A stretch of DNA of 64,000 nt from a bacterium. Lineage in GTDB: Bacteria; Electryoneota; RPQS01. The notes beneath the pieces are model-generated. The model was not told the origin of the DNA. It did no database searches and saw nothing but the letters and a program-made list of their open reading frames with translations. The number at the start of each line of letters is the position of its first letter. Positions within the stretch are counted from its first letter, which is position 1. The translations under genes and the position numbers were made by a program. The stretch lies in assembly GCA_023382385.1 (NCBI GenBank), contig JAHDVH010000003.1:362929-426928 (forward strand), written 5' to 3'. Below, in pieces: positions 1 to 64,000 of this stretch.

Positions 1-2394
1 GATCCGACGCTGACGATGGAGACGCTGACCGGCTCCAAGTCACTCACCGTGACGACTGACAGCCTGAAGCGTTCCGTTCATGCAGGTCTCGATTGCATCG
101 ACTGCCACGGCGATCTGAAGGGTGCGGACTTTCCGCACGAGCGACCACGCCATGTGAACTGCGGCGAGTGTCACGAAGCTGCGATGAAGACGTTCATGGC
201 AGGCTTCTTCAATAAGCTGAATGCCATGGGCTTCCGTGGAGTGCCGGAGTGTTCGGACTGTCACGGCACGCACAACATTACCGACCATGCGGATTCGCGC
301 AAGGTTTGCGGCATCTGCCACCGCGCAGAACTCGCGGCGTTTGACAAGAGTGTGCATGCGCGGACGGGCAAGGCGGCCAAGGCGGAAATGAGCTGCACGT
401 CCTGTCACGATCCGCACTTCAAATCCAAACGCGACAGTATGACGGTGGCGCAGTGGCACGAATACAATATTCGCGGCTGCATGGAGTGCCACAAGAACGA
501 ATCACGTAACTATATTGCCAGTCAGCATTATCAGAAACTGAAAGGCGGAAATCTTGACGCGCCGAACTGCGTAACCTGTCACGGAGAGCATGGAATATTG
601 TCTCCCGAAGATCCGGCTTCGCATACCTCGGTTGAACGTCTTGACGCGCTCTGCGCGACCTGTCACAAGGGCTATGAAGAGTCGCTGCACCGCAAGGACA
701 GCGTGGACGCGCGGTTGATGACCTGCGTGGCCTGCCACACCGGACATCAGACTCAAATGGTGCATGCGGTAGGCGGAATCTTCCGCGAAGAGCTGCCGGC
801 CACCTGCAACCGATGTCACGAGAGTGAGCGCCATGCCAAGGAGTTCCTCGCGCACGGACGGATCATGAGCGCATCGGAAACGGGCGAACTGGCGAATTGC
901 ACACAGTGCCACGTCTACCACTTCAATCGCAAGATAGAGGGACAAAAGCCGATTTCGAACCTTCGCATGCAGTGCGAGAACTGTCATGCCAAGGAATATC
1001 AGGAATACATGCGGTCAGAGCACGGAATAGCCTATGCCAAGGGGCATACGGAGGCTCCGACGTGCGTGACGTGTCACGGAGAGAAGGACATCAAGAAAGT
1101 CAGCGACGACATGCGGCCGCGGCATATCATTGATATGTGCAGCAAGTGTCACGGCAATCGCGAATTCGCGCTGAAATTCCAGCTTAATCCCGAAGTCGTG
1201 CGGTCTTATTCCCGCACATATCACGGACAGGCCTACAACCTCGGATATCAGGGTGACGAATTTGCGACGTGTGTGAACTGTCACGGCAATCACGACATTC
1301 GTTCACAGAATGATCCGGGTTCTTTGGTCAGCCGTGAGAAGATTGTGCAGACGTGCGCACGCTGTCACAAGGACGCGAACGAGAATTTTGTGCAGTTTCT
1401 CTCGCACTACGATCCTCACGGCGGGTCGCTCGGGCCGACTTCACCTCAGAGAAAGGTGAGTCGCGCCGAGAAGTTCATGACGTCGCTGCTGCTGTTCGTG
1501 TTCGGATTCTTCGGGATTCACACGGTGCTTTGGTTGATCAGAGGATTTGCGGAGGGTCGTCCGAAGCGAACGCCGGAAGCGATGCGGAAGTGGGTGCGAA
1601 GATTTTCGCCGTGGCAGCGGACTTTGCACATCTCGCTGGCCACGAGTTTTCTGGTGCAGGCGATGACGGGCTTGCCGCTGAAGTTCTCGCACAGCGTGGC
1701 CGCATACTGGATCACGAGCAATGTGATGGATCTGCGGACGATGGCGCTCACGCATCGCATCGGTGCGGTGATCATGATCGCGACGTTCGTGCTGCACATC
1801 TTGAGTCTATTGACTGCGGCCTTCATTCAGCGCAAGCGCGGAATGTTCTACGGTGAGCATTCGATGACACCGCGCCTGCAGGACGCGAAGGACATGTTCA
1901 ACCACTTCAAGTGGTTCCTCTGGCTCGGTCCGAAGCCGAAATTCGGCAAATTCACCTACTGGGAGAAGTTCGACTACTTCGCAGTATTCTGGGGTGTGAT
2001 CATCATTGGTTCGAGCGGGTTCATTCTGTGGTTCCCGGAGTATTTTACGAAGCTATTGCCGGGCTGGATGATCAATCTGGCGCACATCGTCCACAGCGAG
2101 GAGGCGTTGCTGGCAACGGCGTTTATCTTCACGGTGCACTTCTTCAACGGGCATCTGAGACCTTCCAAGTTCCCGTTTGACGACGTGATTCTGACGGGCC
2201 GCGAGTCCACCGAAGAGATGGAGCGCGAGCGGCCGCGCGAAATGGCAGAACTCGTTGGTGAAGACAAACTTGACAAGCATGTGGTTCCGCCGATGAAGCG
2301 GTGGCACAAGATCCTACTGACTATCTGGGGATGGAGCGCATTTATCACGGGACTTGTGCTGCTCGTGTTTATCCTGTATAGTTTGTTCGGATAG
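1..2394 (+). CDS. Multihaem cytochrome c fused to b-type membrane domain (CbcL-like), 5' partial
   Basis: The frame is open to the left edge, so the N-terminus (probably signal peptide and perhaps more haem sites) is missing; the first in-window ATG is at 16. About 470 residues carry 16 CXXCH motifs, each a covalent haem site. The C-terminal ~300 residues have about six hydrophobic segments with histidines suited to ligate b haems, like formate-dehydrogenase-gamma/cytochrome b561 subunits. The same architecture (periplasmic c-haems plus di-haem b membrane part) is known from Geobacter CbcL, an inner-membrane quinol oxidase for extracellular respiration; this protein has more c-haems. Inferred role: passing electrons from quinol to periplasmic cytochromes. 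It converges on the cytochrome genes at 3-10.7 kb and is followed by a strong terminator. Confidence 0.85.
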   Translation, partial: DPTLTMETLTGSKSLTVTTDSLKRSVHAGLDCIDCHGDLKGADFPHERPRHVNCGECHEAAMKTFMAGFFNKLNAMGFRGVPECSDCHGTHNITDHADSRKVCGICHRAELAAFDKSVHARTGKAAKAEMSCTSCHDPHFKSKRDSMTVAQWHEYNIRGCMECHKNESRNYIASQHYQKLKGGNLDAPNCVTCHGEHGILSPEDPASHTSVERLDALCATCHKGYEESLHRKDSVDARLMTCVACHTGHQTQMVHAVGGIFREELPATCNRCHESERHAKEFLAHGRIMSASETGELANCTQCHVYHFNRKIEGQKPISNLRMQCENCHAKEYQEYMRSEHGIAYAKGHTEAPTCVTCHGEKDIKKVSDDMRPRHIIDMCSKCHGNREFALKFQLNPEVVRSYSRTYHGQAYNLGYQGDEFATCVNCHGNHDIRSQNDPGSLVSREKIVQTCARCHKDANENFVQFLSHYDPHGGSLGPTSPQRKVSRAEKFMTSLLLFVFGFFGIHTVLWLIRGFAEGRPKRTPEAMRKWVRRFSPWQRTLHISLATSFLVQAMTGLPLKFSHSVAAYWITSNVMDLRTMALTHRIGAVIMIATFVLHILSLLTAAFIQRKRGMFYGEHSMTPRLQDAKDMFNHFKWFLWLGPKPKFGKFTYWEKFDYFAVFWGVIIIGSSGFILWFPEYFTKLLPGWMINLAHIVHSEEALLATAFIFTVHFFNGHLRPSKFPFDDVILTGRESTEEMERERPREMAELVGEDKLDKHVVPPMKRWHKILLTIWGWSAFITGLVLLVFILYSLFG

Positions 2395-2418
2395 TTGGGA
2401 ACGGTTTGTGGAAACTGG

Positions 2419-2449
2419 CGGCGGCCCGGCAACGGGTCGCCGTTTTTTT
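2419..2449 (+). terminator. Rho-independent terminator after the CbcL-like gene
   Basis: Arms 2419-2428 and 2433-2442 form a 10-bp GC-rich stem (one G-T pair) with a GCAA loop, followed by seven T. Confidence 0.92.
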
Positions 2450-2542
2450 GTGGGACTGAAGAGAGGGTTCTCTTGCGGCACTCAGGCTGGGGACGGGCAC
2501 TTGTTGTAGAGTCGGGCTTGGGGTGGGAAGCTGCTTAGAAGA

Positions 2543-2559
2543 GATCCTTTCGGTATGAC
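2543..2559. repeat. Short GATCCTT...ATGAC motif, copy 1
   Basis: Shares the GATCCTT start and ATGAC end with motifs at 2855 and 2936. It looks like a short member of a scattered intergenic palindrome family; not tested beyond this window. Confidence 0.4.
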
Positions 2560-2748
2560 AGGAAAGGTAAGTGGGAAAGGTAGAGCTTCGTCTGTATTGC
2601 GCTGGCTTGTGTTCGCCCCGCGATCGGAGTTACTTAAGTTGGTTCAAGACGAGAGGTGGTTGCTGAGTCATCAGAGCACAGAAGCGTGGGCGGGCCACAG
2701 TTGGCCAGTCTGCCCGGTTCCTCCGGTTCGGTGCTTTGGTTGGTTAGC

Positions 2749-2820
2749 TGGTGCTAATATAATACAATATTTACGAAAAGTCAAGTGTTTTTCGTAAAAA
2801 TGTTGTAAACATTTGGGCAA
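2749..2820 (-). repeat. 72-bp dispersed element, copy A
   Basis: Its reverse complement matches 40269-40340 without gaps at 66 of 72 positions. It contains a 10-bp inverted repeat (TTTACGAAAA / TTTTCGTAAA); one base pair is G-C here and A-T in the other copy. On the minus strand it carries TTGACT-17-TATATT. No gene is seen downstream on that strand within the window, so its transcript, if any, is unexplained. Confidence 0.85.
2756..2784 (-). promoter_or_regulatory. Promoter-like TTGACT-N17-TATATT inside repeat copy A
   Basis: The -35-like box is at 2779-2784 and the -10-like box at 2756-2761, reading leftward. The box pair is the same as before the 40.5-kb gene and close to that before the ArsR gene at 29.5 kb. 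It points at the tail of the CbcL-like gene with no minus-strand gene in view. Confidence 0.45.
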
Positions 2821-2854
2821 ATTGGAGTTAGGGGGTCGAGGTGGGTAAACAGGG

Positions 2855-2885
2855 GATCCTTCAGCCGCAACGGCTTCAGGATGAC
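2855..2885. repeat. Palindromic GATCCTTCAGCC...CAGGATGAC motif, copy 2
   Basis: Contains the perfect hairpin AGCCG-CAA-CGGCT flanked by GATCCTT and CAGGATGAC. This is the fullest of three related motifs in this gap. Confidence 0.5.
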
Positions 2886-2935
2886 GACCTGCTACGGTTG
2901 GTGGGTGCACTTTGGGTAGCAACCCGCTTGGACAG

Positions 2936-2953
2936 GAATCTTTGCAGGATGAC
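2936..2953. repeat. Short GAATCTTTGCAGGATGAC motif, copy 3
   Basis: A shortened version of the 2855-2885 motif, sharing CAGGATGAC. Confidence 0.4.
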
Positions 2954-3021
2954 ACAAAGGAACTAATTGGGTGATTGCCAATGCTGGCCATGAGAGTCGC
3001 AACGGCGAAGAAGAATGCGAA

Positions 3022-3043
3022 CGGCCCCTCTCTCGAGGGGCCG
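3022..3043 (-). terminator. Hairpin terminator of the cytochrome operon
   Basis: A perfect 9-bp stem, CGGCCCCTC with GAGGGGCCG, and a 4-base loop lie just after the stop at 3075 on the minus strand. The following T-rich stretch is interrupted, so termination may be incomplete. Confidence 0.7.
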
Positions 3044-3074
3044 CGCAACAGTAAGGCGGATGGCGAATTCGGTC

Positions 3075-4010
3075 TTACTGGAAGAAGATGTTTACGACAC
3101 CATTGACATGCAGCGTATCGCCCGGCAGGAAGATAATCTGATTTGCGTCAAAGTAGTTGGAGTTCGGATCCACGTTGTGATGACACAAATGACACTGCGG
3201 AATTGCGGGATGCGTCGGACTGGCCGGCGGCACCTGATGACAGGAGCGACAGTTGTTAAGAGTCTGCCCCGTGCCCCACGTCACGGGAACCAGAGGATCC
3301 CCGCCGCGGGCGTTGGAATGACAGTAGGTGGCGCAGTTGCTTTGATTCGTATACGTCGCGGGATATCCGTTAGTAGTTGATATCCGCGCATCGTCGAAGC
3401 GCACGTCCGCAGGCAGCGGGCCGATGTGATCCAATCCACGAACGCGATTGTGGCATTCGGTGCAGGAATAGCGCGTGTGCGCATAATGAGCACCGGGGTT
3501 ACGGTCACCGAGCGGATTCTGCGCCGAAGGCGGCATGCCGTGACAGGTGCTGCACGACGCCGGACCTGAGTTCTGCGTGTGGCAGGTGCGGCAGCTTGCC
3601 TCTGTGCGGCCACCTGCGAAATCGACACCGTGACATGCCTGACAGTCTCGGATCGTCTGCCACTCCATTGCGCGAATCTCTGCGGCATGTCCCTGCGCGA
3701 AGTCGCCCTGATGCGGATACGAGTGACATTCGTAGCACCCGGTCTGCTGCGCCGAGATCGGCGACGGATCGGGACGCTCACTGGCCGCAGGATCAAAGGG
3801 CAGGATGTTGTGACAGCCTGCGCAGCTTTGTCCCTGACTGCCCATCGCAGCCTGACCGTGCCATTCGGGGCTATGCACATCCATCCATCCGGTGGGATGC
3901 GTCTTGTAGCTTGACGTCACGCGGTCTTCGCTGCAGGAGAGCACGACAACGGCAATCACCGCAATACTGAGCAGCGCGAAGAGCGCTGACCTTTTGGAAT
4001 TAGTTTGCAT
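3075..4010 (-). CDS. Octahaem-type cytochrome c lipoprotein
   Basis: 311 residues. The N-terminus has a hydrophobic stretch ending in a lipobox (VLSC, about residue 26), so export and lipid anchoring are predicted. Eight CXXCH motifs are visible plus one CX3CH (CATYCH), which may or may not bind haem. CX3CH and longer spacings occur in some Geobacter-type outer-membrane cytochromes. The start overlaps the end of the 11-haem gene by 11 bases, indicating one operon. Beside a beta-barrel and another lipoprotein cytochrome it probably sits on the outer membrane as the terminal electron carrier; this is inferred from context only. Confidence 0.8.
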   Translation of the reverse strand: MQTNSKRSALFALLSIAVIAVVVLSCSEDRVTSSYKTHPTGWMDVHSPEWHGQAAMGSQGQSCAGCHNILPFDPAASERPDPSPISAQQTGCYECHSYPHQGDFAQGHAAEIRAMEWQTIRDCQACHGVDFAGGRTEASCRTCHTQNSGPASCSTCHGMPPSAQNPLGDRNPGAHYAHTRYSCTECHNRVRGLDHIGPLPADVRFDDARISTTNGYPATYTNQSNCATYCHSNARGGDPLVPVTWGTGQTLNNCRSCHQVPPASPTHPAIPQCHLCHHNVDPNSNYFDANQIIFLPGDTLHVNGVVNIFFQ

Positions 4011-4908
4011 GGCACCTCACGCAGGTTGGTTCGCGACGCGGAGTGTCATGACAGGACATACAGCTTTCGAGATCGAACTCAGCGGCTTCGGCATGCCGTC
4101 CGCCGGTCGCAGTCAGGAAACCCGGGCGGAAGTGGTCGGCGGGCAGAATGTTCATCTGCGCGTGACAGTCCACACAGAAGCTGCGCTGCTCGTGGCACGT
4201 GCCGCACCGGAAGTCGGACAGATGCGCATCGTGGCCGTGACGACTTAAGTAGTTTTTCGGATGCGGGTTGAAGACGGCGTCGCCCTGATGACAGGACTGG
4301 CAATCGAGCTTCGAGCCGCTGATGTGACACATCGAGCAATTTGCGTTGGCAGCGGCAGCTTCAATGCCGTGCCTTTGATCCCACATGACGGCGTGATCGT
4401 CGGGAACGAGTTTCTCGCCGGGCAGGTGACACGTGTTGCATTCCATCGCGACGGCACGCGTGACGTGGCAGTCCATGCACTCGGACATCGTCGGGAAGCG
4501 TCCGCTCTGTTTTGCGGAGATCGGTTCATCGAGATTGTTGTGACAAGCCGTGCATGCGAGCTTGGCATTACTCAGATGACGCTGATGGCCGAAGCCTGGG
4601 CTGTAATCGGAGATCACTTTGAGGATGAATCCATCGTAAGGTTCACCGAGCGCGATGCCCTTACCCGCCAAGTCGTTGTGCTCGTGACAATCGGCACAGG
4701 CCGACCACTTGGGCATCAGATTGTCCGTGCCCGCCCTGCTGGTTTCAACTCCGACGTGACAGGCCGAGCACTCGAGTCCCTGTTCGATGTGCACGGCGTG
4801 GCTGAAGGCAGGCGGTGCCGCGCGTTCAGGCTTGGCCACCGCGAATCTGCCGACGATAAAGACCACGATAACGGCGCAACTCAAGATCAGGAAGATGAAT
4901 CGTTTCAT
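4000..4908 (-). CDS. Periplasmic 11-haem cytochrome c
   Basis: The ATG at 4908 is chosen because GGGAGGTG precedes it and MKRFIFLILSCAVIVVF makes a signal peptide or anchor; a longer TTG frame to 4965 would run into the barrel gene. 302 residues with 11 CXXCH motifs and many extra histidines that could be distal ligands, resembling the cytochrome c3/c7 haem-chain style. The start overlaps the barrel gene stop as ATGA, so translation is coupled. Likely a periplasmic wire passing electrons into the barrel-lipoprotein complex. No enzyme domain is seen. Confidence 0.85.
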   Translation of the reverse strand: MKRFIFLILSCAVIVVFIVGRFAVAKPERAAPPAFSHAVHIEQGLECSACHVGVETSRAGTDNLMPKWSACADCHEHNDLAGKGIALGEPYDGFILKVISDYSPGFGHQRHLSNAKLACTACHNNLDEPISAKQSGRFPTMSECMDCHVTRAVAMECNTCHLPGEKLVPDDHAVMWDQRHGIEAAAANANCSMCHISGSKLDCQSCHQGDAVFNPHPKNYLSRHGHDAHLSDFRCGTCHEQRSFCVDCHAQMNILPADHFRPGFLTATGGRHAEAAEFDLESCMSCHDTPRREPTCVRCHAN

Positions 4909-6149
4909 GACACACCTCCCAGCATGCGGCGGAAGCTTGTCGTCAGATGGAAGAGCGCGCGCCAATCCTCACTGCGCAGCGGATCTTTCAAATGCTCAAT
5001 CCTTGCTCCGATCGACAACATGCGTTGCGGCGACCACGAGAGACCGCCGTAGATGACTTGTGCTTCGGTATTGGGACGAATCTCGCTATTCGAACCGCGA
5101 GAGTAATCGAACCCGGCCATCCCTTCAAACTCCCGGTAGAGATAACGCGCCTGACCGTAGAAGCCGTCCATGTCGCCGTCTCCCGCGGAGAGCCAATGCG
5201 TGTAGCCGACTTCGGCTTCGGGGATGCCGACGCCGCAGCGAGCTTTGTAGAGCATGTCGTCTTCGGAAAACACCAGATAGCCCATACCCGTAGCGTAGAT
5301 GCCCCGGTTCTTACAGAAAGTCCACTGCGCGCCGCCGCGAGCGGAGGTGGTTTTGGATTCTTCCAAGAACATCGCGAAGAAGGAGTCTTCAAAGATACGC
5401 GGGGTTTGCGTTCGGACATCGGCGGACACCAGCAGTTTGGTCATGGCCTGCCAATAGGCCGTCAGCTGCGCGGTTTCGATAGACGACTGCATGAGGTTCA
5501 TGTGCAAGCGGCCACGCAGAGTCACGTCATCGTGAGGTTTGCCCGAAGCGTCGAGACCTGCGCCGCTAAACAGGAGGTCACCGTCTCTGCCGACATAGTA
5601 ATAGGACAGACCGAGACGAGTTCCCTGAATGCGTGTGCGCAGATTGACGCCCGCAGCCATTCCCTGATCGTCATTCTCACCATCAAGCCTCAAGGATGAA
5701 GCGAGTCGATATCCAACATAGACGCGCGCATCGGTCCTGCGGTTGAACGTGAAGCTACTCCAGAGACCTGTGACATTCCCGCGACCGACACCTTCCGTAA
5801 TCCACTGTTGTCCGCCGCGGATTTCCCACGGGGAATCGGAGGGTTTCCAAATCAGCAGTGCCCGACTGACGCGCACGGACGCCGAGCTATCGGCGTAGCC
5901 GTTCTGATACTCCGCATAGCCGCGCAATGTGCTTTCGAATGACCACGCGCCGCCTCCGCCAAAGCGGTGGACATTGAGACTGAGCAGCGGCACAACCTGC
6001 ACACGATCCACGGAGTCGTCACGAACGTACGACCAGAGTCCGAAACGTCCGGAGACGGAGGCCGCTCGCGCGGCCTCCGTACTCACAAACGTCAAGGCAA
6101 GTGAGATCGTCAGGAGGAGAGTGCCCTGCCGAGATATTATGAATCGCAT
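4905..6149 (-). CDS. Outer-membrane beta-barrel, putative porin of a porin-cytochrome conduit
   Basis: 414 residues with a signal peptide ending around AARA. The rest alternates short amphipathic strands (repeated aromatic/Gly/Arg patterns such as YVGYRLASSLRL and YQNGYADSS) typical of an outer-membrane beta-barrel. It has two cysteines but no CXXCH. It lies between genes for multihaem cytochromes and overlaps the next by 4 bases. In known Mtr and Pcc complexes a barrel sheaths a multihaem cytochrome across the outer membrane. I infer an analogous role; it is shorter than MtrB (about 700 residues) and nearer in length to Geobacter Pcc porins. A plain diffusion porin is the alternative. Confidence 0.7.
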   Translation of the reverse strand: MRFIISRQGTLLLTISLALTFVSTEAARAASVSGRFGLWSYVRDDSVDRVQVVPLLSLNVHRFGGGGAWSFESTLRGYAEYQNGYADSSASVRVSRALLIWKPSDSPWEIRGGQQWITEGVGRGNVTGLWSSFTFNRRTDARVYVGYRLASSLRLDGENDDQGMAAGVNLRTRIQGTRLGLSYYYVGRDGDLLFSGAGLDASGKPHDDVTLRGRLHMNLMQSSIETAQLTAYWQAMTKLLVSADVRTQTPRIFEDSFFAMFLEESKTTSARGGAQWTFCKNRGIYATGMGYLVFSEDDMLYKARCGVGIPEAEVGYTHWLSAGDGDMDGFYGQARYLYREFEGMAGFDYSRGSNSEIRPNTEAQVIYGGLSWSPQRMLSIGARIEHLKDPLRSEDWRALFHLTTSFRRMLGGVS

Positions 6150-6196
6150 AATTTTGCGACCGTTCTATTGATGAGCGTCAACAAGTGACGCGAGGT

Positions 6197-7915
6197 TTAC
6201 TCTGTCCAGGCAGCCATCTTGTTTGAATCCGGAGACGTTATGGCGGCACCACTTGCGTGCAGATAGTCAATCGCGTTGATCAGCAGCGAGCGCGCATACG
6301 GGTAGTTGTGGACGCCCATCGAGCCTTCGTTAGTCACGAAGTACCAAGCGTAGCCGGCTTCGCGCTGGACACGTGTGGAATTGCTCGCCAAGAAGTTCGG
6401 GGAGGTGCCGTTGTTCGGAAGCAGATTGAACAGCGAATCTCTCAGAGCGGCAATTTCCGTACGACGGCCGTGATAGTCGAAGTCGGCGGGAGTCGCGTGG
6501 CAGGTATTGCAGGCCTGCAGATTCGGTGCAAAGCTGTGTCCGTGCAACGGACCGCCGGGCTGACCGAACGGAATCACGTAGATGTGGCACTTGACGCACA
6601 TGTCTTCAAGCGTGCTTTCACCAATCACAACATCGGGCTGGTGCGGCGATTCACGATTGTAGGTGTAGCCCGGGATTTCATAGGAGCCGTAGCCAACGAC
6701 CATGTCGGCCTGACAGCTTCCATGCGGGCCGGGGCGCGCGTTTCCGTTGTTGATTTGGCCGAGGACATTGGCTTCAGTGCGGCGCGCGTGGTGGCACTGG
6801 CCGCAGAGCTGGCCTTTGCCGTAGCTGGGAATGCCCATCGCCTCATTGGGAATCTCGAAGCCTTCGGGATGATCCGGTCCGCCGTAGATGATGTCGAACG
6901 GTGCGAGAGCACGCAGATAGCTGGGGTTGTTTTCGGCATCGTGCGAGTGCACATCATGGCAAGTTGCACACGTGACCTGATAGTGTTCTTCCGGCAACTC
7001 ACGCGTTGCCCATTCGGCGTCCCAAAGCTTAATGAAGCCTTCGTTCGTATGGCAGTCCATACATCCGGTGCGCGCGAATTCAGTATTAAACTCTTCGAGG
7101 CCTCCGGCATTCGCAATCGCATGGCCGTGACCGGATTCCATGTATTCTTCGTTCTGGCTGTGGCAACGATTGCAGGCGTCACCCGTCAGAGCCTTGTGGA
7201 TGTCCGGTGCATGTCCTGCGAACTGCGGACCCTGTGGAGAGTGGCAGGCTTCGCATTGCACGTTATGCAGCATCGCAGACGGGAAGTCGTCAAAGCCGCC
7301 GTTGTCAATACCGGGGGTTGCGATGGAGCCGTCGAAGTTCACGATGTCGTCGTAGCCCGTGACGTGGCACTGCACGCAATACGGGTTGTTCGTGACATTG
7401 CTCGTGACCAGCGTTTCCCAAGCATTCGCGTGGTGAGTGGTCGACCAGCCGTCTACGTAAGCGGCGTGGCAGTGGCTGCAGCGATTGGCGTTGTCACCTA
7501 AGAAGCTCGGGAAGACAGCGGGGACGTAGGTGTTTACACCGACAGTAACCGTCGCAGTCGCGCTGCCGTCGTTGTCGGTTACGGTCACTGAGACCTGATA
7601 CAATCCGATTTCCCGAGGCGGAGAGTAATTCGTTACGGCCATCGTCGGAGTTGCGAGTGTGCCGGTCGCGGCACTCCACTGATAGGTCATCGGATCGCCG
7701 TTCGGATCGTAGGCACTGACGAACAGCACGGTGCTTTCGCCGGTACCTACCGAATCGGGTGCAGCGACAATAGCGGTAATAATAGGTGCGGAGTCAGGGT
7801 TAAGACCTGCAGGACCCGCAGGACCCTGGTCTCCTTCGCAGCCCATGAAAGCGACGGTCACAACCATGACACTGACGAGGAGAAATACGGCTGGATGTAA
7901 TTTTTTTCGATACAT
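6197..7915 (-). CDS. PKD-domain 9-haem cytochrome c lipoprotein
   Basis: 572 residues. The ATG at 7915 follows AAGGGG. A signal peptide ends in a lipobox (FMGC); a short collagen-like GPAGPAG tract follows. Residues ~40-130 form a PKD-type Ig domain (DPNGDPMTYQWSA...YQVSVTVTDNDGSA). The rest carries nine CXXCH motifs with the HxxxH and C-H patterns of the cytochrome c554/c3 superfamily. The Ig fold on a lipid-anchored haem protein suggests an outer-surface location, perhaps contacting minerals, partners or other cytochromes; this is inference. First gene of the unit that continues to 3075, with 47 bases before the barrel gene. Confidence 0.83.
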   Translation of the reverse strand: MYRKKLHPAVFLLVSVMVVTVAFMGCEGDQGPAGPAGLNPDSAPIITAIVAAPDSVGTGESTVLFVSAYDPNGDPMTYQWSAATGTLATPTMAVTNYSPPREIGLYQVSVTVTDNDGSATATVTVGVNTYVPAVFPSFLGDNANRCSHCHAAYVDGWSTTHHANAWETLVTSNVTNNPYCVQCHVTGYDDIVNFDGSIATPGIDNGGFDDFPSAMLHNVQCEACHSPQGPQFAGHAPDIHKALTGDACNRCHSQNEEYMESGHGHAIANAGGLEEFNTEFARTGCMDCHTNEGFIKLWDAEWATRELPEEHYQVTCATCHDVHSHDAENNPSYLRALAPFDIIYGGPDHPEGFEIPNEAMGIPSYGKGQLCGQCHHARRTEANVLGQINNGNARPGPHGSCQADMVVGYGSYEIPGYTYNRESPHQPDVVIGESTLEDMCVKCHIYVIPFGQPGGPLHGHSFAPNLQACNTCHATPADFDYHGRRTEIAALRDSLFNLLPNNGTSPNFLASNSTRVQREAGYAWYFVTNEGSMGVHNYPYARSLLINAIDYLHASGAAITSPDSNKMAAWTE

Positions 7916-8425
7916 ATGGTACCCCTTTGGGACCTTTTTCCCTGTTTTGGAAAGCTCCTGCTACGGACGGAAAATAATGACCCCCCGCGGAAGTTTTCCA
8001 CAGGGGGTGTCAATAATGTTGATAAGTTTTGTCAGATTAAGATGGCAAACGGGAATGCCTGCGTTGGTCAGCAACTGATTGGAAACAATGATGATTCGTT
8101 GATGATGGAGACTCATTGTGCGTTCAAATTGCAACGACTAATGCCTATCCTTAGCCAATGCATTTATTCTACACAACTTTCGTTCCAAGTGCAACGGTGC
8201 AAAGACCTTGGAAGAACCGGATCAGTTCCAGTTCAAAATCTCAAGCCTTTCTTTTTCAGCAATGTAGACCCAAGCAGTCCACTTTGCAATTTGCTTGATA
8301 AGGAGGCTCTTTTCAACACTTAGGTGTTGCGATGCCTCCACGCTGACTTTAGTTGCACGAGTCGAGCCGACTCGTAACCCTATGGTTTTCAGTAATTAAG
8401 CTTTTAATATTGCGCAATTAGCTTT
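7916..8425. other. 510-bp gap between two leftward cytochrome units
   Basis: Contains the ribosome site of the PKD cytochrome gene and a hairpin at 8357-8375. I see no convincing promoter pair and no believable gene; the rightward frame at 7916-8323 has no protein-like features. Confidence 0.5.
8357..8375 (-). terminator. Hairpin downstream of the HTH gene
   Basis: Perfect 8-bp stem ACGAGTCG / CGACTCGT with a 3-base loop, 50 bases after the HTH stop. No T-run follows, so it may be an RNA-stabilising hairpin or an operator rather than a terminator. Confidence 0.4.
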
Positions 8426-8734
8426 TTAGTGTCCCGTGGCGCGGTGGTCTCGAATGAAGCGCATGATCTCATCACGTTCGAAAAGAATGACTTTACGTGA
8501 TAAGCGCACACATTTCAAGCGATCTTCACGCACCCAACGCATAATTGTGGTACGATGTACACGGCCGAGCATTTCGGCAGCTTCGGACAGAGTTAGTAGT
8601 CCCTGCGGTCCTTCTCCCGGCGCACGCGGCGCGGTCCCACCGTCGGCCCGGGTCACCTTAGCAACGCGAGTTCGCGGTGCTGTGTTCATGGCTTCTCCTT
8701 TCGCGGCAGTCTTCATTGGTTTTCGAGTACTCAT
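8426..8734 (-). CDS. Small MerR/excisionase-type helix-turn-helix protein
   Basis: 102 residues; residues ~46-95 (LLTLSEAAEMLGRVHRTTIMRWVREDRL...) match the winged helix-turn-helix of BldC/excisionase-like proteins. The ATG at 8734 overlaps the stop of the NapC-type cytochrome gene as ATGA. An internal ATG at 8689 has a better ribosome site (AAAGGAG, 5-base spacing) and still includes the whole HTH, so either start is possible. A DNA-binding gene coupled to a cytochrome gene suggests local control of the electron-transfer operon; the target is unknown. A related small HTH gene lies at 62897. Confidence 0.75.
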   Translation of the reverse strand: MSTRKPMKTAAKGEAMNTAPRTRVAKVTRADGGTAPRAPGEGPQGLLTLSEAAEMLGRVHRTTIMRWVREDRLKCVRLSRKVILFERDEIMRFIRDHRATGH

Positions 8735-10668
8735 TGGGCTGCTCCAAGCGATTCATACCACCGCTTGAATAGTTCTGGGTTATGAGCGGTACCGCTTCCG
8801 TCTTTCTTCAGCAGGTCCGCCAATTGTTGGTATTTTCGATAAGGTTCACTTCCGGCACGGTAAGCTGACATTGCTTTCTGCACGTTGCGTGCAATTTCCT
8901 GTGCATCGGACTTCCACATTTTCAACGTGTCGGCAGTGTTCTCGTCGTGACACGCGATGCAAGACGGCAAAACGTCGCGTGAAACATGAGTCCCGCTTAC
9001 GGCATGGCAGTCCGTACAAACGATTTCGAGGTCCATTTTAAATGACGGCTTCGCGCCCGCGAATTCAGGAACGTTGCCGGCATACACAGCCGCTTGCGTC
9101 GTATGACACGTCTTGCAATCTGTCTTCGCCAGTGCAACGGACTCATGGTGGCAGGCGTTGCACTGGTTGCTCGACATTTGAATCGCGCCGTGACGGTCCG
9201 TCCGTTCCGACACGTGGCAGGCTGTACAGTCACCAGCGCGCGAATGTTTGCTATGGTTAAAGAGCTTGCCGTCATAGGCCACCACAGCGTTGGCCGCGCC
9301 CGGGTGACAGACTGCGCAGGCGTGCCCGGTCGCCGCAGGTGAGCCGGTGATGCGCGCGGTGAGCACGTCCACCAATTCCGGATTGTGCAACGGATTTCCC
9401 CGCCTGTACACATCAATCGCCGCCCGAATCGTGTCTGCTTCCGCAGGACTCAGTGTATGAAGCTTTGCTTCGAGGTCGCGCAAGCCCTGGGCAATCGTCA
9501 CTTCCCAACGCGGCCAGAGTCTGTCGAACTCCGCGTCATGACAAGGCGTGCAGGAGGGCGGCTCAGGCTTGCCGCGAATCGTGTGCACATCCCCTGTGTG
9601 ACAGGACGTGCAGGACATTCCGGCACTTGCCATAGACGACGGAGAAGGCGGAATGCCGGGCAACTCGCCGCGCCAAACTTTTTCGATGGCGTTATCCGGT
9701 TTGCCGTGGCACTGCCCGCAGGTCCGTTCCTGACTGGCAAACGCGACGGCTTCCTTGCCGTGCCTGATTTGAATGTGACAAGCCGTGCATTCCACTTTAC
9801 GATCGGTCACGTGCATCTGATGAACGAATTCGTGATCATCGTAGCGCTCGATGTGAGCGACCTGCGCGTGACAGGAATTGCAGCGTTCGCGCGGGACAAA
9901 ACCGTCGCCTGCAATTTCCGAAACGTGGCAGCTTGAACAATCAATCTTGCGGGCAAGCATCTCGGTATGGTCGTAGCTCGTGTCCGCGGCGGCCGGTCCG
10001 GTCGGGGGATTGTGACAAATCGTGCATGTGGCGAGCGCAGTCACCTGTCCCAGGGAATCCGGCTTGAAGTGGCACAGGAAACACGTGGACTCGTTGACCG
10101 ATATGTGCTCGCCTTGAACGATGTTTGCGTGGCACGATGTGCAGCGCAACTGCCGACCGCGCCGGACATTCTCGAGATGCGGCTTGTGGTCAAACATCAC
10201 ACCCCGAAAACTCTCGGTGCTCTGCAGCAAGCGAGTGTCATGACAACCGGAACGCAGACAGCTCCTGTCATCGATTTCCGCCCAAGGCTTTGAGCGCTTA
10301 TACAGTCCCGTCATATAATTGGTGACCATCGAGATGGCCAAGAACTTCGAGTGAATCGTTCCTTCCAACCCGGGCGGAATATGGCACTCCGTGCAGGTAA
10401 CCATACTATGCGTTGATGTTTCCCACGCATCGAAGTAGGGAATCATCACATGACACGACTTACAGAAGTTCGGCTGCGACGTGACTTTGACAAAGAACAA
10501 CAAAGAAAACAGAATGACCGCGGCAGAGGCAAACAACACCAAGCCGATGCGTCGCGGTCCGAATTCCATCAATCGCTTCCAGCCAACGCCAAAAAGCCAG
10601 AAAGGAAGTTTGATCGTCTCCCAGCAGGCGATGAAGAATTCGTGCAGAAGGAACTTGAACTTGGACAC
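8731..10668 (-). CDS. NapC/NirT-anchored multihaem cytochrome c (17 CXXCH)
   Basis: 645 residues from a GTG start. One membrane segment (~residues 40-60) is followed by CKSCHVM and a CTECH, the layout of NapC/NirT/CymA quinol dehydrogenases, where the first haem uses a Met ligand. Downstream come 15 more CXXCH and one CX4CH (CLRSGCH): 17 standard plus one unusual site. Two stretches without haem sites (~400-440 and the last ~65 residues) look alpha-helical and are similar to each other in style (YRxGxP...NPEL), hinting at an internal duplication. Inferred role: oxidising menaquinol and passing electrons down a built-in haem chain, comparable to CymA or ImcH but much larger. Confidence 0.85.
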   Translation of the reverse strand: MSKFKFLLHEFFIACWETIKLPFWLFGVGWKRLMEFGPRRIGLVLFASAAVILFSLLFFVKVTSQPNFCKSCHVMIPYFDAWETSTHSMVTCTECHIPPGLEGTIHSKFLAISMVTNYMTGLYKRSKPWAEIDDRSCLRSGCHDTRLLQSTESFRGVMFDHKPHLENVRRGRQLRCTSCHANIVQGEHISVNESTCFLCHFKPDSLGQVTALATCTICHNPPTGPAAADTSYDHTEMLARKIDCSSCHVSEIAGDGFVPRERCNSCHAQVAHIERYDDHEFVHQMHVTDRKVECTACHIQIRHGKEAVAFASQERTCGQCHGKPDNAIEKVWRGELPGIPPSPSSMASAGMSCTSCHTGDVHTIRGKPEPPSCTPCHDAEFDRLWPRWEVTIAQGLRDLEAKLHTLSPAEADTIRAAIDVYRRGNPLHNPELVDVLTARITGSPAATGHACAVCHPGAANAVVAYDGKLFNHSKHSRAGDCTACHVSERTDRHGAIQMSSNQCNACHHESVALAKTDCKTCHTTQAAVYAGNVPEFAGAKPSFKMDLEIVCTDCHAVSGTHVSRDVLPSCIACHDENTADTLKMWKSDAQEIARNVQKAMSAYRAGSEPYRKYQQLADLLKKDGSGTAHNPELFKRWYESLGAAQ

Positions 10669-10980
10669 GTCAGCCAGAATTAAGCGGCAGGAAGGCCCGC
10701 CGTCGGTTCAACAGAATTGGACTCACCCTGTAAGGATACGTGGAAGGGGACAGCGAATGTTCAAGCGGACTCTTGAATGAAGGATTCGCAGGCCGGTCTT
10801 TCGGAAGCCTAATGCCCTCCTGAGCTTGCCACGCACCCTGAGACGGATTCACCCTTAAATATCGGAAAGCAATCAAGAGCAGTCAAGCATAAATAATGTG
10901 TTTGTGTCACTTTGTGGCGAAAAAGCCTAACAGGCAGAAGTGCATATCTTCTATATAAACTGCAAATCCGCCTGATTATG
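10669..10980. other. Intergenic leader and promoter region of the NapC-type gene
   Basis: 312 bases holding the leftward promoter candidate at 10858-10886 and a long leader of about 180 bases. A short hairpin at 10921-10936 (GCCT/AGGC with five T on the minus strand) may weakly terminate the upstream operon. Confidence 0.5.
10858..10886 (-). promoter_or_regulatory. Promoter candidate TTGACT-N17-GATATT for the NapC-type cytochrome operon
   Basis: -35 box at 10881-10886 and -10 box at 10858-10863, spaced 17 bases, reading toward the GTG at 10668. Confidence 0.5.
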
Positions 10981-11955
10981 TCAACTTTTTGAGGAGGCAA
11001 TGTGTCTTTGCGATGATAATTTCTGAGGCGGAATCAGCGCAAAGCACACCAGTGTGAAGTAAACGGTATCTAAGACGTGTTCGAAGTAGTGGGAGGCCAG
11101 AAGGTAGGGAATTGGGAGCGAGTCGGAGGCGAAAGCGGGTTGCTGAGCAAGGGTCTGGAGACCGGCTTGCAGCGGAAGAATAGTCTGATAGGCAAGGAGC
11201 GGGAGCGCCAAGCCGAGCAGGCCGAGCACCAACCTGCGAACCGCAGCAGGCAGCTGCGCGTCTGCGGGAAACTCGGTAGCCAACCAGAATGCGGCAGGAA
11301 TCGGAAAGAAAGTAAGCGGGAACGTTGCCAGTTCCCGCACGCTGTGAGCGAGATAGCGAGGATCGGTCAGAGCATGAAAGACAAGGCGGGCATCGTTTGT
11401 GAAGAACACTGCGAGTGCCATCGTCACGCCAAACGCGTATAGAAGCTTCCCTGTTATGCGCGGGCGCCAAACCACTTTCCGATGAGTCATCCATTTGGCC
11501 GCGAGAATGAACAACGGAGTGAGCACAAACAGCGAGAGCGTGCTTGGCAGATGCAGGAGAAAAGAGCCGCCCGACTCATTGCGCGACACGCTTTGTTTTC
11601 CTTGAAGGATGAAAGCCCAAGTATCCGTTGCTCCGAAGTGCCAGAGGCTGCCAAGCAGACTTACAGCAAGGAGTGCTCCGGCGGCAGCACTCCAGCCGAG
11701 TCTGGCTTTACGATTACTGACTGCATCTTCTGCAAAGGTGGAGTGCCAGACCGCAAAGATGAATGCAATGATCGTCAGCGAGGGGACGTGGCCAAGGAAG
11801 TGCGACGCGTAAAGCGTTGTCTCCAGCAGAGTGAGTGTGCCGCCTTCGTGAACGACGGTATTCCACAGCCACCACTTACCATGATAGAACGCGAGGTAAA
11901 TGTAGGACAGGACGTAGACGGCCGCCGGAACGGCCAGCAACCGCCTACTGTTCAA
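10981..11955 (-). CDS. Multi-pass membrane protein of unknown function
   Basis: About 324 residues with roughly eight hydrophobic segments. No family is recognised. The frame runs on to a GTG at 12060, but that would overlap threonine aldolase by 116 bases; a TTG at 11955, overlapping by 11 bases, places the start just before the first hydrophobic segment ([21 protein letters not shown]). The start is therefore uncertain and not ATG. It follows ltaE directly and may be cotranscribed with metH and ltaE. Conserved-looking His and Trp residues ([23 protein letters not shown]) sit at membrane edges and could bind a cofactor, but this is only a visual impression. Confidence 0.6.
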
Positions 11956-12973
11956 TCGCTTTGAGAATGAGACGTGCGGCGGTTTCACAGTCAGCTGGTC
12001 TGACGTCGCGGTGTGTGACGAGCCTGATCGTACGCGGACCAAATGCAAAGAAGGAGACACCCAAGCGCTCCGCTCTGCTTACCAAGGTCTCGGCATCCCG
12101 TGCTTCCGGGTTCAAATCAAAAATGACGATGTTTGTCTGCACGCTGTTCATATCCAATGAGACGAGCGGCGAACTGCTCAACGTTTCGGCGAGTTTGCGC
12201 GCGTTGTGATGGTCATTGTGTAGCTGTTCAAGATGGTTGTCGAGCGCATACATGCAGGCCGCTGCCAGAATACCGGTTTGCCGCATCGCTCCGCCAAGCA
12301 TTCGGCGATAGCGGATCGCTCGATTGATGATGTCGCGCGACCCAGCGAGCATCGAGCCGGCGGGGCAGCCGAGTCCTTTAGAGAAAGCAACGGAAACGAG
12401 GTCAAAGGGCTCGGCGAGTTGTGCGAACTCCCTGCCTGTGGCGAGTGCGGCATTCCAGAGGCGGGCGCCGTCGCAGTATGAGAATACGTTGCGCTCGCGT
12501 GCCGCTTGACCAATACGTAAAGCCTCATCCAGCGGAAAAATCACACCGCCCGCCCGGTTATGTGTGTTCTCGACGGCGACCAGCGTCGTCGGCGGATGGA
12601 CGATGTGACCGGGGGCTTTGTAGGCTGACACAAACTCTTCTGCGGTGAACATCCCGCCGCTCCCGATTTCCGTGAATTGCACACCAGAATTTGCCGCAGC
12701 CGCACCAGTCTCATGAATGACGACATGCGACTCTTTGCTGACGATCACGTCATCGCCGGGGCGGGTCAACGTGCGAATCGCGCATTGATTTGCCATCGTT
12801 CCCGTCGGAAAGAATAGCGAGGCTTCCTTGCCCAGCAGGTCGGCAACTCGCTCCTGCAGGAGATTGACCGTCGGGTCCTCACCGAACTGGTCATCGCCGA
12901 CTTCGGCTCCGGCCATTGCTGAGCGCATTCCTGCAGTAGGTTTCGTGATAGTGTCTGAACGAAGATCAATCAT
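11945..12973 (-). CDS. ltaE: Low-specificity L-threonine aldolase
   Basis: 342 residues, the usual length. PLP-dependent enzyme of the beta-eliminating lyase family that splits L-threonine/allo-threonine to glycine and acetaldehyde. Visible marks: N-terminal [33 protein letters not shown], and the PLP lysine in [14 protein letters not shown] (~residue 199). It starts 23 bases after metH ends. Threonine aldolase makes glycine, and with MetH ties into one-carbon/folate metabolism, which may explain the pairing. Confidence 0.93.
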
Positions 12974-12996
12974 ATGTAAACCGTTCCGGTTTCGAG

Positions 12997-15900
12997 TTAG
13001 TCTTGATTTGCCGCGAGCAAGCGTTTCGCATCGGAGAAAGCGATACCCTTGCGGCGGGCGTAGTCTTCCACCTGATCATCGGCGATTTTGCCGACGCCGA
13101 AGTATTTGGAATCGGGATGCCAGAAGTAGAATCCGGATACCGACGAAGCGGGCAGCATCGCAAAACTCTCGGTGAGCGTCATGCCAATCTGATTCTCTGC
13201 CTGCAAGAGGTCAAACAGGACGCGCTTTTCTGAATGTTCAGGACACGCGGGGTAGCCGGGTGCGGGGCGTATTCCCTGATAACGCTCTTTGATCAAGTCT
13301 TCATTGGAGAGAGATTCGTCTGCAGCATAACCCCAGAACTCCCGTCGGACGCGTTCGTGCAGATGCTCGGCGAAAGCTTCGGCCAAGCGGTCGGCCAGTG
13401 CCTTCATCATGATCGCGTGGTAGTCGTCATGTTTGCTTTCATACTCGCTGACCAGCGCATCCAAGCCGATTCCTGCGGTTACTGCAAAGGCACCCACGTA
13501 ATCCGCCACGCCGGATTCTTTCGGCGCGACGAAGTCGGCAAGCGACAGGTTTGGAGAGCCTGAGTCTTTCTTCATCTGCTGACGAAGCATGTGAAAAGTC
13601 TTCAGAACTTTTCCGCGCTGTTCGTCCGAGTAGACTTCAATCGAGTCGCCGATGCTATTGGCGGGGAACAGCCCGAATACCGCGTGCGCAGTTAACAGTC
13701 TGTTCCTGAGGATATCCTGCAAGAGTCTTTGGGCGTCCTCAAACAGCGAGCGAGCACTTTGGCCAACTACTGAGTCCGTGAGGATTGCCGGATAGCGGCC
13801 CGCAAGCTCCCAAGCTTGAAACAGCGGAGTCCAATCGATACGTTCAATCAGAGTCTCAATCGGGTAGTCGCGTAATACGGTTACTCCGAGATTCCGTGGA
13901 ACGGGTGGAGCGGCGAACTGCAAACGGGCGCGATTGGCGCGCGCTTCGTCGAGTGTGGCAAGCTTCAGTGTGCCGGTCTGCTGCGCCCGAATCACTCGCA
14001 CCTTCTCGTAGTCGGCGGAAATCTCTTTGACAAACTCCTCGCGCAGCTGCTTGCTAATCAGACTTGTTGCGACTCCCACCGCTCGGGAAGCGTCCAGCAC
14101 GTGAACCGTCGGGCCACTGTAGTTCGGACTGATCTTGACGGCAGTGTGCACGCGAGAGGTCGTGGCTCCGCCGATCATTAGTGGCATGTGCATGCCGCGT
14201 CTTTGCATTTCCGATGCGACAAATGACATCTCTTCGAGCGAGGGAGTGATCAGTCCACTTAAACCGATGACGTCAACCTGCTCTCTTTCGGCTCGGTCGA
14301 GGATTGTTGCGCAGGGAACCATCACACCGAGATCAATTACCTCAAATCCGTTGCATTGCAGGACGACGCCGACAATATTCTTGCCGATATCATGCACGTC
14401 CCCTTTGACGGTCGCGAGCAGAATACGACCCTTGCTGCTGCTGTCACCGGCTTTCTTCGAGGCTTCAATGTATGGGATCAGGTGCGCGACAGCTTTCTTC
14501 ATGACTCTGGCGCTCTTGACGACTTGCGGGAGAAACATCTTCCCCGCTCCGAACAGATCTCCGACTCTGTTCATTCCGGCCATCAGCGGCCCCTCGATGA
14601 CTTCGATAGGTTCCGCAAACTGCAGACGGGCTTCTTCGGTGTCCTCGACAATGTAGTCGTCAATTCCTTCAACAAGGGCGTGTGTCAAGCGCTCCTGCGC
14701 AGTGTGCTTGCGCCACCCCAGCTCGGCCGTCCTTGATTTTCCCTTTCCCTTGACCGTCGCCGCAAATTCGAGCATCCGGTCTGTTGCATCAGGGCGGCGG
14801 TTGAGCACAATGTCCTCAACACGCTCCAGCAGCTCCGGCTCAATATCGTCATAGATGGGGAGTGCGCCGGCATTCACAATCGCCATGTCCATTCCCGCGT
14901 GAATCGCGTGATAGAGGAACACGGCATGAATCGCTTCCCGCACGGGATTGTTGCCGCGAAACGAGAACGAGACATTGCTCAAACCGCCGCTGATTCTTAC
15001 GTGCGGCAGCTTCGCCTTTATTTGACGCGTCGCCTCAAAGAACTGCACGGCGTAGTCGTTATGCTGCTCGATGCCTGTGGCAATCGCGAACACATTCGGG
15101 TCAATGACGATGTCCTGCGGCGCGAAACCTGCACGCTCCGTCAGCAGGCGGTAGGCGCGCTCGGCAATCGCCACTCTTCGCTCGACTGTGTCCGCCTGAC
15201 CGTCTTCATCGAAGCACATGACGATGACCGCCGCTCCGTAACGGCGGCAAAGCTTCGCCTGTCTGAGAAACTCCGCTTCGCCCTCTTTCAGGCTGATAGA
15301 ATTGACGACAGGTTTGCCCTGAATGCACTTTAGCCCCGCTTCAATGACCGACCATTTGGACGAATCGATCATGAACGGCACCCGCGCAATCGAAGGCTCG
15401 GTCGCAATCAGATTCAGAAAACGAGTCATGGCCGCTTCGGAGTCGAGTAGCGCCTCGTCCATATTGATGTCAATGACTTGCGCACCACTCTCAACCTGCT
15501 GCCTTGCCACTTCAATGGCTGCCTCAAAGTCGCCACTCAGGATTAGTTTTGCGAAGCGAGCAGAGCCTGTCACATTGGTGCGTTCCCCGACATTTACGAA
15601 GCCGCTTTCTTCGCCTATCGTCAGCGGTTCGAGTCCGGAGAGTCTTAATCGGGCGGGCTGCTGTGCCACGCTACGACGGGGATGTTTCTTCACCGCGCTG
15701 GCAATCGCCGCGATATGTTCGGGTTCCGTGCCGCAGCACCCCCCTGCGATATTCAGGAGTCCTGCTTCAGCGTAGCCGCCCATGACTTTCGCCATACGCC
15801 CGGGCGTATCATCATATTCTCCGAATTCGTTGGGCAACCCCGCGTTCGGATGCAAACTCACATAGCAATCCGCGATGCGAGAAAGCTCCTGCAAGTAGGG

Positions 15901-16680
15901 CAAGAGCGTCTCCGCTCCGAGGGCGCAGTTCAACCCTACTGCAAAGGGTTTGGCGTGGGCAACTGAATTCCAAAACGCTTCGGTGGTCTGACCGGAGAGC
16001 GTGCGACCGCTGGCATCGGTAATCGTTCCTGAGACAATCAGAGGAATGCGTTCACCGCGTTCGTCAAACAATTTTTCGATGGCGAAGATCGCAGCTTTCG
16101 CGTTCAATGTGTCAAAAGACGTCTCAACCAATAACAGGTCCGCTCCGCCGTCATATAACCCGCGCGCGCAAGCAAGATAGACTTCGACCATTTGGTCGAA
16201 GTTCAAGTCACGGTATCCCGGATCATTGACGTTTGGAGAAAGGGACAGCGTCTTATTGGTCGGACCGATGCTTCCGGCAATAAATCGCGGACGACTCGGG
16301 TCTAATTCTTCATATTTGTCGGCCACGTCACGGGCGATGCGAGCCGCAGCGAAGTTGATTTCCTCGGAGAGTTCCTCAAGTCCGTAGTCCGCCAATGAAG
16401 GAGAATTTGCCGTGAAGCTATTCGTCGAAACAATGTCTGCATCGGCATCAAAATACAGCCCGTGAAGCCGTTTAATCAAATCCGGCTTGGTTAACGACAG
16501 GAGATCATTACAACCCTTCAAATCTCGGGTCCACTCTGCGAATCGAGCGGCGCGGTAGTCGGACTCGGTCAAGCCTTGCCGCTGAATCAGCGTTCCCATC
16601 GCTCCATCGAGCACAAGTATCCTCTCGGACGCTATCCTCTGAAGCGCATCTATCCGGGTCTTGCGAGTCCAGTTAGCCAT
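12997..16680 (-). CDS. metH: Cobalamin-dependent methionine synthase
   Basis: 1227 residues from the ATG at 16680; a longer frame to 16752 begins with TTG and adds only non-conserved residues. Domains in order: homocysteine S-methyltransferase (~1-325, with the [11 protein letters not shown] zinc cysteines), pterin-binding domain (~345-620), B12 cap and Rossmann module (~640-880, with DVHDIGKN giving the lower-ligand His), and AdoMet reactivation domain (~890-1220, [12 protein letters not shown]). It transfers methyl from 5-methyl-THF to homocysteine through B12. It is full length, with no separate reactivation protein needed. No cobalamin riboswitch is recognisable in the short leader. Confidence 0.96.
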
Positions 16681-16806
16681 GGTAGCGAAATCGTATCCTT
16701 CGGTTTGACAAGAGGTTAAGAAAATTAGGTCGCGGCAGGACTTCTGAGACAACAGAAGCAGTAATTATACGAAATCCTCACTCGTCTTGCATACCCACAA
16801 AAGAAA

Positions 16807-16841
16807 GCCCCCATCCGGTATGGGTAACCGGACAGGGGCTC
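16807..16841 (-). terminator. Terminator after the sorted secreted protein gene
   Basis: On the minus strand AGCCCC-TG-TCCGGT pairs with ACCGGA-TG-GGGGCT around a 7-base loop, followed by TTCTTTT. It separates this gene from metH. Confidence 0.85.
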
Positions 16842-16860
16842 TTGCCTGAGGGAGCAAGAC

Positions 16861-18768
16861 TTATTTGAGGAGCAACATCCGGTTCACGAGGCTCTGCTCG
16901 TTCACTGTAATGCGATACATGTACATTCCTGACGGCAGGCTTGCGGCATTCCAGGTGGTGACGTACGAACCTGCGCTCAGGTTATCGTTCACCAGCGTGG
17001 CCACCTGACGACCCAGCACGTCAAAGACTGTCAGAGTTACCAGACCGGAGACCGGAGTCGAGAATTCGATGGTCGTAGTCGGGTTGAACGGGTTAGGATA
17101 GTTTGTTGCGACCAAGTGCGAGACCGGAATCATAGACGGATTCGGGCTAACAGACATGCCTTCGAGAGGATCGAGCCCTTCCGTGTCGCCGGGCATCCGA
17201 TAGAATTGGCCATCCACTTCATAAACCACAACCCACCGAGCCTCAAGGTTATTGATCGGGCAGGGAACCATGCCACCGACCACTTCAACATTCTGGCCGA
17301 GCGTTGGAATCACTGGATTGCTGAGATCGAAGTTTTCGCCAAAGTCGATAACGTAGTCAGCTGAGCCATTCATGTCGCGGTCGATACCAAGGAACACCGA
17401 GCCGAAAACATTGATGTCCACAACCTGTCCGGAAATTTCGACCCACGTCAGCGGATCCGAGCAACCGAAGCCTTCCGAACGGCCGCCGCCATCTCCACCA
17501 TGCTCACCGTCACGTCCACCACGCGGCTCCCACCACAGTTCACCGTTCAGGAAGTGAACGTGAACAATCGGGGCCTCGCCGTGCGACATCAGCGCACCGA
17601 CGATTGTCACTTCATCGCCATCCGCCGGACGCTCAGCGCCGCTGGGCGGAGTATACCACGGAGGACCAAAATTCAGACGGTAGTCAATCGCGCCGTCGGC
17701 ATCGACATCCAGCGCATAGAAGGTGCGATCCGGATAGAGCGGGTCTGGCGTAATAATTGAAACCGTACCGGCCAGCTCGACAATTTCAAAGTGATGCCCG
17801 CCACCGCCACCGCCGCCATGCTCGCCGGAATCGGCTGCAACAAGCGTCAGCGTAACAAACGTGGTCTGGGCTTCAGAAATCTCGATGACTTCGCTGGCAA
17901 AGCCGACGCCGCGCTTGGAGGCATTGACGTTGTAGATACCTACAGGCAGGGTGTTCACGAGCAAGTTACCTTCCGCATCGGTCAAACCGACGAAATGCTG
18001 CGGGCGCGGTCCGCCGTGGTCACGAATAAACGAGACGCGCACGCGGGCCTCCTCAACAGGACTCGTCACTCCGAGAGAATCGGTAACCACGACATCGACA
18101 GACAGGCTGCCGGTGATGATGTTTGCGCCATGACCCGTCAACGGGATAATAACGATGTCACGCACGGGATCATTCGAGGTCACCGTCAGCGTCCCTTCAT
18201 ACAATTGAATATCCGTCGGTGTGAATGTCACCAGCACTTCCGTGCCGTTGTTCATCGGATCGGCGGTCAGCGTGAATTCCGCTGGTGAGTTCAAGGCGAA
18301 CGCTGCGCCCGAAACACTTAGGGACACGTTCAGGTCCGCCGTGCCGCGATTCTCGACGCGGACAATGCGCGTAAAGGTCGTCCCGATACCGACAGGGCCA
18401 AAGAACACATGTTCCGGCATCAGGAAGATGCGCGGGGCGGGTTCAAAGACAGGCAGCGTTAGCGTGACTTCCGCCAACTGCCCCGGCAGAACTTCGACAT
18501 CCGCTCGCACCGGCGGAATACCCGGAATACCGGCGGTCACAGAATAACCGATGGCAGGAATGGCCGGGAAGAAGATCTGACCTTCGAGGTTCGTGATGCC
18601 GTCAAAGTGTGGGCGCTGGTGTCCCTGACCGTAGCCAAGCACATTGACCATAGCGCCTACGACGGGAGCATCGCCCGCCAGAACTGTTACTCGCAGGTCG
18701 CCCGTCTGGGCAAATGCCATTGAAATGCCGAGCAGGGTTGCGAGGGTGAGAAGGAATAGCTTTTTCAT
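16861..18768 (-). CDS. Secreted multidomain protein with C-terminal sorting domain
   Basis: 635 residues from the ATG at 18768, preceded by GGAG and starting a clear signal peptide (MKKLFLLTLATLLGISMAFA); the longer frame to 18852 is rejected. Parts in order: carboxypeptidase-regulatory-like beta domain (~22-110), ASH/HYDIN-type Ig domain (~115-215), a second regulatory-like domain (~220-310), a His/Gly-rich linker, two OB-like DUF5666-type modules (~325-530), then a T9SS type A / FlgD-Ig-like C-terminal domain (NYPNPFNPTTTIEF...SGMYMYRI). Likely an exported surface or released structural protein. It has a sigma-54-type promoter and lies next to a sigma-54 activator operon. Confidence 0.82.
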   Translation of the reverse strand: MKKLFLLTLATLLGISMAFAQTGDLRVTVLAGDAPVVGAMVNVLGYGQGHQRPHFDGITNLEGQIFFPAIPAIGYSVTAGIPGIPPVRADVEVLPGQLAEVTLTLPVFEPAPRIFLMPEHVFFGPVGIGTTFTRIVRVENRGTADLNVSLSVSGAAFALNSPAEFTLTADPMNNGTEVLVTFTPTDIQLYEGTLTVTSNDPVRDIVIIPLTGHGANIITGSLSVDVVVTDSLGVTSPVEEARVRVSFIRDHGGPRPQHFVGLTDAEGNLLVNTLPVGIYNVNASKRGVGFASEVIEISEAQTTFVTLTLVAADSGEHGGGGGGGHHFEIVELAGTVSIITPDPLYPDRTFYALDVDADGAIDYRLNFGPPWYTPPSGAERPADGDEVTIVGALMSHGEAPIVHVHFLNGELWWEPRGGRDGEHGGDGGGRSEGFGCSDPLTWVEISGQVVDINVFGSVFLGIDRDMNGSADYVIDFGENFDLSNPVIPTLGQNVEVVGGMVPCPINNLEARWVVVYEVDGQFYRMPGDTEGLDPLEGMSVSPNPSMIPVSHLVATNYPNPFNPTTTIEFSTPVSGLVTLTVFDVLGRQVATLVNDNLSAGSYVTTWNAASLPSGMYMYRITVNEQSLVNRMLLLK

Positions 18769-18835
18769 AATTTTCTCCAGATACCGAATAAAGTGTGAAA
18801 CTGGGTTACTGTTACTGCTTTCTGCGCTATATAAT

Positions 18836-18853
18836 GGCAAGACCCGTTCCACT
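18836..18853 (-). promoter_or_regulatory. Sigma-54 (-24/-12) promoter candidate
   Basis: The minus strand reads TGGAACGGGTCTTGCC: GG and GC exactly ten bases apart, close to the TGGCACG-N4-TTGCW consensus. It lies about 70 bases before the ATG at 18768. Confidence 0.65.
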
Positions 18854-18903
18854 TCTTAATTTATGTATTTTAAAATATTTTCAAGGAAAATCTACCTCGG
18901 AAC

Positions 18904-18944
18904 TGTGCGCTCACTTCACAAGTGATGTGAATACGGTGCGCACC
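18904..18944. promoter_or_regulatory. Possible activator binding sites upstream of the sigma-54 promoter
   Basis: Contains TGTGCGC at 18904-18910, the hairpin TCACTT-CAC-AAGTGA, and the palindrome GGTGCGCACC at 18935-18944, 50-110 bases upstream of the -24 box. A similar TGCGCAC...GTGCGCA arrangement occurs at 23673-23697 upstream of the operon that encodes the sigma-54 activator. Confidence 0.4.
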
Positions 18945-18948
18945 CCCT

Positions 18949-19701
18949 TTACAGGTGAATTTGGAGCCGTGCGCCGAATTCAGTCGGGACGATTTCGTAT
19001 GCTTTAACTGGTATTCGCAGAAAAGCAAGGTCAATCTGGGAGACTATATAAAGGGCTCCTGCAGCTAAGCCATAGGTCCACATTCGGCGGTGATGCGAGT
19101 CATAGGTTTCATACAAGCGCTCGACCGACGCGGAATCGGCTGCCAAGTAGTCCTTGCGAGCCGAGTTATTCTGGCTCAGCTCGCTGAGCCAAAGCGCCGT
19201 TACGCCTGCCTGTGCCGCAATGTAAATGAGTCCGCGAACGCTTCGGCCCTCTGCCAAGAAACCTGCACCCGGCAAGGCAAGATTCAGAAGCTGGGAGGAT
19301 GGTCTGGCTCCCTGCTGAATGGTAAACTCTCGAATCGCCGCCGTCGGCACATCCATTGTTCTGGTGGACATCCATTCCCGCTTGACGTCGTCAAACACGG
19401 TGCGAAACTTCGGACTGACCTGAATTGGGTCCAGCACCAGTGCGGAGTCGAGTTCGAGCGCTCTGGCGAAATGTGCGCGGGCCTCACTTTCCCGTTCCAG
19501 CATGATCAGTGAATAGCCCCCAAGCAGTTCGAGAGCAACTCTGTCTGTTGTAGGCAAATCTCCCTGTCGGTCGGCGCGCAACACGAGCAACTCGACTTGC
19601 TCATATTCGCCAAGACGAAAGAGCGAGTCGGCTTGCAAGCGGAGATTGTCTTGGGCGAACAGGCAGGAAACCAGAGAGAGTAGTGCGATGAGAAGTTTCA
19701 G
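18949..19701 (-). CDS. Exported TPR-type protein with C-terminal membrane segments, probable CTG start
   Basis: 250 residues if started at CTG 19701. From there KLLIALLSLVSCLFAQDN forms a signal peptide (LVSC could also be a lipobox), and GGAGG lies 6 bases upstream. The first ATG/GTG/TTG in frame (TTG 19638) would remove the signal. CTG overlaps the kinase stop as CTGA, mirroring the ATGA junctions of the upstream genes. Residues ~20-90 look like TPR helices (EYEQVELLVLRAD, SEARAHFARALELD); from ~130, LLNLALPGAGFLAEGRSVRGLIYI resembles DUF5683-type membrane domains. Last gene of the four-gene cassette; function unknown. Confidence 0.65.
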   Translation of the reverse strand: MKLLIALLSLVSCLFAQDNLRLQADSLFRLGEYEQVELLVLRADRQGDLPTTDRVALELLGGYSLIMLERESEARAHFARALELDSALVLDPIQVSPKFRTVFDDVKREWMSTRTMDVPTAAIREFTIQQGARPSSQLLNLALPGAGFLAEGRSVRGLIYIAAQAGVTALWLSELSQNNSARKDYLAADSASVERLYETYDSHHRRMWTYGLAAGALYIVSQIDLAFLRIPVKAYEIVPTEFGARLQIHL

Positions 19702-21374
19702 TTGCCGCCTCCAGATTGTCGAACAGCAAGTTCTGAGGTTTGCAGGTTTGCGCGAATCGAAAGTGTTTCTCCTGCAGCGGCCTGCCAGTCAGTTTCGATG
19801 GCAGGGAGGCTTGGATGGGTGATGCGCAAATTGTGATCGCCCGGCAGCACAACGGGCATTCGATGCAACGGTGTCGTGCCAATCCGCTCTCCGTCAACAT
19901 ACACATCGCCCCACGGTTCGACCGATACGTCGAGATGCTGCACATAGTGATCGAGACTTACCGTCGTCCGAGTGTCCTGTCGTAAATCGATGGAGACTTG
20001 AATCGGAGGATACGCCGGATTGCGCAACAGCACCACGTGTCGACCCTCCGGCAGTTTAACGGGTGCCCCCAGTGGCGTGATGCCGAACTCCACTCCCTCC
20101 AATGACACACGTGCCCACGGAGTCGAGTCCAGAAACAGATTAAAGCTGTCTGTCGCAGCCGGTGCGTTAACGCGAGTCTGCATAGTCCGGTCGGAAGGGT
20201 CTGTCAAGCGTGCAGGAGTATCCTGTTTTGGTGGAGGTGGGAAAGATTGGGGAACACTGTCTCCGGCCGCGCGTCGCGCATCAGACACTTGCGAATTGGG
20301 CGACGCGGTTCCGGCAAGAGTCGATGCGGTGTCGCGGCGCGAGGATTCTGCTCCGTGCGCACTATCAATGGCAGAAGTAATGCTTTGGGCCCCAACAGAG
20401 TCTTGCGCGAGGCTCTGGGAATCAATCTGCGTCAGGTGGGTGTTGTTGCTTTCCACGACTTTGCGGGTAGGCCATAAGACGTAAGACAGCACTCCCAGAA
20501 TAATCGCAAGAAACAACGCAAGTGGGATAGTCCGCGAATGTGCCCTTTTGGTAACTCTCGCATCATGAGTATGACCGTTGAGGGAGTCGCGGGCTGCCTG
20601 CGCGGAGGCAGGTCGTTGCTCTGCCTCCTTTGAAAGACAAGTCTTGATTAACTTCTCAAGAGACTCGTCAAGCTCTGCCGCCTCAAGGCGACTCCAATCC
20701 GGCTCTTCTTCGCGGACGCGGCGCAACGATTCAAGCAGCGCGCCGGCATCAAAAGGATTCTCTCCGGTCGCGGCTTCGAAGAGCACGACGCCCACCGCAA
20801 ACAAATCTGAAAGCTCACTTGGTCCTTTGCCCCGCGCAACTTCGGGAGCAAGATAGGCGGGTGTTCCCACAATCGCCGTATGATAAGTCAACTTGGGAAC
20901 ATCGGCAAGCAGCGCTAAACTGAAATCCGTCAGCTTGAACTCGCCGCTCGAACTGCACAGAATGTTTTCCGGCTTGATGTCGCGATGCAAAATCCCGGAG
21001 GAGTGAAGTGCGCTCAAACCGGAACAAAGTGCCTCCGCAAGCCTGCGGACTTCTGACGGGGAGAGCTTCTTCTCTCGTGTCAGACGACTGCGCAGAGACT
21101 CGCCATCCACCCACTCGTGCACCATGTATGGACCCTCGGAAGGATCCTCGCCGACTTCGTAGATCTTGACCAGCTGCGGGTGATTCAATCGCGCAGCCGC
21201 TCTTGCTTCGCGTTCAAAGCGAGCGAGCAGTTCGGGATCTCCGGCCAAATGCGGATGGAGAATCTTCAGGAATACGTCACGATCCAGACGGGCGTCATGC
21301 GCGCGGTATGCCGCCGAAATGTCTCCTCTGGAAAGTAACTTGCGGTCGGTGAGTCGCTCCCTCAGCGCTCTCAT
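19698..21374 (-). CDS. Ser/Thr protein kinase with two PEGA domains, atypical active site
   Basis: 558 residues; the ATG at 21374 overlaps the activator gene stop as ATGA (a GTG at 21395 is less likely). Kinase domain ~1-265: VFLKIL lysine, HRDIKPEN catalytic loop, and APE, but DFG reads DFS and the glycine loop (SRGDISAAYRA) is poor, so activity may be weak or altered. A membrane segment (IPLALFLAIILGVLSYVLW) follows at ~300, then a Ser/Thr-rich linker and two PEGA domains (~420-555), normally outside the membrane. Probably a membrane signal receptor acting with the neighbouring sigma-54 activator and lipoprotein; the phosphorylation target is unknown. Confidence 0.85.
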   Translation of the reverse strand: MRALRERLTDRKLLSRGDISAAYRAHDARLDRDVFLKILHPHLAGDPELLARFEREARAAARLNHPQLVKIYEVGEDPSEGPYMVHEWVDGESLRSRLTREKKLSPSEVRRLAEALCSGLSALHSSGILHRDIKPENILCSSSGEFKLTDFSLALLADVPKLTYHTAIVGTPAYLAPEVARGKGPSELSDLFAVGVVLFEAATGENPFDAGALLESLRRVREEEPDWSRLEAAELDESLEKLIKTCLSKEAEQRPASAQAARDSLNGHTHDARVTKRAHSRTIPLALFLAIILGVLSYVLWPTRKVVESNNTHLTQIDSQSLAQDSVGAQSITSAIDSAHGAESSRRDTASTLAGTASPNSQVSDARRAAGDSVPQSFPPPPKQDTPARLTDPSDRTMQTRVNAPAATDSFNLFLDSTPWARVSLEGVEFGITPLGAPVKLPEGRHVVLLRNPAYPPIQVSIDLRQDTRTTVSLDHYVQHLDVSVEPWGDVYVDGERIGTTPLHRMPVVLPGDHNLRITHPSLPAIETDWQAAAGETLSIRANLQTSELAVRQSGGGN

Positions 21375-22819
21375 TGCGAGTCTTGTTCCCCCCACTCTTT
21401 GAGCTTATAGTGAAGGTAGCGGCGGGAGATCCCGAGTAACTGAGCGGCACGCGACCGGTTTCCGCCGCAGAGCGACAGCACTTGAAGGATGTGAACCTTC
21501 TCCGCCGCTTTCCAGCTCCAGTCCTCCCCTGCGGACGACGCGCTGGCGATTGCCTGATGGGAAATGTCCTCCGCTTCAATGCGGTCGCTGCGTGTAATTA
21601 CTGCCGCTCGGACAATCGTGTTTTCGAGTTCGCGCACGTTCCCGGGCCACGTGTAAGACTGCAGGCGCCGCAGCGCCTCGGGTGAGATTCCTGTGACGTG
21701 ATTGCCGAGTTTGCGCAGGAAGTGGTGAACAAGGAAGGGAATATCCGAAAGCCGGTCGCGCAATGGAGGGACCGATATCGGAAGGATATACAACCGATAG
21801 TAGAGATCCTCGCGGAAGTTGCCGGACTGAATCTCTGCCTGAAGATTCTTATTGGTCGCCGTCAGAATACGAACGTTGGCCTTGCGCACCTCCGTATCCC
21901 CCACCCGCCTGTATTCGGACTCTTGCAGAAAACGAAGCAACTTGGCCTGCAGCGGGGCCGGGATATCCGCAACTTCATCGAGAAAGAGTGTTCCGCCTTC
22001 CGCCGCTTCGACCAATCCTTCCTTATCCGCAACCGCTCCCGTAAAAGAACCGCGTTTGTGGCCGAAGAGTTCGCTCTCAAACAATTCGGCGGAGACGTTT
22101 CCGCAATACAGCGCCAGAAAGGGCTTTCCCGAACGCTGGGACGTGCGATGAATTTCGCGCGCAACCAGCTCCTTGCCTGTCCCTGATTCACCGGTGATAA
22201 TGACGGGCAAGTCACTGGCGGCAACGCGGTCAATCAGGCTATACAACTCGCGGATTGCCGGACTGTCGCCAACTATCAGATTCTTGCTGCCGCGTGACTT
22301 CAGTGCGGCGATTTCGTTTTGGACGTGTTCAAAACGACGGGCGTTTTCAATCGCGAGTGTGGCAAAGGCCGCGAGCGTGGAGAGCGGGGCCAGATTCTCT
22401 TTGCGAAAGAGGTCGCGGTCCGAGCGGCTGTCCAGATAGAGGGCGCCTTCGATGGCATGCCGGCCCGAGAGCGGGAGAATGACTGCAGACTGAATGTGTT
22501 GGAGAATGATTGAAGACTTGCCGGAGAATCGCGGGTCTTCCACCGCGCTCTCTGTCAGTATCGGCTTGTTGCTCGAGATGACTTCCCGGACCAACGATTG
22601 CGAAACGTCTTCTACGCTGCGAATGTCGCCGCGTCTGGAAAACGAAGCGGCTAACTGAAGCTGGGTGCCCGTCGACAGAATAACCACCGCAGTTTCCGCG
22701 TGCATGGCCTGCGCCGCCGTCTCGAGAATCGCAGAAAATACCTCCTCCAGCGGCCGCAGCTCAAGGAGCTTCTGGCCTGCAGCGAGGACTTGCTCAGCGG
22801 TTAGAAGACCGGTGCTCAT
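21371..22819 (-). CDS. GAF-domain sigma-54-dependent transcription activator
   Basis: 482 residues. GAF sensor domain ~10-165; AAA+ sigma-54 interaction domain ~190-415 with Walker A GESGTGKE, the sigma-54 contact loop as GSFTGA (GAFTGA is usual), Walker B GGTLFLDEV and the R-finger region; Fis-type HTH at the end (GNRSRAAQLLGISRRYLHYKL). It has no receiver domain, so the input is a GAF ligand or the partner kinase downstream. ATGA overlaps at both ends place it inside a coupled operon. The candidate sigma-54 promoter at 18836 is a likely target. Confidence 0.93.
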   Translation of the reverse strand: MSTGLLTAEQVLAAGQKLLELRPLEEVFSAILETAAQAMHAETAVVILSTGTQLQLAASFSRRGDIRSVEDVSQSLVREVISSNKPILTESAVEDPRFSGKSSIILQHIQSAVILPLSGRHAIEGALYLDSRSDRDLFRKENLAPLSTLAAFATLAIENARRFEHVQNEIAALKSRGSKNLIVGDSPAIRELYSLIDRVAASDLPVIITGESGTGKELVAREIHRTSQRSGKPFLALYCGNVSAELFESELFGHKRGSFTGAVADKEGLVEAAEGGTLFLDEVADIPAPLQAKLLRFLQESEYRRVGDTEVRKANVRILTATNKNLQAEIQSGNFREDLYYRLYILPISVPPLRDRLSDIPFLVHHFLRKLGNHVTGISPEALRRLQSYTWPGNVRELENTIVRAAVITRSDRIEAEDISHQAIASASSAGEDWSWKAAEKVHILQVLSLCGGNRSRAAQLLGISRRYLHYKLKEWGEQDSQ

Positions 22820-23574
22820 GGTGCTGATGCCTCAACAAGAAAGTAGCCCTCACGTGAGCGCGTCGAATTGTTGAAGTCGTCGTAAACAAAAAGCGTCCAG
22901 TAGTAGTCGTCGTCTTCCAGCGAATCCGGAACCTGCACAGATGTGTTCGAGGATGGCAGCGTATCCGACACCCAGACACGCACAACGATCGAGAATTCAA
23001 GGATGCGATCCACTGCCGCCTGATAGCGGAACGGATAGAATGCACTGAACGGCTGCCAAACCAACTCGGGGAAAGGGCCGGCAACCTGATTGGAATCGGG
23101 TGACTCTACAACTGGCGTTTCCTGCAACACTCGGAACAGAAAGGTGGGACCCACCGCGTGGCTATCCTCAGGAGTATAGACCACAAAAGTAAACGGCTGA
23201 CCTACGACTGATTCGAGACGGTTATCAGAAAAATAAGACGAAGAAAAGGAGGCGGCCCAGCGCGCGTCATTCGTCAGCGACATTCGGACCGGCGCTCGAG
23301 TCTTGTATCGCACCTTCACCGAGTCAATCTCAATTACTGAGTCCGGCCACAGCTCCGTTAACACCGAATACGAGTCTGTAGTCGGAAACAACCGAGCAGT
23401 GTGCACGCTGCGCACACGAGTCTGAAATGTCGGCACAGGCAGCTCTTCCGGCGGAATTACGGGCGGTCGATAGTTTTCGGAAGCAGGATCGAGCGGGTTG
23501 TCGTGCGGGGCCGAGCAGGCCAACAGCAGTCCAAAGCAGGATATAAGTAAATATATTTTATAATTTTGAATCAT
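22816..23574 (-). CDS. Lipoprotein of unknown function, first gene of the kinase/activator operon
   Basis: 252 residues from the ATG at 23574, chosen because it begins a lipoprotein signal (YKIYLLISCFGLLLAC); the longer frame to 23679 adds non-signal residues. After the lipobox comes SAPHDNPLDPASENYRPP, a style frequent in FCB-group lipoproteins. The rest is predicted beta-rich, possibly fibronectin/Ig-like, with acidic segments. No clear Shine-Dalgarno site. It is coupled by ATGA to the sigma-54 activator, suggesting a cell-envelope sensor or substrate for that system. Confidence 0.75.
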   Translation of the reverse strand: MIQNYKIYLLISCFGLLLACSAPHDNPLDPASENYRPPVIPPEELPVPTFQTRVRSVHTARLFPTTDSYSVLTELWPDSVIEIDSVKVRYKTRAPVRMSLTNDARWAASFSSSYFSDNRLESVVGQPFTFVVYTPEDSHAVGPTFLFRVLQETPVVESPDSNQVAGPFPELVWQPFSAFYPFRYQAAVDRILEFSIVVRVWVSDTLPSSNTSVQVPDSLEDDDYYWTLFVYDDFNNSTRSREGYFLVEASAP

Positions 23575-23672
23575 AATCGATCGTTGCTGAGGTTGCTCTG
23601 GTAAGCTCAACCGGTGATGTTCTTCCTTTTGGAGCTTAGACACGGTAGTTCGCAGGAAGGTTGAATCGACCA

Positions 23673-23697
23673 TGCGCACATGTGCACTTGGTGCGCA
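23673..23697. promoter_or_regulatory. Inverted repeat TGCGCAC...GTGCGCA upstream of the kinase cassette
   Basis: Perfect 7-bp arms 11 bases apart enclosing ATGTGCAC. It lies ~100 bases before the lipoprotein start and shares GGTGCGCA with the site at 18935. It could be an autoregulatory site for the activator. Confidence 0.4.
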
Positions 23698-24043
23698 TTT
23701 CCCTCATAATATAGCCAATTCTTACAAAACATGCGCCGCTTTGCTGCTTGCCTGAAGCAGGCCCCGATTCTCATACTGCAAATGAGTTCTATCAGGCAAA
23801 TTCCTGAGCTATCGAGAAGATGAATGACAAGCAAGATATTCACAAAACGACACAATTGCTCCTTACAACAAACAATCTCCATTTCTTGTGACAAAGTCGC
23901 TTTAGGAACGAATTCCACAACGCTCAAATCAGACCAAGGAGGGCCAATTCTAAACTTCTGCTATGTTCAAATTGCGCTTTCGCAGGCGCTTGATTTTCCT
24001 TGCTTGCCGAACACTCCATCACGCGCAAGCGATTCGCGGAAGT

Positions 24044-24072
24044 TTGCAGACTCTCTTTTGCATGTGTATATT
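24044..24072 (+). promoter_or_regulatory. Promoter TTGCAG-N17-TATATT for the oxidoreductase operon
   Basis: -35 at 24044-24049 and -10 at 24067-24072, about 90 bases before the ATG at 24160. Confidence 0.5.
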
Positions 24073-24159
24073 AATAGATATCAATCATTGCTGGAAACCG
24101 CGCGACGGGCAAGTAGAAATGTTTTGAGTCCGTCGAGCGCAGCATAGACCGGAGGCTGC

Positions 24160-24399
24160 ATGTCTGAACCAACAACTCCCAGTGTGGAGATCGCTCCTCA
24201 TCTGTGCAAAGCCTGTTTGCGCTGTATCGAGGTTTGCAAACCGGGCGTCATCGAGACGAATCTCGAACGCGCGTTTAATGAGTTAGGTTATCAGTGGGTA
24301 GAGTATAAGGGAGACGGCTGCACGGGCTGCGGCGCATGCTTCTACGCATGCCCCGAGCCGGGCGCGATCATTGTATTCAAGAAAGGCAGTGCGGCCTGA
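24160..24399 (+). CDS. 2-oxoacid:ferredoxin oxidoreductase delta (ferredoxin) subunit
   Basis: 79 residues with two 4Fe-4S signatures, CKACLRCIEVCKP and CTGCGACFYACPEP. It carries electrons from the catalytic subunits to ferredoxin. GGAGG precedes the ATG. It is 15 bases ahead of the alpha subunit and belongs to the same operon. Type: VorD/KorD-like. Confidence 0.92.
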   Translation: MSEPTTPSVEIAPHLCKACLRCIEVCKPGVIETNLERAFNELGYQWVEYKGDGCTGCGACFYACPEPGAIIVFKKGSAA

Positions 24400-24414
24400 G
24401 CCAAAGGAAAGAGT

Positions 24415-25458
24415 ATGGAATTAATCAAAGCAAACGAAGCGGTTGTCAAGGCCGCGATTCTGGCAGGATGCACGCAGTACTACGGTTATCCGATTACTCC
24501 TGCATCAGAAGTGGCGATGGCCGCTGCCAAATATCTGCCTAAGATCGGTGGAACGTTTTTGCAGGCAGAGTCGGAAGTCGCCGCAATTAATATGGTATAT
24601 GGAGCGGCTGGTGCCGGCGCTCGGGTCATGACGGCATCATCCGGCCCGGGTATTTCGCTAAAGCAAGAAGGCATCTCCTATATCGCTGCGGCGGAGTTAC
24701 CTTGTGTGATCGTGGACGTCATGCGCGCCGGACCGGGTTTAGGAAATATCTGGCCGGAGCAAGGTGACTACATGCAGGTCGTTCACGGAGGCGGACATGG
24801 CAACTACAAGACGCTGGTGTTCCTGCCGAACTGCGCTCAGGAAATGGCGGATCTTACGATTCTGGCTTTCGAACTTGCCGACAAATATCGGATTCCCGCC
24901 TACATCCTGACCGATGCTTACATCGGGCAGATGATGGAGCCCGTTGAGTTCCCGACGAAGACAGTGCATCCGCCGCGCAAAGACTGGGCGCTCTATGCCG
25001 ACCATGAGTCCAAGGAGCACCTAATCTCTTCAATTCACATGAGCACCGAAGACCTTGAAAAGCATAACCTGCATTTGCAGGCGAAGTATGCCGAAATCGA
25101 GGCCAATGAAGTCCGCTATCAGGAAATCGAAGTGGACGATGCCGAGTTGGTCATGATTGGCTACGGGTTCATTTCGAGACTCCTGCAATCCGTGCTCGAA
25201 ACGCTGCGCGAAGAAGGACACAAGGTCGGATTGCTCAGGCCAATAACCGCGTTCCCTTTCCCCTCCGTCCGTATTGAAGAGCTTGCGGACCGAGGAAAGG
25301 CTTTTCTCAATGTTGAATTGTCCAACGGGCAGATGCTCCGCGATGTGCAACTGGCAGTGGGCAGAAAGACGCCGGTTCATTTCTATAACCGTATGGGCGG
25401 AATGGTTCCGTCAGTCGAAGAGCTGACGAACGTTGCGCGCCGATACTTGACGAAGTAG
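24415..25458 (+). CDS. vorB: 2-oxoacid:ferredoxin oxidoreductase alpha subunit (VorB-type)
   Basis: 347 residues. Strong resemblance to VorB, the pyrimidine-binding subunit of 3-methyl-2-oxobutanoate (branched-chain) ferredoxin oxidoreductase: [11 protein letters not shown], the [16 protein letters not shown] motif and [14 protein letters not shown]. It couples oxidative decarboxylation of a 2-oxoacid to CoA with ferredoxin reduction; the exact substrate (2-oxoisovalerate or 2-oxoglutarate) cannot be fixed from sequence alone. The order ferredoxin, alpha, beta-gamma fits these operons. Confidence 0.9.
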
Positions 25459-25468
25459 GAGGATAGCG

Positions 25469-26926
25469 ATGTCGCAACAAGTTCTGGAAAAACCCCATTC
25501 CTTCTACGATAAGTTTGAGCGCAAGGGAGGACCGCAGAAGACCACGCACTACTGTCCGGGCTGCGGTCACGGCAATGTGCACAAACTGATTGCCGAAACC
25601 ATTGATGAAATGGGACTCGCGGACAACACGGTATTCGTGTCTCCCGTAGGCTGCTCAGTCTTTGCATATTACTACTTTGATGTCGGCAACATTCAGGCCG
25701 CACATGGCCGGGCTCCTGCGGTCGGCACCGGAGTCAAGCGTACGCGCCACAATTCCATCGTCATCTCGTATCAGGGTGACGGTGACCTCGCTTCCATCGG
25801 CACCGCTGAGATTATTCATGCGGCAAATCGCGGCGAGCAGATGACTGTGTTCTTCATCAACAACGGCATCTACGGAATGACCGGCGGTCAAATGGCTGCG
25901 ACCAGTCTGTTGGGTCAGAAGACCGCAACGACACCGTATGGCAGAACAGTGGAAAATGAGGGCTACCCAATCCACATGGCCGAAGTCATTGCCACGCTCG
26001 AAGCGCCCGTGTTCGTGGCCCGCACGCATCTCGCCGACTTGAAAGGCATCATGAACACGCGCAAGTGCGTCCGCAAGGCGGTTGAAGCACAGGTTAAGGG
26101 GAAAGGATTCACGTTTGTCGAGATTCTCTCTCCCTGCCCGACCGGCTGGAAGATGGACACGCAGACGGCATGCGAGTATATCCTGTCGCAAATGCTGCCG
26201 GTGTTCCCTGACAAGGTCTTCAAGGATGTCATCGCCGAACGCGAAAGTTATTTCAGAGAGAACATCGAGCTTACGGATGAACAAATCCTCGAGACGCTGG
26301 AACTCGGGCAACTTGGCGAGCCGTTTCCCTATGTCAAGGATTTTGTCGAGAATTTCCCGACTACGAAGTTCAAGTTCGCGGGTTTTGGCGGACAAGGCGT
26401 CTTGACAGCGGGCGCGATTCTGGCCGCCCTCGGCATGCAGGAACATCTTAAGGTTTCGTGGATTCCGTCTTATGGACCGGAAATGCGTGGCGGGACCGCG
26501 AATGCTTCTGTGGTCTTATCGACGAAACCGGTCGGCTCGCCGATGGTGGTGAAGCCGGATGTGCTGGCGGTCATGAATGACCCCTCAATGGACGCCTTTG
26601 AAGCTACGGTGCGACCCGGCGGGTTGATGATTGTGAACAACACAATCATTTCACGAAAGGCCAAACGCACCGACATCGATGTGCTCTATATGCCTTTGAC
26701 TGGTATCGCGGATGAACTGGGGCTGAAAGCCTCCGCAAACATGGTGCTGCTCGGCGCCTATCTCGAATACAGCAAGCTCTTGCCGGTTGAGCATCTCAAG
26801 CAGATTGTTCCCAAGGGACTGAAACGCAAACAGCTGGGCGAGCAGAACATTGTCGCCGTCGAAGCGGGCGCAAAGTGGATTCGCGACAACGTCAAGCGCA
26901 AAGTTGCGGAACCCGCGCTGGCATAG
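25469..26926 (+). CDS. Fused beta (TPP) and gamma subunits of 2-oxoacid:ferredoxin oxidoreductase
   Basis: 485 residues, about twice a single beta subunit. Residues ~1-265 are the TPP-binding beta subunit (HYCPGCGHGNVHKL, VGCSVFAYYY, TPP motif GDGDLASIG...NNGIYGMTGGQ). Residues ~310-480 are the gamma subunit (FAGFGGQGVLTAGAILA, SYGPEMRGGTANASVV). A ~45-residue linker joins them. No stop or frameshift separates the parts, so this is a true fusion, which fixes a 1:1 ratio. A good ribosome site (GAGGATAGCG) precedes the ATG. Confidence 0.92.
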   Translation: MSQQVLEKPHSFYDKFERKGGPQKTTHYCPGCGHGNVHKLIAETIDEMGLADNTVFVSPVGCSVFAYYYFDVGNIQAAHGRAPAVGTGVKRTRHNSIVISYQGDGDLASIGTAEIIHAANRGEQMTVFFINNGIYGMTGGQMAATSLLGQKTATTPYGRTVENEGYPIHMAEVIATLEAPVFVARTHLADLKGIMNTRKCVRKAVEAQVKGKGFTFVEILSPCPTGWKMDTQTACEYILSQMLPVFPDKVFKDVIAERESYFRENIELTDEQILETLELGQLGEPFPYVKDFVENFPTTKFKFAGFGGQGVLTAGAILAALGMQEHLKVSWIPSYGPEMRGGTANASVVLSTKPVGSPMVVKPDVLAVMNDPSMDAFEATVRPGGLMIVNNTIISRKAKRTDIDVLYMPLTGIADELGLKASANMVLLGAYLEYSKLLPVEHLKQIVPKGLKRKQLGEQNIVAVEAGAKWIRDNVKRKVAEPALA

Positions 26927-26949
26927 AGAGAATCATCGTCAGTTATGTA

Positions 26950-26977
26950 AAAGGGCTTGCCGTTCGGCAAGCCCTTT
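26950..26977. terminator. Bidirectional terminator between convergent genes
   Basis: A perfect 12-bp stem AAAGGGCTTGCC / GGCAAGCCCTTT with loop GTTC; T-runs occur on both sides. Serves the oxidoreductase operon and maeB. Confidence 0.9.
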
Positions 26978-27001
26978 CGATTGATACGTATCTCTATAGT
27001 G

Positions 27002-29281
27002 TCAGTGCCGCGCGTCCACCGCCGCGTAGGCCGCCATCTGCACGATATCGTTGACGGCGCAATCAGGCTGGAGAATGTGTACCGCATGACTCATTCCCAT
27101 CAAGATTGGGCCGATCGCCGTTGCTCCGCTCAACTCGGTCAACAGCCTGAAGGCAATGTTGCCACTGTTCAGATCGGGGAAGATAAGTACGTTGGCCGCT
27201 CCGCCCTTCAATGTGGAGAACGGGTAGAGAGTCTGAATGATTGATTCATCCAGCGCCGTATCCGCCTGCATCTCCCCATCGATAACGATGTCCGGTCGCA
27301 GCTTCCTCACGATACGCACGGCTTCCGCAACTTTGCGTGAGGCCTCATGCGGAACATTGCCGAAGTCTGAGAAGCTCAGCATTGCGACGCGCGGCTCACT
27401 CTTGAAGTTCGCACGCACAGTGTCCGCCGACAATATCGCGATTTCGGCAAGGTCTTCCGCCGTTTTCAGCTCGACATTGACTCCAACATCGGCCAGATAC
27501 AGGTTTCTGTTCTTGAAGACCAGCGCATACATCGCAGCGACATGATTAACACCGGGCTTCTTCGGCAGGACTTGCAGCGCCGGACGCACGGTGTCCGAGT
27601 AGTGCTGCGAGATACCCGCGACCAAAGCGTCCGCGCGGCCTTCACGGAGCAGCATCGGTCCAAGATAATTGGGATTCCGAACCAGCTTGCGAGCTTCCAT
27701 CAGCGTCATCCCCTTCCGCCTGCGCAAATCCCAGAGCTTCCCGGCAAGATTTTCGACTTCGGGGAACGTCATGCGCTGGGGATCCAAGATCTCCATTTCA
27801 GCGAGGCTGATCCCCAATTCCTTCGCATGTTCATGGATGACATCACGATCACCAATCAAGAGCGGATAGCCGATTCCTTCCTTGACAATCAAACCTGCGG
27901 CCCGCAACACCTTGGGGTGACTGCCTTCCGGCAAAACAATTCGCTTGCGATTGAGTCGCGCCTGATCGATAAAGATGCGCGTGACGTGCCGGCCGCTCCC
28001 GAGCAACTTCTCGAGATGATTGTGATACGCGGCGAAATCCTTGATGGGTTTCCGTGCAACACCGGATTCTCCCGCTGCGCGGGCCACCGCAACTGCGACG
28101 CGCAAAAGCACCCGGTGATCCATCGGCTTCGGAATCACGTACTCGCGTCCGAAGTGCAGATAGTCGAGGCCGTAGGCCGCACTTACGTAGTCGGGAACAT
28201 CTTCCATAGCAAGCTCAGCCAGTGCGCGCGACGCCGCCATCTTCATCTCTTCGTTGATTTGCGTGGCGTGGCAATCGAGTGCTCCGCGGAAGATTGCGGG
28301 GAATCCGAGCACATTGTTGATCTGATTCGGGAAGTCGCTGCGGCCTGTGCAGACAATCGCATCGGGGCACGCTTCTTTGGCATCGCGATAGGCAATCTCA
28401 GGATCGGGATTAGCGAGCGCGAAGATGATTGGCTGCTTTGCCATCGACTTTACCATCTCTGGCTTGACTACACCTCCGACGGAACAGCCGATGAACACGT
28501 CCGCGCCGACCATCGCTTCGGCCAGCGTGTTTGCCGAGGTTTCGCGGGCGAAAGCCGCCTTGTAGGGATTGTAGCGCTTATGTCCTTCGGCCATGTCCTC
28601 GCGGTCAAGGCGCAGTGTTCCCTTCGTATCGCACATCAATATGTTCGCAGGATTCACACCCAGCGATATATACATCTTCGCGCAGGCGATAGCCGAGGCT
28701 CCTGCGCCGTTTACGACGACCTTGACCTGCTTGATATCCTTCTCGACCAGCTTCAGAGCGTTGAGCAGGCCCGCACCCGAAATGATTGCCGTGCCGTGCT
28801 GATCATCGTGGAAGACGGGGATTCCCATCGTCTTCTTGAGGGTTTCTTCGATATAGAAACACGCGGGCGCAGCAATATCCTCAAGGTTTATTGCGCCGAA
28901 AGTCGGTTCAAGCAGCTGGCAGGCTCGAATGACTTCCTCTGGATCTTCGCTGTTGATTTCGATGTCGAAGACATCGACCGCAGCGAATCGTTTGAACAAT
29001 ACTCCTTTGCCTTCCATGACCGGCTTGCCCGCCAGCGCTCCAATGTTTCCAAGCCCGAGCACGGCCGTTCCGTTTGAGACAACCGCAACGAGATTCTGCC
29101 GCGCCGTGTACTCCGATACGAGCTCTGGATTCTTCTCGATTCTCAAACACGGTTCGGCAACTCCCGGACTGTAGGCAAGCGACAGATCATATTGCGTTTC
29201 GACCGGTTTGGTCGGTATGACTTCAATCTTCCCCTTCGGTTCTCGACTATGATATTCGAGGGCATCTTCTGCTAATGACAT
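27002..29281 (-). CDS. maeB: Malic enzyme with C-terminal phosphotransacetylase-like domain
   Basis: 759 residues, the normal MaeB length. Residues ~1-425 form the malic enzyme (malate to pyruvate, CO2 and NAD(P)H): [34 protein letters not shown] metal site and a Rossmann region ([15 protein letters not shown]). Residues ~430-755 resemble phosphate acetyltransferase, which in MaeB proteins is generally regulatory and not catalytic. AGGAG lies before the ATG, next to a leader hairpin (29297-29324). It supplies pyruvate and reductant near the pyruvate-related operons. Confidence 0.94.
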
Positions 29282-29296
29282 CTTTCCTTACTCCTG

Positions 29297-29324
29297 AATT
29301 TCAAGCAACAGTGCTTGTGAAATT
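29297..29324. other. Hairpin in the maeB leader
   Basis: AATTTCAAGCA pairs with TGCTTGTGAAATT with a 2-base bulge, just upstream of the maeB ribosome site on the minus strand. It could influence translation. On the plus strand a TTTTT follows, giving terminator-like form. Confidence 0.4.
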
Positions 29325-29439
29325 TTTCATTAATATACGATTTGGCCCCGTAGGATGCTCGTTTCAGCACCTTAATTGCGCTGTTTACGCAACTATTTGT
29401 CGCATTGTCACATTTCAGACGAGAAATTTGCCCGAGGGC

Positions 29440-29468
29440 TTGACAAGCTTGACTGCAATTTGTATATT
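29440..29468 (+). promoter_or_regulatory. Promoter TTGACA-N17-TATATT of the sulfur operon
   Basis: -35 at 29440-29445 and -10 at 29463-29468: consensus -35 and ideal spacing, about 30 bases before the ArsR-rhodanese start. Confidence 0.75.
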
Positions 29469-29492
29469 CAAATATTCAATTGATTAATTGAG
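29463..29492. promoter_or_regulatory. AT-rich ArsR-type operator candidate
   Basis: Overlaps the -10 box and probable start point: ATTCAA direct repeats and the inverted repeat TCAAT-N6-ATTGA. AT-rich imperfect dyads at the promoter are typical ArsR/SmtB binding sites, so self-repression is likely. Confidence 0.5.
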
Positions 29493-29499
29493 ACAAGAA

Positions 29500-30186
29500 A
29501 TGACACATTTTGATCGTCTGCGCGACAACCTAAGTTCAGAATTCTCCAAAATTGGCAGAGTCCTCTCCAGCCCTAAGCGAATTGAAATCATTGAGTTGCT
29601 GTTCCAGTGTCCCAAGAGCGTCGAGACACTTGCCGAGAATACCGGAATGAGTCTCGCCAATACTTCCCAGCATCTACAAGTGCTGAGAGGCGCCGGAATG
29701 GTCGAGGCCCAAAGGAGCGGCACCTACATGATTTATCAGCTCGCGAGTCCGCTCGTCCATGAGTTGGTCAGTATGGTTCGACAGGTCGCCGAGACGCACC
29801 TTGCCGATGTGGACAGAGCGCTCGCCAAAATCAGAGAAGGCACGACAGACCTCGAGAATATCGATCGCACACAGTTGATGCAGCGCGCCAAGGAGGGCAA
29901 GGTTATCGTCTTGGATGTCCGCCCGCAGGACGAATATAATGCCGCCCATCTGCCATTTGCGGTGTCAATCCCGCTCGCAAAACTTGAGAAGCAGTTGGCG
30001 ACTCTGCCGCGCGACCAGCAAATCGTCGCCTATTGCCGGGGACCATATTGTCTGCTGGCCGGCGAAGCCGTTCGCCTGCTCAAGCACAAGGGTTTCAAAG
30101 CAACTCACATTCGTGATGGAGTCGGCGAGTGGAAAGCACATGGACTCCCTTTGGAAACAGGCTCCGAAAAAGGGTCCGAAAAGTAA
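29500..30186 (+). CDS. ArsR-family regulator fused to rhodanese domain
   Basis: 228 residues from the ATG at 29500 (a TTG at 29488 is less likely). Residues ~15-100 form an ArsR winged HTH (SSPKRIEIIELLF, TSQHLQVLRGAGMV). Residues ~125-220 form a rhodanese domain with a persulfide-type cysteine in YCRGPYC and the LDVRPQDEYNAAHLP start. ArsR-rhodanese fusions are associated with sulfur-responsive control. The sulfurtransferase part could sense persulfide or polysulfide, releasing the operator. First gene of the operon to 34574; no metal-binding cysteine cluster of the arsenic type is seen. Confidence 0.88.
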   Translation: MTHFDRLRDNLSSEFSKIGRVLSSPKRIEIIELLFQCPKSVETLAENTGMSLANTSQHLQVLRGAGMVEAQRSGTYMIYQLASPLVHELVSMVRQVAETHLADVDRALAKIREGTTDLENIDRTQLMQRAKEGKVIVLDVRPQDEYNAAHLPFAVSIPLAKLEKQLATLPRDQQIVAYCRGPYCLLAGEAVRLLKHKGFKATHIRDGVGEWKAHGLPLETGSEKGSEK

Positions 30187-30215
30187 ACCTTCTAAACTAA
30201 GAATAGAAAAGAATC

Positions 30216-30578
30216 ATGGGACTGATTGAAAAGCTCTTCGGAAGTTCGAAGGGCGTAAAACCGCTTGAAACAAGCGATGAGACGTTTGAGACAGATGTAT
30301 TGAACTCTGACCTGCCGGTGATGCTCGACCTCTGGTCGCCGGGCTGCATGCCCTGCCAGGTTCTGGGCGGAATGCTCAGGGAACTTGCACCCGAGTATGC
30401 GGATCGAGTCAAAATCCTCAAGCTGAATGTCTCGCAGAATATGCAGACAGCTATGAAATTTCAGGTGCGCGGGGTTCCGACAGTGCTGTTCTTTAAGAAA
30501 GGCAAAGTCGTTGACCAGATGGTGGGACTTGCTCCCATGGATGTTCTGCGTCAGCGACTTGATCGTCTGGCGGCCTAA
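30216..30578 (+). CDS. Thioredoxin
   Basis: 120 residues with the thioredoxin fold and active site WSPGCMPC (CXPC type), cis-proline GVPTVLFF and no signal peptide, so cytoplasmic. The first ~20 residues (MGLIEKLFGSSKGVKP) are an extension. It probably reduces disulfides or persulfides for the adjacent sulfur enzymes. 30 bases separate it from the ArsR-rhodanese gene. Confidence 0.87.
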   Translation: MGLIEKLFGSSKGVKPLETSDETFETDVLNSDLPVMLDLWSPGCMPCQVLGGMLRELAPEYADRVKILKLNVSQNMQTAMKFQVRGVPTVLFFKKGKVVDQMVGLAPMDVLRQRLDRLAA

Positions 30579-30621
30579 GCCGGAGAATCATTAGCACACA
30601 CTCTCACACGACCTCTTTTGT

Positions 30622-32187
30622 ATGCGACGACTTCTCTTTTCACTGGCATTGCTCTCCGCACTGATCATGCTGGTGATAAACATACTGCCGGAACCGGGCG
30701 GCGAACGCACTCCGCATGAGATACTGCGAGCAAAACACTCGGTAACGCGCAAGCCATCCGTTGATCACGCGAAGTTCTCCGTGCTGGACGGACCCTTCGA
30801 AAATCCTCAAGACGTCACCCGTGTCTGCATCTCCTGCCACACGGAACGGCACATTGAGGTGATGCAATCCTCACACTGGAACTGGGAACGCATCGAATAC
30901 ATCGAAGGTAAAGGCATCCGCAAAGTTGGTAAGAAGAACATCCTGAATAACTACTGTATCGGGATTTCCGGAAACGAGCAGGCATGCAACCGCTGTCATA
31001 TCGGATACGGTTACGGCGATGCTTCGTTCGACTTCAAGAATCCCTACAATGTGGATTGTCTGGCCTGTCACGACCAAAGCAATCTCTACATGAAGGCCGG
31101 CGCCGGAATGCCTGACCCGAATGTGGACCTTGCAAAAGTGGCAAAAGACGTCGGGGCGCCGACGCGCACCAACTGCGGAACCTGCCACTTCTTCGGTGGC
31201 GGCGGCAATAACGTGAAGCACGGTGATCTTGAGATGGCGCTGTTCGAGCCGTCGCGTGAAATGGATGTGCATATGGCAGTCGACGGCGTGAATATGCAGT
31301 GTGTGGCCTGTCATACTGCGGAACAGCACCAAATGCTGGGTAAGCTGTATTCCGTATCTTCAATGAATCGCGACCGTGTTTCATGTGAAACATGCCACGG
31401 CGGTCTGCCGCACGCAGACAAGGTTTTGAATAATCACACGCTTAAAGTCTCCTGCCAGACCTGCCACATTCCAACCTACGCAAAAGACCATCCGACAAAA
31501 CTGCAATGGGATTGGTCCACGGCCGGCCAGCTGCAAGACGGCAAACCATTCAGTCAGGTGGATGACCAGTTAGGTGTCGAAACCTACATGTCCACCAAGG
31601 GTTCATTTGTCTGGGGCAAGAACATCAAACCTGAATATGCATGGTTTAACGGCACGGCTTCGCATTACTTGCTCGGGGATACTTTTGATCCGGCGGATAC
31701 GCTGCAGATGAATTCGCTCCGCGGTTCGTACGACGATCCCGACGCGAAAGTTGTTCCCGTCAAGATACATCGCGCGAAGCAGATCTACGACGTAGAACAT
31801 AACTACCTGATTCAGCCGAAGACTGTCACAAATCATCCCGGAGACAGCGCGTTCTGGAGAGAGTTTGACTGGCAACGTGCGTCCGCCGCAGGCATGCGTG
31901 AAGTCGGACTTCCCTACAGCGGCAAGTTTGATTTCGCGCAGACTGTGATGTACTGGCCGATTAACCATATGGTCGCGCCGGCCAGCAAGTCCGTGACATG
32001 CGCTGAGTGTCACACGCGCCAAGGCGGGAGACTTGAGGGCCTGAACGATTTTTATATGCCGGGCCGCGATCGTGTGTTATGGATTGATCGGGCGGGAGCA
32101 GGACTTCTGGTGTTGACCATTCTCGGCATATTGGTTCACGGTACCGCACGCTTTATCGTATCGCGCAGACGGAACGGGGGACACTAA
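30622..32187 (+). CDS. Octahaem c-type cytochrome, tetrathionate-reductase (OTR) family
   Basis: 521 residues. N-terminal signal/anchor (LLFSLALLSALIMLVINILP); exactly eight CXXCH motifs (CISCH, CNRCH, CLACH, CGTCH, CVACH, CETCH, CQTCH, CAECH); a C-terminal membrane helix (~490-510). Eight haems, the long haem-free region between the 7th and 8th sites and the context match the octahaem tetrathionate reductase family first studied in Shewanella, whose members can reduce tetrathionate, nitrite or hydroxylamine in vitro. Here a cytochrome b gene starts immediately after, giving a likely quinol-linked membrane complex. The sulfur genes on both sides make a sulfur-oxyanion substrate likely, but it is not proven. 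Confidence 0.88.
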   Translation: MRRLLFSLALLSALIMLVINILPEPGGERTPHEILRAKHSVTRKPSVDHAKFSVLDGPFENPQDVTRVCISCHTERHIEVMQSSHWNWERIEYIEGKGIRKVGKKNILNNYCIGISGNEQACNRCHIGYGYGDASFDFKNPYNVDCLACHDQSNLYMKAGAGMPDPNVDLAKVAKDVGAPTRTNCGTCHFFGGGGNNVKHGDLEMALFEPSREMDVHMAVDGVNMQCVACHTAEQHQMLGKLYSVSSMNRDRVSCETCHGGLPHADKVLNNHTLKVSCQTCHIPTYAKDHPTKLQWDWSTAGQLQDGKPFSQVDDQLGVETYMSTKGSFVWGKNIKPEYAWFNGTASHYLLGDTFDPADTLQMNSLRGSYDDPDAKVVPVKIHRAKQIYDVEHNYLIQPKTVTNHPGDSAFWREFDWQRASAAGMREVGLPYSGKFDFAQTVMYWPINHMVAPASKSVTCAECHTRQGGRLEGLNDFYMPGRDRVLWIDRAGAGLLVLTILGILVHGTARFIVSRRRNGGH

Positions 32188-32847
32188 ATGAAACGCGAAT
32201 TAGTCTATCCGGTCTTTGAACGCTTTTGGCATTGGACGCAGGCCGCGCTGATTATTCTGTTAGGTGTCACAGGCTTCGAAATTCACGGTTCACTCCATTT
32301 CTTCGGGTTCCGGCAGGCGGTCAACATTCACTCTGTCGCAGCCATCGCATTTCTGATCCTGATCTGCTTCGCCGTGTTCTGGCATTTAACCAGCGGTGCG
32401 TGGCGACAGTATCTTCCCACATCCACTAACATCAGGGCGCAAGTGGACTATTACGTAACGGGCATTTTCCGCGGCGCTCCGCATCCGACGAAGAGAAGCG
32501 TGCTGAGCAAGCTCAACCCTTTGCAGAAACTCGTCTATGCCGGGCTGAAGGTCCTGGTCATTCCCCTGATGGTCACGACCGGTCTTATCTACATGTTCTA
32601 TCGCTATCCGCAGCAATATGAAGTCATCAGTCTGAATATTGAAGGGCTGTCTGTGGTGGCGGCAATTCATACGCTTGGTGCGTTCCTCTTGGTCACATTT
32701 CTGATTGCACACCTCTACTTGACGACCACCGGCACCACGCCCACTGCAAACCTCAAGGCCATGGTCACAGGCTACGAAGACCTGCCCGACGAGCAGGCCG
32801 TCGCACACGAACGAAATCTCCTGCTAAAAACGGAAACGGTTAGCTGA
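32188..32847 (+). CDS. Cytochrome b561-type membrane subunit of the octahaem complex
   Basis: 219 residues with four hydrophobic helices and paired histidines (FERFWHWTQAA, NIHSVAAIAF, FWHLTSG, IHTLGAFLLVTFLIAHLYL) as in the di-haem b subunits of Ni-Fe hydrogenase and thiosulfate reductase. It should exchange electrons between menaquinone and the octahaem protein. It starts directly after the preceding stop and shares one base with the next gene (TGATG), so it is cotranslated. Confidence 0.87.
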   Translation: MKRELVYPVFERFWHWTQAALIILLGVTGFEIHGSLHFFGFRQAVNIHSVAAIAFLILICFAVFWHLTSGAWRQYLPTSTNIRAQVDYYVTGIFRGAPHPTKRSVLSKLNPLQKLVYAGLKVLVIPLMVTTGLIYMFYRYPQQYEVISLNIEGLSVVAAIHTLGAFLLVTFLIAHLYLTTTGTTPTANLKAMVTGYEDLPDEQAVAHERNLLLKTETVS

Positions 32848-33368
32848 TGGAACACCGTACAACCAAATACATGAACCCGTATCTGGCAGGTTTCCTGCTC
32901 GGACTGGTTCTCTTAGGAAGCATCTTCATTACGGGGCGTGGACTCGGTGCCAGCGGCGCAATCAAGGATACGATTGTGTCCGTTGTGAGCGGCATCGCTC
33001 CTGAGCATGCCGCGGAGTCGCCCTACTACGGCCCGCTCATCGCCGATCAAGAGCACAGTCCGATGAAATCCTGGCTCGTGTTTGAGCTAATCGGCGTGCT
33101 GATCGGTGCCTTCGTATCCGGACTGATCTCAGATCGGCTCGGCTTTCGCAGCGAAGGCGGACCACGAATTCAGAACAAAACACGCTGGATGTTCGCGGTC
33201 ATGGGTGGTGCGCTGTTTGCCATCGGTGCGCAGTTCGCCCGAGGCTGTACAAGCGGAGCTGCCTTAAGCGGTATGGCCGTGCTTTCCACCGCCGGCTTTG
33301 TGACCATGCTGGCGATTTTCGGAACGGGGTATCTGGTCGCTTTCTTTTTCCGCAGATTGTGGATCTGA
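32847..33368 (+). CDS. YeeE/YedE-family sulfur transporter, half-size
   Basis: 173 residues with about four membrane helices and the family motif ARGCTSG, in which the cysteine is thought to relay thiosulfate or a sulfur atom. YeeE from other bacteria imports thiosulfate. Half-length proteins usually work as a pair; the larger partner is encoded next. A short periplasmic or loop region (~45-70) separates the first helix from the others. Confidence 0.85.
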   Translation: MEHRTTKYMNPYLAGFLLGLVLLGSIFITGRGLGASGAIKDTIVSVVSGIAPEHAAESPYYGPLIADQEHSPMKSWLVFELIGVLIGAFVSGLISDRLGFRSEGGPRIQNKTRWMFAVMGGALFAIGAQFARGCTSGAALSGMAVLSTAGFVTMLAIFGTGYLVAFFFRRLWI

Positions 33369-33386
33369 ACAAACGGGAGCTGTTCC

Positions 33387-34574
33387 ATGGGACCATTTGT
33401 GCCGGATCCAATCTCTTTTGAGCTAAACTTAGTTATCGCGTTGCTGATAGGTATCGCCTTTGGATTCGTTCTCGAGCAAGCCGGCTTCTCTTCGTCACGC
33501 AAACTTGCCGGACTGTTTTACGGATATGACTTCACGGTGTTGCGGGTCTTCTTCTCAGCGGCCGTCACGGCTATGGGCGGAATTCTGCTATTAGGCTTTG
33601 CAGGCTTACTCGACACGGAGGCAATATACATTAATCCGCTCTGGTTGTGGCCAGCTGTCGTCGGTGGAGCCATCATGGGTGTTGGTTTTATTCTCGGAGG
33701 ATACTGCCCGGGGACCAGCTTCTCAGCTGCGGCAATTGGTAAAATTGATGCGTTGTTCTTCATCGGTGGGCTGTTTCTCGGAGTGTTTGTCTTTGCCGAG
33801 ATGTTTCCTGCCTGGGAAGAGTTCTATTACTCGTCGGCCTTCGGACCCGTCAGAGTCTTTGACACTTTGGGACTCTCGATCGGCTGGTTCGCGTTCTTGC
33901 TGATTGTTATCGCGCTCTCCGCATTCGCCGTCACCAGCTGGATTGAGAAGCGCGTTAGCGCAAGTGCCCCGTCACGGCAATTCCGCTTGCGTCCCCACTC
34001 CATCGCCGCCGTAGCCACCGTGCTCGCCGGCGTGCTGCTGATTTCGCTGCCGGATAGGAAGTCGCGCGTATTGGCAATGGTCACAGCAGCCGAGCACCTC
34101 GCCGCGTGTGAGACTGCGTTCATGACAGCCGATGAACTCGCCTTTCGGATTATTGACCGCGAACCGAACATTCAAATCGTTGACGTGCGCGATTCTGCTG
34201 CCTTCAACTCGTTCGCTCTGCCCGGAGCGATGAACATTCAAGTCCGTAATCTGTTCGACAAGGAATGGAATCGCCTGTTTGCACGCAGGCACGTCAAGAA
34301 GGTGCTGGTTGCCGAACACGAGAGTGACGCAATTGCAGCGTATCACGTTCTGGATGAGCTGGGATATTCCAACCTCGCTGTCCTCCAAGGTGGCCTGCCT
34401 CTCTTCAAGCAGGACATCTTATCCGAATCAACGCATGAAGCCGTGCCGCTTCACGAAGATGTAGCTGAATTTCGCATGAGTGCGCGAGAGACTATCAATA
34501 AACTCATCGAACAGGAACGGCAGAAACCTCCCGCTGTGGAGAAGAAGCCCAAGAAGGTGATTGGCGGCTGCTAA
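33387..34574 (+). CDS. YeeE/YedE-family transporter with C-terminal rhodanese-like domain lacking its cysteine
   Basis: 395 residues. N-terminal ~200 residues: membrane helices with the family motif GGYCPGTS and LEQAGFSSSRKLAGLFYG. A further helix follows at ~205-225. Residues ~250-350 form a rhodanese fold (IQIVDVRDSAAFNSFALPGAMN...LAVLQGGLPLF), but the position of the catalytic cysteine reads VLVAEHESDA, so no persulfide can form there. The protein ends in a lysine-rich tail and -VIGGC, leaving a cysteine as the last residue. Possibly the domain acts as a binding module and the terminal cysteine as a sulfur acceptor; this is speculation. Confidence 0.85.
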   Translation: MGPFVPDPISFELNLVIALLIGIAFGFVLEQAGFSSSRKLAGLFYGYDFTVLRVFFSAAVTAMGGILLLGFAGLLDTEAIYINPLWLWPAVVGGAIMGVGFILGGYCPGTSFSAAAIGKIDALFFIGGLFLGVFVFAEMFPAWEEFYYSSAFGPVRVFDTLGLSIGWFAFLLIVIALSAFAVTSWIEKRVSASAPSRQFRLRPHSIAAVATVLAGVLLISLPDRKSRVLAMVTAAEHLAACETAFMTADELAFRIIDREPNIQIVDVRDSAAFNSFALPGAMNIQVRNLFDKEWNRLFARRHVKKVLVAEHESDAIAAYHVLDELGYSNLAVLQGGLPLFKQDILSESTHEAVPLHEDVAEFRMSARETINKLIEQERQKPPAVEKKPKKVIGGC

Positions 34575-34592
34575 AATCATCCTGCGAATGTC

Positions 34593-34622
34593 AAAAGGCC
34601 CGCACTTGTGCGGGCCTTTTCT
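34593..34622 (+). terminator. Terminator of the sulfur operon
   Basis: Perfect 13-bp stem, AAAAGGCCCGCAC with GTGCGGGCCTTTT, then a T-rich end. Confidence 0.92.
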
Positions 34623-34804
34623 TCTGCCTTATGCTTTTCTATTTCCCCAAAAAGCGGCTAACGTTTAGTATTAGAGCACCATTGTGCTCAATTTGAGGCA
34701 TATGAGCCAGAATAGGAGAATTTGTATCTGATTTTAAGCTCCTGTGAAAGCTGGACTCCCCGTTATGTAAGAGAGTCACAATCGGAGCCGCTCCCCTTTC
34801 CTTT

Positions 34805-34820
34805 TGTGAAGTGTTTCACA
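34805..34820. promoter_or_regulatory. Perfect CRP/FNR-type palindrome TGTGA-N6-TCACA
   Basis: TGTGA-AGTGTT-TCACA, with symmetric TT...AA flanks, ~95 bases before the first gene of the operon. It matches the Crp-family consensus; no Crp-type gene is in the window. Confidence 0.55.
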
Positions 34821-34912
34821 ATATTTATGGTGTTGTCGTATCGGGGCAAAAAACCGCCCCGCTCCCCTCTGAAAACATCACTACCAATTAGTCATAGATT
34901 GAGGTCTTAACC

Positions 34913-36052
34913 GTGAAGAAAAAGTATATCATCGGCTGGCTGCCCGGTGACGGAGTCGGCATTGAAGTTCTGGAAGCTGCGAAGATCGTGCTCGACCGCT
35001 TGGATTTTGACGCCGAGTACATTCATGGCGACATCGGCTGGGAATTCTGGTGCAAAGAAGGCGATGCCCTTCCGCAGCGCACGATGGATTTGCTCAATCG
35101 TGTCGATGCAGCGATGTTCGGCGCAATCACTTCAAAACCCGCCAAACTGGCCGAGAAGGAACTAATTCCCGCTCTGCAGGGCAAAGGCATGACGTATCGC
35201 TCGCCTATCGTGAGAATGCGCCAGTCGTTTGATCTGTATATCTGTTTGCGGCCCTGCAAGTCGTATCCCGGAAACCCGCTGAACTTCAAAGAGAATATTG
35301 ATCTCGTCGTGTTCCGCGAGAATACCGAAGACTTATATGCGGGCGTCGAGTTCGCGCCTGTTCCCGATGAACTGAAAGACACGCTCTTGAAACTCTCAAA
35401 GCCGTTCAAAGCGTTCGATGGAATTGCCCCAAGCGACTATGCCGTATCGTGCAAGATCAACACGCGCAAAGGCTCCGAACGCATCGTCAAGGCGGCCTTT
35501 GACTACGCGCGCAAACACGGGCGCAAGAAAGTCACGGTCGTGCACAAGGCGAACGTCGTCCGCGCGGCTGACGGACTGTTTCTGGATGTGGCGCGCGAAG
35601 TGGCTGCCAACTATCCGGAAATTACCTTTGACGAAGCGAACGTGGATGCCATCATGATGTGGCTGCTGAAGAATCCATTTAACTATGACGTGCTGGTTGC
35701 ACCCAATCTCTATGGTGACATTGTCAGCGACCTGTGCGCACAGTTGGTTGGCGGATTAGGCTTCGGCTGCTCCGGCAATATCGGAACAAAACTTGGCGTC
35801 TTTGAACCCACACACGGATCCGCCCCGAAATATGCCGGACAATACAAGGTGAATCCGATCGCCACGATACTTTCGGCAAAGCAGATGCTCGAGTGGCTCG
35901 GCGAAATCGAGCTTGCAAAGCTCGTTGAGAAGGCCGTCGCCGAAGTGATCAAAGAAGGCAAGGTACGAACCTACGATATGGGCGGTTCGAATACGACGCT
36001 GGAAATGGGTCAAGCCATCGCCGACAAACTTCCCGCACTTATGACGGCTTGA
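34913..36052 (+). CDS. Isocitrate/isopropylmalate dehydrogenase-family enzyme
   Basis: 379 residues from a GTG start with GAGG upstream. Decarboxylating beta-hydroxyacid dehydrogenase: GDGVGIEV start, MRQSFDLYICLRP arginines for the substrate carboxylate, Tyr in FRENTEDLYAG, Lys in HKANVVRAADG, Asp metal ligands in NLYGDIVSD, and EPTHGSAP near the cofactor site. Such enzymes act on isocitrate, isopropylmalate, homoisocitrate, 3-methylmalate or tartrate; the specificity loop (YRSPIVRMRQ) does not decide. Downstream LeuCD-type dehydratase genes suggest a hydroxyacid made by that isomerase as substrate. Confidence 0.85.
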   Translation: MKKKYIIGWLPGDGVGIEVLEAAKIVLDRLDFDAEYIHGDIGWEFWCKEGDALPQRTMDLLNRVDAAMFGAITSKPAKLAEKELIPALQGKGMTYRSPIVRMRQSFDLYICLRPCKSYPGNPLNFKENIDLVVFRENTEDLYAGVEFAPVPDELKDTLLKLSKPFKAFDGIAPSDYAVSCKINTRKGSERIVKAAFDYARKHGRKKVTVVHKANVVRAADGLFLDVAREVAANYPEITFDEANVDAIMMWLLKNPFNYDVLVAPNLYGDIVSDLCAQLVGGLGFGCSGNIGTKLGVFEPTHGSAPKYAGQYKVNPIATILSAKQMLEWLGEIELAKLVEKAVAEVIKEGKVRTYDMGGSNTTLEMGQAIADKLPALMTA

Positions 36053-36056
36053 GCTG

Positions 36057-36968
36057 ATGAATTCCTTGATCCTTCATGAAGTCGGGCTGCGCGACGGGCT
36101 GCAAATGGAAAAGCAGGTCGTCCCGCTTGACACCAAGATTCGCTGGGCCGAACAGATGATCGATGCCGGCGTGGACATTCTCCAGCTTGGCTCCTTCGTG
36201 CATCCTGAAAAAGTCCCGCAAATGGCCGATACGGATGCGCTGTTCAACTACTTCAACGAACCGGGAAGAAGACCCGCCAATGTTACTCTCTCCGGTCTTG
36301 TCCTGAATGAAAAAGGACTGGATCGCGGGATGGCCTGTGGTGTGGACATGTTCTGCATGGGAGTCTCGGCAAGTGAAACGCACAGCAAGAAGAACACCGG
36401 CATGACCGTAGCTGAGGCGACTGATCGTATTATCGGCGCAGCTAAGGCCGCGCTGTCCGCAGGCAAACGCGTGCAAGTATCCGTTCAGTCTGCTTTCGGC
36501 TGCGGCTTTGAAGGTGCTGTGCCCGCCTCGCGTGTGCTGGGAATTCTCGACAAATACTTCGAAGCAGGCCTGAACGCGGTCTCCCTCGCGGATACTGCGG
36601 GCCACGCTCTGCCCGAACAAGTCGAAGCTCTGTTCTCTTCAGTATACAAGATGAATCCGCAGGCGGAATGCGCCTGCCACTTGCACAACACCTACGGTCT
36701 CGGATTGGCCAACTGCCGCGCGGCGATGAATGCCGGCGTAAGAATATTCGAGTCCGCCATTGCCGGCCTTGGTGGCTGTCCGTTCACAAAAGTCGCCGGC
36801 GGAAACGTCTGCACGGAAGACCTTGTTCACTATTGGCAGCGCGGCGGTTCACGCACTGATCTGGATTTGCCAAAATTGATTCAGACGGCTCAAGATCTGG
36901 CCAGCTACTTCGGCCGCGAGATGCCCGGCTTGGTCTACAAGTCCGGACCGGTCAATTACGCCGCATAA
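36057..36968 (+). CDS. HMG-CoA lyase-family enzyme
   Basis: 303 residues, normal family length. DRE-TIM barrel with VGLRDGLQ (metal Asp, Arg), HLHNTYGLGLAN (metal His pair) and the family signature GLGGCPFTKVAGGNVCTED with the catalytic Cys. Members split hydroxymethylglutaryl-CoA or related tertiary hydroxyacyl-CoAs such as citramalyl-CoA. It starts 4 bases after the dehydrogenase stop. With the adjacent CoA-transferase, a citramalyl-CoA-type substrate (giving acetyl-CoA and pyruvate) is an attractive but unproven reading; leucine-derived HMG-CoA is the alternative. Confidence 0.85.
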   Translation: MNSLILHEVGLRDGLQMEKQVVPLDTKIRWAEQMIDAGVDILQLGSFVHPEKVPQMADTDALFNYFNEPGRRPANVTLSGLVLNEKGLDRGMACGVDMFCMGVSASETHSKKNTGMTVAEATDRIIGAAKAALSAGKRVQVSVQSAFGCGFEGAVPASRVLGILDKYFEAGLNAVSLADTAGHALPEQVEALFSSVYKMNPQAECACHLHNTYGLGLANCRAAMNAGVRIFESAIAGLGGCPFTKVAGGNVCTEDLVHYWQRGGSRTDLDLPKLIQTAQDLASYFGREMPGLVYKSGPVNYAA

Positions 36969-36989
36969 ACTAACTGTAACATAACTGCT

Positions 36990-38183
36990 ATGAAATTGCT
37001 TGAAGGTATTCGCGTCCTCGATCTGACCAACGTGCTCTCCGGCCCCTTTGCCACATTGCATCTGGCACTCGCAGGTGCGGACGTGATCAAAATTGAAAAT
37101 CCGACGGACGGCGATCTCGCGCGCAAGCTCGGCTGTGTTCCCGATTTTAACAAGAAGCTGATGGGAACAAGTTTCCTCGCACAGAACGCGAACAAGCGCT
37201 CCCTGACTCTAAACCTGAAACAGCCTGCGGCCAAAGAAATCTTCAAAAAGCTCGTCAAGAACGCCGACGTGGTGGTGGAGAACTTCCGGCCCGACGTGAT
37301 GAAGCGGCTCGGACTCTCATATGAAGTCTTGTGTGAGATTAACCCCAAACTCATCTACTGCGCCATCTCCGGCTTCGGTCAAACAGGGCCCGACGCGTTC
37401 AAACCCGCCTACGACCAGATTATTCAGGGATTGTCCGGCGAAATGGCCATCAACGGAGACGAGCGGCTGCATCCTCTGCGTGCAGGGTTTCCGATCTGCG
37501 ATACGGTCGGCGGACTGAATGCCGCTTTTGCCGTGATGGGAGCGCTTTACTATCGCGAGCGCACGGGTGAAGGCCAGTTTATTGACGTTGCACTCCTCGA
37601 CTCGATCATGCCGCTTATGGGCTGGGTCGTCGCCAACTGGATGATTGGACAGCAGCATCCCGTTCTGATGGGCAATGAAAACTTCACAGCCGCTCCCTCA
37701 GGTGTGTTCAAGACCAAAGACTGCTACATCAATATCGCCGCCAATAAACAGGAACAGTGGGAAGCCCTGGCGGATTTGGTCGGTGTGCCCGAACTTAAGA
37801 CCGATCCGCGTTTTCAGGAGCGTGATGCTCGCAAGAAGAATCGCACGCAACTGACTCCCCTGCTCGAAGCGAAACTGATGGAGCGCGAAGGTGCGTTCTG
37901 GGTCGAAGAACTGAATAAGCATGATGTGCCGGCCGGATTGATTCTGTCCCTCGAAGACGCCCTGATGCAGCCTCAAATCGCACATCGCAAGGCGTTCAAC
38001 AAGGTCAACGTGGACGGCATCGGTGACTTGGAACTATTCAATCTCACGGCGAAATTCTCGAAAACTCCGGGCGACGTTACCGCGCCGCCGCCGAAACTTG
38101 GTGAACATACCGATCTGCTGCTTGGCGAACTGGGCTACAGCGCCGCGGAGATTGCCAAACTGCGTGAAGACAAAGTAATTTAA
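36990..38183 (+). CDS. CaiB/BaiF family III CoA-transferase
   Basis: 397 residues, typical length. Class III CoA-transferase moving CoA between carboxylic acids through an aspartyl-CoA thioester; the Asp probably lies in GQFIDVALLDS. Marks: MKLLEGIRVLDLTNVLSGPF, KIENPTDGD, NANKRSLTLNLK and GFGQTGP. Family members act on malate/citramalate, mesaconate, oxalate, carnitine and others. The neighbours (lyase and hydratase) suggest it activates a C5 dicarboxylate such as citramalate with succinyl-CoA. Confidence 0.9.
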   Translation: MKLLEGIRVLDLTNVLSGPFATLHLALAGADVIKIENPTDGDLARKLGCVPDFNKKLMGTSFLAQNANKRSLTLNLKQPAAKEIFKKLVKNADVVVENFRPDVMKRLGLSYEVLCEINPKLIYCAISGFGQTGPDAFKPAYDQIIQGLSGEMAINGDERLHPLRAGFPICDTVGGLNAAFAVMGALYYRERTGEGQFIDVALLDSIMPLMGWVVANWMIGQQHPVLMGNENFTAAPSGVFKTKDCYINIAANKQEQWEALADLVGVPELKTDPRFQERDARKKNRTQLTPLLEAKLMEREGAFWVEELNKHDVPAGLILSLEDALMQPQIAHRKAFNKVNVDGIGDLELFNLTAKFSKTPGDVTAPPPKLGEHTDLLLGELGYSAAEIAKLREDKVI

Positions 38184-38201
38184 GATATCAGGAGCAACAT
38201 A

Positions 38202-39488
38202 ATGCCCATGACGTTAGCAGAGAAGATTCTGGCGCGCGCGGCAGGTCTGCCGGAAACCAAAGCGGGAGACGTGGTCGAACCGCAGGTGGATCTGGCCATG
38301 TCGCACGAGAACGCCGCGCTCGTTCTCCATCAATTCAAGGAAATCTACAAGGGTCTCAATGTCGAGCCGCGCGTGTGGGATCCAAGCCGGATCGCGATCA
38401 TTTTCGATCATCGTGTCCCCGCCGAAAGCTCGAAAACCGCGACGAACCAAAAGCGCGTGCGCGATTTCGTCGGCGAACAAGGCATCACGAAATTCCACGA
38501 CATTCGAGGCGACCAAGGCGGCATCTGCCATCAGATTCTGCCCGAATACGGCTACGTGCGCCCGGGTGCCGTCGTGGTCGGCACGGACAGCCACACCACC
38601 ACTCACGGAGCGCTTGGCGCGTTTGCCTTTGGCATCGGTGCGACGGAAATGGCCAGCGTCTGGGCACTCGGATCCGCGCTGAACATCGAGGTGCCCAGAA
38701 CCATCAAAGTCGAAATCAACGGCGCCTTGTCAAATTTTGTGTCCGCAAAAGATGTGATCCTCTATCTCATCGGACTGATCAAAGCCAACGGTGCCAACTA
38801 CCGCGCGCTTGAGTTTCACGGCTCGACGATCCGCAATATGTCCACGTCGTCGCGGCTGGTGCTTTGCAACATGTCCGTCGAAGCCGGCGCGACGGTCGGC
38901 ATGGTTCCACCCGATGTCGAAACCAAGCGCTACCTGCGCGACGAAGCGAAAGTCTCCGACACCCTCTGGATGGAATCACCCGATGCCGATGCGGACTATG
39001 AGCGTGTCGTTCAGATTGATGCAAACAAACTTGCCCCGCAGATCGCCTGCCCGCATACGGTGGACAATGTGAAGCCTGTGACCGACATTAAGGGAAAGAA
39101 AGTCGACCAAATCGTGATCGGATCCTGCACCAACGGACGGCTTGACGATCTTGCCGCAGCCGCATCGCTGATCCGCACAAAGAAAGTGCATCAACGCACG
39201 CGCATGCTCGTCTTCCCCGCGTCGTGGAATATCTACAAAGCGGCCATGGAGCGCGGCTATCTGAAAGACTTCGCCGATGCCGGTGCCGTCGTCATGAATC
39301 CCGGCTGCGGCTGCTGCTTGGGCGTGCATCAAGGCGCGCTGGGCGATGGTGAAGTGTCGCTTTCGACAACCAATCGCAACTTCAAAGGCCGTATGGGCAA
39401 TCCGAATGCTGAAGTGTTTCTCTGTTCGCCGGAAGTGGCCGCTGCCAGTGCCATTCGCGGCGAAATCACCGACCCGAGAGAGGTGTAA
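38202..39488 (+). CDS. Aconitase-family dehydratase, large subunit (LeuC/homoaconitase-type)
   Basis: 428 residues, as in LeuC2/homoaconitase-type large subunits. Three 4Fe-4S cysteines are visible in IGSCTNGR and NPGCGCCLG; VGTDSHTTTHGALGAFAFGIG is the family signature. Works with the small subunit encoded next. Substrates in the family include isopropylmalate, homoaconitate, citraconate/mesaconate and 2,3-dimethylmalate. No LeuA-type synthase is in the operon, so leucine synthesis is not the obvious role. Confidence 0.9.
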   Translation: MPMTLAEKILARAAGLPETKAGDVVEPQVDLAMSHENAALVLHQFKEIYKGLNVEPRVWDPSRIAIIFDHRVPAESSKTATNQKRVRDFVGEQGITKFHDIRGDQGGICHQILPEYGYVRPGAVVVGTDSHTTTHGALGAFAFGIGATEMASVWALGSALNIEVPRTIKVEINGALSNFVSAKDVILYLIGLIKANGANYRALEFHGSTIRNMSTSSRLVLCNMSVEAGATVGMVPPDVETKRYLRDEAKVSDTLWMESPDADADYERVVQIDANKLAPQIACPHTVDNVKPVTDIKGKKVDQIVIGSCTNGRLDDLAAAASLIRTKKVHQRTRMLVFPASWNIYKAAMERGYLKDFADAGAVVMNPGCGCCLGVHQGALGDGEVSLSTTNRNFKGRMGNPNAEVFLCSPEVAAASAIRGEITDPREV

Positions 39489-39490
39489 TC

Positions 39491-39991
39491 ATGCCGAATG
39501 TCATTGCCGTTCTGGGAGACGATATCTCCACTGATCATATCTATCCGGGCCGTTTCATGGCTACGGTGCTGCCCAGCGAAACTCCTCAATTCTGTTTCGC
39601 CGATATGACCGAACTGAACGCCGCGTTGAAAGCAAAACAATTCCCCGCAGGGAGCTTCCTGGTCGCGGGTGAAAACTTCGGATGTGGCAGCTCGCGTGAG
39701 CAGGCCGCTTCGACGATTAACGGCCACAACTTGATTGTGGTCGCCCGCAGCTTCGCGCGCATTTTCATGCAGAATGCCGTCAATCTCGGCCTGCCCCTCA
39801 TCATCTGTCCGCAGGTTGAAGCCTCGGAAGGGGACGAGCTGGAGCTTGCTGGCGGCAAGCTCGTCAACAAGTCTACGCGGAAGCAATTCGACATTGAGCC
39901 GCTGCCCCCATTACGTCAGGCCATCATCGATGCGGGCGGTTTGGTCGCCTACACAAGAGAAAGAGTAAAGCAGAGACTCGCCGCGCATTGA
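39491..39991 (+). CDS. Aconitase-family dehydratase, small subunit (LeuD-type)
   Basis: 166 residues, normal for the two-subunit type. The swivel domain carries DDISTDHIYPGRF and the substrate loop GENFGCGSSREQA. It begins 2 bases after the large-subunit stop. The loop following TDHI (YPGRFM) helps choose the substrate but cannot be read with certainty by eye. Confidence 0.9.
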   Translation: MPNVIAVLGDDISTDHIYPGRFMATVLPSETPQFCFADMTELNAALKAKQFPAGSFLVAGENFGCGSSREQAASTINGHNLIVVARSFARIFMQNAVNLGLPLIICPQVEASEGDELELAGGKLVNKSTRKQFDIEPLPPLRQAIIDAGGLVAYTRERVKQRLAAH

Positions 39992-40013
39992 TTCGCTGCG
40001 GCTTAATCATAGT

Positions 40014-40046
40014 AAAGCCCTCTGGTTCACCATCAGGGGGCTTTTT
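40014..40046 (+). terminator. Terminator of the C5-acid operon
   Basis: 11-bp stem AAAGCCCTCTG / CAGGGGGCTTT (one T-G pair), then TTTTT. Confidence 0.88.
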
Positions 40047-40268
40047 CATTTTAGCTCATCCCTTGACACGCTTATCAGGTAACAAGCGTCTCGCACCACT
40101 TTGAGTGCCAACTCGTCCGCGTAGGGACCCTGAATCACAGTCACAGCCGACGATACTTGCTTTAATCCCGTAAGCATGTTGCCCAATTGGGTTCCCCATC
40201 CAAGCCGGGCAATAGGCTTGCAACCCTTACATAACTCAATGGACCCATCAGAATAATCTAAATCGTGA

Positions 40269-40340
40269 TTGCCCAAATGTTTACAACATTTTTACAAAAA
40301 CAGCTTGACTTTTTGTAGATATTGTATTATATTAGCACCA
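40269..40340 (+). repeat. 72-bp dispersed element, copy B
   Basis: Matches the reverse complement of 2749-2820 at 66 of 72 positions without gaps. The stem change G-C to A-T (element positions 28 and 46) keeps pairing, and the T-A to T-G change at 24/50 is also tolerated in RNA. It supplies the TTGACT-17-TATATT promoter read toward the 40513 gene. Confidence 0.85.
40305..40333 (+). promoter_or_regulatory. Promoter TTGACT-N17-TATATT in repeat copy B
   Basis: -35 at 40305-40310, -10 at 40328-40333. The next gene rightward starts at 40513. The element hairpin spans the -35 box and spacer. Confidence 0.55.
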
Positions 40341-40512
40341 ACAAACCACCAGCGGCGCAATCAAAATCCGGCACCAGCCAGACGAATCTCTTCCCGCACC
40401 CTCCTTAGTCTACAGTTTTCAGGTTATTGCTCGATAAGTTGACCCACGAGGGAGGATTGGTTATATTTGGGGCCAGCCAGAACATTTCTCTTGACCCCTG
40501 AGTATAAAGCAC

Positions 40513-41658
40513 ATGATTGACTCCCCTTCCCCGTTTGTCAAGCCGCATCCCGGCCTCCGAATCAAGGACTACCAGCCGGTCGTCCCGCGTCCCACTGCCG
40601 AACAAGTCGCACGATTCCCGCAGGATGCAACTGAGTTGCTCGACCGTATCTGGGCCAGACACAACGAGCTGATTCCCTACGGGCAGTATGGCCTCGACTG
40701 GATTCGTGGCAAGCACTTCCTGATTGCCGGTGGAACCGGTCCCGGCCTCGGTGGAGCCATCGAAAGCGCCGTGCGCAGATTCACCTCTGTTGACGGAAGC
40801 GTGACTGTGCTGGCTCGTGATCTAACCCGCTCCGTCGGTTTCGAAATGGGCAAGCAGATGGCCGAGCGCGCGGAAAGAATGGGCTTCGGCAATCGCTATC
40901 ACCTGTCCAATGACGGGATGGCGCTCGAAGGTCCCGCCTTCGAGTCACTGCTGCAATCGCTCAAGGAAGCAGGGGCACAGCAGATCATTTACATCAACTG
41001 CGTTGCTGCGGCCGTTGCGGGAATGCTGCCCGGAATGCCCCCGATTTACGTCAAGGATGTCGATGAGGAAGGCCTTTTTCAATACAAGCTCCTTCCCTTG
41101 ACAGACGCGCAGATCGAAAACACCCGCCACGTGATGGGCCGCATGGCCGTCGAGTTCCCGCATAAGCTCGAAGAAGCAGGCATTAAGGTTCACGTCACCA
41201 CCTACATCGACTGGCGCGGCAGTCTGGACGTCATCAGCCGCGACCCTGAAAGTCCGTTCTACGGTCGTCAGGGACCCTACTCCACCAGCCTCTATCTTCC
41301 CAAAGAATTCCTGCAGGCGGACACCATCAAGTCCTACGGGCATGGCCGCATCGTGCTGGATGTATTTCTGCCTGTGATGCGCACCCGTGCCTTGGGTTTT
41401 ATTCCGGGTGCAATTCCCCAGTCCTACCTGTTCGAAAAGATGATGAAAATGTCGGACATACGGCAGCGCGACGTTCCCGAACTCGCATTGGGAGTCCTCG
41501 ACCAGATTGGCCGCGCCGTCTCCGGCGGAACCTACAATCCCTTCCCTCGTCTGGACGAACACGAAATCCCGCTCGAAGAGTGGTATTGGCAGATCGTCCA
41601 GAGACTCTGTGACGACGAGTCAAGTGAGTTTTACTGGAAGAAATGGATTGAAATGTAG
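40513..41658 (+). CDS. Rossmann-fold protein resembling trans-2-enoyl-CoA/ACP reductase (FabV/TER)
   Basis: 381 residues. A glycine-rich nucleotide site (FLIAGGTGPGLGGAIESAVRRF) follows ~70 N-terminal residues, then alternating alpha/beta segments as in short-chain dehydrogenases. Overall length, the INCVAAAV... stretch and the downstream acyl-CoA dehydrogenase recall FabV/TER enoyl reductases, but the active-site Tyr-X8-Lys of FabV is not evident, so the function is open. No strong ribosome site. It has its own promoter in repeat copy B and its own terminator. Confidence 0.5.
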   Translation: MIDSPSPFVKPHPGLRIKDYQPVVPRPTAEQVARFPQDATELLDRIWARHNELIPYGQYGLDWIRGKHFLIAGGTGPGLGGAIESAVRRFTSVDGSVTVLARDLTRSVGFEMGKQMAERAERMGFGNRYHLSNDGMALEGPAFESLLQSLKEAGAQQIIYINCVAAAVAGMLPGMPPIYVKDVDEEGLFQYKLLPLTDAQIENTRHVMGRMAVEFPHKLEEAGIKVHVTTYIDWRGSLDVISRDPESPFYGRQGPYSTSLYLPKEFLQADTIKSYGHGRIVLDVFLPVMRTRALGFIPGAIPQSYLFEKMMKMSDIRQRDVPELALGVLDQIGRAVSGGTYNPFPRLDEHEIPLEEWYWQIVQRLCDDESSEFYWKKWIEM

Positions 41659-41685
41659 CCTCGCAAGAGTGTGATTCCTTTCAAG

Positions 41686-41718
41686 GATCCGGTGCGAGCT
41701 GCGCCGGATCTTTCTTTA
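41686..41718 (+). terminator. Terminator after the enoyl-reductase-like gene
   Basis: 10-bp stem GATCCGGTGC / GCGCCGGATC with 5-base loop, then TTTCTTTA. Confidence 0.82.
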
Positions 41719-41854
41719 TCTCACGATTTATCTGAGGATAGAATGGGATAACACGAGTCAGGTTCTGCCGCGTGCCAAGTGGACAATTCGGCGTAAATTC
41801 TCTACATTGGTGCTTACAATGAATAGCTATTTCTCTTAAATCTAAGGCATAGTA

Positions 41855-42997
41855 ATGGACTACTTCCTAAACGAAGACCAACTGGCGTTGCGCGATCTGG
41901 CGCGCAAGATTGCAGAAGAAAGAGTTCGCCCCGTCGCCGCGCAGTATGACCGCGACGGAACCTTTCCGTGGGACATCGTGAAAGTGTTCGCCGAAGCCGG
42001 ACTGTTCGGCATCGTGATTCCCGAAGAGCACGGCGGACTGGGCATGGGCGTGCTCGAACTCGCCGTCGTTACTGAAGAACTCTCCAAGGCGTGCGGCGGC
42101 ATTACGCTCGCGCTTGCGGCTTCCGCGCTCGGCACCTTTCCGATTCTGCTCAGCGCCAACGAAGAACAGCAGAAGCGTTATCTGCCCGATCTTGCCGAAG
42201 GAAAGTATCTTGCCGCTTTCGGATTGACCGAACCCAACGCGGGTTCAGACGCGGGTTCGATGAGAACGCGCGCCGTGCGCGACGGTGACGACTACATTCT
42301 GAACGGTTCGAAGATCTTCATTACCAATGGCGGCGCGGCGCACATTTATACCATCATCGCCGTGACGGATCCGACGAAAGGGTCGCGCGGCACGACCGCG
42401 TTCATCGTGCAGGATGATTACCCCGGCTTCAAGGTCGGCAAGCACGAGGACAAGATGGGCATTCGCGCGTCGGCAACGAATGAGATTATTTTTGAAGACT
42501 GCCGCGTTCCCGTCGCAAATCGCATCGGTCAAGAGGGTCAAGGGTTTCTCGTGGCGATGAAGACGCTCGACAAGTCTCGTCCCGGTGTCGCGGCGCAGGC
42601 GCTCGGCATCGCGCAAGGCGCGTTTGATCTGGCCGTGGACTACGCGAAGCATCGCTATCAGTTCGGACATCCGATTATGAATCTGCAGGCGATTCAATTC
42701 ATGCTGGCGGATATGGCCACCTCGATCGAATCGGCACGCGCGCTGCTTTATCAGACTGCACGACACATCGACGCGGGCAACAAGGACATCTCGCGTTATT
42801 CGGCAATGAGCAAGCTCTACGCCTCCGACGTCGCGATGAAGGTCACGACCGACGCCGTGCAGATCTTCGGCGGCTACGGCTACATGCGCGATTATCCGAT
42901 TGAGAAGTACATGCGCGACGCGAAGATTACGCAAATCTACGAAGGCACCAATCAGATTCAGAGACTCGTTATCGGCAATTCACTGGTGAAAGGTTAG
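41855..42997 (+). CDS. Acyl-CoA dehydrogenase
   Basis: 380 residues, the usual length for short-/medium-chain enzymes. FAD motifs (AFGLTEPNAGSDAGS), the catalytic Glu near the C-terminus (QIYEGTNQIQRLVIG) and ADMATSIESARALLYQTA are clear. It oxidises an acyl-CoA to the 2-enoyl-CoA. It resembles butyryl-CoA-type enzymes, but chain length is not determined; the ETF partners are not in the window. It may act with the enoyl-reductase-like gene upstream, though each appears separately transcribed. Confidence 0.93.
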   Translation: MDYFLNEDQLALRDLARKIAEERVRPVAAQYDRDGTFPWDIVKVFAEAGLFGIVIPEEHGGLGMGVLELAVVTEELSKACGGITLALAASALGTFPILLSANEEQQKRYLPDLAEGKYLAAFGLTEPNAGSDAGSMRTRAVRDGDDYILNGSKIFITNGGAAHIYTIIAVTDPTKGSRGTTAFIVQDDYPGFKVGKHEDKMGIRASATNEIIFEDCRVPVANRIGQEGQGFLVAMKTLDKSRPGVAAQALGIAQGAFDLAVDYAKHRYQFGHPIMNLQAIQFMLADMATSIESARALLYQTARHIDAGNKDISRYSAMSKLYASDVAMKVTTDAVQIFGGYGYMRDYPIEKYMRDAKITQIYEGTNQIQRLVIGNSLVKG

Positions 42998-43035
42998 GCA
43001 GGCCGCTGTCGTTTCGGTGATACTCTACGAAACAA

Positions 43036-43065
43036 AAGCGCCTGACGATGGATCGTCAGGCGCTT
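43036..43065. terminator. Bidirectional terminator
   Basis: Perfect 14-bp stem AAGCGCCTGACGAT / ATCGTCAGGCGCTT with a 2-base GG centre, between convergent genes. Confidence 0.85.
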
Positions 43066-43086
43066 CTCGCGAAGCAATATTGCTGA

Positions 43087-44427
43087 TTACTTTTTGCGCC
43101 TCTTGGAAGAGCTTTCCAAGATCGGAGCGAGGGCATCCACCAGCGTGGGTTCACCGATCTCCTGCAGGTCATACATCACGCGCACGTGCGGCTTAGTAAT
43201 CTTGATGACGCGACCGAGGTCAATCGGTGTCGCAACGATCACCGAATCCACTTTCGCCTTTGTAATCGTTGCCTCAAGGTCCTTCATCTGCTTTTCCCCG
43301 TATCCCATTGCTGGAAGCAGCGAACCAATGCCGGGATAGATCCTGAACGTCTCGGCAATCGAGCCGACCGCGAAGGGACGCGGATCCACCATCTCGGCAG
43401 CCCCGTATTTCTTTGCCGCGACCACTCCCGCGCCATACTTCATCTCGCCGTGCGTGCACGTCGGGCCGTCTTCAATCACCAGAACGCGCTTGCCGCGAAT
43501 CTTCTCGGGGTGTTCAACCTTGATCGGAGAAGCGGCATCGATCACCATCGCCTTCGGATTGACTTCTTCAATCGTCTGCCTGAGCTGTTGAATCTGCTCC
43601 GGTGCCGCGCTGTCGATCTTGTTCATCACAATCACATCGGCCATGCGGAAATTCGTCTCGCCGGGATAATAGGTCATCTCGTTGCCGGCTCGCAGCGGAT
43701 CGGCGACCGTGATGTAAATATCCGGCTTGAAGAACGGTAAATCGTTGTTCCCACCGTCCCACAAAATCACATCCGCTTCCTTCTCCGCCTCACGCAGAAT
43801 CTTCTCGTAGTCCACGCCCGCATAGATGACTTGTCCGCGCGCGATGTGTGGCTCGTATTCCTCCATCTCCTCAATGGTGCAGTTATGCTTCTTCAGGTCA
43901 GCAATGGAGCCAAAGCGTTGCACAATCTGCTTCGTCAAATCACCATAGGGCATCGGATGTCTGACGGCGACGACTTTCTTGCCGGCGGCTTTCAGAATTT
44001 CCGCAACCTTGCGAGTGGTCTGTGATTTCCCCGCTCCGGTGCGCACGGCGCAGACGGCCACGACCGGCTTCGAGGACTTGATCATCGTTTCGCGGCCGCC
44101 AACGAGTTTGAAATTCGCTCCAGTTGCCAGAATCCGCGACGCCCAATGCATCACATATTCGTGCTTGACATCGCTGTAGCTGTAAACCACTTCGTCGATC
44201 TCGTGTTTCCTAATCAAGTTTTCAAGCTCTGATTCGGGATAGATTTTGATGCCCTTGGGATAGAGCTTGCCCGCGAGCACGGCGGGATACGTGCGATCCT
44301 CGATGCCCGGAATTTGCGCCGCCGTGAAGGCCACGACCTCGAAGGTTTCGTTATCGCGATAGACGGTGTTAAAATTGTGGAAGTCGCGGCCGGCCGCGCC
44401 CTGAATGATGGTTTTGATGCGTCGCAT
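43087..44427 (-). CDS. Cyclic 2,3-diphosphoglycerate synthetase-like P-loop protein
   Basis: 446 residues. A Rossmann-like N-terminal domain (~1-120) precedes a P-loop domain: AVRTGAGKSQTTRK Walker A, ILWDGGNNDLPFF, and NKID as a guanine-specificity-type motif. Length and motifs match the family named after archaeal cyclic 2,3-diphosphoglycerate synthetase, which makes a thermoprotectant in methanogens. Bacterial members are widespread and their role is not established. It sits 52 bases after arginine deiminase on the same strand. Confidence 0.78.
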   Translation of the reverse strand: MRRIKTIIQGAAGRDFHNFNTVYRDNETFEVVAFTAAQIPGIEDRTYPAVLAGKLYPKGIKIYPESELENLIRKHEIDEVVYSYSDVKHEYVMHWASRILATGANFKLVGGRETMIKSSKPVVAVCAVRTGAGKSQTTRKVAEILKAAGKKVVAVRHPMPYGDLTKQIVQRFGSIADLKKHNCTIEEMEEYEPHIARGQVIYAGVDYEKILREAEKEADVILWDGGNNDLPFFKPDIYITVADPLRAGNEMTYYPGETNFRMADVIVMNKIDSAAPEQIQQLRQTIEEVNPKAMVIDAASPIKVEHPEKIRGKRVLVIEDGPTCTHGEMKYGAGVVAAKKYGAAEMVDPRPFAVGSIAETFRIYPGIGSLLPAMGYGEKQMKDLEATITKAKVDSVIVATPIDLGRVIKITKPHVRVMYDLQEIGEPTLVDALAPILESSSKRRKK

Positions 44428-44479
44428 AGTGAGTTAAGAAGTGAAAAAAGTGAAGAGAAAAGTAGAATCGAAATGCAAT

Positions 44480-45724
44480 TTAACCGTCTGATCGTTCGAG
44501 CGGCATCGACATGCAGCGGGGTCCGCCTAATCCGCGCACGAGTTCGGAGCCGGGAATCTCGAGCACGTCCACACCGGCATCGCGCAAGGCGCGATTCGTA
44601 TGAACGTTCCGTTCGTATGAGATGACTCGATCGGGAGCGATGGCCAGCATGTTTGAACCTGCGGAACGCTGTTCGCGAGCGGCATATCGCAGATCGCCGT
44701 TCGCCGTGCGAATCACATTCAGATCGCCGCCAAGCTCATCGCTGAGTATTTGAAGCACCGAACGGTCGTCCCTTCTGGAAATCGGCCTTCCCCCGTCGGG
44801 ATTTGCTTCGTAGCGGAGAATTGACGGGCCGTGTTCAACGACCGGAGGAAACAGCACAACAGTTCGCGGACCGACGATTGTGAATACCGTATCCAAATGC
44901 ATGTATACGCGCTCCGGCGGAATCACGACTTCGTAGACGCGTTTCGCCTGACCGGCCGCGAACAGTTTTCCCGCGACCAGTTCTATCGTCTCGCTGCGCG
45001 TGCGTTCGCTGCGACCGATAGCAATCGACTCATCGTTCAGGACAATGATGTCGCCGCCTTCAATTGTGAAGGGCCGCGCTTCCAAGTCGCTGTCGCCGAA
45101 AATGAACTTCGTTCCCGTGAACGACGGATGAAGCTCTAGGACGGTGTGCGTCACCCACGTTTCGCGAATGCGGGCCGGATAGTGAGCGTTGCAGGAAATG
45201 ACCTCATCGCGGAATACAAACGCCGGATCCCGTGTGAAGTAGGCATTCGGCAGCGGATCTATCAGGAAACGATCGTGGTGCACTTGCGCACTGGATGGCG
45301 CACTCCCGCTCGCCTGCGCGAACTCCTGCTCGGTTAAGCCGTGAAAGATCAGACGCGTTGTCGCGTCCACTGAAAAGTGATCCAGTATGGGCTTCGACAG
45401 CGCGGGATTGTGATTCAGCTCGCAGGCTTCCTGCACGAGGCGTGCACGTCCACTCTCAGAGGCGACTACGTCGTGCACGAGATCGGACAACATCAGCACG
45501 TCCACTCCGTTCTCCCGCAATACACGGCAGAATGCGTCGTGCTCCATCTGCATCTGTTTCAAGTAGGGAATATCTTCGAGGAGGAAGCCCTGAACATTAC
45601 CCGGCGTTAGTCTATCCAGTTCATCTCCAGGACGATGCACGACCAGCGCCTTCAGCGGAGAGAACTCGTTGCAAACATTAAGTCTGAAGCGCTTCAGAAA
45701 ATCCTCGCGATGGGGTGCAATCAT
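44480..45724 (-). CDS. arcA: Arginine deiminase
   Basis: 414 residues, typical length. Hydrolyses arginine to citrulline and ammonia. Family marks: FTRDPAFV, EGGDIIVL, the catalytic His in YMHLDTVFT, and the catalytic Cys in LVRGLGGPRCMSMPL close to the C-terminus. The partner ornithine carbamoyltransferase and carbamate kinase are not in the window, so the complete energy-yielding pathway cannot be confirmed. Confidence 0.93.
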   Translation of the reverse strand: MIAPHREDFLKRFRLNVCNEFSPLKALVVHRPGDELDRLTPGNVQGFLLEDIPYLKQMQMEHDAFCRVLRENGVDVLMLSDLVHDVVASESGRARLVQEACELNHNPALSKPILDHFSVDATTRLIFHGLTEQEFAQASGSAPSSAQVHHDRFLIDPLPNAYFTRDPAFVFRDEVISCNAHYPARIRETWVTHTVLELHPSFTGTKFIFGDSDLEARPFTIEGGDIIVLNDESIAIGRSERTRSETIELVAGKLFAAGQAKRVYEVVIPPERVYMHLDTVFTIVGPRTVVLFPPVVEHGPSILRYEANPDGGRPISRRDDRSVLQILSDELGGDLNVIRTANGDLRYAAREQRSAGSNMLAIAPDRVISYERNVHTNRALRDAGVDVLEIPGSELVRGLGGPRCMSMPLERSDG

Positions 45725-45823
45725 TGACTATTCTTTTAGTATAGTGTTTTCCGCGCTGATTTTCAAGCTACTCCACGCTTTCCTGACCCTTTAACGTGGC
45801 GACTTGAACACTTGAATAATGGC

Positions 45824-45855
45824 ACGAGGGCTGCTCACTCGTGAACAGCCCTCGT
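45824..45855 (-). terminator. Terminator of the RND efflux operon
   Basis: 10-bp outer stem ACGAGGGCTG / CAGCCCTCGT with an inner TCAC/GTGA stem, downstream of the stop at 45885 on the minus strand; T-rich but interrupted tail. Confidence 0.75.
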
Positions 45856-45884
45856 TATGATAAGGTCAGCGTCAGGGCGCCGAC

Positions 45885-48800
45885 TCAACTGACTTGGGGC
45901 ACCAACTCAGAAGATGTCTGTGTTTCCGTCTCGGTTTCCCAGGCCTTTTTGCTGAAACGGTCCAGCACTGTATACATTACCGGCACCAGCACGAGCGAGA
46001 GCAGCAAGGACGACAGCAGACCGCCGATAATCACGACACCCATGCCTGCGCGCATTTCGGAGCCGTCGCCGAGCGCCAGCGCTAAGGGAAGCATACCCAC
46101 CACCATCGTCAGCGTTGTCATGATGATCGGACGCAGTCGTCGCGGACCGGCTTCCAACAACGCTTCATGTGCCGTACGCCCTTTATGCCGCAGTTGGTTG
46201 GTCAAGTCGACGATTAGAATACCGTTCTTAGTGACCAGTCCCATCAGAATCAACAATCCGATCATCGAGAACATCGAGAGTGTGTAGCCCGTCAAAGCCA
46301 GACCGAGGAACGCTCCCACAATCGCGACAGGCACCGAGAACATCACCACGAAGGGATATATGTAGCTTTCATACAGCACGACCAGAACCATGTAGATGAA
46401 CAGAATGGACAGGAAGATCGCCTGCACCATATCCGTGATCATCGTGCGCATGTTCTCGACGTCACCATAGGCGAAGAACTGCACTCCCTGCGGCGGGACA
46501 TACTGAGCCATTTGGAGATCAAATTCCCCCTGCACTTCTCCGAGTGAGCGGCCAACGACGTTCGCAGATACCGTGACAAGCCGCTGGCGATCCTTGCGCA
46601 TGATGGACGAAGGACCGCTCGTGCGTTCTATGTCAGCGACATCACCCAGTCTCACCATCTGCCCCGCTCCGTTCTTCACTCCGATTTCCGCGACCTTGCT
46701 CGGATCATTTCGATACTCGGGCGTCAGCAGAGAGCGGATGTCCACTTCAATTTCGCCGGTGCGAAATCGCGTAATGATATTTCCATTGACGGCGCTGCGC
46801 AATGCGTTTGCGACTTGACCGGGCGTCAACAAACTTGACGCGGCGCGCTCGCGATCCACGACAATTTTCAGCTCCGGCGCACCGAGTTGGTAGCTTGATT
46901 GAACGTCGCGCGCACCCGGCACCTGACGCAGGACACTCATGGCGTAGTCGGCGGCGACCTGCACGCTGTCGAGGTTCTGTCCGCGCACTTCATATTGAAT
47001 AGGTGCGGCGTTTGCCATTCCGAACATACCGATGTCGCTGATTCGAGTTTCAAGGCCGGGCATGTCTTTGCAGAACTGAACAATCTGATTTTGCGTCTCG
47101 GTCGTGCTCTGCTTGCGTGCATCGCGCGGCCTGAGTTTCACCTGGATGCTGCCCAGTCGCGGACTCTCTTCAAGTCCCCACTCCGACTCTTGCAGCCCGA
47201 TCGTGCTCATGACCTGTTCTACTTCGGGGTGCGAGTCAAGAAAGCTCTCGACGCGGGACATGACTGCGCTGTTTTCTTCGAGCGTCGAGCCCAGCGGCAT
47301 CTTGGTGAAGATCGCAAACTCGCCGCGATCCATCGGCGGCACAAAGTCACTGCCGATAAATCCAAGCGGGATGAGAGCTATCGAAAAGATCATCGCCGCC
47401 GTGACCATGCTGAAGACGGCAAGACGGTGCGACAGTGCCCAGCTCAACACTCCTCGATAGCGTCTTTCCAGAACGGCGAATCCTGCTTCAAACCGGCGGG
47501 CAAAACCGCGCATCCATTTCTCGCCGTGAACATTTTCCGCGCTGTTCAAGCGACTTGCCAAGAGAGGTGTCACCGTGAACGAGACGATCAGCGACATGAC
47601 CAGCGCGGTCACAAACACAACCGAAAACTCGCGGAATATGTTGCCGACAAGTCCTTCAACGAATGCTATAGGCAGGAATGTCACCACGTCGACCATCGTA
47701 ATGGACACCGCCGCGAGGCCGATCTCATTTCTCCCTTTGATGGCAGCTGTTCGGGGGTCCGCCCCTCGCTTCAACCATTGATGGATGTTTTCGAGCACGA
47801 CGATTGAATCGTCGACAAGCACACCGATCACTGTGCCCAGCGCCATCATCGTCATCAGATTCACCGAGAAGTTGAACAACTTCATCGAAATGAACGTCGA
47901 GACAATTGAAATCGGAATCGCAATCAACACTATCAGGGAATTGCGCATTGAATGCAGGAACACGAGCAGGACCAGGGCAACTGTGATGAGCGCCTCTGCA
48001 ATATTGCGCTGAACCTCTTTGATAGAGTTGCGGTTAAATATTGTGATGTCCTGACCGATCTCGATCGTGACGCGTGTGCCGTGCTCCGCCGACACCGCAT
48101 CCAAAACCTTGCGAACGCGTTCAGACGTGCGCACGCTGTTTGCCTGTGCCTGCTTGACGATTTGAATTCCCAACGCGGATGTCTTGTCCAATCGCGTGAG
48201 CGAGCGGTCTGACTTCACCGTATCACTGACCTGCGCGACATCCCGCAGGTAGATGGCTGACCCGTCGGCGAGTGGAAGACGCGTCAATTCAATTTCGTGA
48301 AGTGCTTCATACTTTCCGGACAACCGAATCGTATAATCCTGCGATTGCGAATAGACTTTCCCCGCCGGAACATCCAGATTGTCCGCGGCCAGATACTGAT
48401 TGAACTCTGTCAACGAGAGTCCGTGTGTAGCGAGCTTTTCGGGATCCACTGCAATCTGGATTTCACGTTCCGCCGCTCCTGTGATGACGACTTGACCGAC
48501 TCCATCCACCTGCTCGAGTCTCGGACGAATGACCTGATCCACAAAAGTGAAGAGGTCCGGCTGGGACATTTCGCTGGATACCGCAAGGCGTAAAATCGGA
48601 AGCTGACCGAGGTCGGCTTTGAAAATCTGCGGTTCTTCGGCATCGTCCGGTAAAAGCGCACGCACTGTAGTTATCATCCGCTGCGTTTCCTGGAGGACGA
48701 CGTCCGCATCCGCAGACATATCGAACTCCAGAATGACAACGGAAGCATTCTCGCGATTGACAGAGCGGATGTGCTTGAGCTTGTTCAGTGACACGACGGC

Positions 48801-49007
48801 GTCTTCAATCGGACGCGAGACCATCGTTTCAACTTCCTGCGGGCCTGCGCCCGGCCAGATGGTCACAACGGTGACGTACGGCCAGTTCATCGTCGGGAGC
48901 AGGTCCACCGGCAGCCGCTGGTAGAGCATGATGCCCAGCACCGCAATCGCCAGGAAGAACATGGCTACTGCGCTGGGCCGCTTTATCGATAGTTCGGTAA
49001 TAGTCAT
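45885..49007 (-). CDS. RND-family efflux transporter (AcrB/MdtB type)
   Basis: 1040 residues, full length. Twelve membrane helices with two large periplasmic loops are evident. Motifs: N-terminal SIKRPSAVAMFFLAIAVLGIMLYQRLPVDLLP, G-V-D-D-S-I-V-V-L-E-N in helix 4 with the two Asp of the proton path, and the C-terminal PIIMTTLTMVVGMLPLALALG. It pumps drugs, solvents or other amphiphiles using proton motive force. It ends the operon tetR-tolC-adaptor-pump. Confidence 0.95.
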   Translation of the reverse strand: MTITELSIKRPSAVAMFFLAIAVLGIMLYQRLPVDLLPTMNWPYVTVVTIWPGAGPQEVETMVSRPIEDAVVSLNKLKHIRSVNRENASVVILEFDMSADADVVLQETQRMITTVRALLPDDAEEPQIFKADLGQLPILRLAVSSEMSQPDLFTFVDQVIRPRLEQVDGVGQVVITGAAEREIQIAVDPEKLATHGLSLTEFNQYLAADNLDVPAGKVYSQSQDYTIRLSGKYEALHEIELTRLPLADGSAIYLRDVAQVSDTVKSDRSLTRLDKTSALGIQIVKQAQANSVRTSERVRKVLDAVSAEHGTRVTIEIGQDITIFNRNSIKEVQRNIAEALITVALVLLVFLHSMRNSLIVLIAIPISIVSTFISMKLFNFSVNLMTMMALGTVIGVLVDDSIVVLENIHQWLKRGADPRTAAIKGRNEIGLAAVSITMVDVVTFLPIAFVEGLVGNIFREFSVVFVTALVMSLIVSFTVTPLLASRLNSAENVHGEKWMRGFARRFEAGFAVLERRYRGVLSWALSHRLAVFSMVTAAMIFSIALIPLGFIGSDFVPPMDRGEFAIFTKMPLGSTLEENSAVMSRVESFLDSHPEVEQVMSTIGLQESEWGLEESPRLGSIQVKLRPRDARKQSTTETQNQIVQFCKDMPGLETRISDIGMFGMANAAPIQYEVRGQNLDSVQVAADYAMSVLRQVPGARDVQSSYQLGAPELKIVVDRERAASSLLTPGQVANALRSAVNGNIITRFRTGEIEVDIRSLLTPEYRNDPSKVAEIGVKNGAGQMVRLGDVADIERTSGPSSIMRKDRQRLVTVSANVVGRSLGEVQGEFDLQMAQYVPPQGVQFFAYGDVENMRTMITDMVQAIFLSILFIYMVLVVLYESYIYPFVVMFSVPVAIVGAFLGLALTGYTLSMFSMIGLLILMGLVTKNGILIVDLTNQLRHKGRTAHEALLEAGPRRLRPIIMTTLTMVVGMLPLALALGDGSEMRAGMGVVIIGGLLSSLLLSLVLVPVMYTVLDRFSKKAWETETETQTSSELVPQVS

Positions 49008-49013
49008 ACTTGT

Positions 49014-50060
49014 TTACTCCAGCGTCAGATTGATTTCGGAGCCTTGCGACAACAGCTGGTTTCCTGTCACGATGACGGTGTCCCCTGCCGCAAGACCGCT
49101 GATGGCAATCCGGTCTTCCATCGTGCCCAAGATCCGCACGATCTTTTTCGCCGCCTTGTTTCCGTTCGCCACAAACACGATGGTGCGTCCCACGTCCGGC
49201 AGTGTTGCGGCACGAGGCACCACTAAGCTGCTCTCGTCCACTCCCGCAAAGATCTTTGCGCGCGCAAACATCCCTGATTTCACACCCTCTATTCCATTCA
49301 TGGTCAGTTCGACCGGAAACGTTCGTGCACCTTGCATGGCGCGCGCGCCGATTGAAGTGACCTCTGCCGCAAAGGTGTCACCGAGCGCTTCCACAAAAAC
49401 CGCTGCCGGCGCTCCGATCTGAATGAACTTGAGTTCGGATTCAGAGATCTGAAGTGGAAGTTTCAGCTCACTGATATCGACCAATTGAAAGACCGGCTGA
49501 CCTCTGTCAATCATCTGTCCGACTTCCGTCAGGCGCGCGGTGATCGTTCCGGCAAAGGGGGCACGAATTGTGGCTTCTTCATAGGTTTTCTTGGCCGCAC
49601 GGTATTGCACTTCCGCGGACTTCCTGCCAAGACGTGCGTTCTCAAAATCCGATTCCGAAACGCTCTTCTCATTGAACAGCTTCTCAACGCGCTCGAAGTC
49701 CAACCGTGCCTTCTCAAATGCGATTTTGGCTCGCTCGGCATCCAGTTCAAGCAGTTCGTCATCCAGCCTAAGCAAGGGCTGGCCGGCCTTCACAACGGTG
49801 CCGACATCCGCGTAAACGTGCTCAATCTGTCCTCCGACTTCGGCGGAGAGAACAGATTCACGACGGCCCAGTAACGTTCCACTCTTCTCCACGAATAGTT
49901 CGAAGGGTTCTGTCTCCAGCACGAAGCCGCTGACGGGAATCACCGACGCATATGCAGTCTGGGCGATGTCGCCGTGCGCGTCCTTGAGCGCCTTGCCGGT
50001 CACGATCGCAACGACAAGGCCGATGAACGTCGTTAGTGTGATAATTCGCGTTCTACTCAT
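49014..50060 (-). CDS. RND efflux periplasmic adaptor (membrane-fusion protein)
   Basis: 348 residues. One N-terminal membrane helix or uncleaved signal, then the two-halved lipoyl domain (GGQIEHVYADVGTVVKAGQPLLRLD ... ATIRAPFAGTITARLTEVGQMI) flanking a coiled-coil hairpin, then beta-barrel and membrane-proximal domains. It links the inner-membrane pump to the TolC-type channel. Six bases separate it from the pump gene. Confidence 0.94.
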   Translation of the reverse strand: MSRTRIITLTTFIGLVVAIVTGKALKDAHGDIAQTAYASVIPVSGFVLETEPFELFVEKSGTLLGRRESVLSAEVGGQIEHVYADVGTVVKAGQPLLRLDDELLELDAERAKIAFEKARLDFERVEKLFNEKSVSESDFENARLGRKSAEVQYRAAKKTYEEATIRAPFAGTITARLTEVGQMIDRGQPVFQLVDISELKLPLQISESELKFIQIGAPAAVFVEALGDTFAAEVTSIGARAMQGARTFPVELTMNGIEGVKSGMFARAKIFAGVDESSLVVPRAATLPDVGRTIVFVANGNKAAKKIVRILGTMEDRIAISGLAAGDTVIVTGNQLLSQGSEINLTLE

Positions 50061-50075
50061 CTATTTCTCCTGATT

Positions 50076-51383
50076 TCAATTTGCAAAGGGGGATTGACCG
50101 AGAGCGAGTCTCAATCTGGCTGCGGCGAGCAGCCTGCGATAGTTGGCGTCTGCGAGGGAAACACGCGCCGTCAATTCGTCCAGCTGCACTGCATCCATTT
50201 CCAGCGGCGTGACTTGCCCCTGCGCAAACTTCGTTTGAGCGATACGGCGGGCCTCTTCGGCGAGCTGCACCGCGAGCCGTGCGGCCGATTCATTCTCCTG
50301 CGCGGTCTTCAGATCCTTGGCAGCGGATTCATACTGCAGCCGCGCCCCGCGTTCGGCCTGCGCAAGATCCAGTTCGGCGCGCCGCCAGTCGGCCTTGTAT
50401 TGGAGCGCCTTGCCGTGCGTCGCACCGCTGCTCCAGATCGGGATTGTCAATGACACTCCCGCGTAGAGGGCCGAGTAGTTGTTGCGTGGATGCACATCCC
50501 ACTCATTGTTCTGCCACTGCCACTGATACTTTAACTGACCGCCGAGAACCGGCCAGCGAGCATTGCGATAGATGACGTAGAGATTTTCCTGCGCCACGGC
50601 GGCGTTGCGCAATGCCATGATATCGTCACGCTCCTTCAGGTCCGACTCGACTTCCGCCGTGTCCACGCCCAGGGCGTATTCAGCCAAACTTCCTTCGATT
50701 TGGAAGGTCGTATCTATCGGGACTCCGAGATATTCCCGAAGCGAAAGCTCCGCGAGCTGCAGATCGCTGCGGGCGCGGTCCAGTTCAGGTCGCTGGTTTT
50801 GCGCCTGAACTCGTACTCGCAGAACATCATAGTCGCTTAGCAAGCCGACGTCGCGCATGCGCTCAGCGCGTTTCAAGGAACTGTCGCTTACCGCGAGACT
50901 CAACTCGCGCGCGCTGACCACATCGCGCATTAAGAGCACCGTCCAGAAGCGCTGCATGACATCGAGTTCAGTTTGCGACTCCTGCCGTTCCACTCCATGC
51001 TTGGCGGCCAATGTGTAGGCTTTTGCACCACGCACGCCCGCTGCGATACGACCGAACGTGAGGAGAGGCTGATTCAAGGTTACGTTTGCTTGAAGCGCAT
51101 TTTCCTGATCAAGCTCGAGAGCTGCAAAATCGCCGGTCTCGGGATTGGGGAAGAAAATCTTGCCTTTCTTGAGCGCGCGTTGATAGCCGACATGTCCTTC
51201 TATCTGCGGCAATGCGTTTGACCATGCTTCGTCCAATTGTCCGCGTGCCTTCTGCTGCTCAATTCGCGGTCGTTGCTGTGCAAGCGAGCGTGACTTGGCG
51301 ATGGCAATCGCTTCGTTCAGCGTCATGCCGTTTGCGGCAGTCACCACAGCCAGTAAAAGCGTCAGAAATCCGAATTGTCTCAT
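50076..51383 (-). CDS. TolC-family outer-membrane efflux channel
   Basis: 435 residues from the ATG at 51383, which has AGGGGGTG upstream and opens a signal peptide (MRQFGFLTLLLAVVTAANG); a longer frame to 51452 is rejected because it would overlap tetR. Two tandem long-helix repeats (e.g. LKRAERMRDVGLLSDYDVLRVRVQAQNQ and AQTKFAQGQVTPLEMDAVQLDEL) are typical of TolC. ATGA overlap with tetR. Confidence 0.93.
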   Translation of the reverse strand: MRQFGFLTLLLAVVTAANGMTLNEAIAIAKSRSLAQQRPRIEQQKARGQLDEAWSNALPQIEGHVGYQRALKKGKIFFPNPETGDFAALELDQENALQANVTLNQPLLTFGRIAAGVRGAKAYTLAAKHGVERQESQTELDVMQRFWTVLLMRDVVSARELSLAVSDSSLKRAERMRDVGLLSDYDVLRVRVQAQNQRPELDRARSDLQLAELSLREYLGVPIDTTFQIEGSLAEYALGVDTAEVESDLKERDDIMALRNAAVAQENLYVIYRNARWPVLGGQLKYQWQWQNNEWDVHPRNNYSALYAGVSLTIPIWSSGATHGKALQYKADWRRAELDLAQAERGARLQYESAAKDLKTAQENESAARLAVQLAEEARRIAQTKFAQGQVTPLEMDAVQLDELTARVSLADANYRRLLAAARLRLALGQSPFAN

Positions 51384-52006
51384 GCAGTCACCCCCTCTGC
51401 GAGTTCCTGTTTGCGTTTGTCCGTGACGATGGCATCGTAGACAAGTTTGCATGTGTATTCGATAATCTTGTAGGCTTGTTCGGGGTTTTCATAGCGTGTC
51501 GTGCAAGTGCCGCGATACAGCGCACTGATCGCTTCTGCAATCAAACGGGTATCGAAATGCTTAAAGCGTCCTTCACTCACACCACGTTCCAGAAGCTGTG
51601 TGATGACGTTCACCCAATTCTTGTGATTGCGGTCAAGTGCTTCGGCAACTTCAGGGTATTTCGCGCTCATGCTGACAAACTGTTGAAACAGGAGGTCAGG
51701 CAACGGGTCATTGGCCTTTTGCTCATATAAGAATCGATGTGCGAGATAGAGGGCTTCCGGGCCAAGCTGAGTGTCCTGGGCCATCTGAATCACCGCGCTT
51801 TGGCTTTGGTGTTCGAACTGCTCTGCCAAAGCAATCAGGATTTGCTCTTTTGAGGGGAAATACCAGTAGATAGCGCCTTTGGAAAGTCCGGCTTCGCGGG
51901 CGATTTCGTCTACTGAAGTCTTGTCGTATCCTTTGGTGGCGAACAGGCGTCCTGCGGCGACAAGGATTTGTTCGAGGCGTTGGTCTTTAAGCAGATGTTC
52001 TGTCAT
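51380..52006 (-). CDS. TetR-family repressor of the efflux operon
   Basis: 208 residues. The N-terminal HTH is clear (RLFATKGYDKTSVDEIAREAGLSKGAIYWYFPSKEQIL). The variable C-terminal helical ligand domain includes a long region as in AcrR-type proteins. First gene of its own operon, coupled to tolC. Two matching operators flank its promoter, so it represses itself and the pump until an inducer binds. Confidence 0.94.
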   Translation of the reverse strand: MTEHLLKDQRLEQILVAAGRLFATKGYDKTSVDEIAREAGLSKGAIYWYFPSKEQILIALAEQFEHQSQSAVIQMAQDTQLGPEALYLAHRFLYEQKANDPLPDLLFQQFVSMSAKYPEVAEALDRNHKNWVNVITQLLERGVSEGRFKHFDTRLIAEAISALYRGTCTTRYENPEQAYKIIEYTCKLVYDAIVTDKRKQELAEGVTA

Positions 52007-52017
52007 TTTGTCTCCAA

Positions 52018-52032
52018 ACCGACTGGTCAGTC
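52018..52032. promoter_or_regulatory. TetR operator O1
   Basis: ACCGACTGGTCAGTC, between the TSS expected from the promoter and the tetR start. Shares 12 of 15 bases with O2 at 52079. Confidence 0.78.
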
Positions 52033-52043
52033 AATTGGGTGAC

Positions 52044-52072
52044 AATCTACGCTCTTCATTTTTCAGTGTCAA
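52044..52072 (-). promoter_or_regulatory. Promoter TTGACA-N17-TAGATT of the efflux operon
   Basis: Leftward: -35 at 52067-52072, -10 at 52044-52049, sandwiched between the two operators. Confidence 0.75.
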
Positions 52073-52078
52073 TAGCAA

Positions 52079-52093
52079 ACCGACCAGTCGGTC
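52079..52093. promoter_or_regulatory. TetR operator O2
   Basis: ACCGACCAGTCGGTC, a near-perfect dyad just upstream of the -35 box and 61 bases (about six helical turns) from O1. Confidence 0.8.
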
Positions 52094-52234
52094 AAATATT
52101 TAACTATTTGTATTTTATGCATAAAATAGAATTCTTGAGATTTTCGAGAGGCATTTTGCGGTTGTTCTGCTGCGCTCGGACCGAGGTGGTGTTGGGCACT
52201 TTGACGCCCTTAAATCAGTCAATAAGTCCTGTAG

Positions 52235-52263
52235 TTGATTGCGGATAAGACTTTGTGTATCTT
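52235..52263 (+). promoter_or_regulatory. Promoter candidate TTGATT-N17-TATCTT of the glutamine synthetase gene
   Basis: -35 at 52235-52240 and -10 at 52258-52263, about 125 bases before the ATG at 52387. Confidence 0.45.
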
Positions 52264-52386
52264 TTCACAGGTGCCTGAGACCGGAGCACGGGACTCGAGG
52301 AGTTGCCCCGATTTTGAGCGGCTCCGGACTCAAGGACGGCCCTTTTCGTCGAGACCATTAGAATACCTATAGACAACCCGGAAACC

Positions 52387-53811
52387 ATGAATCGCGATAC
52401 TACACTCCCGACATCGCTTGCCGCAACACGCAACAGCACTTTGATTGAACCTGCATCGCGAATCGAACGCCTGTTAGGCAAGTCGGCGTCCAAATGGACA
52501 GAGCACGATCTTGCCAATGTATTTGTCACATTGAATCTTCGTCAAGTGTCGCTCATGCATGTTTGCGGAGACGGCATGTTGAAGACGCTCGACTTTGCGC
52601 CACGTGACCATAATCACTTCATGCAAATTGTCCGATACGGCGAGCGCGCTGACGGATCGAGTCTGTTCCCCGGACTCGGTATTGCATCGGGCGCCTCGGA
52701 TATAGTCTTGAAACCGCGCCTCGAAACGGCATTTGTCGATCCGTTCTCCCGCGAGGGGACACTGGCAATTCTGTGCGGCCACATTACGCGCGAGGGCAAA
52801 CCGCTCCCGCAGTCTGGTGATTCGGTTGTTCGCCGCGCCTACGACTTGTTGCTTAAGGAGTCAGGTTACGAATTGCACGCACTCGGTGAAATCGAGTATT
52901 TCATCGGCCACCACGCTGCGGACAACGTGGACGTGACAAATGAAGATCGCGGCTATCACGCCAGCGCCCCGATGGTGTTTGGACAGGAATTGCGCCGACG
53001 CGCGCTGACACTGCTGGCGGAAATGGGAGTTCCGGCGAAGTATGCTCACAGTGAGGTGGGATTTGCCGGAGCGGAGAGCGACTCCGACCTGACGTGGGAA
53101 CAGCACGAGATTGAGTTGGCGCTAAGGCCACTGCCTGAGGCCGCTGACTCCGTCGCTCTGACTCACTGGGTCTTGCGGAATCTCGCTCACGAAGCAGGTT
53201 TGCGCATCAGTTTCGATCCTGTGGTGAAACGCGGGCACGCGGGAAGCGGCATGCACTTCCACCTTGCCGGTTATCGGGATGGACAATACCTAACTGTGCT
53301 GGAAGCCGGCGGAAAGGTCAGTAAATACGCGGAAGTATTAATCGCAGGGCTACTGAAACATGGTTGTGCGCTGATGGTCTTCGGGAATCGCACCAAGAGC
53401 TCGTTCGTGCGGCTCTTTCAAGGAAAGGAGTCTCCTGCGGGAGTGACTTGGGGGCAGTATAACCGCAAGGCTCTTGTGCGTCTGCCGATTATCACCAAAG
53501 ATGCGGACGGCGGCACCGTCACAGCGGAGACGGTCGAATTCCGGCTTCCGGACGGCTCGGCGGTTCCGCACTTCCTGCTGGCGGGCATCGTGCAGGCCGC
53601 TCGGGCTGCGAACTCGTTCACGGATCGTTCCAAGCTGCTTGACAGCCTGCGTGCGGACGCCAAGGATACCGTTGCAAGCAAGTCCATCCCGCGAGGATTC
53701 GCCGAGATTGCCGAGCTGCTGGAGCAGGAGCGCGCGGTATTTGAGGCCAACGACGTTTTCTCTCCCGTGCTGATGGATGCCGAGATTGCGCGTCTGAAGT
53801 CTGCCGGATAA
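52387..53811 (+). CDS. Glutamine synthetase-family protein
   Basis: 474 residues, like GS type I. Seen: ALGEIEYFI at the start of the catalytic domain, HSEVGFAGAES for metal/ATP contacts, GHAGSGMHFHL (ATP/glutamate loop), WGQYNRKALVRLP (phosphate arginines) and EFRLPDGSAVPHFLLAGI. Several of these vary from the common forms (NRSALIRIP, EFRxPDPSxNPYL), so it could be a paralogue that ligates glutamate or another acid to ammonia or an amine rather than the housekeeping GlnA. It is alone between a divergent promoter and a terminator. Confidence 0.85.
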   Translation: MNRDTTLPTSLAATRNSTLIEPASRIERLLGKSASKWTEHDLANVFVTLNLRQVSLMHVCGDGMLKTLDFAPRDHNHFMQIVRYGERADGSSLFPGLGIASGASDIVLKPRLETAFVDPFSREGTLAILCGHITREGKPLPQSGDSVVRRAYDLLLKESGYELHALGEIEYFIGHHAADNVDVTNEDRGYHASAPMVFGQELRRRALTLLAEMGVPAKYAHSEVGFAGAESDSDLTWEQHEIELALRPLPEAADSVALTHWVLRNLAHEAGLRISFDPVVKRGHAGSGMHFHLAGYRDGQYLTVLEAGGKVSKYAEVLIAGLLKHGCALMVFGNRTKSSFVRLFQGKESPAGVTWGQYNRKALVRLPIITKDADGGTVTAETVEFRLPDGSAVPHFLLAGIVQAARAANSFTDRSKLLDSLRADAKDTVASKSIPRGFAEIAELLEQERAVFEANDVFSPVLMDAEIARLKSAG

Positions 53812-53837
53812 CGCATCAGCGGCTTGCACAAAACTAT

Positions 53838-53869
53838 GAAGCCCCGGCATTTCGCCGGGGCTTCCTTTT
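53838..53869 (+). terminator. Terminator after the glutamine synthetase gene
   Basis: Perfect 11-bp stem GAAGCCCCGGC / GCCGGGGCTTC, loop ATTTC, then CTTTT. Confidence 0.88.
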
Positions 53870-53889
53870 GAGTTTATGATACGAGTAGT

Positions 53890-56826
53890 TTACTGCATTG
53901 CCTGACGTTGCAGCGCCGCAGGAAACCCGCCGAGCGTGTCCGTGCGGTAGCGAAGCACTGCTTGTGTCGATGCGCTCGCCGATCGCACCTGCACAAAGTG
54001 ACAGTCATTCGGGAACGGTGCAGAAGCCGGCTCCGCTTGCCAGTCATCCCATTGCACAAGCGAGACATCATCAAACCACGCATATCCCGTATTGGCGGCG
54101 GGCGCGGACAAAGTGAAGCGGATGACAATGAAATTCGTGCTGCCCGGAGGAGAAAGCGATGCGCTGCGCTTCACCCACTCAGTCGTGCCGTTAAGCATCG
54201 TCCCGATGTCAACTTGCGAGAGAAGAGTGCCTCCAGATCGCAATGAATAGTATTGCGCTTGAATGGCGACACTTGCGGCATTCTCCGTTCGAACATAGCC
54301 CACGATGCTGTGCTGCAGCGACGTCAAGAGACGAATTCTAAACTCATTGTTGGCGACTACGTTTTGCGGAACTCCCGTATTTCGGCGCAAACGAATACTG
54401 CGCTGACCGCTGTGTGCGAAGTCCGTGTTGTAGCCTTCATCCGCGCTGTTCAGCAGCCAATCGTTCGCGCCTTCATCTTCCATGTTTCCGAAGTAGAGCA
54501 ACTCGCGGCCGTAGCGAATCTGGAAATTCTCACCATTCAGAACTTCCGCTGACACAGGGTAGCCGATGTCAGGCAACGAGTGCGGCTCGGATATCCACCA
54601 ACTTCCCGACTGTGCCAATGCCAGCGTGTCCTCACGGAAAGCGGGGATTCGCAGAGTCGTCAGCGTGTCGAATACGATAAACGCGCTGTCCGCTCCCAGC
54701 GGACGGATGAGCCACGTGCCAAGCCTGCGCGACATTTCGGTTTCATAGTCCAGAATGTTGCGCGCCAACTCTCCACGCGCCGGCTGCGGAATCCAGTGGT
54801 TGATATAGGCCGGATGCACGACGGCTGCATCTACGCCGACGCCTTCAGAGAAGTGCGTGCGCAGAATGACCGTTGGCATGGTTTCCGCATACGTCAGATC
54901 GAAAATAAAATTGCCGAGACTGTGCGCGATAAGTTTGCCGTTGTAGACTTCAAATCCCTGAATGATGTGCGGGTGATGTGCGATGACGAGATCTGCGCCC
55001 TGGTCGATCGCGTATTGCCTGATCTGCCGTTCCAACGTGTCGGGCACAAGCTCAAAGAGCATGTCTTCGTCGCCGAACGGTTCCTGCTCAGACTGCATCT
55101 GCAGGATAGGTTCGAGTGAATACTCGCTTCCCGAATGTGTGTTGATCACGACGAAATCGGCCAGCTGACCCGCAGCAGGGACAGTCGACTCAATCGCGCT
55201 GCGATTCCACATGGCAAAGCCAGGCCGCGAACGCGCCGCATCCAGAAACGGCTGCACGTTGTTGTATGAGCCTGTGCGGTCCGAGAAGCTCAGCATGGCA
55301 ATCGATAGTCCGTTGCGCGACAGGAAGCGCACGCGGCGCGCAAGCTCGTCGTTCATACCTGAACCGTTGTGAACTATTCCCGCCGTGTCCAATACGTACA
55401 TTGTTTCGAGCATTCCTGCAGTCAAGTAGTCAAAGACGTGATTGTTGGCGAGTGTCACGAAGTCCACGCCCGCGTTCACCAATCCGCTGACATTCGCAGG
55501 ACGCGACTTGAAAACGATTCCCTTGGTCGGATGCCGTTCCGTCGCCGTTGTCAACGGGCACTCGAGATTCATGGAGGTCAGATCCGCAGTTTGCAACCAG
55601 GGATAGGTCGGTTCAAAGAGGGTATCAACGCCCCACGATTCAATGATGCCGTTGTTGTTTTCGTATCCACGCCCCGTAATCACATCCCCCGTGAATGCGA
55701 ACCAGAGTTGGCGCAAACCTGTCACAGGGGAATCCACGACCACCTGAGTGGCCCAGTTGGCTCGGGAATCGCTGTCGGTCACATCGAGTGTAACAGTGTG
55801 ACGACTGTGGGCGGGATAGACGCGAGAGGGATTCTGCAAGGACGAGATCGTCCCATCACCGAAATCCCAGCGGTGCGTCAGCCAGGGGCTATCCAAGTCA
55901 TAGGCAAGTGAATGGAAATTCACTTGAATGGAGTCCGGATGCGAATGACTCTGGATATTCCAGCTGAACTGCACGACAGGGGGAAGGGGTAAGGTTTCCG
56001 TTACATCGCGGACTTCATCGAAAAAGACTTCTCCATCCACTGCCACCGTGTCGTTGTCGTTGACAAACCGAAGTTCCGTGATACGCGGCAGATACCCGAA
56101 GCGGCCCAGCCAGTCTTCGCCAATCGGAAAGAGCACTTCGTTCCACACTCCATTCTCAAACCACCCTTCGTATGCTGTGTTCCAGCGGAGCGACTGAGGA
56201 GCTTCCTTCCCCCAGAGAATGTAATACATCACCTCGACCGAATCTGCCACGCCGAACGCCTGAATCTCACCGAGACGCAGGAGCTTGGCGGCAACGGCCC
56301 AAACAGTGTTGGCTCCCACGCTATAGGGCGGAATTGCGATGCGCTTCCAGGAATTTCCAAACATGCGCAGAGAATGAGCCCCCTCATAGAAGTCCTCATC
56401 TGAGATTTCGGCACCCGACGGTTCGAGGTCTTCACCCGCGATGCTCAAGAGATTCGGGCTGTCCTCAAAAGACGCAAGAGTAATCCCCGTGTCCGGCGGC
56501 AGAGCAAAGTCTACAGGGTCGACGCGGAAGAATCCCAGCGCTTCGACACCCTCCTCGTAGCGATGAAAGTAGAACGTGTCGCTGGTAATCGCCAGAGTGT
56601 CCGCATTGAGCATGTCCGCGGACGTGCCGAGCAGAACAGCCCAATAACTCAGGTGAGCGGCAGGAAACCAGTTCAGCAGAAACCCTTCGTCTGTGCGCAG
56701 GATTGTCAGTGTTGTGGAAGGTTCGTCGAGAGCCGAATGTCCCGGACGAGTTTGCGTCTGCGCCGAATTCACGGACAGCGTCACGATGACAAGCAGTGAG
56801 AGTGCGAAAAGAGCTACCCGCTTCAT
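53890..56826 (-). CDS. Secreted CapA/PgsA-type protein with PKD and jelly-roll modules
   Basis: 978 residues, far larger than usual CapA (~350-450). Signal peptide ~1-24; a beta-sandwich module ~120-290; a PKD domain ~295-370 (HRWDFGDGTISSLQNPS); a CapA metallophosphatase-like domain ~375-700 with AFTGDVITGRG, NLECPL, LANNHVFDY, HSGSEY, HHPHIIQGFE and HSLGNFIFD; a second jelly-roll module ~780-940. CapA proteins act in poly-gamma-glutamate capsule export; the extra modules suggest attachment to a surface polymer. No synthase genes (CapB/C) are nearby, so its substrate is unknown. Confidence 0.85.
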   Translation of the reverse strand: MKRVALFALSLLVIVTLSVNSAQTQTRPGHSALDEPSTTLTILRTDEGFLLNWFPAAHLSYWAVLLGTSADMLNADTLAITSDTFYFHRYEEGVEALGFFRVDPVDFALPPDTGITLASFEDSPNLLSIAGEDLEPSGAEISDEDFYEGAHSLRMFGNSWKRIAIPPYSVGANTVWAVAAKLLRLGEIQAFGVADSVEVMYYILWGKEAPQSLRWNTAYEGWFENGVWNEVLFPIGEDWLGRFGYLPRITELRFVNDNDTVAVDGEVFFDEVRDVTETLPLPPVVQFSWNIQSHSHPDSIQVNFHSLAYDLDSPWLTHRWDFGDGTISSLQNPSRVYPAHSRHTVTLDVTDSDSRANWATQVVVDSPVTGLRQLWFAFTGDVITGRGYENNNGIIESWGVDTLFEPTYPWLQTADLTSMNLECPLTTATERHPTKGIVFKSRPANVSGLVNAGVDFVTLANNHVFDYLTAGMLETMYVLDTAGIVHNGSGMNDELARRVRFLSRNGLSIAMLSFSDRTGSYNNVQPFLDAARSRPGFAMWNRSAIESTVPAAGQLADFVVINTHSGSEYSLEPILQMQSEQEPFGDEDMLFELVPDTLERQIRQYAIDQGADLVIAHHPHIIQGFEVYNGKLIAHSLGNFIFDLTYAETMPTVILRTHFSEGVGVDAAVVHPAYINHWIPQPARGELARNILDYETEMSRRLGTWLIRPLGADSAFIVFDTLTTLRIPAFREDTLALAQSGSWWISEPHSLPDIGYPVSAEVLNGENFQIRYGRELLYFGNMEDEGANDWLLNSADEGYNTDFAHSGQRSIRLRRNTGVPQNVVANNEFRIRLLTSLQHSIVGYVRTENAASVAIQAQYYSLRSGGTLLSQVDIGTMLNGTTEWVKRSASLSPPGSTNFIVIRFTLSAPAANTGYAWFDDVSLVQWDDWQAEPASAPFPNDCHFVQVRSASASTQAVLRYRTDTLGGFPAALQRQAMQ

Positions 56827-57049
56827 GGAAGGGGCTCCGCAATAATCTTGGAGAATTGTCGAGGTGCCATGCAGTAAATATAGCGGTGCGTTGGCGGCTT
56901 GTCAACCGCATTTTGTAAGTTCTTGGAATAAGATGCTTTGGGTCAGGTTCGCTTCCATCATGCCGGTTCTTGGTAACACGTTGTTAAAATGAGGGTTTGA
57001 GGTGTAGACAACTGCTTTCTCTGACGTCGGGGAGGAACTTTGCATTGAA

Positions 57050-57073
57050 AAGGCCCACCTTTCGGCGGGCCTT
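57050..57073 (-). terminator. Terminator of the two-component operon
   Basis: Leftward hairpin AAGGCCCGCC-GAAA-GGTGGGCCTT, 10 bp with a GAAA tetraloop, just after the stop at 57096. Confidence 0.85.
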
Positions 57074-57095
57074 GTTTACGTTGTAACTCTGCGTG

Positions 57096-58487
57096 TCAGT
57101 CTAAACTCTTCGCTAATCCCACCTGATTCAATATCCGGTAGACAGTTTTGCGGTCCACACCCGCACGTGTTGCCACGCGGCTGATGTTTCCCTTCTCTTC
57201 CGTGAGCAATTGCGAGAAATACTGTGTCTGAAACTGGTCCAGCAGTCGCGCTTTGGCAATGTCATAGGTCAATTGCGCGTCCACTTGAGGTACCCGCTTT
57301 GTGGTGGATTGAAGCTGTGCGGGCAAATCTTCTTCTCTGACCACCGATTTGCTCGCCAGCGAAATGGCGCGTTCCACGACATTGCGCAACTCACGCACGT
57401 TTCCCGGCCAGTCATAGCTCTGGAAAATTTCCAGAACCTGCGGTGTGAAGCCCTCCAGCGAACGTCCATACGCATCGCCGATCTCTTTAAGGAAGTGATG
57501 GGCGAGAGCGGGGATATCATCGGGACGCTTCCGAAGCGGGGGAACGTGCAGGGTCACAACCGCGATTCGAAAATACAGGTCTTCGCGGAACTGTCTTTGC
57601 TGAACGGCCTCCTGCGGATCACGGTTTGTCGCGGAGATGATTCGCACATCCAGCGGGATCTCGCGGTTCCCACCTACCCTGCGCACCGTCCGCTCTTGAA
57701 TGACGCGCAGGAGTTTTGCCTGCATTGCCAATTCCATCTCTGTAATTTCGTCAAAGAAGAAAGTACCGCCCTGTGCTTCTTCGAGCATTCCCTTGCGTGC
57801 GGTGGAAGCTCCCGTAAATGAACCTTTTTCATGGCCGAACAACTCGCTTTCGACCAGATTAGCGGGAAGCGCACCACAGTTTACCGCGAGAAACGGCGAA
57901 CCGTTGCGGCGACTCGCTTGATGCAGTGCGCGGGCAATGATTTCCTTACCGGTTCCCGACTCTCCCTGAATCAATACGGAAGCTTCCGTATCCCCCACGC
58001 GCGCGAGCATCTGCATAACTTCGCGCATCGCAGGATCCACCGCGATAATCGAAGAGGAGCCCTTATGCTGAGCCAGCTCATGGCGCAGGCGGTGATTCTC
58101 CTGCAGCAGCTTGCGCTCCTTCAACGCGCGCTTGACCGCGTGCACAAGCTGTTCCCGAGCAAATGGCTTGACCACGTAATCCGTGGCGCCTTCCTTCATC
58201 GCTTCGACGGCGGTCTCTACAGTTGCGAAGGCCGTCATCATCACGACGGGCAAATCACTGCGCGACCACTTAATCTGCCGCAACACTTCCATGCCGTCGC
58301 GGTTGGGAATCATCAAGTCGGTAATCAGGAGATCCGGATCGAATTCGGCAACGGCTTGATCAACGTGCAGGCTGTCGGTCATCGTGCGGACCTCGTAGCC
58401 TTCGCGTGACAGTATCATCTGGCAATTTGCAAGCAGATCCGGTTCATCGTCAACAATGAGAATTCTGGAAGACTGTGTCATATTCAT
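57096..58487 (-). CDS. NtrC-family sigma-54 response regulator
   Basis: 463 residues. Receiver domain ~8-120 (phospho-acceptor Asp in DPDLLITDLMIP), AAA+ domain ~145-380 (GESGTGKE, GSFTGA loop, GGTFFFDEI), Fis-type HTH at the end (GNISRVATRAGVDRKTVYRIL). Activates sigma-54 promoters when phosphorylated by the kinase encoded just upstream (ATGA overlap). The target genes are not evident here. Confidence 0.95.
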   Translation of the reverse strand: MNMTQSSRILIVDDEPDLLANCQMILSREGYEVRTMTDSLHVDQAVAEFDPDLLITDLMIPNRDGMEVLRQIKWSRSDLPVVMMTAFATVETAVEAMKEGATDYVVKPFAREQLVHAVKRALKERKLLQENHRLRHELAQHKGSSSIIAVDPAMREVMQMLARVGDTEASVLIQGESGTGKEIIARALHQASRRNGSPFLAVNCGALPANLVESELFGHEKGSFTGASTARKGMLEEAQGGTFFFDEITEMELAMQAKLLRVIQERTVRRVGGNREIPLDVRIISATNRDPQEAVQQRQFREDLYFRIAVVTLHVPPLRKRPDDIPALAHHFLKEIGDAYGRSLEGFTPQVLEIFQSYDWPGNVRELRNVVERAISLASKSVVREEDLPAQLQSTTKRVPQVDAQLTYDIAKARLLDQFQTQYFSQLLTEEKGNISRVATRAGVDRKTVYRILNQVGLAKSLD

Positions 58488-59971
58488 GCGGCTGGTTTGT
58501 TTGCTGGAAGATTGACCGTGAATGTTGTTCCCTGACCTGTCATGCTGGCGACGTGAATGGCGCCACCGTGATCTTCAACTAAGCGATACGTGATCGCAAG
58601 CCCAAGGCCTGTTCCGACTCCGACGTCTTTGGTTGTAAAAAACGGATCGAAAATCTTCGTGAGAATTTCCGCGGGGATACCTGCGCCGTTGTCTTCGACG
58701 CGTATCTGGACTCGCGAGTCTATCTGCTCCGCGACGATCCTGATTCGACCTCCTCGCGGCGTGGCATCCATAGCATTGATGATTAGATTGATGAAGACTT
58801 GCTCAAGCTCCGTGATCTCGCCGCTGACTGTCGGAAGTTTTGGCGAAATCTCAGAGACCAGCTCGATTCCCCGTTTCTCCACTTCCTTCCGAACCAGCAG
58901 CAGCACGCCGTGAATCAGCTGGTCAACATGCAACTCCGCTCGTTTTCCCGAAGACGTGCGGGCAAAAGTCAGGAGTTTGGAGACAATTTTCGAAATGCGA
59001 TCCGTTTGACGGTGCATCATCGAAAGATGATCAGCCATATCCTCCACAGGACGACCGGACTGTACATCCTCCAAAAGCAGTTCGATGCGGTTCTTGATAA
59101 TCCCCACCGGATTATTGATCTCGTGCGCGACGCCTGCCGCAAGCTGTCCGGTCGCGGACATCTTCTCCATTTGAACCAGTCCGGCCTGTGCATCCCTCAA
59201 CTGCTGAGTGCGCTGCTCCACGATCAGTTCGAGGTTTTCATTCTGCCGTTGAATCTCCTGTGCAAGCGCCATTCTTTCCTGGTTTTCTGCGAGGATCGCT
59301 CTGTCCGCGCGCACTGCGATGACCCAGACGACGAAGAACAGTGCCAGACCCGTGAGCAATGTGCTTATCAGAATCACGTTGCGCAGCTGCTCGACTTTGC
59401 GATACGTGGGTGCAACGTTCATCAGCACTTCAAAAGCAAAGCGGGCGGAGCTGCTGTCGGCTGTCCGGAAGTCCACCGGATAAAAGCCCAACATGTGATC
59501 CGTATCGCTCGCAGCAGTCGGCAGATGTCCCGGAGTCTGTTCGCTAACGAGTTTAGAGGACGACTTGCCGGCCAAGGCCGAGAGCAGCATGGAGTTGGTC
59601 GGCTCTGACCTCCCTTCCCGTGTCGAATCCGTTGAAAAGACCAGCTTGTGCTGCTTGTCATAAATACTGATGCGCTCGATCTGAAATCCGCTGACAAACG
59701 TATGCACAATCCCCGTTAGCTCGCGATGGGCCAGCGGATGATCGAAGGGAAAAGTGTCAAATGTCATTTGCCACGGCTCGAGGTAGAACTTATCAATGGA
59801 GCGGGCCAGGTGGCTGACTGCGGCACTGCCGTATTGCTCCGCGACCGAAATGAGATTCGCGCGGCCGAGGCCATAGGCCACAAAGCCGCCAATCCCGACA
59901 ATCAGGAGATCAAGGAGCAGGAAGTTGAAGGCGAAATAGCGAGTCAGGCGAGGTGCCGGGCGTTGGGGCAT
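58484..59971 (-). CDS. Membrane sensor histidine kinase (NtrB-like)
   Basis: 495 residues. Two membrane helices (~15-38 and ~196-218) enclose a ~155-residue periplasmic sensor region; then a coiled coil, H-box [15 protein letters not shown] (phospho-His ~284), and a HATPase with N, G1 and G2 boxes ([33 protein letters not shown]). Phosphorylates the coupled response regulator. The sensor region shows no familiar ligand motif. Confidence 0.94.
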
Positions 59972-60450
59972 GCGCGTGACCCGTTGGAATTATTGGACTT
60001 CATAATTGATCTGCGGTAGTTGCTTGGACTGTGACTTTCCTGCCCCACTTCGGCGAAATCGTTGTCATTTGTGTGGCAATTGTTCTACAGTCGTAAAGGT
60101 ATGAAAAAATTTGAGTAAGTCAATATGCCCCCAAAATGTCCCAGAAAATGATCTAACTCAGCTTAACAAACTACATAGCACGGAAAGTCCTGGGTCGCTT
60201 TGTAATATTTTATTTAATATACTCTTATCAAAGTACGTGCGGACCAAATGACGTTGTGGCACACCCGTTGCCATATGCAAAACGGGGACCGCAATGCAGC
60301 GTGGCTGTCATGAGTTCCTTCAGTCGTTGCGGTCCTCGCTTCCCCAATCCCTTTTATGCGGTGGCAGCTTCACAGGGCTCGGCCAGGCCCGGCGCGCCCC
60401 GCGCCCAGATTATGATACTAACCATAAACACCCGAACAGGTAAACGACCC
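59972..60450. other. 479-bp region before the cupredoxin gene, with folded leader
   Basis: AT-rich left half, then GC-rich right half with several inverted repeats (60264-60335). The frame running from 60256 is not a likely gene start because a real signal peptide begins at 60451. Confidence 0.5.
60264..60335 (+). ncRNA. Candidate structured leader RNA
   Basis: Hairpin CCCGTT/AACGGG (60264-60286) abuts a long stem GGACCGCAA (60286-60294) / TTGCGGTCC (60327-60335) enclosing a CAGC-GTG-GCTG hairpin (60297-60307) and a weaker second hairpin: a possible three-way junction. It ends ~115 bases before the ATG at 60451. No known riboswitch class is recognised. Confidence 0.35.
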
Positions 60451-61947
60451 ATGAGACTCAGGCTTCTTAGCACGATTTCACTCGCTCTACTCTGGTGGTC
60501 AACAGCAGGCTGGTCTGCTACTCACCATGTGTCAATCCAGAACTTTTCGTTCGCGCCGCAATCGATTTCGATTTCGGCCGGAGACAGCGTGATCTTCACG
60601 AACAACGATGTCGCTCCCCACACGGCGACGTCTACGACCGGATTGTTCGACAGCGGCTTTTTGAATGTCGGTGCCGTGTGGGGAACTCAATTTAATTCTG
60701 ACGGCTCGTATCCATATGTCTGTCTCTATCACTCCAACATGACGGGCGTCATCACGGTAGGTGGTGGACAGGGCACCGACACAGCGTGGGTTGAACTTAC
60801 CAGTCCGACAGCTCTTCCACTCGCTGACGTGCGATTCTGGGACGCAAACATTGGCTGGATCGCCGGCGAGCAGGGAATCCTGCGCACGACGAACGGCGGA
60901 GACTCATGGCAGCTGGTGGGAACGTCAGACGATGCGGAAGCGGTGTTCTTTATTAGTGCGACTGAAGGCTGGGCGTGCGGCAACGATGGCATGATTCTGC
61001 ACACGACCAATGGTGGTCAGAGCTGGACGCCGCAGAACAGCGGTGTCGAAGAGAAGCTGCGGGACATCTGGTTCACGGACTCGCAAAATGGATGGGCGGT
61101 CGGCAGAAACGGTATCCTCATCCGCACGACCAACGGCGGTCAAACCTGGAACCCGCAGAGCAGTCCGGCAACGGACGACTTGCGCGGTATCTACATGCTC
61201 GACGGCCAACGCGGCTGGATTGTCGGGTCTGACGGACTGATTCTCTATACGTCGAACGGCGGTGCGAACTGGAATACTCAATTGAGCGTGCCGGGAGGCG
61301 AAGAAGACGAATTTGAGGCAGTCGTGGCGATAGACGAGAACCATGCGTGGGCGGCTGGAGGGCAGGGACGAATCTATGCGACCACGAATGGCGGTCTCAA
61401 TTGGACTCCACAGGCCAGCGGGACGACGGTCGCTCTGCAGGACATCCACGTCCGAGGTTCGGACTTCGGGTGGGTGTGCGGTGCTGGCGGCTTCCTTGCG
61501 TCCTTGATGAGCGAGGGAGGAATGTGGCATACGCAAATCCCGCCTGTCGTCGCGACCTTCACGAGCGTTTACTTCGTCAGTGACTCGCTGGGATTTATGG
61601 TCACGGGTGACGGGCGCATCTTCCGGCGCAGAATCGCTGAGGTGAGCAGTTCCGCACCGCATGATCATCATCACGCGCACGTCTCGCACATGGATCTCGC
61701 ACAAAACTACCCTAACCCTTTTAACCCGGCCACGACGATTGAGTTTGTGCTTCCCGCCGCAGGACTAACCACACTGACAATCTATGACATTCTTGGTCAG
61801 CAAGTCGCCCAGCCGATACGAGATGTGTTGTCCAGCGGAACACATCGAGTCGAATTCGTCGCCGAGAACCTTCCCAGCGGAGCATATTTCTATCAGCTTC
61901 GCAGCAACGACTTGATCGAAACCCGGAAGATGATGCTGCTAAAATGA
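60451..61947 (+). CDS. Secreted cupredoxin / YCF48-repeat protein with sorting domain
   Basis: 498 residues from the ATG at 60451 (AGGTAAACGACCC before it; signal peptide MRLRLLSTISLALLWW...). Cupredoxin domain ~23-105 with type-1 copper ligands apparently His in VAPHTAT, Cys and His in YVCLYH, and Met in NMTG. Then YCF48/BNR-type repeats (GWxxGxxGxIxxTxNGGxxW, ~110-400), a His-rich segment (PHDHHHAHVSH) and a T9SS/FlgD-Ig C-terminal domain (NYPNPFNPATTIEF). A blue-copper electron carrier on a surface-sorted scaffold is inferred; upstream sequence may be a structured leader. Confidence 0.83.
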   Translation: MRLRLLSTISLALLWWSTAGWSATHHVSIQNFSFAPQSISISAGDSVIFTNNDVAPHTATSTTGLFDSGFLNVGAVWGTQFNSDGSYPYVCLYHSNMTGVITVGGGQGTDTAWVELTSPTALPLADVRFWDANIGWIAGEQGILRTTNGGDSWQLVGTSDDAEAVFFISATEGWACGNDGMILHTTNGGQSWTPQNSGVEEKLRDIWFTDSQNGWAVGRNGILIRTTNGGQTWNPQSSPATDDLRGIYMLDGQRGWIVGSDGLILYTSNGGANWNTQLSVPGGEEDEFEAVVAIDENHAWAAGGQGRIYATTNGGLNWTPQASGTTVALQDIHVRGSDFGWVCGAGGFLASLMSEGGMWHTQIPPVVATFTSVYFVSDSLGFMVTGDGRIFRRRIAEVSSSAPHDHHHAHVSHMDLAQNYPNPFNPATTIEFVLPAAGLTTLTIYDILGQQVAQPIRDVLSSGTHRVEFVAENLPSGAYFYQLRSNDLIETRKMMLLK

Positions 61948-61984
61948 TCTTTCTTCCAAACGATATAGAAGGGGGAGATTCCAG

Positions 61985-62560
61985 ATGAGACGAGTATTAC
62001 TGGCCGTACTGTGCGGATTCGGAGTAAGTGTTGCCGGAGAAATGTTCACGATCGTGCAGGGCAACGTGGAGAACCTGGTCACGTTCACCAGCGACGCACC
62101 GCTTGAACAGGTCGTCGGCAAGACGCATATGGTGACAGGATATGTCTCCCTCCCTGACGGCACGTCCTCAGGTCAGGCTGAGATTCACCTTGACTTGGCA
62201 TCGCTTGACACGGGCCTCAGTCTGCGCAACAAGCACATGCGGGAAAATCATCTCGAGACGCAGATATTTCCCGAGGCTGTTTTCACGCTCAACACGCTTT
62301 TCATTCCCACTGGAAGCCTGCAACCTGGCGAACGCACTGCCGTCAAGGTGAGCGGAGCACTTGCGCTGCATGGAGTGACGCGCGAGATTGCTCCAGAAAC
62401 GCATCTTACTCTGTCAAACGGCGGCGATGAGCTCAGAATCGAATCCAGTTTCTCAATTTCGCTGAAGGACCATCAAATCAAACGCCCTGAGTTTCTGGTG
62501 ATGAAACTCGCCGACGAACAGAAGATCGAAGTCAAGTTAGTGGCGAGACGTTCACGTTAG
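61985..62560 (+). CDS. YceI-family periplasmic lipid-binding protein
   Basis: 191 residues with a signal peptide (VLLAVLCGFGVSVAG) and the YceI beta-barrel pattern (SLDTGLSLRNKHMRENHLE, GALALHGVTREI, ISLKDHQIKRP). Such proteins bind polyprenyl or fatty-acyl chains; the exact ligand is unknown here. It follows the cupredoxin gene by 37 bases with GGGGGAG upstream, probably in the same transcript. Confidence 0.88.
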   Translation: MRRVLLAVLCGFGVSVAGEMFTIVQGNVENLVTFTSDAPLEQVVGKTHMVTGYVSLPDGTSSGQAEIHLDLASLDTGLSLRNKHMRENHLETQIFPEAVFTLNTLFIPTGSLQPGERTAVKVSGALALHGVTREIAPETHLTLSNGGDELRIESSFSISLKDHQIKRPEFLVMKLADEQKIEVKLVARRSR

Positions 62561-62896
62561 AGACTTCTGCCCGCGCAAAGACGATGAAGCCCTCGGAGAA
62601 ACTCCGAGGGCTTCTTGTTCCTACCATTGCTTGGTGTGACAGTCTTTTCGCACTTCTTCCACCATCCTCAAGTCAACAAGTTTCTTGAATATTTTTTGAG
62701 AGGAGCACGCGCCTCGGCCAAGGGTTAGCGGAACTTATCCTAACTTATCCAGACTTTTCAACGGAATCTCATAACTGAATAACAATAAACGACTTATACA
62801 ACTGACTAACAATTTCCAAATCTTTCGAAGATTTGTTGCGACATTGCATTGATTGGGTTAGATTTACCATAATTTGCGAAAAAACTGGGACACTAC
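62561..62896. other. 336-bp gap before the small HTH gene
   Basis: Contains the YceI terminator, a directly repeated CTTATCC (near 62735-62750), and an AT-rich stretch; no clear promoter pair or gene. Confidence 0.45.
62586..62614 (+). terminator. Terminator after the YceI gene
   Basis: Perfect 13-bp stem GAAGCCCTCGGAG / CTCCGAGGGCTTC with AAA loop, then TTGTTCC. Confidence 0.9.
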
Positions 62897-63157
62897 ATGA
62901 CTTCTGAGGGTAGTGGACCGGAATCGCACCTCCCCTCGGATTTGTTGCTCACAATTCAGCAAGCGGCGGATCTGCTGGGAGTCTCCAAGAATACGATACG
63001 AAGGTGGTGCCGCAATGGCTTGCTGGAGTGCATTCGTATTAACAGTAGGGGAGATCGCAGATTCACCCGAGAGAGTCTGCATGCGGTTCTCGGTCCAAAG
63101 CGAACAGGCAGACCGAAAAGTCTGGAAGAAACGGAAAGCAGTCATGGGGCGAGTTAA
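62897..63157 (+). CDS. Small MerR/BldC-type helix-turn-helix protein
   Basis: 86 residues. HTH at ~20-65 (LLTIQQAADLLGVSKNTIRRWCRNGLLECIRINSRGDRRFTRESL) as in BldC/excisionase-type regulators. Similar in kind to the protein at 8426. A terminator follows at 63307. No partner protein domain; DNA target unknown. Confidence 0.78.
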   Translation: MTSEGSGPESHLPSDLLLTIQQAADLLGVSKNTIRRWCRNGLLECIRINSRGDRRFTRESLHAVLGPKRTGRPKSLEETESSHGAS

Positions 63158-63254
63158 GGGACTCCTCCAAGGAAGCTAAGCAGAAAATCAGAATTAGTGC
63201 AAAGGCGACTCATGAATGATTTTTGTTCCTATTAGTAAGTGCTGCAAACGTGTT

Positions 63255-63270
63255 TCGCCATCGATGGCGA
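63255..63270. promoter_or_regulatory. 16-bp perfect palindrome TCGCCATCGATGGCGA
   Basis: Between two HTH genes; a possible operator for one of them. It could be chance. Confidence 0.3.
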
Positions 63271-63306
63271 TGCCAGCCGGTTCGGCAAGCGAATGCTACG
63301 TAGTTT

Positions 63307-63334
63307 AGTGTGCAAATTACTGCACACTTTTTTT
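63307..63334 (+). terminator. Terminator between the two HTH genes
   Basis: 8-bp stem AGTGTGCA / TGCACACT, 6-base loop, then six T beyond the stem. Confidence 0.88.
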
Positions 63335-63364
63335 GTCGACTGATCATGTTATTGGGGAAGAAGC

Positions 63365-63622
63365 GTGAAGAAGAATCGCAAGAAAAAAGCAAGTGTTCGC
63401 CGAAAGGCGCGCATTGAAGTCGAAGGCGGGGTCTACGTGCTTGACTATCGCCTTGCGACTGAGCAGTTTCATAAGCAGTTAGTCACTAAAGTGCTGAGCG
63501 AAGAAGGCGGGAATATCTCTGAGGCGGCGCGGAAACTTGGCGTCAGCCGCAGGACGCTGCAGCTGCAGACCACTAAGCTTCAAATTGACGTGGATTCCAT
63601 TCGAAATGGTGGTTCTGAGTAG
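63365..63622 (+). CDS. Small Fis-type helix-turn-helix protein
   Basis: 85 residues from GTG with GGGGAAGAAG upstream. A lysine/arginine-rich N-terminus (KKNRKKKASVRRKAR) is followed by a Fis/NtrC-type HTH (EEGGNISEAARKLGVSRRTLQLQTTKL). This domain normally ends sigma-54 activators; here it stands alone, as in Fis-like DNA-bending proteins. Target unknown. Confidence 0.72.
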   Translation: MKKNRKKKASVRRKARIEVEGGVYVLDYRLATEQFHKQLVTKVLSEEGGNISEAARKLGVSRRTLQLQTTKLQIDVDSIRNGGSE

Positions 63623-63797
63623 CTGCGCTTCCAAGCACAGCAGACCCAAAATCTGGAGTCATACAGAGGCAAAATGGTTCAAATAAACCTGAGCCGCAAG
63701 TCCGGAATCTTCCTGATCGTTCCATAAGATGCTGGAAGTAAAGAGATAGCGATATTTGAGTGCAACTTGCAAACATTGGTATTGTCCTTTTGGTCTA

Positions 63798-63826
63798 TTG
63801 ACAGACTTCGGATCGTGTCGTAAATT
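63798..63826 (+). promoter_or_regulatory. Promoter TTGACA-N17-TAAATT
   Basis: -35 at 63798-63803 and -10 at 63821-63826, reading toward the partial gene at 63898. Confidence 0.6.
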
Positions 63827-63897
63827 GTGTCGAAATATGATAATCATACTTGGACTGGAGCCGGGGCGGGCTATCCGTCGCGCGGAAGTGATTTCTT

Positions 63898-64000
63898 ATG
63901 AAAGTTCGTAGCTGGGTCAGTAGCCTCGCCTTACGGGGTATCAATATAGCAAGACTGCGCGGACATTTGTTGGTCTGCGCAGTTTTCGTTTTCGCAGGTG
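63898..64000 (+). CDS. Partial gene at the right edge, probable exported protein
   Basis: An ATG preceded by GGAAGTG and a good promoter opens a frame running to the edge, 34 codons visible. It starts with basic residues (MKVRSWVSSLALRG) then a hydrophobic stretch (LLVCAVFVFAG), consistent with a signal peptide. The product is cut off, so its identity cannot be given. Confidence 0.45.
   Translation, partial: MKVRSWVSSLALRGINIARLRGHLLVCAVFVFAG

Follow-up and report, generated by a model that had tools for sequence, protein, structure and literature searches.

The window, the whole stretch of 64,000 nucleotides analysed from Electryoneota contig JAHDVH010000003.1, carries a cytochrome cluster on its reverse strand at positions 3075–10668. 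Read in the direction of transcription, the cluster begins with a NapC-type multihaem cytochrome gene (8731–10668, 645 aa, 17 CXXCH) and an HTH_17/excisionase-type gene (8426–8734, 102 aa). These are followed by a PKD lipoprotein cytochrome gene (6197–7915, 572 aa, 9 CXXCH), a β-barrel gene (4905–6149, 414 aa, no CXXCH), an 11-haem cytochrome gene (4000–4908, 302 aa counted from ATG, 11 CXXCH) and a lipoprotein cytochrome gene (3075–4010, 311 aa, 8 CXXCH). The first-pass annotation had listed five leftward genes with 17, 9, 0, 11 and 8 motifs, 45 in total. Coordinates and counts of these five were verified, but the HTH gene had been overlooked. Shuffling each cytochrome's own residues gave a mean of 0.03–0.13 CXXCH motifs and a maximum of 2; thus, the abundance of the motif is not due to chance. 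Two atypical haem motifs are present as well, CLRSGCH (CX4CH) in the NapC-type protein and CATYCH (CX3CH) in the 8-haem lipoprotein. The CX4CH site is found in most relatives, and at the place of the second motif nearly all have CX3CH or CX4CH. Because both atypical motifs are kept, the total is likely 47 haem sites.

The barrel and 11-haem genes overlap by 4 bp (ATGA), as had been claimed, and the 11-haem and 8-haem genes by 11 bp. A gap of 47 bp separates the PKD gene from the barrel gene. The HTH gene overlaps the 17-haem gene by 4 bp and lies 510 bp from the PKD gene. Owing to this gap, the cluster may form two transcription units, and the NapC and PKD genes may be transcribed separately from the core. 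Promoter-like patterns number 8 (3.6 expected) and terminator-like patterns 8 (8.3 expected), which says little about the transcription units. An Rfam search of the window found no RNA.

The 4905–6149 product is predicted to be an outer-membrane β-barrel, a Pcc-type porin. Its AlphaFold model (pLDDT 78) has 22 strands spanning residues 31–409 and contains no plug domain. In a second structure search the best matches were 22-stranded TonB-receptor barrels (Z 19.6, 328 residues, rmsd 5.2). Foldseek/VIA-align turned up large barrels of a generic kind; MtrB is absent among the matches listed, which is no evidence against a shared fold. At the sequence level, the barrel found nothing in the PDB and matched no MtrB/PioB model in Pfam and NCBIfam even at E 1. 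By the standard barrel formula, with the shear assumed, the backbone would be ~40 Å across for 22 strands and ~47 Å for 26 strands. A barrel of 22 strands has a narrower lumen than MtrB, a point against the conduit reading. A barrel with no room for a cytochrome had been named beforehand as evidence against a conduit; the plugless 22-strand model, with its lumen size estimated by formula, is not of that kind.

The product of 4000–4908 has a signal peptide, 11 CX2CH motifs and 13 further histidines for distal ligands. Its best profile match in the PDB is 3ov0 ('Cytochrome c family protein', 3.9e-24), which we take to be the elongated dodecahaem c7 polymer GSU1996. No match to TIGR03508, the MtrA/DmsE decahaem model, was obtained up to E 1. 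The AlphaFold model of this protein (pLDDT 40) was left out of fold searches. The protein is proposed to be a periplasmic c7-type cytochrome that acts as the wire inside the barrel, in a role like that of OmaB or MtrA. The 3075–4010 product has a lipobox, LSC-SED, that is kept in relatives, and its C-terminal LHVNG is also conserved. It scores above the cut-offs of TIGR01904 and PF09698 (Geobacter CxxxxCH...CXXCH motif). Its proposed role is that of an OmcB/MtrC-like outer-surface lipoprotein cytochrome with 8 CX2CH and 1 CX3CH sites.

The 6197–7915 product is a lipoprotein in which a short GPAGPAG stretch and a PKD domain (Pfam PKD, 5.3e-8) precede a 9-haem C554-type cytochrome (Cytochrome_C554, 1.1e-11). 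In ten homologues the GCEG lipobox is retained, with a collagen-like (G-x-y) stretch after it. A stalked surface cytochrome is proposed. Homologues are present in 23 of the 39 phylum genomes, and 21 of these 23 also have the barrel (Fisher p ~1e-4, a value that ignores shared ancestry). A literature search of incomplete coverage found no multihaem lipoprotein cytochrome with a PKD domain or a collagen-like stretch in extracellular electron transfer (EET). The 8426–8734 product matches Pfam HTH_17 (3.8e-12) and TIGR01764 (above cut-off) and is probably a small DNA-binding protein, proposed as a regulator. Its gene is kept at the same position in two other genomes.

The NapC/NirT N-terminal region (8.6e-9), the NrfH model (8.4e-11) and Cytochrome_C7 (5e-25) are all matched by the 8731–10668 product, as is the NrfH structure 2j7a (1.5e-9). 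This protein is proposed to be the quinol dehydrogenase that supplies the periplasmic haem chain. Its homologues occur in 20 of the 39 phylum genomes, 19 of them together with the barrel (Fisher p ~1e-4, again disregarding shared ancestry). In one genome the NapC-type and 9-haem lipoprotein genes share a single strand run.

Relatives of the cluster were sought in 39 phylum genomes and 347 genomes outside the phylum, using profiles built from the barrel alone. Barrel relatives were found in 26 and 30 of these, respectively; plasmid records and viral contigs yielded none. Where enough flanking sequence was available, the next same-strand gene after the barrel encodes a multihaem cytochrome with 5–14 haems at 57 of 58 loci (25/25 in the phylum's genomes plus CP070707.1, 32/33 outside the phylum). 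The haem numbers found among these partners are 5, 8 and 10–14, which agrees with the published Pcc range (PMC4245776). At every assessable phylum locus, the gene in third place encodes a homologous lipoprotein cytochrome. Outside the phylum, the profile reaches barrels beside 8-haem, 5-haem and 13-haem cytochromes, partner types that have been described for Pcc groups. Two-gene versions with a barrel and a 13-haem cytochrome also occur there, with no enzyme called alongside. In one genome CcsA and ResB (cytochrome c maturation) lie directly downstream of the core. The earlier reading had been made to depend on co-occurrence of the homologues, and the gene set does recur in conserved order in many genomes.

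A complete extracellular-respiration kit with conserved order and content is thus indicated across a little-known, uncultured phylum, for which a literature search found no Electryoneota paper on EET. Related conduits appear in roughly a twelfth of the genomes sampled outside it. On both grounds, Pcc-type conduits look more broadly distributed than the 2014 survey, with its six phyla, had shown (Shi et al. 2014; PMC4245776). The barrel profile provides a simple genome marker for them, as the neighbour is nearly always a multihaem cytochrome.

A second cytochrome cluster faces the first one on the forward strand. It starts ~7 kb before the window, ends at position 2394 and comprises 4-haem, FeS, NrfD and 13-haem genes and two 17-haem/b561 genes. 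Its last gene, the 3′ part of which occupies 1–2394 (+), encodes a CbcL-like cytochrome c/b561 fusion (Ni_hydr_CYTB, 3.4e-8) with 17 CX2CH in the full gene. Homologues of this cluster adjoin the core at eight loci in other families of the phylum. The c/b561 protein is proposed as an alternative quinone-active entry point, and we infer its tie to the conduit.

Very probably, the genes at 3075–6149 encode a Pcc-type outer-membrane electron conduit that, with a NapC-type feed and a stalked second surface cytochrome, links the quinone pool with extracellular partners. The assignment rests on gene order, motifs, the predicted barrel fold, conservation and co-occurrence. The functional reading given earlier, a trans-outer-membrane conduit for EET, is supported by the plugless 22-strand model and the conserved co-occurrence. 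Complex formation, haem loading, localisation, quinol oxidation, and the direction and substrate of the conduit are what we infer. The NapC-type 17/18-haem protein would oxidise quinol at the inner membrane and send the electrons into the periplasm, in the direction of the 11-haem protein. The cytochrome c/b561 and FeS-NrfD-13-haem modules of the facing cluster probably offer other points of entry. The 22-strand barrel would sheathe the 11-haem cytochrome, whose outer end would hand electrons to the surface lipoprotein cytochrome with its 9 (8 + 1) sites. The stalked 9-haem lipoprotein may serve as a second surface (or outer-leaflet) cytochrome and offer more contact area with minerals or partner cells. 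Overall, the quinone pool would exchange electrons with redox partners outside the cell.

A narrower version of this scheme, a dedicated quinol-to-surface relay, is tentative and somewhat doubtful. In it, the 17–18-haem NapC-type protein would itself cover much of the way across the periplasm to the 11-haem wire in the barrel and need no small shuttle cytochromes. The nonahaem lipoprotein on its collagen-like/PKD stalk would form a second surface terminal, and the cassette would be ancestral, kept across the uncultured phylum and some lineages beyond. The 17/18-haem protein poses a testable question, whether one cytochrome that oxidises quinol could reach across the periplasm.

Outward flow, as respiration on Fe/Mn oxides, humics or partner cells, is somewhat favoured. 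The same conduit could instead carry electrons inwards, from Fe(II) outside the cell or from a partner cell, to quinone or to the oxidases. The genome encodes two haem-copper (COX1-type) oxidases, and a separate PCC3-like cluster on another contig (20- and 31-haem cytochromes and a barrel-like gene) belongs to a type that has been proposed to oxidise Fe(II) (PMC5566968). CbcL/MtoC-like b561 fusions are known both from organisms that reduce Fe(III) and from those that oxidise Fe(II) (PMC6295460). The NapC-type anchor with its long haem domain, on the other hand, resembles ImcH, whose reported occurrences are confined to Fe(III) reducers (PMC6295460), and of the CO2-fixation markers, RuBisCO and CdhC were sought and neither was found in the genome. 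Inward flow is considered unlikely.

A role of the cytochromes in serving a reductase or oxidase of soluble substrates (nitrogen or sulfur compounds), either periplasmic or on the cell surface, with the barrel as a substrate porin, is improbable. The c554-type domain of the 9-haem protein fits such a function, as does an octahaem tetrathionate-reductase-family enzyme encoded in the same window (30622–32187). However, none of the four cluster cytochromes matches a catalytic family above cut-off, the partner of the barrel at 57 of 58 loci is a multihaem cytochrome and not an enzyme, and the two-gene versions point the same way.

Membership of the MtrCAB/MtoAB/PioAB family, suggested by the similar layout (barrel, periplasmic multihaem cytochrome, surface lipoprotein) and by weak similarity of the cytochrome profiles to MtrC/MtrF structures, is highly improbable given the missing MtrB/PioB and MtrA/DmsE matches, 22 instead of 26–28 strands and different haem numbers.

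The gene order of MtrCAB, MtoAB and PioAB also differs from that of this cluster. These systems work alike, with a barrel-sheathed haem wire and a surface cytochrome, but their barrel differs in family and size and their periplasmic cytochrome in family. The parts list had been likened to both Mtr and Pcc; the likeness to Pcc holds for order, strands and haem counts, whereas membership of Mtr fails on sequence. PCC3 combines very large cytochromes outside the cell and in the periplasm (median 34 and 21 haems, respectively) with a porin and a b-type inner-membrane protein (He et al. 2017); with 11 and 8 haems, the cytochromes here do not fit PCC3. In ExtABCD, ExtEFG and ExtHIJKL of G. sulfurreducens, too, a barrel is joined by a 12-haem cytochrome of the periplasm (ExtA, ExtG) and by lipoprotein cytochromes of small size, but gene order and lipoproteins are unlike those of this cluster (PMC6148476).

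CbcL, MtrH and MtoC share the c/b561 architecture of the 1–2394 gene and its neighbour, with a published range of 3–23 haems (PMC6295460); the facing cluster differs in its two tandem copies beside FeS-NrfD-13-haem genes. In ImcH-type quinol oxidases, the N terminus has three transmembrane helices, the first haems are NapC-like and the haem motifs number 6–10 (PMC6295460). The anchor and first haems of ImcH and CymA are of the NapC/NirT type found in the 8731–10668 product, and ImcH also has one atypical motif (PMC6295460). The 17 CX2CH and 1 CX4CH motifs here lie outside the 6–10 of ImcH homologues and exceed the 4–5 of CymA (PMC6295460). Unlike ImcH and CymA, the NapC-type protein is encoded together with the conduit.

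The closest counterpart is OmbB-OmaB-OmcB of Geobacter sulfurreducens, with the same order of barrel, periplasmic multihaem cytochrome and surface lipoprotein cytochrome (PMC4589669, PMC4245776). Published Pcc systems have 18–22 strands, 5–14 periplasmic and 1–15 outer haems, and CX3–4CH variants (PMC4245776). The 22-strand model, the adjoining 11-haem gene and the 8 + 1-site lipoprotein with its conserved lipobox fall inside these ranges, so the earlier statement that haem counts and gene order fit no known system is wrong for the core. As in the wider Pcc group, CX3–4CH occurs in the outer and not in the periplasmic cytochrome (PMC4245776), and a regulator gene and inner-membrane cytochromes lie nearby. 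Differences from OmbB-OmaB-OmcB are the haem numbers, 11 and 8(+1) compared with 8 and 12, the only distant similarity of the barrel to barrels beside 8-haem cytochromes in other genomes (84 bits), and two extras, the lipoprotein with nine haems on a stalk and the NapC-type protein with 17/18. No description of either as a conduit addition was found in the searchable papers. By order, strand number and haem counts the core is a well-preserved Pcc-type relative, and the NapC-type 17/18-haem and stalked 9-haem parts are its less usual components.

The cluster on the (-) strand consists of a NapC-type cytochrome (8731-10668), a 9-haem lipoprotein (6197-7915), a barrel (4905-6149), an 11-haem cytochrome (4000-4908) and an 8-haem lipoprotein (3075-4010). 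The positions and the 45 CXXCH motifs reported for these five genes in the first-pass annotation are both exact. After shuffling of each cytochrome's own residues, at most two CXXCH per cytochrome occur. With two atypical motifs, the cluster has 47 likely haem sites: a CX4CH in the NapC-type protein, present in most relatives, and a CX3CH in the 8-haem lipoprotein, where nearly all relatives have CX3CH or CX4CH. A small HTH gene (8426-8734, (-)), previously overlooked, shares 4 bp with the NapC-type gene and is conserved in the two closest genomes sharing the same layout. This pair is separated by 510 bp from the run of the other four genes, so that the genes may form a single transcription unit or two.

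The AlphaFold model of the barrel (input of seven window and locus sequences; mean pLDDT 78, pTM 0.67) has 22 strands starting directly after the signal peptide and no plug. In a second look, TonB-receptor barrels with 22 strands were the best structural matches (Z 19.6, 328 residues, rmsd 5.2); these are generic barrel matches, yet they agree with the predicted strand count. If a shear number is assumed, the standard formula for barrels gives a backbone diameter of ~40 Å for 22 strands versus ~47 Å for 26. The predicted barrel could be wide enough for a slim c7-type wire. The 11-haem cytochrome contains 11 CX2CH and 13 other histidines, and its profile matches best the solved chain 3ov0, the elongated dodecahaem cytochrome GSU1996. 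In the 8-haem lipoprotein, the Geobacter CxxxxCH...CXXCH domain scores above curated cut-offs, and both the lipobox and the LHVNG end are conserved. The surface lipoprotein of G026, a distant member of the phylum, is enlarged to 24 CXXCH in 701 aa (L020:9527-11632), with unchanged sizes of barrel and periplasmic partner.

A barrel-only profile detected relatives in 26 of 39 phylum genomes and, among 347 genomes sampled from elsewhere, in 30 (E <= 1e-8). Loci were chosen for neighbourhood reading without regard to cytochrome content. The next same-strand gene encodes a multihaem cytochrome (5 to 14 haems) in 57 of 58 loci with readable sequence (25/25 for phylum loci and CP070707.1, 32/33 elsewhere), and the third gene is a lipoprotein cytochrome in every assessable phylum locus. 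The homologue search proposed earlier shows that barrel and cytochrome genes co-occur in conserved order. Immediately downstream of the core, locus L016 has two genes for cytochrome c maturation, CcsA and ResB.

The N-terminus of the NapC-type cytochrome is of the NapC/NirT type (Pfam 8.6e-9; NrfH structure 1.5e-9), and a long c7/c3-type haem domain follows it. The protein's haem count falls outside the published ranges of ImcH (6-10) and CymA (4-5) (PMC6295460). Between its lipobox and its c554-type 9-haem domain, the 9-haem lipoprotein carries a short collagen-like stretch and a PKD domain. The 'GCEG' lipobox and the G-x-y stretch are kept in the ten homologues compared; several of these have no PKD domain, so the spacer is variable and the cytochrome conserved. 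Barrels are present in 19 of 20 phylum genomes with NapC-type homologues and in 21 of 23 with 9-haem homologues (Fisher p ~1e-4 each, shared ancestry ignored). Genome G032 (L055) carries 9-haem, NapC-type, barrel, periplasmic, lipoprotein and 4-haem genes in this order on a single strand; outside the phylum, consecutive genes at L072 encode a barrel, an 11-haem cytochrome, a c/b561 protein and a NapC-type homologue. FeS-NrfD genes and c/b561 fusions, here located in the facing cluster, adjoin the core in other families of the phylum. The facing cluster starts with a 4-haem c554-type cytochrome, an FeS protein and an NrfD membrane protein (L018:10156-13051), and in several families of the phylum its 4-haem gene is also found next to the core.

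Layout, conservation and the barrel fold prediction are what the analysis establishes; the best explanation for them is a conduit whose complex formation, haem loading, localisation, direction and substrate we infer. The NapC-type protein, the c/b561 and NrfD modules, or all of these would oxidise quinol, and electrons would pass via periplasmic haems to the 11-haem wire inside the barrel and from there to the lipoprotein cytochrome at the surface, with the stalked 9-haem lipoprotein as putative second terminal. Outward flow is modestly favoured because Fe(III) reducers are the only reported source of ImcH-type proteins (PMC6295460) and because a search of this genome for RuBisCO and CdhC found neither. 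Inward flow, to which two haem-copper oxidases in the genome and, on a different contig (C2), a PCC3-like cluster (PMC5566968) would point, is less favoured than this outward direction.

This PCC3-like cluster on contig C2, a second conduit-like cluster of the same genome (L066:926-9359, about 356.9-365.4 kb), comprises a membrane protein, an FeS protein, two cytochromes with 20 and 31 haems and a barrel-like gene of 558 aa; the two haem counts are near the PCC3 medians of 21 and 34 (PMC5566968). Another run on C2 (L065:253-8882, about 340.3-348.9 kb) encodes a large barrel-like protein (698 aa), a SurA-type isomerase-like protein and cytochromes with 26 and 16 haems; it may represent a third type of conduit. 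Within the window itself, a cytochrome of the octahaem tetrathionate-reductase family (TIGR04315, 584 bits against a cut-off of 375) precedes a small cytochrome b561-like gene (30622-32847, (+)). Proteins at 16861-18852 (-) and 60256-61947 (+) have terminal tails of the NYPNPFNPxT type, like those on type IX secretion cargo in the FCB group, which suggests the organism's affiliation.

The cluster had initially been likened to both Mtr and Pcc complexes. The Mtr half is rejected: family-model searches up to E 1 matched neither the barrel to MtrB/PioB nor the 11-haem cytochrome to MtrA/DmsE, and the modelled barrel has 22 strands. The Pcc half is supported. Every Pcc feature tested to a result was found in the core (barrel strands, adjacent periplasmic cytochrome, lipoprotein cytochrome), and its gene order is the published ombB-omaB-omcB order (PMC4589669). 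Pcc clusters have 5-14 periplasmic haems, 18-22 strands and 1-15 outer haems, and some are missing the outer cytochrome (PMC4245776). Outside the phylum, the three-gene versions (11-12-haem, 8-haem and 5-haem partners) and the two-gene versions (13-haem partners) correspond to such published variants (PMC4245776). By gene order, strand number and haem counts, the core is probably a Pcc member; unusual accessory parts accompany a core of known kind.
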